Shown here: positions 1-32,481 of the stretch, piece after piece
Position numbering within the stretch: position 1 is the first letter of the stretch
Layout of the letters: each line of letters begins with the position of its first letter
Source: an uncultured cyanobacterium
GTDB lineage: Bacteria > Cyanobacteriota > Cyanobacteriia > PCC-6307 > Cyanobiaceae
Reading direction: 5' to 3'
Length of the DNA stretch: 32,481 bases
NCBI GenBank assembly: GCA_903858015.1
Contig: CAIOGZ010000026.1
Span: 1 to 32,481, forward strand
The notes under the pieces: model-generated
What the model saw: the letters and a program-made list of their open reading frames with translations, nothing else
What the model was told of the DNA's origin: nothing
Database searches by the model: none
Program-made: the position numbers and the translations under genes

Positions 1-211
1 CTTGGGTGGTCAGGCTGCGGTGCCTGTAACCGTTGCGGTAGCCGTGCCGCTCCTCGGTGCGCTCGTGCCGGTCGGCACCGATCACAGCGGCGACCTCCAG
101 CTCAATGAGCTGCTGCAGGCCGTGGCGTGCCAGCTCGGGGATTAGCTCACCGGCAGTGCTGCCATCCAGTAGCGATGCCAGCTCAGGTGCGGCACAATGG
201 GTCTTGGGCAT
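1..211 (-). CDS. IS256-family transposase, N-terminal part (cut by window edge)
   Basis: Reading from the ATG at 209-211 the frame gives MPKTHCAAPELAS and continues to the window edge without a stop. Recognisable IS256/mutator transposase features follow: an ELARHGLQQLIELEVAAVIG-like stretch and then ERHGYRNGYRHR, a hallmark of the family's N-terminal region just before the catalytic DDE core. About 70 residues are visible of the usual roughly 400. The protein would catalyse copy-out transposition of the insertion sequence. The DDE residues lie outside the window, so activity cannot be judged. The adjacent AT-rich island suggests the IS sits at an insertion hotspot. Family call is confident; completeness is unknown. 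Confidence 0.85.
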   Translation of the reverse strand, partial: MPKTHCAAPELASLLDGSTAGELIPELARHGLQQLIELEVAAVIGADRHERTEERHGYRNGYRHRSLTTQ

Positions 212-335
212 GGTTCGTCTGGTTGAGGTGGTACTCGAACCAGGGAAACGGACCTGCCCACCTCTTGCAACACCAGCCGGAGCCAGTCGCCTGAGATGCT
301 CCCCCCAAGCTGGCTAAGCCGGCATGGGGGGCCGG

Positions 336-370
336 GGGATTTACACCACTTCAGGGGACGCCAGCTTCTC
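336..370. repeat. Putative IS256 terminal inverted repeat
   Basis: A GGGATTTACACCACTTC-type sequence lies upstream of the transposase start, in the position and style of IS256-family ends. The partner repeat is not in the window, so this is an inference from resemblance and location only. Confidence 0.35.
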
Positions 371-456
371 GGAACCTCCCAATGCATAGTTAGCTTTGCA
401 ACGGCATGAGTGCCGACCTGATCCGGTTCTTCCCCGATTCACTACTTTGATTAAAC

Positions 457-1212
457 ATGGCTTGCAGACTTTGCCAAAGAAATAGTGACTTGTGCAGATC
501 TCACATCATATCGGAAGCTTTCTACGAAGGTGTTTATGATGCAAAGCATAGAGCATTACCCGTCTCGATGAATGATTCGAAACTCAAATTTATTCAGAAC
601 GGCTTTAAAGAAAAGCTGCTCTGCGGAGATTGCGAACAAAGACTATCAAGATGGGAGTCTGTCTTGAAAGAGACTCTAGTTGACATTGGAAATAAAACGA
701 GCACGTCTTTGTCCATAGATATCCTAGGCAAAGAATTCTTCAGAGTCAAATGCATTAGATACAAAGAATTTAAACTCGCAATCCTTTCCATCATATGGCG
801 CATGTCAATTGCATCTGATCCATTTTTTGAATCTTACAAACTAGGTATATACGAAGAGAAGTTAAGGCTGGTGTTGCTTTCAGGGAAAGTTCCCGATGAA
901 AAGAAGTTTCCAATCATGGTCTCTAGATATGAGCTTGATGGAGTCTTTGACCCAGGCATGGTCATGGGATATCCCCCCGGTAAACACGAGCGTTTATTCA
1001 CTGTGCAAAGTTTTATCATTTGGGGTCATTGTTTTACTGTTTTTATGAATGATAAGATCTTCCCAAAAGTTTCTATTGAGTGTTTTCTGAGAGATTCTGG
1101 CGTGTTATACATTGATGTATGTAGCCTTGTTGAATTGGCATCTCCTGAAAGTATTTTGTCAAAAATATATGATGAGAAAGTTCAGAGTATGTATGCAAAG
1201 ATGCATCCATGA
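457..1212 (+). CDS. Zinc-finger (treble-clef/HNH-like) protein, function unknown
   Basis: 251 aa. The N-terminus carries paired cysteines C3-x2-C6, then C13-R-S-H16 within a CRSHIISEAFY motif, and a second pair C56-x2-C59-E. This CxxC...SHI.E...CxxCE pattern is typical of small HNH/treble-clef proteins found in variable, defence-rich bacterial loci. The metal-binding half (residues 1-70) is followed by a mixed alpha/beta region with no recognised motif. The gene is strikingly AT-rich compared with the GC-rich neighbourhood and uses rare A/T-ending codons, which points to recent transfer. No good Shine-Dalgarno is visible before the ATG. It sits beside an IS256 end and a broken HNH-family gene. 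Nuclease activity is possible but not shown. Confidence 0.7.
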   Translation: MACRLCQRNSDLCRSHIISEAFYEGVYDAKHRALPVSMNDSKLKFIQNGFKEKLLCGDCEQRLSRWESVLKETLVDIGNKTSTSLSIDILGKEFFRVKCIRYKEFKLAILSIIWRMSIASDPFFESYKLGIYEEKLRLVLLSGKVPDEKKFPIMVSRYELDGVFDPGMVMGYPPGKHERLFTVQSFIIWGHCFTVFMNDKIFPKVSIECFLRDSGVLYIDVCSLVELASPESILSKIYDEKVQSMYAKMHP

Positions 1213-1316
1213 GATGGACAACTACCAAGCCTCTGCCGTGTTACTGGAATCTTGCTTCTTGTGCTGCAACATAAATCATGATCTTTGCGAACGAACTTTA
1301 GCTGCACGTTGACGAC

Positions 1317-1846
1317 ATGAATAATGATACTCTGAGGTGTGTGTATTGAAGCATGCCTTCAGAAGTTACACGAGACCATGTACCTTCCAAATGCTTTTTC
1401 CAAAGCCAAGACCATCAGATTTTATAACAGTTTCATCCTGCAAGCATTGTATCATATCATGTTCTAAAGATGAAGAGTTCTTCTTGGTCTCATTAATGTT
1501 TGGAGATACAGGCCTGAAAGACACGGGCAAAGCGATGTGGAATTCTCGACTTCCTGGAATGCTAAAGCGGCATCGAGGGGTTAGATTGGCAATCACTAAA
1601 AGGATAAGTGAGATTAATCTCACTTATCCTGCGGGGCTTTACCTTGGTAGAAGACTTGCTCAGAAAGGAGACTACCCACGGCTTGACAGAGTAGTGCTAA
1701 AGATTATCAGAGGCCTTTATTTCCTCGAGTTCAGCGCTTCCTTAAGCCAGAATGCATCTGTTCAATGCAAATGGCTAAATATGCCGACTCTTACAAAGGA
1801 GACAAAAACATTTTTGCAGCATACACGATTAGGCAAGCACGGGTGA
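1317..1846 (+). pseudogene. Broken HNH-endonuclease-like gene (nonsense plus frameshift)
   Basis: From ATG 1317 the frame reads MNNDTLRCVY then a TGA at 1347-1349, exactly where the second cysteine of a CxxC zinc pair is expected. Read-through gives SMPSEVTRDHVPSKCFF, then the frame must shift by one base at about 1393-1400 (a T/C run) to continue as PKPRPSDFITVSSCKHC. The downstream part, with C-x2-C, SKDEEFF, PAGLYLGRR and RLDRVVLKIIRGLYF, matches a widespread HNH-type family that normally begins CxxC...EHVPPKxLFPKPRP. Two independent lesions make a sequencing error less likely, though they are unverified. The stretch is AT-rich like the preceding gene, so both probably arrived together. 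Confidence 0.75.
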
Positions 1847-2002
1847 CCAGGAGTATTTGATACAAGGTTGCATATGTTCCTGAACATCGTGACAAGACAA
1901 TGTGGTTTCTCTTGTTCTTTGATCGTGCTCTGAGGTGGGGTACCACTGGGACATGGGAGGAATAGCCTTTCAGAATAACTTACTGAATCGCAGGGCGCTT
2001 GC

Positions 2003-2599
2003 CTACAGATTAACTTTTGTAGTCAGGTTCTCGTGATAGAGGCTTATAGATTCTAGGCTAGAAATCAACGTCCTGTAGGCTGATCTGTCCATTTTTACGG
2101 CATCTTTGAAATTCTTGGTTGAAAAGCTAACAACCAGATGCAGAAGGCGGGTTCGTTGGCTATTGCCTATGCCGAGATTCTTGCCCGCTTCTGATCTGGA
2201 GTATTGGACTTGCTGAACGATGGTCGCAGACGTACTCGACCCGTTGAACTTCCTCACATGATACTTCGACCTTGAGCTTTGCGCCCCACTTGAGACTGAA
2301 CACTCTGGAGGGGCGCTGTTCCTGAGAGCTGGCTCGGCCAATGCAGGCCCCCCGCCTCCCCCTGTCTTGCTCCAGTCGAGCGAGCCGCGATCGGCCACGA
2401 ATGTGAAGCTCAACTCCTGGAGCCTCATGCAGTAGCCGGCAGATTGAGGACTCCTGCTCCGCCAGCGCCCGTCCCAGCCAGCTTGCAAAACGGTCGCAAC
2501 CGCTACGATCAACTCCTCACCTGTTTCCCCCAACGCTACTAAGACGGCCAAAACAATAGAAAATAATCCTAAAGCCTCTGCTGCACTTCCCGCCGCCAC
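2003..2599 (-). CDS. Hypothetical protein with N-terminal hydrophobic segment
   Basis: 198 aa from a GTG at 2597-2599. Residues about 8-27 are hydrophobic (LGLFSIVLAVLVALG) and could be a signal anchor. A Gly/Pro-rich stretch follows near residues 80-95, then a basic, Ser/Thr-rich C-terminal half with no motif I recognise. Codon composition changes from GC-rich at the start to more AT-rich at the 3' end, as if it straddles the edge of the AT-rich island. No clear ribosome-binding site is seen. It is divergent from the gene at 2795, with palindromic sites between them. It could be a real small membrane-anchored protein or a fortuitous frame. Confidence 0.4.
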   Translation of the reverse strand: MAAGSAAEALGLFSIVLAVLVALGETGEELIVAVATVLQAGWDGRWRSRSPQSAGYCMRLQELSFTFVADRGSLDWSKTGGGGGPALAEPALRNSAPPECSVSSGAQSSRSKYHVRKFNGSSTSATIVQQVQYSRSEAGKNLGIGNSQRTRLLHLVVSFSTKNFKDAVKMDRSAYRTLISSLESISLYHENLTTKVNL

Positions 2600-2643
2600 T
2601 TAGCCCGACCCACGCCCTAAATACCCTGCCCCCACTGCAGCAC

Positions 2644-2724
2644 CCCACACCTGTGGCCGCATCCATCCCACAAATGTGGCAGCCTCCAGCCCATAACCGT
2701 GGCCTCCATTCCCCACACCTATCC
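2644..2724. promoter_or_regulatory. Array of palindromic operator-like sites, 23-bp spacing
   Basis: Two perfect inverted repeats, CCACA-cc-TGTGG (2645-2656) and CCACA-aa-TGTGG (2668-2679), are followed by a degenerate copy CCATA-ac-CGTGG (2691-2702) and a left half-site CCACA (2713-2717). Left arms start at 2645, 2668, 2691 and 2713, so the sites fall about two helical turns apart on one DNA face. They lie in the spacer between divergent genes at 2599 (minus) and 2795 (plus), which suits cooperative binding by a dimeric regulator. The regulator is unknown. Confidence 0.5.
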
Positions 2725-2794
2725 CTAACCAACGACTTGCCAATCAGCGGGTATTTACCTGAACTAAGCCGGTCCCCCTGCACTGCACCAGCCC

Positions 2795-3220
2795 ATGGTC
2801 GCCAATGCACTGATCACCGCCGATCCCAACCCCGCCGCCCTGGCCGAGGCTTGTCTGCGCGGCTGCTGGATCCCGCTGCCGCTGCAACCGTTGGAGGCGT
2901 TCAGCCTCTCCCACTTGGTGATTCTGTCGCCGGGCTGCCGTGCGATCGAGGCGATGGGGCCGATCCACAGCTTCCGCTGCTCGGACCCTGGCGATGGCCA
3001 GCTCCTGTGGCTGCCGTTGCTGCAGGGCCGGCGGCGGCTGCGCCATCCAATTGCGCTGGGGGCTGGGCCGCTGCTGGAGCCCTGGCTACCGCGCCATGGG
3101 CTGCAGTGGCAGCGGTTGCCGGTGCAGGAGTTGTTGGTGGCTGAATCGGTGCAGCAGCTGCTCAGCGAACAGCAGGGGCTGGGCAGGGGCGGTAGCGGCG
3201 ATCCAGTTCCTGCCGCGTGA
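2795..3220 (+). CDS. Hypothetical protein
   Basis: 141 aa, beginning MVANALITADPNPAAL. It is rich in Leu, Gly and Trp with alternating hydrophobic segments (LSHLVILSPGCRAIEAMGP) and reads like a small globular protein. I do not recognise a family. It is convergent with the LuxR-type regulator and overlaps its 3' end by 59 bases (3162-3220). The operator-like palindromes at 2644-2724 sit just upstream and could control it. The GC-rich, C/G-ending codon use matches the host-like parts of the window. Confidence 0.55.
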   Translation: MVANALITADPNPAALAEACLRGCWIPLPLQPLEAFSLSHLVILSPGCRAIEAMGPIHSFRCSDPGDGQLLWLPLLQGRRRLRHPIALGAGPLLEPWLPRHGLQWQRLPVQELLVAESVQQLLSEQQGLGRGGSGDPVPAA

Positions 3221-4049
3221 TCAAGCCGTGGCTGAGGCACCAGCCCACCGCCTGGGCCCGATCGCGCACGCCGATGCGTTGGTAGGCCTGGCTGAGGTAG
3301 CGCCGCACCGTGTCGGCGCGAATCGCCAGCCGGCTGGCAATTTCGATGGCGTTATAGCCCTGGCCCACCAGCTGCAACAGCTGCCGCTCCCGCGAGGGCA
3401 ACAGCTGGGGATCGCCCTGGCCGCTGATGGCGGCGGTGGCGGCGGGTTGGAGCAGCCGGTCCACGAACAACGGATCGAGGCTGGCGATTGAGCCGCTGGC
3501 GGCGGCAATCGCGGCATTGAGCCGCTCGCCATCAAACGCCTCCAGCCGCCCCAGGGACTGCACGCCGGCCTGGAGCAGGGCCCCCAAGCGCTGCGGTTCC
3601 ACGTCGTCCTCCAAAAACACCGCCACCCGCAGCGGCTGGGGGCCGAGTTGCTGGCGCAGCGTGGTGATCAGCTCCAGGGCTGAACCATCGGGCAGGCCGT
3701 CGGTGGCGATCAACAGCACCGGCTCGCGGCGCCCGGCCAGGCCCGAGAGCAGGCGGCCGACGCTTCTGCCTTGGTGGCGCAGCCCCGGCTGCAGCGACAA
3801 CACCGCCGCCAGGAATAGGGCACTGCCGCTGCAGGCCGCCAAGGACCAAAACGCCGAGCGTTCCTGTGCAGGGGTGAGGAGAAGTCTGGAGGTGTCTGCA
3901 GAAGCTGGGCTGAACACTGAGTGCAAAAAAGCTAGCCAAGTTTGTAGCAGTCGATTAGCGCCGCTGCCAGCTCGGTTCGCTTCAATCGGCCGCTGGCGGC
4001 AAGATCTAACGCTTCTCCAAGGCGATTGCTCTAGTCCCAGCCGCTGCAC
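3162..4049 (-). CDS. LuxR/NarL-type DNA-binding response regulator
   Basis: 295 aa from the first ATG. Residues about 217-277 form a LuxR helix-turn-helix: LLPSRERQLLQLVGQGY, then IEIASRLAIRADTVRRYLSQ, then YQRIGVRDRAQAVGW. Upstream (about 108-190) is a receiver-like fold with LLIATDGLPDGSALELI, resembling the phosphoacceptor segment, though the full acidic pocket cannot be confirmed. Residues 67-90 are hydrophobic. The first 40-55 residues are low in quality and the true start may be a downstream GTG or TTG before LTPAQERSAFW. It would regulate transcription in response to an unknown signal. It lies downstream of, and in the same direction as, the sigma factor gene. Confidence 0.75.
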   Translation of the reverse strand: MQRLGLEQSPWRSVRSCRQRPIEANRAGSGANRLLQTWLAFLHSVFSPASADTSRLLLTPAQERSAFWSLAACSGSALFLAAVLSLQPGLRHQGRSVGRLLSGLAGRREPVLLIATDGLPDGSALELITTLRQQLGPQPLRVAVFLEDDVEPQRLGALLQAGVQSLGRLEAFDGERLNAAIAAASGSIASLDPLFVDRLLQPAATAAISGQGDPQLLPSRERQLLQLVGQGYNAIEIASRLAIRADTVRRYLSQAYQRIGVRDRAQAVGWCLSHGLITRQELDRRYRPCPAPAVR

Positions 4050-4191
4050 TGAAAAGCACCGCAGCGCAACCGATCTGCCGCTTCTGAGCGCAGGTCTGCA
4101 CCAGCAGTACGGCCCTCTTCAGCTGCTCTGGGGCGCTAATGGATTTGCAGCTGTTGTTCTGTTGAGTGCTGCGGCTGTTGCAACGACCCTT

Positions 4192-4261
4192 GGCTAGTTG
4201 GCGGGTGCGGTTACGCAGCCATTGGGCATGCTGGCGTGTGCGGTTATGGCGCCAACTAGCC
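4192..4261. repeat. 12-bp perfect inverted repeat enclosing short direct repeats
   Basis: GGCTAGTTGGCG (4192-4203) is the exact reverse complement of CGCCAACTAGCC (4250-4261), with a 46-base loop. Inside the loop, TGCGGTTACG and TGCGGTTATG are near-identical direct repeats. It lies between the sigma gene's stop and the regulator's start on the minus strand, so it could be a structured leader or an attenuator. No U-run follows, so it is not an ordinary terminator. Confidence 0.4.
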
Positions 4262-4298
4262 CAACTGGCGGCGGCCGGCCCATGCCAACCCTTGCTGC

Positions 4299-5417
4299 TC
4301 ACAACGCACCCAACTCCCTGGCGCCCGCCCGCAGCGCCTCCAGCGCTTGCTGCTCCAGCTGCTCCTGTTGCTCCGGCGAAAGCCCCATCAGCTTTTTGAT
4401 TTGGCGCTCGGTGAGGGGGGACTCGCGCAGGTAGCGGTGCCAGAGCAGCCGCCGCTGAACCGGGCTTAGCCGCTGCAGCAACAGCGGCAATAATGAGCGT
4501 TGCGGGTCGCTGCCATCGGCGGCACAGCTCGCGTAGACGGCGGCTGCATCGGGGAAGTCCGCCTGGCGGATCACGCAGTCGTAGCGGGCTACGTCAGCGA
4601 GGCGGGGATCGGCGATGCGATCCAGCAACGGTTGCCCTTCGGCTTCGCCATCGCTGCCGCTGGGCCGGTCCAGCTCCACGGTGGCGGTGCAGCGCCAGAT
4701 CTGGAGCAACTCCTGCAGCTGCGTCTCCTGCACCGGGGTGTTGCGGGGTCCGCAGCGCTGCGCCAACCAGCCCAAGCTGGGGCGGTGGCCACCATGGGCC
4801 TGCTGTTCGGCCATCAGTCGCAGGGCCCGCAGCACCAGCGCCGCCTTGTCGTGGGGCAGGCGGATCATGCGGCGCCCCCGCCGCTCGTGCTCGGAAAAAC
4901 CGCGCCGCACCCAGAAGCTGGCGTAGGTGGAGAAGCGGTAGCCGCGGCTGGGGTCGTACTTCTCCGCCGCCCGTACCAGGGCGATCGCCGCCTCCTGGAA
5001 GGCATCGGCGGTGCCCTCATCGCTGGGCGGCAGGGAGCTGCGGTGGCGGTTCCAGGTGTGGCTGATCAGGCGGAGGTTGTGGCGCACCAGTTGGTCGCGG
5101 GCCCGCAATGCCCGGCGCCGCATCGGTTCTGGAGCGTGCTCGGGGCCACCGGGATGGCCCTGCCAGGTGCGGATGCGGCGGGCGAGTTCCAACACCGTGC
5201 GCTCCGGTAACGGCTGCAGGCGGTTGCAGCTGGCCAGCCAGGCCTGCACCGATGGGGCCATGCCGGCTGCCGCCGGGGTCGCAGCCAGAGCAAGCGTGGG
5301 GGAGGTGTGGGCTGGAGCGGCTGGAGCACTGCGGCGGGCGAGGCGACAAGGGGCCATGGCGGCAACGTCCGCCGGTGGCGGTACGGGAACTAACAGCACT
5401 GATCCTGCAGATCTCAA
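4299..5417 (-). CDS. Divergent sigma-70 family RNA polymerase sigma factor
   Basis: 372 aa. Region 2 is clear: NLRLISHTWNRH, then FQEAAIALVRAAEKYDPSRG, then RFSTYASFWVRRGFSEHE and IRLP, corresponding to regions 2.1-2.4 and the start of region 3. A region 4-like helix pair is present near the C-terminus (LSPVQRRLLWHRYL ... ALEALR), but the recognition helix reads LSPEQQEQLE where housekeeping sigma has VTRERVRQIE. The basic DNA-contacting residues are therefore replaced by Gln and Glu. The first about 50 residues are Pro/Ala-rich and the real start may be a later Met, for example MAPSVQAWL. It is probably an alternative (group 2/3-like) sigma factor directing RNA polymerase to special promoters, perhaps with weak -35 dependence. 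The spacer 5418-5615 upstream holds no gene. Confidence 0.8.
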   Translation of the reverse strand: MRSAGSVLLVPVPPPADVAAMAPCRLARRSAPAAPAHTSPTLALAATPAAAGMAPSVQAWLASCNRLQPLPERTVLELARRIRTWQGHPGGPEHAPEPMRRRALRARDQLVRHNLRLISHTWNRHRSSLPPSDEGTADAFQEAAIALVRAAEKYDPSRGYRFSTYASFWVRRGFSEHERRGRRMIRLPHDKAALVLRALRLMAEQQAHGGHRPSLGWLAQRCGPRNTPVQETQLQELLQIWRCTATVELDRPSGSDGEAEGQPLLDRIADPRLADVARYDCVIRQADFPDAAAVYASCAADGSDPQRSLLPLLLQRLSPVQRRLLWHRYLRESPLTERQIKKLMGLSPEQQEQLEQQALEALRAGARELGAL

Positions 5418-5615
5418 CTCAGATCGGCAAGGGGCTGTCGTCGCCGCTTGTGCGGCTTTCCTGGCCTAGTAGCCGGCGGTTTGAACTGCTGCGCGGGGGG
5501 GTCTGCAGGGGCGCCGTGGAGGAGCACAGGCGGACGCTCCTGAGCCGTTGCTGGCCTGCTGCAGACCCGTTGGCGGGGCCCTCGCTGCCTGCTTTGACAA
5601 GGCTCCAGGAACCGT

Positions 5616-6692
5616 TCAGGGCTTGCTCGGTTGGCGCCGCCCTTTGGCCGTCCCCCCTGCTGGCGGCTGGGGTTTGCCCGCCTGCTTGGCGCCGCCTTTG
5701 GCCTGGCCTGGCGCGGCCGGCGGGGTTCGCCGCTTGGCGGGCGGTGCGGCTGGTGCTTCGGCGTCTGGCTCGGCGGCGGGCACGGTGTCTCCAGGAGCTT
5801 CTGCCGCATTCGCGGGCCCGGCGGGCGGGGTGGAAGGCTTGGCGCGTTTGCTACGGATCGGCGTCACCTGTGCGGCGGACTTGCTGGCGCTGTTGGCCTT
5901 GGCCGTGGCGGCGTTGGCGTTGGCGTTGGCGACCGCCAGCAGTTCATCGGCCAGGGCCCAGGGGTCGCTCGGGCGCTCCAGCACCGCCGCCGCCACGATC
6001 GCGATTCGCTCCCAGTCGGCGGTTAGCTGCTTGGCGCTGTAGTCCTCCAGGCCGCCGATCACCCGCACCAGCCGCTCGGCGCCGGCCTTCTCCCCCGGCC
6101 AGGCCAGCTGCACCCGCCGCGTCGCTGCCCGAAAGCCAAGCCCACGGGCACTCAGGGCCGCATCGAACCACTCGCCGATCAGCCCCGCCAACAACCCCGC
6201 CTGCTCGGCGCTGAGGCTGCGGGGTTGGGCGATCGGCAGCCGCAGATAGCCCAAATAGATCGCCATCAATGCCCCGTTGCCCAACGGCTCCTGGCTGATC
6301 GGATCCAGCAACGGCTGGTAGGCATTCAAAATTGCGCTCAGCCGGGGCGTCAGCGGCGCCGTACCCAGCTCCGCCAACAGTTCCGGCCGGTGCCGCTGCA
6401 CCCAGGCCGCCTGGTTGATCCGCCCCAGGGCATCGACCGCCTTGGTGCCCAGCATCCGCACCTTGTTGTTGCGCATGTGCGAAATCTGCGAGGTGTGCAG
6501 GTTGCCCGGCTCGTTGCAGGCCCAATCGGCCAGCTCACTGAGCTGCGGATGGCTCACGTAGCGCAACAGGAACAGCAACGCCTCACTGAAGTGCTGCCGC
6601 CCCGCCTCGCGGCGCCCGCTGCCGGCGGCCTGCAACAGCTGCCGATCGGGCAGAAACGGCGGCCAGGGCGGGGCGGGTTCGACGAGCTGCAT
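5616..6692 (-). CDS. Hypothetical protein with disordered Ala/Pro/Lys tail
   Basis: 358 aa from ATG 6690-6692. The N-terminal roughly 240 residues look folded and helical: HFSEALLFLLRYVSHPQLSE, HMRNNKVRMLGTKAVDALG, and ERLVRVIGGLEDYSAKQLT. The last 110 residues are low-complexity and basic (AANANANAATAKANS and Pro/Ala/Lys repeats), typical of a flexible nucleic-acid-binding tail. I do not recognise a family. It is divergent from the initiator-like gene at 6841 and shares a 148-base intergenic region, so a role in regulating or assisting that replication cassette is possible but unproven. Confidence 0.65.
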   Translation of the reverse strand: MQLVEPAPPWPPFLPDRQLLQAAGSGRREAGRQHFSEALLFLLRYVSHPQLSELADWACNEPGNLHTSQISHMRNNKVRMLGTKAVDALGRINQAAWVQRHRPELLAELGTAPLTPRLSAILNAYQPLLDPISQEPLGNGALMAIYLGYLRLPIAQPRSLSAEQAGLLAGLIGEWFDAALSARGLGFRAATRRVQLAWPGEKAGAERLVRVIGGLEDYSAKQLTADWERIAIVAAAVLERPSDPWALADELLAVANANANAATAKANSASKSAAQVTPIRSKRAKPSTPPAGPANAAEAPGDTVPAAEPDAEAPAAPPAKRRTPPAAPGQAKGGAKQAGKPQPPAGGTAKGRRQPSKP

Positions 6693-6840
6693 GGCGGTTG
6701 GATGTAGGGGTGCGTATAGAGATCATGGCGCGGCTGGTGGGCTTTGGCATAGGAGTGATCCAGATCAGCTTCTGTGCTGCTTCCTGGTTTTCTCTGATTA
6801 GCCTGTCGCACACCCGATCGCACCCAGGCTGCCCCTGACC

Positions 6841-8652
6841 ATGCCGCGACCGAATCCGCCGCCCTGCCAGGAGGGCAGCAGCGCCAGCGCTTCCGGCGCC
6901 GTTCCCGCCAGCCCCCGGGCCAGCTCCGAGGCCAGCCCCGCCGCCTGTTCCGGGGCCACAGCCACAGCTTCTGCCCTTGGAGCTGCCCCTGCAGCTGCCC
7001 CTGCTTCTGCCGCCACCGCGACCAAGCGCTGGGCACCCAACATGCCCGGCACGATCACCCGTGGCCTCAGTGCCCTGCTTGGCGTTGATGCACCCACCGC
7101 CATGCGGATCGCCCTCCTGTATGGCGACATCGAATGGCTGGCGGCCGGTGCCGGCGAGCTCCGCTATTCGGCCAGTGATTACGCCAGGCGGCAGGGGATG
7201 CATCGCAACACGGTCCATGCCGATCTGCACCGGCTGGCGGCCATCGGCGCCATCCAGCTCGGCTGCGATCGCGCCAACAGCGCCACCATCGTCCTGCGCG
7301 GTTTGCTGCCCCCAGCCAGCGTTGCGGCTTCCCATGTTGACCAAAGCAGCGACCCTTGCCCTGCGGAGCAGCAACCCCCTTGCTTACCCGAGCAGCAACC
7401 CCTTGCTGCCCGTAGCAGCAACCCTTGCCTGCGTGAGCAGCAACCCCCTTGCCTCTCTGAGCAGCAACCCCTTGCTGCCCGTAGCAGCAACCCCTTGCTG
7501 CCGGTAGCAGCAACATTAGAAAAGAGAATTAAAATTCTAGAAAAAAAGAAGAAGAGCAAGAAGGCAAGCCAGGAGCAGGAGCCACTGCAAACCAGCCCTG
7601 GCAGCCAGCAGCAACCGCCAAGCCCAACTTCCAGGGAGCAAGGGCCCAGAGCCTTGGAGCCAAGCGGCTTGGAGCCAACCCCCTGGGAAGCAAAGCCCCC
7701 CGGTGCAGCAGCCCCAGACCCCAGGGTTCCAGAGCCCAGGGCTCCAGACCCACAGGCTCCAGACCCAGCCCCCTTCAGGGCCAAGGCCAACCCCTCCACA
7801 GCCCAGGAGCCAAGCACCAGCCCTAATCCCCGCCCCGAGGCGCTGCTTTCCTCCGCCACCGAGCCTGGTGGCCAACCCACCAGCAGCAGCCCCGAGCCAG
7901 GCGCCCTCCTGGCGGAGTTGCTGGCCACCTTCCGCAGCGCCGCCCCAGCCGAATGGCCGCTGCCCCGGCAGCTCACCCTCACCGCTGGCCGCCGCGCCAA
8001 GTTGCAGGCGGCCTTAGCCCATGCCGGCGGCCCCGAGGCTTTGCACCAGCAGCTGCGGACGGCCCTGGAGCAGGTGCCGCCCTGGTTTCGCAGCACCTAC
8101 CCCACCCGACCCGATGGCAGCCGGCGGCCATCGCACCAGTTTTTCGACCTGCTGTTTCGCGCCGCCGCCGCAGAGCGCGATGGCGGCCCGGAGGCCTGGC
8201 ATGTCTTTGCCTGGAGTGAGGCTGGCGGCCAGCCGCCCAGCCCTGGCGTCGCCCTGCCCCCAGGCGGCGCCGAAAGCGACGGGCAGCGGGCCCAGCGGCT
8301 CTTCTGCTGGGGCGGCTCCCACTGGCTGATGCGCGAGATCGAGGCCCTCCAGCTCCCCCTGGCCGAACGCCGCCGCCTCACCGCCCTGCTGGAGAGCGGC
8401 GGCCAGGGCACCGCCGGCGCCGGCGCCCTTCAGTTCGCCGACCCAACCCCTGCAACAGCCGCCAGCACCCTCCAGGCGGCCCCAGAGGCGGCCTGTACCC
8501 GGTCAGATAGGGAATCCATGCCCTATGCCACTTCTGATGGCCCAGAGGCGCTCCTGGGCGCTTCTGCCGGCACGCGGCGGGCGGCTCGATCGCGCCATCG
8601 GGGCGCCTTAGCCCCTGGGGTACCACCACCCAGGGCTTGCCTGCAGCGCTGA
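6841..8652 (+). CDS. Putative replication initiator with winged-helix N-terminus and internal iterons
   Basis: 603 aa. After an Ala/Pro-rich leader, residues about 68-160 look like a winged helix-turn-helix: MRIALLYGDIEWLA, then YSASDYARRQGMHRNTVHAD, then LHRLAAIGAIQL. A Gln/Pro/Ser-rich middle (170-380) includes a Lys-rich stretch EKKKKSKKA. A folded C-terminal part (about 380-520) has PRQLTLTAGRRAKLQAAL and FDLLFRAAAAERDGG. It is followed by a DnaB-like helicase and a DnaG-like primase, the gene order expected of an initiator that loads helicase. Iteron-like repeats and an AT-rich tract lie inside its own coding sequence (7345-7563). The start could also be the Met at residue 68. Initiator function is inferred from architecture and context, not from a strong family match. 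Confidence 0.6.
   Translation: MPRPNPPPCQEGSSASASGAVPASPRASSEASPAACSGATATASALGAAPAAAPASAATATKRWAPNMPGTITRGLSALLGVDAPTAMRIALLYGDIEWLAAGAGELRYSASDYARRQGMHRNTVHADLHRLAAIGAIQLGCDRANSATIVLRGLLPPASVAASHVDQSSDPCPAEQQPPCLPEQQPLAARSSNPCLREQQPPCLSEQQPLAARSSNPLLPVAATLEKRIKILEKKKKSKKASQEQEPLQTSPGSQQQPPSPTSREQGPRALEPSGLEPTPWEAKPPGAAAPDPRVPEPRAPDPQAPDPAPFRAKANPSTAQEPSTSPNPRPEALLSSATEPGGQPTSSSPEPGALLAELLATFRSAAPAEWPLPRQLTLTAGRRAKLQAALAHAGGPEALHQQLRTALEQVPPWFRSTYPTRPDGSRRPSHQFFDLLFRAAAAERDGGPEAWHVFAWSEAGGQPPSPGVALPPGGAESDGQRAQRLFCWGGSHWLMREIEALQLPLAERRRLTALLESGGQGTAGAGALQFADPTPATAASTLQAAPEAACTRSDRESMPYATSDGPEALLGASAGTRRAARSRHRGALAPGVPPPRACLQR
7345..7514 (+). repeat. Eight iteron-like repeats (22-24 bp period)
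   Basis: The core AGCAGCAACCCCTTGC, with minor variants, starts at 7345, 7367, 7391, 7414, 7436, 7460, 7483 and 7506 (the last is a partial AGCAGCAAC). Spacings are 22, 24, 23, 22, 24, 23 and 23 bases. The first three units (7345-7413) and the next three (7414-7482) form a duplicated 69-bp block. Single units are not multiples of three, so the same DNA is read in all three frames (EQQP, RSSNP, VAAT). That suggests the DNA sequence and not the peptide is what is kept. The array abuts an AT-rich tract. Confidence 0.8.
7515..7563. other. AT-rich tract, candidate DNA unwinding element
   Basis: Immediately after the last iteron the sequence becomes A/T-rich and purine-biased, with an AGAATT-aa-AATTCT dyad at 7525-7538 and an A-run at 7541-7547, in an otherwise very GC-rich gene. 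Iterons beside an easily melted tract inside an initiator gene match the organisation of lambda-type origins. Origin activity is an inference. Confidence 0.5.
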
Positions 8653-8742
8653 ACCGCCGAGCGCGACACGAGCCAGCGGGGCTGTCTGCGCCGACCAGTG
8701 CCCCTCCACCCCCATCGCCACCCCACGTCACCCTCTCCAGCC

Positions 8743-10698
8743 ATGGCCAATCCCCAGCCCCATCAGCGGGGCCCCTCGCCGAAATCCGCCATCGCCAGAG
8801 CGCCGGCTACGGGCCAGCAGCTGCGGCGCTCCAGCCGCTGCACGGCGCAGCCCGTTAGCCCTGGTGCAGTTGCAGCCGTCCCAGTTGCAGCGCAACCAGT
8901 TGCGGAGCTTGCCGCAGCGGCGGATGCGGGTGTAGTGGATCCAGCTGCAGTTAGTGCAGCTTTGCTTAGCCCAGCAATGGCAAGTCCTGCTGCGGTGAAT
9001 CCCTCTGTGACGATCCAGGCTTCGGCTACTCCCGTTGCGGCCAGTTCCATTGCGCCCGCCCCGAACCTGCCGCCGCAGCCGTGGCTGGATGCCGTGATCC
9101 GCCAGGGCGATCACATCGACACTCCCCGTGGGCCCCTGCCGGTGCCACCCATTGAGTTGCGGCCTCTGGCGTCGCCATCAACCCAAGCTGGCGCTGACCT
9201 GCTTCTGCACGAAAACGATCTCCTCGCCGCCGTGCTCGCCGCAGGCGAGGACCACAGCGCCCGCTGGGGCCTGTTTCGGCGGCGTATGGGGTTGCGCTAC
9301 AACGAGGCCGTACCCGAATCGCTTTGGAGCACTGCCGAACTGCGGCTGGTGGCAGGCGAGATCGATGCCATCTTTCGCGGCCGGCGCGATGTGCATGCGA
9401 TCAATGCCCAAGCAATTCGCCATGACCTACGCGAACGGGCCGCAGCCGGCCGCTGGAGGGGCAATCTGCAGGCGATCGAGGAAACCCTGGCCGATCTGAT
9501 CGATTGGGGCAAGGCCGCCTCGGCCCTTGATTTCCCGATCGCCTGCGACATCTTCCAGGCCGCCAAAGCCCGCCAACTCTTCTATCCAGCCGTCGAACGC
9601 CTGCTGGCCCGCCGGGGCCGTGATCGCCCGATCGCCGCCGAACTGCAGGAATGCCGCGACGCCCTCAATGAAGCCCAGTCCCTGGCCTGCGGTCGCCTGC
9701 GCCAAAGCCAGCCGGTGCTCTCCGCCCGCCACACCGCCCACCAGTGCCTGGCCCTGGCCTCGATGCCGCTGGAACTGCGCCCCAAGCCGATCTCCACCGG
9801 CATCCCCTCGTTTGATCTGGACATGCGCGGCGGCGTTATCCCCGGCCAGGGGGAGGGCACCTGGGTGCTGGCGGCGCGCTCCGGCGTCGGCAAAACCACC
9901 GTCGCGATCGCCGCCGCCATGGGGCTGGCCTTTAACGGCGCCTCGCTGCTGTTCCTGTCCTGTGAACTCAGCCGCCAGGCGATCCTGGCGCGGCTGATGG
10001 CCAACTACTGCCGCCGGGCGCTGGGCATGGCCACGCCGCTGTACTCCACCGACGACCTGGAGGGCCGGGGCCGGCTGATCACTGCGGACGACTTCGCTCG
10101 CCTCGAGCGCTGGCACGAATCCTTCCAGGCCGGCTGCCAGCCCGACGGCAAGCCGATGGGGGAGCTGTTGTACGAGTCGCGCTTTGGCGCCTCCGTTGAG
10201 GAGGTCTGCGAGCTGGTGGAAGACACCAAATCCGCCCATCCGGCCCTGGCGGTGGTGGTGCTCGACCACTTCCACGCCATGGGGGCCAGCCCCGGCTACG
10301 GCTCCAACACGACTGCCGAACTGGCCGCCCGCGCCATGGCGCTCAAGGCGCTGGCCGGCCGCTGTGACCTCGATATTTTGATCGTTGCCCAGCTGAACCG
10401 GGGCGCCTACGGATCCAGCACAGGCCCCGATGTATCGCACTTAGCCGGTACTTCGGAGCTGGAGCGCTATGCCTCCGCTGTGTGGCTGATCGATCGCCCC
10501 AAACCCGGCGACGGACCGCCACCGGCCAAGGGGGTGCTGGAGGTGCACCACGGCAAGTTCCGCCACGGCCAGCCGTCGGAGTTGGACCTCTCGCGCACCG
10601 TGATCCGCATCGACCGCGCCCACTGCTACCTGGAGGCCGACGAGGCGCGGCTCGCCTTCTGCGGCCACCAGCTCTACCCCGGCGTCGAGGTGCCATGA
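8743..10698 (+). CDS. DnaB-like replicative helicase
   Basis: 651 aa from the ATG at 8743; an upstream in-frame start at 8698 is less likely. Residues 1-110 are Ala/Val/Pro-rich low complexity. A helical region at about 150-330 takes the place of the DnaB N-terminal domain. The RecA-like motor follows: Walker A ARSGVGKTT (about 378-386), LLFLSCELSRQAI corresponding to the SLEMS motif of DnaB, Walker B ALAVVVLDHFHAMG, and the DnaB-typical ILIVAQLNRG, then HHGKFRHG. It would unwind the replication fork as a hexamer. Its stop codon overlaps the primase start as ATGA, so the two are translationally coupled. It is longer than chromosomal DnaB (about 450-480 aa) and is most likely an element-encoded paralogue. 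Confidence 0.85.
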   Translation: MANPQPHQRGPSPKSAIARAPATGQQLRRSSRCTAQPVSPGAVAAVPVAAQPVAELAAAADAGVVDPAAVSAALLSPAMASPAAVNPSVTIQASATPVAASSIAPAPNLPPQPWLDAVIRQGDHIDTPRGPLPVPPIELRPLASPSTQAGADLLLHENDLLAAVLAAGEDHSARWGLFRRRMGLRYNEAVPESLWSTAELRLVAGEIDAIFRGRRDVHAINAQAIRHDLRERAAAGRWRGNLQAIEETLADLIDWGKAASALDFPIACDIFQAAKARQLFYPAVERLLARRGRDRPIAAELQECRDALNEAQSLACGRLRQSQPVLSARHTAHQCLALASMPLELRPKPISTGIPSFDLDMRGGVIPGQGEGTWVLAARSGVGKTTVAIAAAMGLAFNGASLLFLSCELSRQAILARLMANYCRRALGMATPLYSTDDLEGRGRLITADDFARLERWHESFQAGCQPDGKPMGELLYESRFGASVEEVCELVEDTKSAHPALAVVVLDHFHAMGASPGYGSNTTAELAARAMALKALAGRCDLDILIVAQLNRGAYGSSTGPDVSHLAGTSELERYASAVWLIDRPKPGDGPPPAKGVLEVHHGKFRHGQPSELDLSRTVIRIDRAHCYLEADEARLAFCGHQLYPGVEVP

Positions 10699-12464
10699 GC
10701 AGCGCACCTCCCGGCCCTGGGCCCGATGCCAAGCCAGCGGCCGGCGCCGCCAGCAACCAGCCGCCCACCCCGCCGCCCCGCAGCCTGCGGGCCGCTGCTG
10801 CTGCGCCACGGCACCACAGCCACCCCGGCCCTGGGCGCCGCAGTGCTTTGCCCGCTTCCCTGATCGAGGCGGTGCGCAGCCAGGCCCGCATCGCCGATCT
10901 ATTTCCACTTGCGGAGCTGCGCCGCTCCGGCAGCGGCTTCCTCGCCACCTGTCCCTGGCACCAAGACCGCCGGCCCTCGCTGACGGTCAACCCCGAGCGC
11001 AACCGGGTGCATTGCTTCGTGTGCAATCGGGGCGCCGATCCGATCGATTGGCTGCAGGACAGGCAGGGCCTGTCGTTCCTTGAGGCCGTGGAGGAGTTGG
11101 CCCGCCGTTATGCGATCCCCCTGCCGGAGCAGGATCCTGAGGCCGCCGCCAGGGCCGAGGCCGAGCACCAGGAACGGCAGCGGTTACGCCAGTGGCGCAG
11201 CCAGCAGGAAGAAGACTTCCACCAGGCGTTACTGGCCGATCTGCAGGCTTTTGGCCCCGCCGCCAGTTACCTGGAGCAGCGCGGCGTCAACCCCGAAACC
11301 GCCATCGCCTGGCGCCTTGGCCTCAATGCCCAGCGCTTGATGCTGCCGATCCGCGATGGCCAGGGCGGCTGCTGTGGCTTCTCAGGGCGCTCGATTACTA
11401 ATCAAGAGCCCAAGTACCGCAACAGCTCCGCCGATTTGCTGTTCCAAAAATCGCAGCTGCTGTTCGGCTTGCACCAAGCCGCCGCCGCGATCCAAAGCAG
11501 CGGCGAGGCGTTGCTGGTGGAGGGCCCCCTCGATGTGATCCAGCTGCACCAAGCCGGATTGACGAACGCCATCGCCCCCCTCGGCACCAGCCTCTCGATC
11601 GAGCAACTGCAGCTGTTGCAGCGCCGCGGTACCCGCCGCCTGTTGGTCGCCTTTGATGGCGACGCCGCCGGCAGCAACGCCACCGGCCGCCTGATCGCGG
11701 AGCTGCGTTCGGCCGTGATCGGCACCGGGCTGGAGCTGGCGGTGGTGGACCTCCCCAGCGGCAGCGATCCCGATGGCTTCATCCGCAGCCAAGGCCCCGA
11801 CGCCCTGCGCCGCCTCAGCCACCAAGCCCGCCACTGGCTGCACTGGGAGCTGGATCAACTCCTGGCCCCCCTGATCGCCGACGGCAACAACTTGACCGTG
11901 CTGCAGCGCTGCGAGGCCGAGGCCAAGCAGCTGCTGGCCGTCTTACCCCAAGGGGCCCTACGGGAGCGGGCGGAGCGGCGCCTGCAGGAGGCCCTGGGGG
12001 TTGTGCCCCAGCTACAGCAAGGGGCGCAACGTCATCGGGGCAAGGGGCCAGCCGGAGGACGGCACCGGGAGCTCCAACCAGCGCCCAGCTCAGCGGCATC
12101 ACCACCACCCGCCCATGGCGACGCTGCACAGATCGAACGGGCCGAATACCGGGCTTTGCGCCTGTTCCTCTGCAGTCCCGTCTGCCGCGATCCCCTGGCG
12201 GTGCTCGTCATCCGCAACGACCTCTACCGCCGTGCCCAGCAATGTCTCGTGCAGCTCCATCAACGCCTGCCAGGCCCGATCAGCAGCGCCCAAGACGACC
12301 CCCTACCCAGGGCCGTGCTCGCCATGACCGATCAACTGGAGCCCCACCTAGCCCAACTCCTGGAGCGCCTCTGCAGCCTCGATCCAGGCGTCAGGGACAC
12401 GTTGTTTCGCGCGCCCGAGGGGGAGATGATGGCGATTTTGGATGTGCTGGAGCCGGTGGGGTGA
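10695..12464 (+). CDS. DnaG-like primase (CHC2 zinc finger plus TOPRIM)
   Basis: 589 aa, starting at the ATG that overlaps the helicase stop (ATGA at 10695-10698). A Pro/Ala-rich leader is followed by the CHC2 zinc finger C86-P-W-H89 ... C107-F-V-C110 with the RRPSLTVNPE signature. The TOPRIM core then has LLVEGPLDVI (Glu about 276) and LVAFDGDAAG (Asp about 321 and 323). These are the metal-binding and catalytic elements of bacterial primases that make RNA primers. The C-terminal roughly 200 residues diverge and include a low-complexity stretch at about 430-480. It is paired with the DnaB-like helicase and is convergent with the DGR, ending 190 bases from the template repeat. Confidence 0.9.
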   Translation: MSSAPPGPGPDAKPAAGAASNQPPTPPPRSLRAAAAAPRHHSHPGPGRRSALPASLIEAVRSQARIADLFPLAELRRSGSGFLATCPWHQDRRPSLTVNPERNRVHCFVCNRGADPIDWLQDRQGLSFLEAVEELARRYAIPLPEQDPEAAARAEAEHQERQRLRQWRSQQEEDFHQALLADLQAFGPAASYLEQRGVNPETAIAWRLGLNAQRLMLPIRDGQGGCCGFSGRSITNQEPKYRNSSADLLFQKSQLLFGLHQAAAAIQSSGEALLVEGPLDVIQLHQAGLTNAIAPLGTSLSIEQLQLLQRRGTRRLLVAFDGDAAGSNATGRLIAELRSAVIGTGLELAVVDLPSGSDPDGFIRSQGPDALRRLSHQARHWLHWELDQLLAPLIADGNNLTVLQRCEAEAKQLLAVLPQGALRERAERRLQEALGVVPQLQQGAQRHRGKGPAGGRHRELQPAPSSAASPPPAHGDAAQIERAEYRALRLFLCSPVCRDPLAVLVIRNDLYRRAQQCLVQLHQRLPGPISSAQDDPLPRAVLAMTDQLEPHLAQLLERLCSLDPGVRDTLFRAPEGEMMAILDVLEPVG

Positions 12465-12654
12465 TTGGGGAGTGAAAGCCCACCAGGCAACCCAGGTCTG
12501 GGGCCGTGGGGCAGTGGGCCGGGGATGTGCGGATCGTGCTGTCGCTGGCTCGGGGCAGGCCTTGCCAGCGGGGGTCGCCGATCACCGGAGCAGGTTTGGA
12601 CCCTTCTTGCACTCCCGCTGGAATCCCTCCCAACGGTTCTGACGGTGAAGGGTG

Positions 12655-12780
12655 CTGGGGGGAGGAGACAGCAGGGGCGAACGCCGATATTGGTATTGAC
12701 GTTGGCCGGGTGGTTGCTGTTCCGGTTGGCGGCGCGGCAGTTGTGAGGTTCGTTGAACCAAGAACCGCCGCGCAGCAGCT
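12655..12780 (-). repeat. DGR template repeat (TR)
   Basis: This 126-bp stretch is a near copy of 14442-14567 (VR). It begins 24 bases past the reverse transcriptase stop and lies on the same strand. The two copies are identical at 113 positions. All 13 differences fall where the minus strand of TR has A. Read in the target's frame, TR encodes Asn-rich AAY codons (WFNEPHN, NRNSNHPANVNTN), typical of templates designed to vary at adenines. The last 36 bases toward 12655 match VR perfectly and probably contain the initiation-of-mutagenic-homing region. It should be transcribed as a non-coding template RNA. Confidence 0.95.
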
Positions 12781-12804
12781 GGGCAACCTGCCCACATGGC
12801 AACT

Positions 12805-13893
12805 TTAGGGCAGTAGGGGAGACAAGTCGGCGCAGAACCGATGCGAACTGAACAAGCGCTGGCGCAATCGGATGGTGTGGCCTTGGGCCAGATGGGCATT
12901 CCAGCTCTGGGCCGAACGTCGGGCCCGTTCGACGCTGAGCCGCCGCTGAAGCAGGGCTTGATGGCAGCGCCTCAGCCCCCGGCGAATGCGGAGCAGGCTG
13001 TGGTTGCGCACGCGGATCCTGCCGCCGATGACGTGAAAGCCCACAAAGCTGGCTCCACGGGCAAGCGAAACTAGTCGCGTTTTGCTGGGGTGTAGACGCA
13101 GGCGCAAGGCGGCCAGTTCGCCATGCAGACACAGCAGTGCTTGATGGAGCGGCTCTGGCCGATCTGCGAAGACAGCCAGATCATCGACGTAGCGAAGGCT
13201 CACCCTCACTCCTGGGAGGTTTTTGAGCCGGTGGTCGAGGCCATCCAAGTGGAAGTTGGCCAGGAATTGGCTGGTGAGATTGCCGATGGGCAGGCCCCTG
13301 GGGCGCTCCAACGAAGTGAATAGGTTATCGCCGGGGAAGCATTCGATGGGCGAGCCGTGAATGGCACCGTTGGCCAGGCTGCGATCGAGCAGCCAAAGGG
13401 TGCCAGAGCAAGCGATCACCTCCTTCAGCTGGCCCATCAGCAGACGATGGTCAATGCTTGGGAAATAAAGCCGGATATCGGCCTGGAGCAGCCAACGGTG
13501 TTCACGGCAGGCGCGGCAAAAGCGGCGCAGAGCGCGATGGGAGCCATAGCCCCGGCGGTTGGCGTAGCTGGTGGGGAGAAAGCGGCGCTCGAGCGGTGGG
13601 GCGATCACCGCAATCAGGGCGTGGTGCACCACCCGATCGCGGAAGGGGGCAGCGCTCACCAGGCGTGGTTTGGGCTCGCGCACCAGGAACTGCCGGTAGG
13701 GACCTGGGGCGTAAGTAAAGCTCTGCAGCTCCTGCTGCAGCTGGAACAGTTCGGCCTCCAGGTTGGCCGCAAAGGCGAGCACATCGGGGCGGTAGCGCTT
13801 GCCCTTGCTTGCCTTGCGGTAAGCAGCGAGCAGGGTGGGGAAGCTGGTGATGCGGGGATAGAGATGCCGCAGCGGCGGTGGGGGCTTGGCCAT
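12805..13893 (-). CDS. DGR reverse transcriptase
   Basis: 362 aa from the ATG at 13891-13893, 10 bases past the avd stop. Retroelement RT motifs are present in order: QADIRLYFPSID with catalytic D139; the DGR-specific GLPIGNLTSQFLANF (G204-x3-SQ209, in place of the QGxxxSP of group II intron RTs); and LRYVDDLAVF with D237 and D238. The thumb-side GASFVGFHV follows. Length is typical of DGR RTs (about 300-400 aa) and no endonuclease or maturase domain is attached. It would copy the TR RNA into cDNA with errors at adenines, and the cDNA would then replace VR. An in-frame extension to 14013 overlaps avd and is unlikely to be the start. Confidence 0.95.
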   Translation of the reverse strand: MAKPPPPLRHLYPRITSFPTLLAAYRKASKGKRYRPDVLAFAANLEAELFQLQQELQSFTYAPGPYRQFLVREPKPRLVSAAPFRDRVVHHALIAVIAPPLERRFLPTSYANRRGYGSHRALRRFCRACREHRWLLQADIRLYFPSIDHRLLMGQLKEVIACSGTLWLLDRSLANGAIHGSPIECFPGDNLFTSLERPRGLPIGNLTSQFLANFHLDGLDHRLKNLPGVRVSLRYVDDLAVFADRPEPLHQALLCLHGELAALRLRLHPSKTRLVSLARGASFVGFHVIGGRIRVRNHSLLRIRRGLRRCHQALLQRRLSVERARRSAQSWNAHLAQGHTIRLRQRLFSSHRFCADLSPLLP

Positions 13894-13903
13894 CCGACGA
13901 GGC

Positions 13904-14278
13904 TCAGGCCGGAGCGGCCGTCTGGCCCTGGCGCCGCTGCTGGCTGATCCAGCCACCGAGCTGTCGACCCACCTCCTCCACCAGACGGGCCACATGCTCG
14001 TAGCGGCGATCATCGATCAACTGAAAGTTGTGCAACAAGCGGATCTGCAGGCGCAGCAAATCGAGGCGAGCGTTGAGGGGTTCGAGGCGCTCCAGTTTGG
14101 CGGTGGCATAGCGTGCGGCCACCAGGCCCTCCAGTAGGTCGTAGAGGCCCTGCACCAGGCGATCGCCGAGGGCAAAGCGGTGATCGCGGGGCAGGCGGTT
14201 GAGCAGGGGCACGAACCACTGGATCAGATCCATGGTGGCCTGGATGATCGGCAGTTCGCCGCGGCTGGGGGTACTCAT
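13904..14278 (-). CDS. avd: DGR accessory variability determinant (Avd-like)
   Basis: 124 aa from ATG 14276-14278. It is small, helical and basic, with the Avd/four-helix-bundle look: MDLIQWFVPLLNRLPRDHRF, LGDRLVQGLYDLLEGLVAARY, LRLQIRLLHNFQLID, and RRYEHVARLVEEVGRQLGGW. In known DGRs Avd forms a pentameric barrel that binds the reverse transcriptase and template RNA and is needed for mutagenic retrohoming. It sits between the target gene and the RT on one strand, with only 10 bases to the RT start. The 143-base gap upstream, to the target's stop, has no other gene. Confidence 0.9.
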   Translation of the reverse strand: MSTPSRGELPIIQATMDLIQWFVPLLNRLPRDHRFALGDRLVQGLYDLLEGLVAARYATAKLERLEPLNARLDLLRLQIRLLHNFQLIDDRRYEHVARLVEEVGRQLGGWISQQRRQGQTAAPA

Positions 14279-14421
14279 TGAGGCAGAAGATCCAACATTG
14301 GAGGGGAGGCAAAAAAATCGAGGCGCCTGCGGCGCCATAGCCTCCAGCCAAACAGCCGGACAGCCCCCAATCCAACAGCCAGGGCAAAACAAAACAGCCC
14401 AAGGGCAAAGGGACCAAGGGC

Positions 14422-17400
14422 TCAAGGACCAAGAAGGGAGCCTGGGGGGAGGAGACAGCAGGGGCGAACGCCGATATAGGTACTGACGCCGGCCGGGTGG
14501 TCGCAGTACCGGTTGGCGGCGCGGCAGCTGAGAGGAGCGCCGAACCAAGAACCGCCGCGCAGCAGCTTCAGCTCCTTCTGGGCCGTTCCCAGGGCCTCCA
14601 GGGCAGGATCCACCCCCTGCCAAGGCAGGCCAGCGCTGGACCAGCCCTCTGCCGTCGGGTCGGGATGCCACTGGTCGCCGCACCACTCGTACAGCTGACC
14701 GTGCATCTCGGCCAGGCCCCAGCGGTTCACCAGACCAAAGAAGCCCACCGGAACCGGCCGCTGGCGGTAGGCACCCTTGCGGCCTGGGCCATAGGTGTAG
14801 CCGCCGTCGTAATTCGCCCAGCTGGCATCCAGTGTGTCACCGAAGTGGAAGGGTGTACCCGCCCCAGCTCGGCAGGCCGACTCCCACTGGCCCTCGCCTG
14901 GCAGCGCTAGTTGGGGAGAATCCCCCTGCCCCCCCAGCTCGCTCCACTGCTCCAGAAGCCAGCGGTTCAGACGGCCCAGCCATTCCTGGCAGTCGTTCCA
15001 GCTGACGCTGTCCACCGGCAGGCCGCCGGGCTGGGCAAATCGTTCCCAGAGGTCGTCCGGCTTGTAGCTGCCGGTAGTGGTGGAGTTCAGCTCTCTCGCC
15101 ACCTGCGGCAGCTCCACCACCGCCCGCCACTGGGCTTGGCTGATCGGGTGGCGGGCCAGCGCGAACCGCTCCAGCCGCACGCTGCGTTCCGCTTCCACGT
15201 TCACGCCCTTGCAGCCTTCGCGCTGGTTGGCGTACCAGTCGCGGCCCTCCTCCATTTCCGGTGAGCCAATGCCGGCCTCGCCGCCTTCCACCACCACCAG
15301 CTCCAGCTGCTCGCCTCCAGGCAGCGGCAGCCGCCACACCGCTGGCGTCACCACCTCCGTGCGGATGCGCAGGGCCTCGCCCTCCTGCAGGGCGGTGAGG
15401 GTGAGCATCGGCACTCGCATTTCCCGGTCGCTGCCAAGAAGGGGCAGATCCGCAGACGCCGCCAACTGCAACCCCCAGGAGGCTCCCTGGAGCGGCGGCA
15501 GGCGCCGATCGTGCTCAGCCCAGCCCGCCTCGTCCTCCACCAGCAGATCGAGCGCGTCGGCGCGCAGCTGCTGCTCAAGTCGCAGCATCAGCTCCTTGCG
15601 AGCCGTCGCCTGCGTGCCTTCCCGCAGCCCCGCGACCGCAAGCCCCAGGGCCTGCAGCGCCGTGCGGCGCAGCGCACTTGGCGCTTCCCCCGCCTCCGCT
15701 ACCGCCGCCAGCAGCAGCGCGGAGTCCTCTCCCCCAAGGCAAGAGAGGGCAACGGCGGCCGCCTCACGGGCGGTCGAGTCCTGTTGCTCGCTGGCCAGAA
15801 CACGCCCCAGAGCCGCGATCACCCCGCCGTCGCAGCGACGGCGGCGGCAGATCTCTTCTATGGCCTGCAGCCGCACCGGCAGCTCCGGCTCCGAAAGATC
15901 GTCGATCAAACGCTGCAGGCGTCGCTTCTCCCGCTCCTGGAGGATCTCCTCCTGGTTGATCGAGGCCCGCTCCGCCAGCTGCGCCACCAGCTGCGGCGGC
16001 ACCTCCAGCCCCAGCACCGCCCGATCGGCCGCATGCACGGCGCTGTCGTACAAAGCCCGCAGAAATCCCTGAGCCAAAGCTGCCCCCTCACTGCCCGGCG
16101 CCGGCAGGGTCTGGGCCAGAAACTCTTGCCAAGCGTCCCCGCCGGCCCGATCGAGCTGGCGCAACCATCCCAGTGCCGCCAGATAGTCGGCCAGCGGATC
16201 AAGCACCAAGCACAGGCTCTGGCCATCGCGCATGAGCTGCACCAGCATCAACCGGTGCACCAGATACTTCAGCAACTCCCCACCGTTGTTGGGCTGCACG
16301 CTTTGCTCCGATCCCTCGGTGCCGTCCATTTCGGCGCTAGCTCGCGCCAAGGCCGCTAAAGCGATCTGTCGCTGCACCGGTCCCGGCCGAAACAGCTTCG
16401 TCTCACTGCACTGGGACAGATGCTGCAGTGCCCGCACCACGAGCTCCGGGGGCTGCCGCTGCGGCTCATCGATGGCGCCATTGATCTGTCGCACGTAGGT
16501 GAGCATCAATGCCGGTACCGACGCCGGCAACAGGGATTCACCGGTCCCGCGCCGCTCGGCAAGCACCACATCGATATAAAGCTTGGCGAGAAGCACCGTG
16601 ATGGCCTGCTGCTCATCGACAATGCCCGCCGTGATCTCCCGCAAGCGGCTCACCGCCCGCTCGTGCAGGTCAAAATCGAGGGCCTCCTCTGCCCCCTCCA
16701 GCCGCAGGTAATCGCTAAAGAAAGGCCAGAGCCGATCCGCCGTCAGCCGCTGCGGCCGCAAATGCATCATCCCCTTCCCCCCGAAGCTCTCCTCCCGCCG
16801 CGAGGTCACAATCACCCAGGCGGAAGGGAAGTCGTCGGCAGTGGGGAGCAGCCGCCGCCGGCTCTCATCCCCTAGCTCGGAGAAGTGATCGAGGATCACC
16901 AAAAGCCGGCGCCGCTCCAACAGCGCCCGCACCATCGACAGGGTGGGTGGCGGCGTTCCGCGCTCAGGGCCCCGCGGTTCGCTCAGGCTCTGCAAGGAGC
17001 TACGCAGCCGACTGAGCAGCGATTCCTCCCCCTGCAGATCAGCCTCCACCAACACCGGCACCACGGGATATCCGGTGAGCTTCCGCTCCAGCGCCCAGCT
17101 GGCGATCTGCACGGCAAGGCTCGTCTTGCCCACACCGCCCTCGCCGCTGATCAGCACTAATCCCCCCACAACCCCCAGATCCTTGAGACGCTCGGGGGTA
17201 AGTTCGGGCTCCATCCTCGAGCCCACCTGCACCGGCAAGCCCAGATGGTGGCGACGCTGCTGCACCGTGGGGATTTTAAAAAACTCCTTTTCAATCCCGG
17301 TCCGATGCTCCGCCACCCAGGCATCCAGTACCTGCGGGCGCTGCTTGATCGCTTGGATCAACCCAGGTCCTAGAGGCAGTTTGCCTTCCTTAACTCCAGG

Positions 17401-17877
17401 CAGAGGTAAAGGTAGTTGGAATCCCTCATCGGGCAACCGCAGTAGCCAGATAGGGCGCTTCCAGAGCACCAACCGATATGTGATCCAGAGCAGCAACCGA
17501 TATGTGATCCAGAGCAGCAGCAGGCCACTGAAGGTCCCAGACCAGGAATTAATCCAGGGATAAATGTTTTCCAAGCTGCCATTGGGGCGTTCGCGAGGCT
17601 TACCGGAGCTGCTGGCGCTGGCTGGCTTGTCGGCGGGCGGCTGGACAGAAGGCTTGACAGGGGAGGGCTGGACGGAGGTTGGCGGTTGGGTGAGAGGAGC
17701 GCCTGGCTTGACGGGCTGGGATGCACCAGGCGCTCCAGGGTTGCCCTGCCCTACGGCGGGTTCAATCGCTCCTGCCACGGCAAGGGCCAGGAGGGCTCCC
17801 AGTCCATGGGAGAGGCGCAAACCCTGATGTCCTGGGGCTTGGGCCTGATCCACGTTCGGGTAGCGAATGGGGCTCAT
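14422..17877 (-). CDS. DGR target: membrane-anchored NACHT/STAND NTPase with HEAT-like repeats and FGE-type variable domain
   Basis: 1151 aa from ATG 17875-17877; a GTG at 17997 would add 40 Gly/Ala-rich residues. Order of parts: hydrophobic segment about 25-43 (signal or anchor); Pro/Ser-rich linker about 50-100; hydrophobic segment about 117-138 with a duplicated LLWITYRL; NTPase with Walker A GEGGVGKTS (245-253), Walker B LLVILDHF (325-332) and VIVTSRR (355-361); helical region with HEAT-like repeats about 654-745; FGE-sulfatase/C-type-lectin-fold domain from about 845. FGE signatures include VSWNDCQEWL, LPGEGQWESACRAG, GLAEMHGQLYEWCGD and LLRGGSWF. Ten residues in the final 40 differ from the TR-encoded version. 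It is probably a signalling receptor that switches on ligand binding by the diversified C-terminus. The ligand and the effector output are unknown. Confidence 0.9.
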   Translation of the reverse strand: MSPIRYPNVDQAQAPGHQGLRLSHGLGALLALAVAGAIEPAVGQGNPGAPGASQPVKPGAPLTQPPTSVQPSPVKPSVQPPADKPASASSSGKPRERPNGSLENIYPWINSWSGTFSGLLLLWITYRLLLWITYRLVLWKRPIWLLRLPDEGFQLPLPLPGVKEGKLPLGPGLIQAIKQRPQVLDAWVAEHRTGIEKEFFKIPTVQQRRHHLGLPVQVGSRMEPELTPERLKDLGVVGGLVLISGEGGVGKTSLAVQIASWALERKLTGYPVVPVLVEADLQGEESLLSRLRSSLQSLSEPRGPERGTPPPTLSMVRALLERRRLLVILDHFSELGDESRRRLLPTADDFPSAWVIVTSRREESFGGKGMMHLRPQRLTADRLWPFFSDYLRLEGAEEALDFDLHERAVSRLREITAGIVDEQQAITVLLAKLYIDVVLAERRGTGESLLPASVPALMLTYVRQINGAIDEPQRQPPELVVRALQHLSQCSETKLFRPGPVQRQIALAALARASAEMDGTEGSEQSVQPNNGGELLKYLVHRLMLVQLMRDGQSLCLVLDPLADYLAALGWLRQLDRAGGDAWQEFLAQTLPAPGSEGAALAQGFLRALYDSAVHAADRAVLGLEVPPQLVAQLAERASINQEEILQEREKRRLQRLIDDLSEPELPVRLQAIEEICRRRRCDGGVIAALGRVLASEQQDSTAREAAAVALSCLGGEDSALLLAAVAEAGEAPSALRRTALQALGLAVAGLREGTQATARKELMLRLEQQLRADALDLLVEDEAGWAEHDRRLPPLQGASWGLQLAASADLPLLGSDREMRVPMLTLTALQEGEALRIRTEVVTPAVWRLPLPGGEQLELVVVEGGEAGIGSPEMEEGRDWYANQREGCKGVNVEAERSVRLERFALARHPISQAQWRAVVELPQVARELNSTTTGSYKPDDLWERFAQPGGLPVDSVSWNDCQEWLGRLNRWLLEQWSELGGQGDSPQLALPGEGQWESACRAGAGTPFHFGDTLDASWANYDGGYTYGPGRKGAYRQRPVPVGFFGLVNRWGLAEMHGQLYEWCGDQWHPDPTAEGWSSAGLPWQGVDPALEALGTAQKELKLLRGGSWFGAPLSCRAANRYCDHPAGVSTYIGVRPCCLLPPGSLLGP
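14442..14567 (-). repeat. DGR variable repeat (VR)
   Basis: These are the 126 bp at the 3' end of the target gene that align to TR at 12655-12780. The copies differ at 13 sites. In coding-strand terms all are A in TR: seven A-to-G, five A-to-T and one A-to-C. They change ten residues (1113, 1114, 1116, 1117, 1124-1126, 1130, 1132, 1134): N-G, E-A, H-L, N-S, N-Y, S-C, N-D, N-G, N-S and N-Y. No change makes a stop, and TR AAY codons cannot mutate to one. The repeat ends 20 bases before the stop codon. Confidence 0.95.
17471..17518 (-). repeat. Perfect 24-bp tandem duplication in the target gene
   Basis: Two adjacent identical 24-bp units (17471-17494 and 17495-17518) encode a repeated octapeptide LLWITYRL in the second hydrophobic segment of the DGR target. 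Being exact and in frame, it looks recent and may vary in copy number between strains, changing the length of the membrane segment. Confidence 0.9.
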
Positions 17878-17968
17878 TATCGCGAAGCCATTTGCTCTGT
17901 CCGCCCAGGTTCCTCCAGTCCCCTGGGTAGCCTCCCCCGCTGCCCCCACCCCGGCAGCCCCCGCTGCC

Positions 17969-18214
17969 ATGCCCAACCCCAACCCCTGGCTCACCACCGA
18001 GCAGCTCTGCGCCCAGCTTGCGATCAGCCGCTCAACGGAGACTGCCGACGCCTACGTTCTCCTGCACCACGACACCGGCACCGCCCTCTACGCCACCAGC
18101 GCCACCGAGGCCGAGATCCACAGGGCCAATGCCAACCTCAGGCAATCGGGGAACCGCAACCGCTATGTGGCGGCAAGGCACCTGCCGCACCAACGGGGGG
18201 ATGGGCAGAGTTGA
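17969..18214 (+). CDS. Small protein with partial helix-turn-helix start
   Basis: 81 aa, MPNPNPWLTTEQLCAQLAIS onward. The LTTEQLCAQLAISRST stretch resembles the first helices of a MerR/excisionase-type helix-turn-helix, but the usual wing (for example LRQLRLRGVLSPGKHYRR in the gene at 21356) is replaced by ETADAYVLLHHDTGTALYAT. It therefore looks like a fusion or a different fold. It is divergent from the DGR target gene, with 91 bases between the two ATGs, so both promoters may lie in 17878-17968. The function is unknown. Confidence 0.5.
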   Translation: MPNPNPWLTTEQLCAQLAISRSTETADAYVLLHHDTGTALYATSATEAEIHRANANLRQSGNRNRYVAARHLPHQRGDGQS

Positions 18215-18325
18215 GCGCGCGGGGTGACGGGAGCTTTCCCTCACCCCCATCGGCCTGTGGCCTCTAGGCCCCCCATCAGGCCACCTGCGCGTTGCCCCAG
18301 CAGCCCCTCGGCACCACCGCCGTCT

Positions 18326-18613
18326 TCATGCCCGGCCTTGGGGCCAGCTCCTGGGGCTCTGGTGCTTGCGGCTGGTGGTGAGAGCCTTCTCCTGAAGGCT
18401 GACGCTGCGGGCGGTGGCCTCGCCCATGGCTTCCTCGCAGAGCCCCAGGTGGTACAGCACCGGCGAGTTTCCGGTGGGGAACTTGCGGCGCCAGTGCTTG
18501 CCGGGCTTGAGCAGGCCGCTGACACGCCAGCGGGCCAGGGTTTTCTCACTCACTCCGAGGTAGTCGCGGGCGAGGCGGGCGCAGGCCCACATCTGGCTGG
18601 GTTGGGTTTCCAT
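18326..18613 (-). CDS. Helix-turn-helix (excisionase-like) protein
   Basis: 95 aa from ATG 18611-18613 (METQPSQMWACARLARDYLG). It contains ARLARDYLGVSEKTLARWRV then SGLLKPGKHWRRKF, a MerR/Xis-type helix-turn-helix with a basic wing. The same SPGKHYRR-like signature occurs in the gene at 21356, so the two are probably related. It lies on the other side of the tRNA remnant from the integrase. It could be an excisionase or a small DNA-binding regulator. The 18614-18834 spacer upstream holds short repeats and no gene. Confidence 0.65.
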   Translation of the reverse strand: METQPSQMWACARLARDYLGVSEKTLARWRVSGLLKPGKHWRRKFPTGNSPVLYHLGLCEEAMGEATARSVSLQEKALTTSRKHQSPRSWPQGRA

Positions 18614-18756
18614 GGCGATCGATTCAGCAGTGCCCCGGTTGGTGGTGGCAGATCGCATCCGCTGGAGCGGGCCAGAGGAATGCAGGGCAGGCTACCCAGC
18701 CCCTCGGAACGGACAAGCCATCCCTGGTCTGGACAGCTCCCGACCAGCTGCGCCCC

Positions 18757-18817
18757 TGTGCGCAAAACGCCCGTCTGCAGGGGCAACCAAGAGGGTCTTG
18801 CGCACATCTTGCGCACA
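18757..18817. repeat. Three copies of TGTGCGCAA near the attachment site
   Basis: TGTGCGCAA is at 18757-18765 on the plus strand. Its reverse complement TTGCGCACA is at 18798-18806 and 18809-18817, the last two as a perfect tandem of TCTTGCGCACA. They lie between the helix-turn-helix gene and the tRNA scar, a position suited to integrase/excisionase arm sites or to an operator. No binding evidence exists. Confidence 0.45.
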
Positions 18818-18834
18818 TGCCCCCAAGACAGGCC

Positions 18835-18867
18835 AAAAAAGAGGGCCCTCGGTTTAGCCGAGAGCCC
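18835..18867 (-). terminator. Rho-independent terminator after tRNA-Pro
   Basis: On the minus strand a 10-bp stem (GGGCTCTCGG with CCGAGGGCCC, one T-G wobble) and a CTAAA loop are followed by TC and a run of six T (plus-strand A run 18835-18840). It lies 15 bases past the tRNA 3' end and probably belongs to the original tRNA transcription unit. That marks this side as chromosomal. Confidence 0.85.
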
Positions 18868-18882
18868 TTGCTGTGACTGGAA

Positions 18883-18926
18883 TCGGGGCGACAGGATTCG
18901 AACCTGCGACCTAGTGCTCCCAAAGC
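18883..18926 (-). tRNA. 3' fragment of tRNA-Pro(UGG), integration (att) scar
   Basis: On the minus strand TTTGGGA (18918-18924) reads as the anticodon loop with UGG. It is followed by GCACT (stem), a short variable loop, GCAGG-TTCGAAT-CCTGT (T-arm) and CGCCCCG-A (acceptor 3' strand plus discriminator). The 5' half is absent: no CGGGGCG acceptor strand or D-arm lies upstream (18927-18990), and identity stops in the anticodon stem. A tyrosine integrase starts about 185 bases away. This is the classic scar left when an element integrates into a tRNA 3' half and restores the intact gene at its far end, here beyond the right edge of the window. Confidence 0.85.
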
Positions 18927-19053
18927 CCTTGAAATAGAGTCTGTCAGATCGACTGCCGCAGCTGGATTTTACCCCTGAGACCCCTTGCTGTTACTGGCTT
19001 TTAGGCTTGCAGGCTGTGGCCGTCTCTGGCCGAGCGTGCCAAGCTGAAGGGGC

Positions 19054-19077
19054 GATTCTCTTGCAGATTCTCTTGCA
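19054..19077. repeat. Tandem 12-bp direct repeat between att site and integrase
   Basis: GATTCTCTTGCA occurs twice back to back (19054-19065 and 19066-19077), about 130 bases from the tRNA scar and 33 bases before the integrase start. Such repeats are typical of integrase arm-type binding sites or of operators for the int promoter. Confidence 0.6.
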
Positions 19078-19110
19078 AGGGGTGTCGTGTGTGCCTGATT
19101 CCCTGGTGCC

Positions 19111-20388
19111 GTGCCGAAGACCACCCCCGCCCCCCGACAAGCACGAGCAGCGAAAGACCGTGGCTGGGTAGCAGCTCTGCGGCTTTCGTTGACATCAGAC
19201 CTCGGGCCTCGTAGTGGCTGGACTGTGTCAGAAATGCGCGGACGTGTTCTCCTCAATGTCTCCGCTTCAGCCGCGGGGGGTGCCCGTCAGCAGCGGGTGC
19301 TCCCCTTCGATTGGTCCGCATCCGATAGGCAGGCGATTCATACCGCAGTGCTTGCTATCCATGCTGATTTCAATGATGGTGTCCCCCTTGACCTCGCTAT
19401 CGAAACTCATGCGCGAGTTCCTTCAACGGAATCAAGCTCCATTGGAGTCACCGTTAGTGAGGCAATCAATTGGTCACAGCTGATTCAGGGCTTCAAGGAT
19501 CACAAACTGAGTAGTGGAGCCATCAAGCAGAGCACCTGGGATGATATGTATTGGCGGCGAATGTCTGTGATTCTCGATGCCATTGGTGGCAAGCGGCGAC
19601 CGACCTCATCCAAGCAACTTCTGGAGGCCGTGATCGAGTCATGGAAGGACAGACCAGGATCTCGTGGCCGTCAGCTGCAGGTTCAATTCACAGCAGCGCT
19701 TTTGCGTTGGGGCGTCGATTCGGAGCGGCTGCCGTCATCCTGGGCACCCCCACTTGATCTCTCGATCTACGTTGGTCGAAAGCGTGATGAACGAGGAGTC
19801 ACAACTCCGATTGATGTCAGCCACGTGCTCGACCTGGTACAGGCAATATCCGATCCGCGCTGGCGATTGGCGTTTCAGCTGATGGCTGCCTACGGCCTCC
19901 GTCCAGAAGAACTGCAACACCTGGAGATTCAAAAAGGGCAGCTCTGGACGACCTATCAGAAAGTTTCCAGTCGGGGGCGCACCCGCTCAAGAGTCCTGCG
20001 ACTGTTGCCTTGCGACAACTGGGCACAGGAATGGCAGCTCGAGAAAGCATTTCGACCTGACCGTATGCCGCCGATGCGACCAGGTCATGGGGCTGAGGAC
20101 CTTGGGACTTACATGCGGCGTCGACCGCTCTGGCAACAGCTACGGCGGGAGTACGAAGAGAAGGGCGAAAAGCTGGTCCTCTATTCCTGCCGCCATGGTT
20201 ATGCCCACCGCGCTCATGTCACTTGCGAGCTTCCGCCCAAGGTGGTTGCTGCAGCCATGGGTCACTCAGTAGAAACCCACCTGGCTGCCTACAGTCGCTG
20301 GTGCGGGGATGACGTTGTGGATGACGCCTTCGCCAAGGCGGAGCAACGGCTGGCCCATGGCCACCGAGCTCAGAGCTCAGCGGCGTAA
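19111..20388 (+). CDS. int: Tyrosine recombinase/integrase
   Basis: 425 aa from a GTG at 19111. A core-binding helical domain (about 115-210, for example WSQLIQGFKDHKL) precedes the catalytic domain. Active-site residues can be placed: Arg264 in AYGLRPEELQ, Arg361 in YSCRHGYAHR, His384 in MGHSVETH and the nucleophile Tyr394 in LAAYSRW. The first His of the usual HxxR box is Tyr358 here, a tolerated variation. The enzyme would catalyse site-specific integration and excision at the adjacent tRNA-Pro site. The N-terminal roughly 65 residues (WTVSEMRGRVLLNVS and so on) resemble a small arm-binding or AP2-like module. Codon use is less GC-biased than that of its neighbours. Confidence 0.9.
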   Translation: MPKTTPAPRQARAAKDRGWVAALRLSLTSDLGPRSGWTVSEMRGRVLLNVSASAAGGARQQRVLPFDWSASDRQAIHTAVLAIHADFNDGVPLDLAIETHARVPSTESSSIGVTVSEAINWSQLIQGFKDHKLSSGAIKQSTWDDMYWRRMSVILDAIGGKRRPTSSKQLLEAVIESWKDRPGSRGRQLQVQFTAALLRWGVDSERLPSSWAPPLDLSIYVGRKRDERGVTTPIDVSHVLDLVQAISDPRWRLAFQLMAAYGLRPEELQHLEIQKGQLWTTYQKVSSRGRTRSRVLRLLPCDNWAQEWQLEKAFRPDRMPPMRPGHGAEDLGTYMRRRPLWQQLRREYEEKGEKLVLYSCRHGYAHRAHVTCELPPKVVAAAMGHSVETHLAAYSRWCGDDVVDDAFAKAEQRLAHGHRAQSSAA

Positions 20389-20559
20389 TGCCGCAGGGCC
20401 TGCGAGAACCTGCTCAAGCGTTGCCAGATATTCATCGACTGTCTTGGTTGGGTTTCTGAGGCTGGCCCGGGCGCTACTCCATCGCCATGCAGAGGTGGCT
20501 GGCTTGTGAGCTCAGTGGGTCGCGGTGATGGTTGCTCACGCCAGCTGTAGAGAGGCGTC

Positions 20560-20982
20560 TCAGTTCAGCGCCGGCGTCAGGCCCAGGACCTTTGCGGCTT
20601 GCTGCATTCGCATATCGAAGCTGGCCAGCCGGGTGCAGCGGCTGTGCAGCGCTACGGCCAGATGCAAGGCGTCACCGGCCCGTAGACCGAGTGCTGGATC
20701 CTGGAGCAGCTCGGCTGCCTGGCGAAACCGGTCGCGATCGAGCGAGCGCAGTTCCACTCCGCCCTGCAGCAGGCGCTCAAACTGCTCCCCAGCGGCCTGG
20801 CGCGCCGATGAACTGAGGCCGTGATGGCGCTGCTTGATTCCCAGGGCGCTGTGGGTTTCGGTGATCAGCCAGTCGCTGCTGATCAGGGGGTCCCGAGATT
20901 GAGCAAACCAGTCGAGGGCTTGGGCACTGCGTTCTTCCGGGGTGAGCAGAGCGACCACCACGCTGGTGTCGAGATAGATCAT
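20560..20982 (-). CDS. vapC: VapC-family PIN-domain toxin
   Basis: 140 aa from ATG 20980-20982 (MIYLDTSVVVALL). PIN-domain acidic residues are all present: D5 in YLDTS, E42 in LITETHSAL, D104 in LRAGDALHLAVA and D123 in LASFDMRM. VapC toxins are Mg-dependent RNases, often cutting tRNA or rRNA. The gene lies 13 bases after the stop of the antitoxin gene. It is convergent with the integrase, with 171 bases (20389-20559) between them that contain no gene. It probably stabilises the integrated element. Confidence 0.9.
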   Translation of the reverse strand: MIYLDTSVVVALLTPEERSAQALDWFAQSRDPLISSDWLITETHSALGIKQRHHGLSSSARQAAGEQFERLLQGGVELRSLDRDRFRQAAELLQDPALGLRAGDALHLAVALHSRCTRLASFDMRMQQAAKVLGLTPALN

Positions 20983-20995
20983 CGATGGGTGAGCG

Positions 20996-21331
20996 TCACC
21001 AGCGTTCACCGCCGCGGCATTCCTCAATCACCGAAGGGGTGAGCGGCATGGTGGCCTGCAGCTGGCGCAGATCCGTGGCCAGGGCAGAGCGATCCAGCTT
21101 GCGCAGAGGCTCCAGGCTCAGGCGGCCATCAGGACCAACGACGATGTCGATCTGATCGCCTTCCTGCAGTCCGGCCTGACGCAGGCAATCGGCCGGGAGT
21201 CTGACCGCCAGGCTGTTCCCCCAGCGGCGGATCGCCTGCGGGAAGTGCTGGCTGGCGTCAGCTGAGCGATCTTGAGGCCTGGACTGTGTCAAGGAACGCC
21301 TTCGACCGTTCACGGCCACCTGTAGAGACAT
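20996..21331 (-). CDS. vapB: AbrB/MazE-fold antitoxin (VapB-like)
   Basis: 111 aa from the ATG at 21329-21331. The SpoVT-AbrB swapped-hairpin is seen at about 33-78: AIRRWGNSLAVRLPADCLRQ, GLQEGDQIDIVV, and GRLSLEPL. The C-terminal tail (about 80-111) would wrap the VapC toxin. The first 32 residues have no counterpart in typical antitoxins, which start right at the AbrB domain, so a later non-ATG start is possible. A palindrome covers the annotated start codon (21322-21339), consistent with autoregulation by the VapBC complex. Confidence 0.85.
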   Translation of the reverse strand: MSLQVAVNGRRRSLTQSRPQDRSADASQHFPQAIRRWGNSLAVRLPADCLRQAGLQEGDQIDIVVGPDGRLSLEPLRKLDRSALATDLRQLQATMPLTPSVIEECRGGERW

Positions 21332-21339
21332 GACTCTAC
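21322..21339. promoter_or_regulatory. Palindromic operator candidate for vapBC
   Basis: GTAGAG-acatga-CTCTAC is an 18-bp dyad with perfect 6-bp arms and a CATG centre, sitting over the vapB ATG. AbrB-type antitoxins bind such symmetric sites to repress their own operon. The half-site CTGTAGAGA (21320-21328) recurs at 20544-20552, just beyond the 3' end of vapC. Confidence 0.5.
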
Positions 21340-21355
21340 GTCCGCTTTATGGATT

Positions 21356-21601
21356 TCAGTGCTGCAGATGCCGCCGACTCCACCCCGTGATGGTGGCCTC
21401 CACGTTTTCCAGATGCCACTGCAGGGGGCCCCGGCCCTGGGTGCAGCCCCAGCGGCGGTAGTGCTTGCCTGGGGATAGCACCCCCCGGAGCCGCAGCTGG
21501 CGGAGGGTTTCGCGGCTCATCCCCAGAGCAGCGCAGGCTTCTGCCGTTGTGACCCAAACGCGGTGACGTCCGGATGGGGGTGGGGTCGTCTGGTTCTCCA
21601 T
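21356..21601 (-). CDS. Small helix-turn-helix DNA-binding protein
   Basis: 81 aa from ATG 21599-21601. WVTTAEACAALGMSRETLRQ and LRLRGVLSPGKHYRRWG form a MerR/Xis-type helix-turn-helix with a basic wing. It is related in signature to the gene at 18326. The ATG overlaps the stop of the antirepressor gene by one base (TGATG), so the two are translationally coupled in the element's minus-strand operon. It is likely a phage-type regulator or excisionase. Confidence 0.75.
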   Translation of the reverse strand: MENQTTPPPSGRHRVWVTTAEACAALGMSRETLRQLRLRGVLSPGKHYRRWGCTQGRGPLQWHLENVEATITGWSRRHLQH

Positions 21602-22389
21602 CAGGCCAGCTCCCGGAGAACGCTGACCACGGCGGGATTCCAGAGGATCTGGTACCCGCTGTGGCCGCCGCGGCAATAGGGCAGGGCTTCTGCCCAATGC
21701 AGGCCGGCATTGGTGAGCTCCCATTCCCCACGCTGATTGCGGATCTGCAGCCCGCAGGCTGCGAGGTGCTGGTTCGTGTCCTTGGCCTTCATCCCCAACA
21801 GCTGCCCGAGTCCCGTGGCATTGAGCGAGCAGATCGGGGCCTCTGCTGCCGGCAGGGCTCGCCGCAGGGTTTCGGTCGCCAGGCCGGTGTTTTCCTGAAT
21901 GCAGGTGAGCGTCGCGGCCATGGCGATGCCGGGTTTCACGCCGGGGACCTGGGCGACGGCCTGACCAATCAGCAAAAGGGCGCCGACGCTGTCTTGCTTG
22001 TCTGAGGGCAAGGATGGCGGCGCAGGCGCGAGCCCTGGTAATGCGTAGCGCCCAGTCCGGCGGATCGCAGGCAGAACCTCGTGCGTCACCCAACGCTTGA
22101 AGCGCTTGGCCTCTGGCTTGCGGCTGCCGAGGACCAAGGTGTAGAGCCCAGGTTCGTTGATCAGGTTCAGGCTCGGCGGCCCGCCTGCTGGGGCACCCTC
22201 ATTTGAAATGAGGGTCTTCTCGTCCCCGTCCAGACGGCTGAGTGCCTGGCTGACGTTGCCGATGCCGAGGGTTGAGCAGACATCTGCGGCGACAAACCAG
22301 GGATCACCCTGCTCATCGGTGAAGACGCGGATCTGGCTGCCTTCGAAGTCAAAGGGGACAAGGAAGCCTGAGGAGGTCGTGGTGTTCAT
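21601..22389 (-). CDS. BRO-N domain phage antirepressor
   Basis: 262 aa. The N-terminal BRO domain spans about 10-115: FDFEGSQIRVFTDEQGDPWF, VAADVCSTLGIGNVSQALSR, EPGLYTLVLGSRKPEAKRFK, and RWVTHEVLPAIRRTGRY. These are diagnostic motifs of phage/virus BRO and Ant-type proteins. The C-terminal part (about 185-260) looks like a KilA-C/ANT-type DNA-binding region: LNATGLGQLLGMKAKDTN, then LQIRNQRGEWELTNAG. Such proteins inactivate or compete with repressors in the lysis-lysogeny decision. The start overlaps the stop of the preceding gene (ATGA). Confidence 0.9.
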   Translation of the reverse strand: MNTTTSSGFLVPFDFEGSQIRVFTDEQGDPWFVAADVCSTLGIGNVSQALSRLDGDEKTLISNEGAPAGGPPSLNLINEPGLYTLVLGSRKPEAKRFKRWVTHEVLPAIRRTGRYALPGLAPAPPSLPSDKQDSVGALLLIGQAVAQVPGVKPGIAMAATLTCIQENTGLATETLRRALPAAEAPICSLNATGLGQLLGMKAKDTNQHLAACGLQIRNQRGEWELTNAGLHWAEALPYCRGGHSGYQILWNPAVVSVLRELA

Positions 22390-22691
22390 CGGTCTGAAAG
22401 AGGTGTGACGGGTGGGAGCTCAGCGGCGTCAGTGCCGGCATCGGAGCGGAAGACGGTGTTGGTGCTGCTCACTGGCCGCGGCGGAACGGGCCCGGCGAGC
22501 ACGAGCAGCAGGGTGCTGAGCTGAAATGCCAGCCCCAGCAGCACCAGGCCACGCAACCCGACGAGGCTGCTGGCTGTGACCGCGACGGTGGGCCGGCGGG
22601 TGCGGCAGAAAGCAGGCAGCTGGGGACCGGGCCGGTGCGGGGGCCTGCCGCTCCAGGCCCCGGAGTTGATGCCCTGACGATCGAGCGGCAT
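22386..22691 (-). CDS. Small single-pass membrane protein, unknown
   Basis: 101 aa from ATG 22689-22691, which overlaps the ssDNA-binding gene stop (TGATG). The start of the antirepressor overlaps its own stop (ATGA). One hydrophobic helix (about 47-67, LRGLVLLGLAFQLSTLLLVL) is flanked by a basic Pro-rich N-terminus and an acidic C-terminus. I recognise no family. Tight overlaps on both sides argue that it is translated within the phage operon. Confidence 0.6.
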   Translation of the reverse strand: MPLDRQGINSGAWSGRPPHRPGPQLPAFCRTRRPTVAVTASSLVGLRGLVLLGLAFQLSTLLLVLAGPVPPRPVSSTNTVFRSDAGTDAAELPPVTPLSDR

Positions 22692-23272
22692 CAGAACAAC
22701 TCCTCGCCGTCGTCGGCAGCGCTCCAATCACCGGCACCACCGCCGGTGGTGGTGTAGCCCTCGACCTCCTCGAAGCCGTCGGTGGGGTCGACCTGCTCGT
22801 AGGGCACGAAGTCGACCACTTGAACGGCGCGGGGCTGGAAGGTCATGCCGCAGCCGTTCTCCCCGTCCCAGTCGTAGATGTCGAAGGCGACGACCACCTT
22901 GGAGCCGTTGCCGATGGCGGCCCCATCCCAGGGCTGCTTCCTGGCATCGACGATGCGGGGGCCTTCGGAAAGAGACCCGTCACGCCGCTGGAACTGCGGC
23001 ACCTTGAAGCGCACCACGGTGATCTCGCTGGGCTTCTCTTTGTCCGGCTTCCAGGGGAAGCCCTTCTCAGCGCGGCGCTTGCGACTGCCGTGCAGGGCGA
23101 TGAACTGGTCTTCCATCGCCAACAGGAAGGACTGGGCCTTCTCGTCGCTGTTGGGGAGCAGCAGATCGGCAGTCCAGGCCTTGGGTTTGCTCTTGTCGAG
23201 CTGGTGCCTTGGGGTGATCAGGTGGGCCCAGCGCACTTCGGCGAGGGGCGTACGAAAGATGTCCTTAGCCAT
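22691..23272 (-). CDS. Phage single-stranded DNA-binding protein (gp2.5/DUF2815-like)
   Basis: 193 aa from ATG 23270-23272 (MAKDIFRTPLAEVRWAHL). It has the layout of small phage ssDNA-binding proteins: a beta-rich OB-type core with KAWTADLLLPN, ITVVRFKVPQ, NGSKVVVAFDIYDWD and MTFQPRAVQVVDFVPYE, and an acidic C-terminal tail ending DDGEELF that would recruit replication partners. It sits two genes from an ERF-type annealing protein in the same operon, the usual pairing for phage recombination. The call rests on architecture and context. Confidence 0.75.
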   Translation of the reverse strand: MAKDIFRTPLAEVRWAHLITPRHQLDKSKPKAWTADLLLPNSDEKAQSFLLAMEDQFIALHGSRKRRAEKGFPWKPDKEKPSEITVVRFKVPQFQRRDGSLSEGPRIVDARKQPWDGAAIGNGSKVVVAFDIYDWDGENGCGMTFQPRAVQVVDFVPYEQVDPTDGFEEVEGYTTTGGGAGDWSAADDGEELF

Positions 23273-23510
23273 GGGATGAATCGGTGGACGTTTGTTGTTG
23301 ATCGAACGGGGGAAGGGGCGGCAGACCAAAGCGTTCGCGCAGCAGGTGATGCACCGCTCCGCTCGCCGAGAGGTTGCGGGCCTCCATCAGTTCGCGCACC
23401 CGCAGGTAGACGTCGGTGCGCACCTGGGTCTGGATGAAATGGCGGCCAGCCAGAGAACGGGGCTGCTCGCCGTAGCGGCGTGGCGGCCGGGGGCGATGGC
23501 TTTCGCTCAT
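23265..23510 (-). CDS. Small ribbon-helix-helix-like protein
   Basis: 81 aa. FIQTQVRTDVYLRVRELMEA and RNLSASGAVHHLLRERFGLP resemble a ribbon-helix-helix (CopG/Arc) domain: a beta strand, then two helices. The N-terminus is basic and the C-terminus is polar. Its ATG overlaps the stop of the annealing gene (ATGA), and its 3' end overlaps the ssDNA-binding gene start by 8 bases. It is likely a small phage regulator. Confidence 0.65.
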   Translation of the reverse strand: MSESHRPRPPRRYGEQPRSLAGRHFIQTQVRTDVYLRVRELMEARNLSASGAVHHLLRERFGLPPLPPFDQQQTSTDSSHG

Positions 23511-24277
23511 GGGCTTGGCTCCCCAGCAGGCTCGGGCTGCACCTGGCCCTGCGCTTCTTCGAGGAAGAGTTCGATGAAGTCGCTGTGCTGGCGCTGGGTG
23601 ATGCGATCACCGATGGAGCGGGCATTGCGCGGCACCTGGAAGTGCTCGCGGAAGGCCTTGGTCAGCTCCTGACGAGCGGACTGGGGCAGTTCGAGCACAC
23701 GGCGGCGGACCTCGCTGACCTCCTCAGGGGTGAGGAGAGCCAGTGCCGGATCACCGTCTGCAGAAGTGCCGTCATTGCTGGAGTCAGCCAGGGGGGCTGG
23801 CTCCTCAGCTGCAGGATCGTCGGTTTTCTGATCGAGGCAAGCCTGCTGCGGAGGATCCACATCAGACTTTTCAGCCATCTGCTCTTCTGCATTTGCATTG
23901 GGCTGTACAGCCCGAGCCTGAGCGGACACAGGAATGCCCAGCAGCATGGCCAACATCAGGCCGGTGGTTTCGGCCAGATCGCTTGCCTCATCAGCCCAGG
24001 ACTCGCTGCAGAGCTCGGCCCCGGCGACATGCATCACCGTGACCTGCAGCCTGGAGCGCCCTTGCTGCTCGCGCAGGTGAGCGGACCAGCCGATCCCGCG
24101 GCGGAAGGCTGGGCGGGCTGAGTGCACCACCTCCGCCAGATCGGCGGCGGCGATGGGGTGCGCCTCGGCCTGAAAGCTGGCCAGGGCATGGGTGAGCTGT
24201 TGCTCGGGGGTGGCGTCTGCCGGGATGGCCGGCGGCGCCTCAATGCCGGCCTCTGGAGGCCTGGGGGGTGGAGCCAT
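23507..24277 (-). CDS. ERF-type single-strand annealing recombinase
   Basis: 256 aa from ATG 24275-24277. Residues about 23-122 match the ERF pattern: LTHALASFQAEAHPIA, ADLAEVVHSARPAFRRGI, LQVTVMHVAGAELCSESW, and a final ETTGLMLAMLLGI corresponding to the conserved AxTYxRRYAL.ALLGI region, though the Tyr/Arg motif is degraded. The C-terminal half is acidic and low-complexity, then helical. ERF proteins anneal complementary single strands in phage recombination-dependent replication. It is encoded with a ssDNA-binding protein and nucleases. The degraded core motif lowers certainty. Confidence 0.65.
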   Translation of the reverse strand: MAPPPRPPEAGIEAPPAIPADATPEQQLTHALASFQAEAHPIAAADLAEVVHSARPAFRRGIGWSAHLREQQGRSRLQVTVMHVAGAELCSESWADEASDLAETTGLMLAMLLGIPVSAQARAVQPNANAEEQMAEKSDVDPPQQACLDQKTDDPAAEEPAPLADSSNDGTSADGDPALALLTPEEVSEVRRRVLELPQSARQELTKAFREHFQVPRNARSIGDRITQRQHSDFIELFLEEAQGQVQPEPAGEPSP

Positions 24278-24280
24278 GAC

Positions 24281-24315
24281 GGATCGGATCGGGCGGTTGC
24301 CCGCTGATCCGGATC
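24281..24315 (-). promoter_or_regulatory. Leader hairpin upstream of the annealing gene
   Basis: An imperfect inverted repeat (GGATCGGATCGGGC at 24281-24294 against GCCCGCTGATCCGGATC at 24299-24315) ends three bases before the ATG on the transcribed strand. A second 6-bp stem (AGCCGC/GCGGCT, 24334-24352) lies just upstream. Either could sequester the start site or serve as an operator. Confidence 0.35.
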
Positions 24316-24367
24316 TTAGGGCTCTTTGCTGGAAGCCGCACTCACAGCGGCTATTAATTCCTAGCAA

Positions 24368-25120
24368 TCAGGCTGTGACTGGCTTCTTGCCTTTGCGGCC
24401 GCTGGGCTTGCCGCCCTTCCTGTTGGCGGCCTCCCACTGGTCCAGCCAGCGCTTGGGCAGGTAAAGGTCGCCCTCGATCCACAGCGGGGCCAGCTCCTCC
24501 GGCTTGTAGTCGCCGAAGCCCGTGAGCACGGCAAAGAAGCGCTTGCGGTGCTCTTCGCTGGCCTCGACCGCCAGGGAATTCAGGGCGTCGCTGGGCTCAA
24601 GTCCGCATTCATCGACCACCCGGCGCATCTGATTGCGCCACTTGGCCGAGAGTTCCGTGGCCTTGCGCTGACCAACGGTCGGCGCGGGGGTGGTCTGGAA
24701 CGCTTCCGGCACATCCCTCAGGCCGCAGTAGCAGGCCCAGAGCTCCAGGGGCGTCCAGGCCGGGCACTCGTCGTCACCCAGCGGGATGGCGTTCTCGAGT
24801 TTGTCCTTGATCGCCTGGCTCTTGACCGGCCCCCAGTCCTTCTCGGCGATGCGGCGGTTCAGCTCACCCAGCTGCCAGAAGGCCTTCTGGCGCAGCTCAC
24901 CGGCCTTGCCCTGCTCGATCACCGAGAGGTTGCCGTAAGAGATCGCATCAAAGCCGGCCTCTTCCGCCCAACTGCAAGCGGTGTACTGGGTCCAGCCGTT
25001 GGTTCTTCGCCAGTTCAGCAGCATCCGACCGAACGCTGCGCGGTTCTCCTCCTGGTGCTCAAGCAGCTCCGCGTAGGTGATGGCCACGTTCAGGATCCTG
25101 AATGGGATGTCCCGAACCAT
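24368..25120 (-). CDS. Putative phage repressor-like/XRE-type protein
   Basis: 250 aa from ATG 25118-25120. Residues about 29-75 (AFGRMLLNWRRTNGWTQYTA ... ISYGNLSVIEQGKAG) fit an XRE helix-turn-helix with the first helix, a WTQ turn and the SxIEQGKxG end, but with an insertion between the helices. The C-terminal part (to 250) is helical, with LWIEGDLYLPKRWLDQWEA and a Lys/Gly-rich tail. A lysogeny repressor or transcriptional regulator fits the position upstream of the recombination genes, but the C-terminal part is unrecognised and a different phage role is possible. Confidence 0.55.
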   Translation of the reverse strand: MVRDIPFRILNVAITYAELLEHQEENRAAFGRMLLNWRRTNGWTQYTACSWAEEAGFDAISYGNLSVIEQGKAGELRQKAFWQLGELNRRIAEKDWGPVKSQAIKDKLENAIPLGDDECPAWTPLELWACYCGLRDVPEAFQTTPAPTVGQRKATELSAKWRNQMRRVVDECGLEPSDALNSLAVEASEEHRKRFFAVLTGFGDYKPEELAPLWIEGDLYLPKRWLDQWEAANRKGGKPSGRKGKKPVTA

Positions 25121-25167
25121 ACGGCAAACTTGGCACTCCTAGTCACTTCCTGACACGTCCTGGCATA

Positions 25168-25332
25168 TCAGGTCTGATCCTGTCCGAGCTTCTGCAGGAT
25201 CTGCTTGGCAAGCTGCCCAGTGATCACCTTCCCTGTCTCTGCCTGCAATCTCAGAGCAATGGTGTAGGGGTGCTCGCCTGGGTGGGCCTGGGCGAGACGC
25301 CTCAGCCGCTGCTGCAGTTCTGCCGGATCCAT
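25168..25332 (-). CDS. 54-residue helical protein in the phage operon
   Basis: Too short for routine ORF calling. It reads MDPAELQQRLRRLAQ, then HPGEHPYTIALRLQAETG, then KVITGQLAKQILQKLG, a clean amphipathic two- to three-helix protein with GC-biased third positions. Its ATG overlaps the stop of the VRR-NUC gene by one base (TGATG), the same coupling used elsewhere in this operon. No family is recognised. It may be a small partner of the nuclease. Confidence 0.6.
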   Translation of the reverse strand: MDPAELQQRLRRLAQAHPGEHPYTIALRLQAETGKVITGQLAKQILQKLGQDQT

Positions 25333-25709
25333 CAGTGTCCCAGCAGCCCTTGCCTCGGGCTGCCAAGCAGCTGCTCGGCCTCCTCCACAGAGCGGCAGAC
25401 CGCTGCCACGCCGCCGAGCTCCTGCACGAGGCGCAGGAAGGCCCGCTGCTCCGGGCTAAGCACGCCCTGGGCTGTCTTGATCTCCAGGGCGACGAACTGG
25501 GCGAGCCGCTGGCCGACCAGCTCAGGCGTGATCTCCAGCGAGCGCAGGCCGATCAGGTCGCTGCTGCCCTTGCACAGCCCAAAGCGCACGAAGCGTCCCT
25601 GCTGGTCGACCAGGGCACCGGTGTTGTTGCGCCAGAGCCGCACCGCCCCGCGGCCGCAGGCCAGGCGGATGCGCTGCTGGATCTCGTGTTCGCACAGGGA
25701 GGAGGCCAT
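25332..25709 (-). CDS. VRR-NUC domain nuclease
   Basis: 125 aa from ATG 25707-25709, with AGGAGG directly before it. It is a minimal PD-(D/E)xK nuclease of the VRR-NUC type: E8 in CEHEIQQRIRLA, GAVRLWRNNTG, GSSDLIGL (D51), ALEIKTAQG (E76-x-K78) and LSPEQRAFL (Q88). These are the metal-binding and catalytic residues. Stand-alone VRR-NUC proteins are common in phages beside SF2 helicases, as here, and act as structure-specific nucleases, probably on replication or recombination intermediates. Confidence 0.9.
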   Translation of the reverse strand: MASSLCEHEIQQRIRLACGRGAVRLWRNNTGALVDQQGRFVRFGLCKGSSDLIGLRSLEITPELVGQRLAQFVALEIKTAQGVLSPEQRAFLRLVQELGGVAAVCRSVEEAEQLLGSPRQGLLGH

Positions 25710-25730
25710 GCCTCCTGTTGCCAGGCGGGG

Positions 25731-26000
25731 CTACTCGTAGTGGCTCCAGAGCCGCAGCACCTTCACGATCTGCTCCTCCTCCAGCACCTGATACACGAGG
25801 CGGTGCTGGATGTTGATGCGCCTGGAGCAGGCCCCTCGCAGATCGCCGACCAGGGCCTCGTAGGGAGGGGGCTGCTGATAGGGGTCGACGGCAAGGATGT
25901 CCAGCAGGGCCTGAGCTTTCTGCTTGAGAGCAGGGGATGCGGAAGCAAGTTTGCGAGCGTCCTTCTGGGCCTGCTTGGTGAAGAGGACCGTCCAGCTCAC
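25731..26000 (-). CDS. yoeB: YoeB-family mRNA interferase toxin
   Basis: 89 aa from a GTG at 25998-26000 overlapping the antitoxin stop (GTGA). It follows the YoeB/Txe fold closely (WTVLFTKQAQKDARKL, then PYEALVGDLRGACSRRIN). The catalytic set can be placed: E48, R67 in IQHRLVYQV, and H87-Y88 in LRLWSHYE at the C-terminus. YoeB cuts mRNA at the ribosomal A site. Toxin and antitoxin sit inside the phage replication operon between the helicase and VRR-NUC genes. Confidence 0.95.
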   Translation of the reverse strand: MSWTVLFTKQAQKDARKLASASPALKQKAQALLDILAVDPYQQPPPYEALVGDLRGACSRRINIQHRLVYQVLEEEQIVKVLRLWSHYE

Positions 26001-26239
26001 CAGCCCGGTTCGCTGCTCAGTTCGCTCACCTCAGTGGCCATGCCTTCCAGGATGGATTCGCGCATGCCCGGGATCGAGACCAGATGCAGGGTTTCCTGGA
26101 TGGCGCGCCAGTCGTCCTGGGACAGCAGCACGGCGTTGCTGCGCTTCCCGGTGATCTGCACCGGCTCGTGGGACTGCCCGACCTCATCAATTAGGGCGTA
26201 GAGCCGCTTGCGGGCTTCTGTGGCGGACACAGTGGTCAT
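25997..26239 (-). CDS. yefM: YefM/Phd-family antitoxin
   Basis: 80 aa. VSATEARKRLYALIDEVGQ then EPVQITGKRSNAVLLSQDDW is the Phd/YefM N-terminal DNA-binding dimerisation domain. A C-terminal acidic tail (EGMATEVSELSSEP) would bind YoeB. It is translationally coupled to the toxin, and its start lies 22 bases downstream of the helicase stop. Typical length for the family. Confidence 0.93.
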   Translation of the reverse strand: MTTVSATEARKRLYALIDEVGQSHEPVQITGKRSNAVLLSQDDWRAIQETLHLVSIPGMRESILEGMATEVSELSSEPGW

Positions 26240-26260
26240 GACATGGCCTTCACCCGTACG

Positions 26261-27694
26261 TCAAAGCGTACTGCCAGTTGGCTTGTTGCGCTGCCTTGCG
26301 GCCCAGACGTGCCTCGCCCAGCCAGGTTTGTAGCCGCGCTCCTGCTCGCGCTCCAGCAGCTGCTCGAAGGTCTTGCAGCCTGCTGCCGGGTGCGTGCGCC
26401 GGGGCCTCTGCTGCTGATTGGGTTTAGGCCGGTGGCGGGCTGCGCCCGTGACTTCAACCAGCTCGCCCTCCAGCTGCTGCAGCCCGCGGCGCTGCTCATC
26501 GCGTTTCTCGGCCAGGAATAGGTGGCCGCAGTCGGGGCAGATCTGCGCTGCACTGGGACAGCTGCAGAAGCAGAGCGGGCAGTCCTTGATCGGGATCGAG
26601 ACGCCCTCCCGCCGGCGCCGGCCGGCCAGGTTCCACTCGCGCTCATCGGTGGGCAGGCCGTGGCGATGGGCGTTGCCGACGTGATCGAGGATCACCGCCT
26701 CGTTTTTCCCAGGTGCGGGACGCAGGGCGCGGCCCACCATCTGCAGATACAGGCTCAGGGAGGCGGTAGGGCGCATCAGGATCGCGCCGCCGACTGAGGG
26801 GATGTCGGTGCCCTCGGAAATGATCATGCAGCTGCTGAGCACCTCCACCTCGCCGGTACCGAGCCCGGCGATCAGGCGTTTGCGCTCCTCAGCCGGCGTG
26901 CTGCCGCTCACCGAGGCGGCCCGGATTCCCGCAGCGCGGAAGGCCGCGGCCAACTGCTCGGCGTGCTCGATCGTGCAGCAAAAGCAGATGGCCGTGCCCG
27001 GGTGCAGCCGGCGGCGGTAGTGGGAGACGGCATCGCCAATGGCGGCCCGATCCCCAAAGGCCTGGGCCGCTTGCTCCAGGTCGAACTCGCCCATGCGGCG
27101 GCGCAACTTGCTGTTTCTGGCTCCTGGCCAGGAGAAGACCTTGGGCCTGGCCAGCCAGCCCTGCTCCACCAGCCAGGCCGCTGAGGGCCCCAGCACCAAG
27201 GCCTCGAAATAGCCGCCGGCCTCCACGCCCAACCCCTTGCCGTCGAGGCGTTCCGGGGTGGCGGTTTTGCCGATCAGGTGGGCACCCGGCCAGGCCTCGA
27301 TGATCCGGCCCCAGACATTGCCGGCCACAAGGTGGTGCGCTTCGTCCTGAATGATCAGATCCGGCACAGGCAGCCGGCCCAGCCTGCGGGCGACGGTCTG
27401 CACCGAGCCCACGGCGACTTGCCGGCCCTGCAGCGTGTGGCCAGGAGTGATCACGTCAGGCTCCAGCCCCCAGGTGCGCACAGTTCCGGTGAGCTGCTCG
27501 ATCAGCTCGGCCCGGTGGGCGAGCACCAGCACCCGCCGGCCCTTGCCGGCCGCGCCCTGGACAATGGCGCCGATGGTCTGGCCTTTGCCCGCACCGGTGG
27601 GCATGACGGCGCAGACCCGGCGGTGAACCTTGAGGGCTGCGCGGAGATCGGCCAGCAACTGCTGCTGGTAGTCGCGCAGGACGATCGGGGCCAT
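26261..27694 (-). CDS. Phage SF2 DEAH-box helicase with zinc ribbon
   Basis: 477 aa. Superfamily 2 motifs are present in order: LRDYQQQLLADL (Q-like start), Walker A MPTGAGKG (31-38), VLAHRAELIEQ (motif Ia), IIQDEAHH (DEAH 117-120), GKTATPERLDG (motif III), the second RecA domain with STPAEERKRLIAGL, SEGTDIPSVGGAIL (motif V) and QMVGRALRPAPGK (motif VI). A Cys-rich ribbon follows (CPLCFCSC ... CPDCGHLF, about 370-395). This architecture is common in phage replication modules next to VRR-NUC nucleases. It would unwind DNA using ATP. It is divergent from the plus-strand primase operon. Confidence 0.93.
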   Translation of the reverse strand: MAPIVLRDYQQQLLADLRAALKVHRRVCAVMPTGAGKGQTIGAIVQGAAGKGRRVLVLAHRAELIEQLTGTVRTWGLEPDVITPGHTLQGRQVAVGSVQTVARRLGRLPVPDLIIQDEAHHLVAGNVWGRIIEAWPGAHLIGKTATPERLDGKGLGVEAGGYFEALVLGPSAAWLVEQGWLARPKVFSWPGARNSKLRRRMGEFDLEQAAQAFGDRAAIGDAVSHYRRRLHPGTAICFCCTIEHAEQLAAAFRAAGIRAASVSGSTPAEERKRLIAGLGTGEVEVLSSCMIISEGTDIPSVGGAILMRPTASLSLYLQMVGRALRPAPGKNEAVILDHVGNAHRHGLPTDEREWNLAGRRRREGVSIPIKDCPLCFCSCPSAAQICPDCGHLFLAEKRDEQRRGLQQLEGELVEVTGAARHRPKPNQQQRPRRTHPAAGCKTFEQLLEREQERGYKPGWARHVWAARQRNKPTGSTL

Positions 27695-27750
27695 GGGCGT
27701 AACGGCAGGCTTTGTGCCGGGCGCAAGACCTCAGCAATGTCTAACTTATC

Positions 27751-27770
27751 AAGCCCTGCCGGGCAGGCTT
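27751..27770. promoter_or_regulatory. Dyad in the divergent promoter region
   Basis: AAGCC-c-TGCC-g-GGCA-GGCTT is a 20-bp palindrome with one bulged C, in the 103-base spacer (27695-27797) between the divergent helicase and primase operons. It is a natural place for an operator controlling both; the neighbouring ribbon-helix-helix protein is a candidate ligand. Confidence 0.45.
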
Positions 27771-27797
27771 AGGGTGTGCTCAGAACGTCAGACATCC

Positions 27798-27992
27798 ATG
27801 GCCTCCTTTGCGCCGCCCCTGAGCGTCTCCATCACCGAGGCGCAGCTGGCTTGGCTTGACCAGCGCCGCTCCCACGGCACCCTCAGCCGCTCGGCGGTGT
27901 TGCGCCAGGTGATCGACGCCGCGATCGCAGCAGAGACGCGCGCTTCGGCCGTGCCAGGGCCTGTGTTGTCGGCAGCTGCTGAGCGTCGTTGA
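27798..27992 (+). CDS. Small ribbon-helix-helix (CopG-like) protein
   Basis: 64 aa from ATG 27798. PLSVSITEAQLAWLDQRRSH then TLSRSAVLRQVIDAAIAAE shows the strand-helix-helix pattern of ribbon-helix-helix regulators, with the SRSxVLRxxID signature. It is the first gene of the plus-strand operon and lies 15 bases before the primase-helicase gene. It probably regulates the divergent promoters just upstream. Confidence 0.8.
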   Translation: MASFAPPLSVSITEAQLAWLDQRRSHGTLSRSAVLRQVIDAAIAAETRASAVPGPVLSAAAERR

Positions 27993-28007
27993 GCTGCAGC
28001 GACACCC

Positions 28008-30749
28008 ATGACAACCGACGTGCTCACGGCGGCCTCAGGCCGCTGGCGGGAGATCCTCGAGGCGTTGGCGGGGCTGCGCGCTGAGCAGCTCAGCAACCGC
28101 CACCAGCCCTGCCCGGCCTGCGGCGGCAGGGATCGCTACCGCTTTGACGACCGGGACGGCAGTGGCTCCTGGTTCTGCAACCAGTGCGGCGGCAAGGACC
28201 ACCTGGGTGGCGGCGGAACCGGGATGGACCTGCTGATGCGGGTGCGGCGCTGGAGCTTCCGCCAGGCCTGCGAAGAAGTGGAGCGCTACCTGAGCATTGA
28301 TCCAGCCGGGACCGAGCGGCATCGGCCCCAGCCGGTGAGCACCGGCAACGGTTCCGGCTGCAAGATCCCTGCCCCACCGGCCACCCCTACCGCCACTGGC
28401 CTACCAGGCCACGGCAGCCGGCCCTGGCGCCAACCTGAGCTTCCGCCCGTCGACGCCTCGCCGCCCGCACTGGATCAGGGTGCCATCGCCCAGTGGTGCT
28501 ACCGCGATGCGGCAGGCAACCAGCTGTTCTGGATCCAGCGCCTCTGCCTGGGCGGCAAGGGCCGCAAGGCCTTCCTGCATCGGGTGTGGCTCGATGGTGG
28601 CTGGCATCGGCCCAGCCGCCGCGATCCCTTCTCCTGCGAGTGGCCAGCACCGCGGCCCCTCTACGGCCTGCCGGGCCTGAGCGAGCGCCCCGAAGCACCG
28701 GTGCTGGTGGTGGAGGGGGAGGGAACGGCCGATGCCGCCGCCAAGCTGTTCCCCGAGCATGTGGTGATCAGCTGGGCCAACGGCACCAACGCCATCGCCA
28801 AGGCTGACTGGCAGCCGCTGGCCCCACTGGGGCTGGCGGGGCGGACGGTGACGCTCTGGCCCGATGCCGACGCGCCCGGCCGCAGGGCCATGGCGAGGTT
28901 GGCCGCTCTGTTGAGCGAGCAGGGCTGCCGCGTGCAGCTGGTGGACCCACCGGCGGATCTGCCGCAGGGCTGGGACCTGGCCGATGCCGACTGGACGCCC
29001 CGGCAGGCCGCAAGGCAGCTGGCGAAAGCAGCCCAGCCATGGACTCCCCCAGCCACCGGTGCCGCTGGCAGCGGTGATGACGCTCCGCCACCGCCTGCCC
29101 CAGCATCACCCAGGTCGGCAGCGCCTTTTCTCTGCCTGGGTTTCGACGGCGACTCCTACTACTACCAACCGCACAACACCGGCCAGGTGATGCGCCTCTC
29201 GCGCAGCGCCCACACCGCCACCAACCTCGTTGCTCTCGCCGCCCTCAGCTACTGGGAGACGCTTTACCCCAGCAGGACCGGCATCAACTGGGCTGCCGCA
29301 GCCTCTGATCTGTTCGAGCAGCAGGCCAGCATCGGCGTCTATGACCCCGAGCGGGTGCGCGGCCGCGGCGCCTGGCTGGATGAGGGTCGCGTCATCTTTC
29401 ACCTCGGCGATCGCCTCAATGTGGACGGCCGGCCCTGCTCCGTTCTGCAACCGCCAGCGTCGCGCTTCTTCTACGAGCAGGCCCGCCACCTCGACGGCCC
29501 TGGTGATCTGCCCCTGCCCGATGCCGATGCGATGCAGATCCGCTTCATCGCCGAGCGCTTTCGCTGGGAGATGCCCGCCTCCGCGCACTTCCTCCTCGGC
29601 TGGCTGGTGCTGGCCCCCGTCTGCGGCGCCCTGAACTGGCGGCCCCACATCTGGCTCACCGGTGGGGCCGGCACCGGCAAGACCACCATCCTCAAGTTGT
29701 TCCTCCGGTCCCTTCTGGGTGGCGTTGTCCAATCCGCCACGGGCGGCACCACCGAGGCCGGCCTGCGCGGCACCCTCAAGTCCGACGCCATCCCCGTGGT
29801 CTTCGATGAGTTCGAGCAGAACGAGCAGAAGGACAAGCTGATCGTTCAGAACGTGCTGGCCCTGGCCCGTATCGCCAGCTCAGAGGGCGGCAAGATCTAC
29901 AAAGGCACCACCTCCGGCGGCGCGAACAGCTTCGAGATTCGCTCGATGTTCTGCGTCTCCTCCATCAACGTGTCGCTCATCCAGAAGGCCGACATTGACC
30001 GGTTCTGTGTGCTGGGTCTGCGCAAGGACCCGATGGATAAAAGTGAGTGGCTGGACTTCGAGCGCGAGATTGCCTCGGTCGCCACGATCGACAACGGCAG
30101 GGCGCTGATCCATCGCACCCTCCAGCAGCTGCCCGTCATCATCGAGAACGCTCGCGTCCTGGCCCAGGCCCTCGGCCGGCGCTTTGGCCAGCGCTTCGGG
30201 GATCAGCACGGCACCCTGCTGGCCGGGGCCTGGAGCCTGGAGGCAGCAGGGGGCGGCCACCTCAACCTGGTGATGGCGGACCAGTGGCTGGACCAGATGG
30301 ACTGGCAGCACCAGCAGCCAGACAACAGCGAGGCCGATGAGATCAAGTGCCGCGACACCATCCTCCAGCAGATCGTGCGGCACGACATCGGGGCAGAGGC
30401 CTCCTTCGGGGAGATGGTTCGCTGCGTCGCGCTGCAGGAGTCACTGGCCGGCACCCTCTGGGACCGGCTGGTGCCGGTACTCGGCCGCTATGGCCTGCGG
30501 GTGTTCCGCGCTGGCCAGCCCCTGCCGGATGGAGAGCGCGCCGAGGGGCATTTCCTGGCGGTCGCCAACGCCAACGCCCAGCTCGATCACGTGCTGCGCA
30601 GCACCCCCTGGAGCGGTGGCGCCCACCGCTCCGCGCTCAGACGGATCGACGGGGCCTATCTCCCCAAGCGTGTGGTCCACTTCGCAGGCATCGGGACCAA
30701 GCGCTGCGTCATGGTGCCCATTGCTGCCGCCGACCTCGAAAACGTTTGA
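28008..30749 (+). CDS. P4-type primase-helicase (zinc ribbon, TOPRIM-like, ATPase)
   Basis: 913 aa. A P4-type primase zinc ribbon is at C35-x2-C38 and C57-x2-C60 (CPACGGRDRYRFDDRDG). A TOPRIM-like domain follows with VLVVEGEGTADAAAKL (E236) and LWPDADAPG (D286, D288). After a Pro-rich linker comes a helicase-type ATPase: Walker A TGGAGTGKTT (551-560) and Walker B VVFDEFE (D600, E601), then RSMFCVSSIN (sensor region). This is the organisation of plasmid and phage primase-helicases that start replication autonomously. A repeat-rich intergenic region follows directly and may be its origin. It is unrelated to the DnaB/DnaG pair at 8.7-12.5 kb. Confidence 0.9.
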   Translation: MTTDVLTAASGRWREILEALAGLRAEQLSNRHQPCPACGGRDRYRFDDRDGSGSWFCNQCGGKDHLGGGGTGMDLLMRVRRWSFRQACEEVERYLSIDPAGTERHRPQPVSTGNGSGCKIPAPPATPTATGLPGHGSRPWRQPELPPVDASPPALDQGAIAQWCYRDAAGNQLFWIQRLCLGGKGRKAFLHRVWLDGGWHRPSRRDPFSCEWPAPRPLYGLPGLSERPEAPVLVVEGEGTADAAAKLFPEHVVISWANGTNAIAKADWQPLAPLGLAGRTVTLWPDADAPGRRAMARLAALLSEQGCRVQLVDPPADLPQGWDLADADWTPRQAARQLAKAAQPWTPPATGAAGSGDDAPPPPAPASPRSAAPFLCLGFDGDSYYYQPHNTGQVMRLSRSAHTATNLVALAALSYWETLYPSRTGINWAAAASDLFEQQASIGVYDPERVRGRGAWLDEGRVIFHLGDRLNVDGRPCSVLQPPASRFFYEQARHLDGPGDLPLPDADAMQIRFIAERFRWEMPASAHFLLGWLVLAPVCGALNWRPHIWLTGGAGTGKTTILKLFLRSLLGGVVQSATGGTTEAGLRGTLKSDAIPVVFDEFEQNEQKDKLIVQNVLALARIASSEGGKIYKGTTSGGANSFEIRSMFCVSSINVSLIQKADIDRFCVLGLRKDPMDKSEWLDFEREIASVATIDNGRALIHRTLQQLPVIIENARVLAQALGRRFGQRFGDQHGTLLAGAWSLEAAGGGHLNLVMADQWLDQMDWQHQQPDNSEADEIKCRDTILQQIVRHDIGAEASFGEMVRCVALQESLAGTLWDRLVPVLGRYGLRVFRAGQPLPDGERAEGHFLAVANANAQLDHVLRSTPWSGGAHRSALRRIDGAYLPKRVVHFAGIGTKRCVMVPIAAADLENV

Positions 30750-31033
30750 TCCAACAGGCTCCCAACAGCGACCGTTAGCCCGAAAACGATTGCGGCACAG
30801 GGGATCTGAGGGAATCTAACGATCTAACGCTCCATCCAGCCGATACACCCCCATAGACACATAGCGCGTGTGCGAACGAGAGAGACCCCCTCTCATATCT
30901 ATCTCTATTGAAATAGATGTTTGATTGTTAGAGGGATGGTCAGACCGTAGTGGCGGCAAGGATTTTCGATCTAACACTCGACCGTTAGATCGGTGTTGGA
31001 TCGTTGGATCCCGATTCCGCTTACCCTGCTGAC
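30750..31033. other. Repeat-rich intergenic region, candidate origin of replication
   Basis: This 284-base gene-free stretch has several copies of GATCYAAC: AATCTAAC at 30813-30820, GATCTAAC at 30821-30828 and 30968-30975, and the reverse GTTRGATC at 30984-30991, 30995-31002 and 31003-31010. ATCTAAC/GTTAGAT at 30969-30990 form a perfect 7-bp inverted repeat. Between the clusters is an AT-rich tract (about 30893-30930) with a TCTATT-ga-AATAGA dyad (30904-30917). Iteron-like clusters around an AT-rich dyad after a primase-helicase gene suggest an origin or a strong operator. A GAGAG...CTCTC stem lies at 30880-30894. Confidence 0.5.
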
Positions 31034-31207
31034 ATGTCGCATCACGACCTGCCCTTTGACTGCCTGGCCGTGGGCCAGCAGTTCGCCGTTGACCTGCCCC
31101 GTGAGCTGGTGATGCGGTTGGCCAGGGCCTACATCCGAGAGAACCCCGGCACTGGCTTTGGTTTCATGCGAGAAGGCGGCCAAACCACTTGCACCCGGAT
31201 GGCCTGA
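31034..31207 (+). CDS. Small hypothetical phage protein
   Basis: 57 aa from ATG 31034 (MSHHDLPFDCLAVGQQFAVD). A strand-rich start is followed by LPRELVMRLARAYIRENPG, an amphipathic helix, then a Gly/Thr-rich end. It is a small, possibly DNA-binding protein placed between the repeat region and the nuclease gene. No family is recognised. It ends 4 bases before the likely start of the nuclease gene. Confidence 0.6.
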   Translation: MSHHDLPFDCLAVGQQFAVDLPRELVMRLARAYIRENPGTGFGFMREGGQTTCTRMA

Positions 31208-31211
31208 GCCC

Positions 31212-31907
31212 GTGGCCGTCCACTCCGCCACCACCTGGCTTGAGCCCATCCCCAGCCTCTGGCGGGACGAGGCGGCGCACCGGTACTGGCTCGGCGATCA
31301 CCTGTTCCCGGTGTCGATCACCGGCGTGCTGGCCCATGGCCTGAACGACACCGCCAAACGGGCGATCGAGGCCAAGCGAGCGATCTGGGAACCGCGCGGC
31401 GTCACGGTGCACGCGGCCCTGGAGCACTACACCCAGGCCCGCTTCCTGGTGGGCCGGAGCGCCGCCGATGCCCTGCTGGATGTGGAGCAGCTGCCGGGCC
31501 ATCACCAGTACCGGGACTGGATCCTGCCGCTGCTGCAGCTGCCGCTCTGGGATGAAGTTCAGGTGATCGCCAGCGAGCGGCTCACCTGCTGCCTGACCCG
31601 CAACGTGGCCGGGGCTTTCGATGGCGCCTACGTCTCACCGGCACTGAGCGAGCGGCGGGGACGCGAGGTGCGGGTGCTCTACGACCTCAAGACCCTCTCG
31701 GCCCACGGCCGGCCCTATTCCACCGCCGCCCAGCTGGGGGGCTACATGGTGCTGGAGGCCGCCCAGGGGAACCATTACGAGCTGGGCCAGACGATCTGGA
31801 GCAAACCCGGCGAGGCTTCCTGCAGCACCTTCTACAGCCGTGAGCAGTGCCTGGCGGCCTGGGCCGCGGCCTGGAGCAGCTACTGCCTCGCCTGCAGGCC
31901 CTTCTGA
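31212..31907 (+). CDS. RecB/Cas4-like PD-(D/E)xK nuclease
   Basis: 231 aa from a GTG at 31212, 4 bases after the previous stop. PD-(D/E)xK exonuclease motifs are seen: GVTVHAALEHY (H67), SERLTC (E122), GAFDGAYV (D137), LYDLKT (D158-x-K160) and TAAQLGGYMV (Q174). This is the set used by RecB/Cas4/lambda-exonuclease-like enzymes that resect DNA ends. With the ERF-type annealing protein and ssDNA-binding protein it would form a Red-like recombination system. An upstream in-frame start at 31158 overlaps the previous gene and is less likely. Confidence 0.88.
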   Translation: MAVHSATTWLEPIPSLWRDEAAHRYWLGDHLFPVSITGVLAHGLNDTAKRAIEAKRAIWEPRGVTVHAALEHYTQARFLVGRSAADALLDVEQLPGHHQYRDWILPLLQLPLWDEVQVIASERLTCCLTRNVAGAFDGAYVSPALSERRGREVRVLYDLKTLSAHGRPYSTAAQLGGYMVLEAAQGNHYELGQTIWSKPGEASCSTFYSREQCLAAWAAAWSSYCLACRPF

Positions 31908-31951
31908 GCAGAGGGAGAGACCGGTTAGGAATTAACAGCCCCTGTGATTGC

Positions 31952-31969
31952 GGCTCTCAGGACAGAGCC
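31952..31969. promoter_or_regulatory. Short inverted repeat upstream of the coiled-coil gene
   Basis: GGCTCT-caggac-AGAGCC is a perfect 6-bp-arm dyad in the 116-base gap between the nuclease and the next gene. There is no T-run, so it is more likely an operator or leader stem than a terminator. Confidence 0.3.
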
Positions 31970-32023
31970 CATACAGTGAAGCCCTGGCGGGCTCTGGTCT
32001 GCTGACCTCCGAACGCCGTGCTC

Positions 32024-32392
32024 ATGGTGATGCCTGCTGCCCCTGCTGAAGCTGCTTCGGCGCCGTCTGATGCCATCGATGCGCTGCTCGATGCGATCAC
32101 GGCGATCAAGTCCCAGCAGAAGCAGCTGGAGCAGCAGCTCGAACCGCTGCTGGATGCCCTCGGCGAGGCCATGGCCACCGGCCAGCTGGATCCCTCCTTC
32201 TCTCACAACGACTGGGCCTTTGCCCACAGCACTGGGCGGCTGAGCTACGAGTTCCCGCCGGCGGTGCAACAGATCGAGCAGCAGCTCAAGGCTGCCAAGG
32301 ATGCCTCGATCCAGCAGGGCAGCGCCACCGAGAAGCGCGGCAAGCCCTTCTGGACCATCCGCCCCCCGAAGACCCAGCCCCTGCCGTTCTGA
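32024..32392 (+). CDS. Phage protein with coiled-coil segment
   Basis: 122 aa from ATG 32024 (a GTG at 32018 and an ATG at 32030 are alternatives). Residues about 18-50 form a coiled coil (AIDALLDAITAIKSQQKQLE, then QQLEPLLDALGEAM). A compact domain with SFSHNDWAFAHSTGRLSYEF follows, and then a basic Pro-rich end. This small protein family is common beside phage nucleases, but I know no function for it. It is the third gene of a short plus-strand run after the candidate origin and ends 4 bases before the next start. Confidence 0.7.
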   Translation: MVMPAAPAEAASAPSDAIDALLDAITAIKSQQKQLEQQLEPLLDALGEAMATGQLDPSFSHNDWAFAHSTGRLSYEFPPAVQQIEQQLKAAKDASIQQGSATEKRGKPFWTIRPPKTQPLPF

Positions 32393-32396
32393 TCTG

Positions 32397-32481
32397 ATGC
32401 CGCAGCGTGCCCATGCCCTGCCTTCCGCCGATCCAGTGGAGGAGCTGCGCGCTGCGGCCAGCGCGGAGGACGACAACGGCC
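32397..32481 (+). CDS. Start of next phage gene (cut by window edge)
   Basis: ATG 32397 opens a frame MPQRAHALPSADPVEELRAA that runs to the window end without a stop. It is 4 bases after the previous stop, so it is likely in the same operon. Only 28 residues are visible, too few to assign a family. Confidence 0.5.
   Translation, partial: MPQRAHALPSADPVEELRAAASAEDDNG

Follow-up and report, generated by a model that had tools for sequence, protein, structure and literature searches.

The analysed window, a 32,481-nt stretch of DNA from an uncultured cyanobacterium, carries on its minus strand a target gene followed in order by avd, a reverse transcriptase (RT) gene, and a template repeat (TR). 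The features are as follows (window coordinates).

14422-17997, minus strand: target gene, 1191 aa, with an NB-ARC/NACHT region (residues 279-430) and a C-terminal FGE-sulfatase domain (899-1178) that contains the VR
14442-14567, minus strand: variable repeat (VR), 126 nt, at the 3' end of the target gene; 13 mismatches to the TR, all at A of the TR
14322-14336, minus strand: GGCGCC-GCA-GGCGCC hairpin, 105 nt past the VR; predicted target tag, or terminator
13904-14278, minus strand: avd, 124 aa (NF033474, 121.8 bits against a curated cut-off of 80, which is thus passed; PF22296; phrog_3206)
12805-13893, minus strand: reverse transcriptase of a diversity-generating retroelement (DGR), 362 aa (RVT_1; tree; 8ub7; similarity to BPP-1 brt)
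12655-12780, minus strand: TR, 126 nt, from the repeat comparison with the VR
12577-12660, minus strand: conserved RNA element at the 3' end of the TR (model R1; covariation); predicted RT-Avd handle

A sequence-only reading of this DNA had described the locus as a complete DGR, and its coordinates and lengths for TR and VR proved exact, as did its 13 differences. The minus-strand TR has A at every one of these 13 sites (A>G at 7, A>T at 5, A>C at 1), a pattern that rules out a chance origin of the mismatches (hypergeometric P = 3e-11). The reading's substitution spectrum and its A counts, 25 in the TR with 21 of them between 12691 and 12754, were correct on recount. Codon positions 1 or 2 hold 23 of the 25, and when all TR codons were checked, no A>N change turned any of them into a stop. 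The final 36 nt are GC-rich and identical in the two repeats, and divergence in the TR/VR comparison starts directly past CCCCCCAG, a possible IMH end.

The same-strand order target-avd-RT-TR was borne out by gene coordinates and profile matches, and the motifs GNLTSQ and YVDD are present in the RT as the reading had said. It had named an RT outside the DGR clade as evidence against its view; in the tree, the RT lies inside, sharing a clade with BPP-1 brt and 19 further RTs of cyanobacteria at a support of 99/98 (a clade of 21 rows, in which brt is flagged as a long branch and outside of which 10 other cyanobacterial RTs fall). The best solved relative is 8ub7 (E 7e-43), which we take to be the BPP-1 DGR RT complex, and identity to BPP-1 brt is 34% across 93%. 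Group II intron, retron, and DRT identities were rejected, the scores being below the curated cut-offs (group II, 121 of 300 bits; Drt3a, 44 of 200; retron St85, 37 of 235) and the tree placing the RT with DGR RTs. A PADLOC scan gave no hit for the target or Avd. RT clade, avd, and the A-only TR/VR pair together support the assignment as a complete DGR.

The target exceeds the Pfam cut-offs for FGE-sulfatase (103.7 bits), AAA_22, NB-ARC, and NACHT, and the VR sits in its C-terminal, lectin-like FGE-sulfatase domain, whose profile A4 matches Treponema denticola variable protein 1 (2y3c; E 1.8e-5). AlphaFold models of the VR domain reached mean pLDDT values of 51.7 (16 sequences) and 58.1 (64 sequences), with values below 50 in the VR; they are too poor to show the fold, and therefore no structural claim is made for this domain. 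The alignment of related genomes and metagenomic reads that the reading had proposed was carried out at the protein level, using the nearest 23 among 63 aligned relatives from metagenomes and genomes. In A-containing codons, residues differ in 267 of 322 cells (83%) and the interleaved VR residues in 26 of 618 (4%); the upstream domain of the target differs in 922 of 5957. Nineteen of the 23 relatives have at most one other VR change, and in these an A>N change suffices to reach 251 of the 266 A-codon residues. Natural variants thus lend indirect support to mutagenic retrohoming, which probably operates at this DGR.

The locus shares with the DGR of Bordetella phage BPP-1 (mtd, avd, TR, brt) an RT, an Avd, a TR, a VR ending a lectin-like target, A-directed change, an RNA stretch 3' of the TR (from the BPP-1 annotation and the accessible text of PMC12875486), and, as far as the accessible text of PMC3240598 goes, a hairpin past the VR. 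The BPP-1 target is a tail fibre, whereas here it is a NACHT/NB-ARC protein. The order here is avd-RT-TR-element and in BPP-1 avd-TR-spacer-brt, so that the RNA element of the window is free of the RT gene.

The genome (100 contigs, 99.93% complete, 0.74% contamination) holds further DGR material outside the view of the sequence-only reading: dead copies of DGRs, a VR at a distance, and a TR that has six VRs but no intact RT beside it. The window RT (contig C26, full-length RVT_1) is the only intact RT found; the RT on contig C18 ends at the catalytic motif, running into a TR tail, and the RT on C1 is gutted, residues 22-50 and 265-358 alone remaining. Beside this gutted RT lies a second TR, which matches six VRs on four contigs, with changes at 14, 16, 19, 17, 16, and 16 of 27 A sites and at 0 of 94 non-A sites in each (0/564 in total; P 3e-16 to 3e-11). 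A seventh VR of this type has decayed (8/94 non-A). The remote VR on C95 differs from the window TR at 13 A and 3 non-A sites (3/100) and from the adjoining C95 TR at 14 A and 11 non-A sites, the window TR being the better fit; the orphan C95 TR itself has no well-matching VR in the genome (best non-A 11/101, 14/101, 14/100, and 18/101). That the window DGR is an ordinary, cis-acting one and the likeness of the other repeats stems from gene conversion between paralogues might be suggested by the many FGE-domain paralogues (22 matches in the genome), but such conversion would not leave precisely the non-A sites untouched, which agree at 94/94 in all 15 pairs of C1-type VRs, and yet scramble the A sites, of which 6-16 of 27 agree. 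Over the 500 nt upstream, 14 of the 15 pairs are just 67-71% identical. Gene conversion was rejected on this A-only pattern, and we regard it as highly improbable.

The window locus is a complete, A-only DGR, and we consider it probable that its RT-Avd pair also reverse-transcribes the template RNAs of other loci, whose own RT is lost. On this comparative evidence, trans action of the window RT-Avd on other templates is inferred, and one mutator would likely diversify at least eight sensor-like genes. The nearest precedent is the network of Thiohalocapsa PB-PSB1 (Dore 2024, PMC10907252), which, in the accessible portion of that paper, likewise has several DGR loci, degenerate RT-less copies, STAND NTPase targets, and remote VRs that match their TR at all non-A sites, as the six C1-type VRs do here; trans action is proposed there too. 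In Thiohalocapsa, however, each class keeps one complete locus, whose TR and RT act in trans, whereas here a TR adjoining its own dead RT would template six VRs, and an RNA element links the TR types.

The main rival, recent RT loss, holds that each DGR acted in cis, diversified its VRs, and then lost its RT, leaving the RT-less TRs as relics, with the window DGR acting on its own VR and possibly on the distant one of C95. The RT wrecks on C1 and C18 fit this account. The C1 remnant is stop-free, with omega values of 0.12, 0.16, and 0.32 against three intact relatives, which among themselves give 0.16-0.24; it thus bears no clear mark of a long unconstrained time, and the loss may be recent. 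The accessible text of PMC10907252 describes degenerate Thiohalocapsa loci, for two of which its authors allow diversification before disruption. Against the relic account stand the 0/564 non-A changes in six VRs spread over four contigs, and we judge it unlikely, though the strongest of the alternatives. Dating of the C1 loss by dN/dS was indecisive, if anything against the trans reading.

Other genomes bear on the same question. Three related genomes contain RT-distant TRs with 0-2 non-A mismatches, and another family contains one with a single mismatch. The TR/VR pair of G037:C75 differs at 12/21 A and 0/104 non-A sites; TR/VR comparisons in G001:C83 gave 13/24 A with 0/101 non-A and 5/25 A with 1/101 non-A, and those in G024:C111 gave 13/23 and 19/23 A, each with 2/102 non-A. 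With an RT some 4-5 kb away from the TR concerned, the G001 and G024 cases do not represent trans action between loci. G065, of the other family, has a pair with 10/28 A and 1/98 non-A (C13) and an intermediate set on C20 (non-A 4/96 twice, and a third copy with 9/141 and gaps). Relics would not readily explain this recurrence in another family, nor that one TR type is RT-distant in all six genomes of its occurrence, yet three of these still show 0-2 non-A changes. TRs of the same type across six species vary at 4/22 A versus 21/90 non-A columns, their differences being mostly non-A. Decayed VRs, which speak for relics, were found at three of seven full-length TRs without an adjoining RT (G029:C13, G030:C85, and G000:C95; non-A 7/102, 9/103, and 11/101); the RT-linked VR G025:C9:52040 also has 7/89 non-A, and decay is therefore not confined to loci that lack an RT. 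Another intact DGR RT could in principle be missing from the assembly or reside in a co-occurring strain, given 100 contigs with several targets close to contig ends and the coexistence of intact and broken variants in Thiohalocapsa (accessible part of PMC10907252). The completeness and low contamination of the assembly argue against this, as does the repetition of the pattern at G037:C75 and G065:C13, which are internal to contigs of 82 and 44 kb, and we hold such a hidden RT to be very unlikely. Since the C1 break is internal to its contig and the RTs of C26 and C1 share only 53% identity across the remnant, assembly collapse is not the cause. Among 10 neighbours of RT-less cassettes that were scanned against PHROGs, none was named as an integrase.

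Two signals could guide an RT-Avd pair to such cassettes. The first is the 3' element common to the TRs, an ACCCTTC/GAAGGGT-type stem plus a 9-bp hairpin. Across 31 copies, 95.9% of alignment cells are paired and covariation is 0.440 versus 0.205 in shuffles (0/500), counts that lean toward the 9-bp hairpin, to whose structure alignment A2 was fitted; the outer stem is absent from search model R1. Most TRs outside this genome were located via the element, so finding it there is in part a consequence of the search design. No 3' element accompanies the TR remnant next to the G001 RT. Neither the window nor the element has an Rfam match at gathering cut-offs; two matches of the TR region to animal RNAs fell below threshold and were dismissed. 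Searched with R1, BPP-1 gave no match (best 7.3 bits, E 0.98). According to the accessible text of PMC12875486, the BPP-1 spacer RNA recruits bRT-Avd; the element may likewise be a handle bound by RT-Avd, and TR plus element would form a portable cassette able to do without its own RT.

The second signal is the GGCGCC hairpin. All 11 matches to GGCGCCNNNGGCGCCTCG in the genome lie directly past VRs, and a hairpin was counted at 38 of 46 VRs but at none of 15 TRs, the count taking in VRs with a GCTGCTGCG-type start only (G025:C9:52040 falls outside). Stems are of 6 bp, loops mostly of 3 nt, at 47-198 nt past the VR, whereas the phage DGR hairpins described in the accessible text of PMC3240598 have 4-nt GRNA loops at 4-34 bp; the phage type is not found at the window, where a 3-nt GCA loop lies 105 nt away. 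The GRNA-loop hairpin is a trait of phage-related DGRs rather than of all DGRs. By scan, the window hairpin is terminator-like. Within one RT-less TR type, three cassettes carry the hairpin and show only, or almost only, A changes; the two lacking it show 7 and 9 non-A changes, a contrast that again argues against relics. Among the 31 of 46 VRs tested (the 15 dropped had no matching TR for their genome), hairpin loss went with VR decay by Fisher's test (P 0.004, cut-off chosen afterwards), but the Mann-Whitney test gave P 0.13; the association is suggestive only.

The mechanism favored here is that A-mutated cDNA would home in trans to those VRs that a hairpin downstream marks, and that the rewritten lectin-like face of the NACHT/NB-ARC protein may sense changing ligands, perhaps of invaders. 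Somewhat better than even, in our estimate, are the chances of a broader picture of split systems, in which RT-Avd would be a genome-wide mutator and RT-less satellites (a target with VR hairpin, a template RNA with 3' element) would plug in in trans, spread and diverge independently, and endure in different species and families, with the 3' element as a new RNA family that gives A-directed mutagenesis a portable address. Were a single enzyme to serve many templates, a cell could vary its sensor genes as a set and recruit further targets with no additional enzyme. Template and target choice by DGRs could be tested through two short, concrete signals, the 3' element and the VR hairpin, which would also be useful components for directed evolution in laboratory strains.

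DGRs are usually found by searching around the RT gene, so that RT-less template-target cassettes are missed by design. DGRs and remote VRs are already known, and trans action has been proposed before; what would be new is RT-less templates served by one RT-Avd pair, for which we recognised no earlier report of use in trans in the accessible literature. Yan 2019 (PMC6642488) reported several VRs for 271 of 948 DGRs, about a fifth of the 271 also having more than one TR; RT-distant TRs and a TR-uniting RNA element are untreated in the accessible part of that paper. Vallota-Eastman 2020 (PMC7517822) described DGRs of cyanobacteria whose several remote VRs lie in genes for lectin-domain proteins; RT-less TRs go without mention in its accessible text. 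The same text gives DGRs as absent from Synechococcus and Prochlorococcus, whereas here they occur in a related picocyanobacterial genus.

The sequence-only reading had described a complete diversity-generating retroelement (DGR) whose template repeat (TR) and variable repeat (VR) differ only at template adenines. Both statements were confirmed: target gene with VR, avd, RT, and TR lie on one strand of the window, and all 13 TR/VR differences fall among the 25 A of the TR. On the minus strand, the gene order is target (VR at the 3′ end), avd, RT, and TR. Phage-like replication genes flank the DGR (6841-12464 and 19111-30749), and these surroundings look like one or two mobile elements.

Features of the window
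3162-4049, minus strand, frame with LuxR-type domain
4299-5417, minus strand, frame with sigma-70 region 2
8698-10698, DnaB-like helicase
10482-12464, DnaG-like primase
12.6-18.0 kb, minus strand, complete DGR
14442-14567, minus strand, VR, 3′ end of the target gene
14422-17997, minus strand, target gene (1191 aa); AAA_22, NB-ARC, and NACHT over cut-offs at residues 279-430, FGE-sulfatase domain at residues 899-1178
19111-20388, integrase (phrog_1)
20996-21331, MazE-like antitoxin
21601-22389, BRO-N protein
26261-27694, helicase
28008-30749, second primase

A 603-aa frame (6841-8652) had no match in Pfam or PHROGs and contains, at 7331-7514, a tandem repeat whose unit (CCCCTTGCTGCCCGTAGCAGCAA) is roughly 23 nt long.

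Codon position 1 or 2 holds 23 of the 25 TR adenines, and no stop codon is reachable by an A change in the TR codons. The check proposed in the sequence-only reading, that natural variants differ at template A positions, was made at the protein level. A VR-domain search yielded 421 homologues (of the best 120, most on short metagenome contigs); 63 relatives were aligned, and the closest 23 were compared with the window protein. A-codon residues differed in 267 of 322 cells, the remaining VR residues in 26 of 618, and the domain upstream of the VR in 922 of 5957. In the 19 relatives showing no more than one change among the remaining VR residues, A>N reaches 251 of 266 A-codon residues; 11 of the 15 beyond its reach fall at a single codon, ATC, where we infer that other TRs carry AAC. 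The window holds a normal DGR that is likely active. By kinship, the genome lies near records named Cyanobium sp. and near cyanobacterial MAGs; DGRs are described as absent from Synechococcus and Prochlorococcus in an excerpt of PMC7517822.

Used as queries against the genome, the window TR matched 14 places and the target 22. RT searches revealed a single intact RT, in the window, and two wrecks, on contigs C18 and C1; Avd was found in the window and on C18. The C18 RT stops at the catalytic motif and then runs into a TR tail, and on C1 deletions have joined avd to RT and taken out the catalytic core. Despite these deletions, the C1 TR and its 3′ flank are still standing. Six VRs, spread over C1 and C20 (two apiece) and C27 and C95 (a single one apiece), are each identical to this TR at 94/94 non-A sites, with 14 to 19 of 27 A sites changed; a seventh, on C27, is decayed (non-A 8/94). 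The 500 nt preceding the six are 67 to 71% identical in 14 of 15 pairs and 89% identical in one. We consider it probable that the window RT-Avd pair also serves TRs lacking an RT of their own. In such a split system, one RT-Avd pair would work with several template RNAs bearing a common handle, and many VRs would carry a common tag. The chief weakness of this reading is timing: the C1 RT may have been lost recently, since no clear relaxation is seen in what remains of it. An earlier proposal (PMC10907252) has an RT-linked TR acting in trans on remote VRs, whereas the C1 TR's own RT is dead. Our literature search returned no report of TRs, their RT dead or absent, that share an RNA element and in several species keep VRs changed only at A. 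Judging from domain make-up and the argument of PMC10907252, the targets perhaps sense invaders.

Among the 22 genus copies of the 3′ RNA element described below, an intact RT adjoins 10 by coordinates and is not adjacent in 12, seven of which retain a full-length TR: the C1 locus and six of one type (C95 of the same genome, G001:C83, G024:C111:989, G029:C13, G030:C85, and G037:C75), each adjoining an FGE-domain gene whose open frame spans 516 to 1470 aa. Four of the seven (C1, G037:C75, G001:C83, and G024:C111) have VRs with 0 to 2 non-A mismatches, and the other three have VRs with 7, 9, and 11. In G001 and G024, the same contig carries an RT at a distance of about 4 to 5 kb, and that RT's own TR is broken. 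Genus VRs whose TR adjoins an RT show 0 to 4 non-A changes, except 7/89 at G025:C9:52040. In G065, a genome of another family, contigs C13 and C20 gave no RT match; non-A changes are 1/98 on C13 (with A 10/28), and on C20 they are 4/96 and 4/96, plus 9/141 in a gapped copy.

TR loci of this genome and its relatives have a conserved flank 3′ of the TR. With a search model of this RNA element, 22 copies were located within the genus (9 of 42 genomes) and 12 in other families (6 of 7 genomes, these seven picked for having a similar RT). In 31 copies, a stem ACCCTTC/GAAGGGT and a 9-bp hairpin are paired in 95.9% of cells, with covariation of 0.440 versus 0.205 in shuffles (0/500); in distant copies the stem is ACTCTTC/GAAGAGT. 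The element matched nothing in Rfam and did not match BPP-1. Because the BPP-1 spacer recruits bRT-Avd (excerpt of PMC12875486), the element is, by analogy, a putative handle for RT-Avd. Between the halves of its structure lie none to several AAGGGTCACAGACCC-like units (10891-11003 and 9246-9374 of L039, the stretch around the C95 locus), which form a small minisatellite within what may be a functional RNA.

The genome contains 11 copies of GGCGCCNNNGGCGCCTCG, all of them just after a VR (control, 0), and across eight genomes a GGCGCC hairpin lies within 320 nt of 38/46 VRs versus 0/15 TRs. This hairpin is predicted to be the target tag common to VRs; alternatively, it could be a terminator. 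Outside the window's genome, three RT-less cassettes of the single type have the hairpin and 0 to 2 non-A changes each, and two without it have 7 and 9. A count of 0 non-A changes was nonetheless seen in two C20 VRs and in G037:C94, none of which has a perfect hairpin. For hairpin versus decay in 31 VRs, Fisher P was 0.004 with a cut-off chosen afterwards, and Mann-Whitney P was 0.13.

A further C95 VR, distinct from the six that match the C1 TR, differs from the window TR by 13 A and 3 non-A changes and fits its adjoining TR worse (11 non-A versus 3). The body of this target (L039 11326-14835) resembles genes adjoining RT-less TRs of relatives. By sequence comparison, it would be a chimera whose VR today corresponds to the window TR, as a switch of templates would produce. 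On C18, another avd, which still scores above the family cut-off, adjoins the RT cut at its catalytic motif (5305-6337 of L040, the surrounding stretch); the RT is fused to a TR tail, and three nearby VRs of this type share a non-A frame, their own TR being lost. The A of the C1 TR within GTCGGATTCC is T in 6/6 VRs (9911-10031 of L041, the stretch around C1:29911, and five others), a possible sign of where the transferred cDNA ends on its 3′ side.
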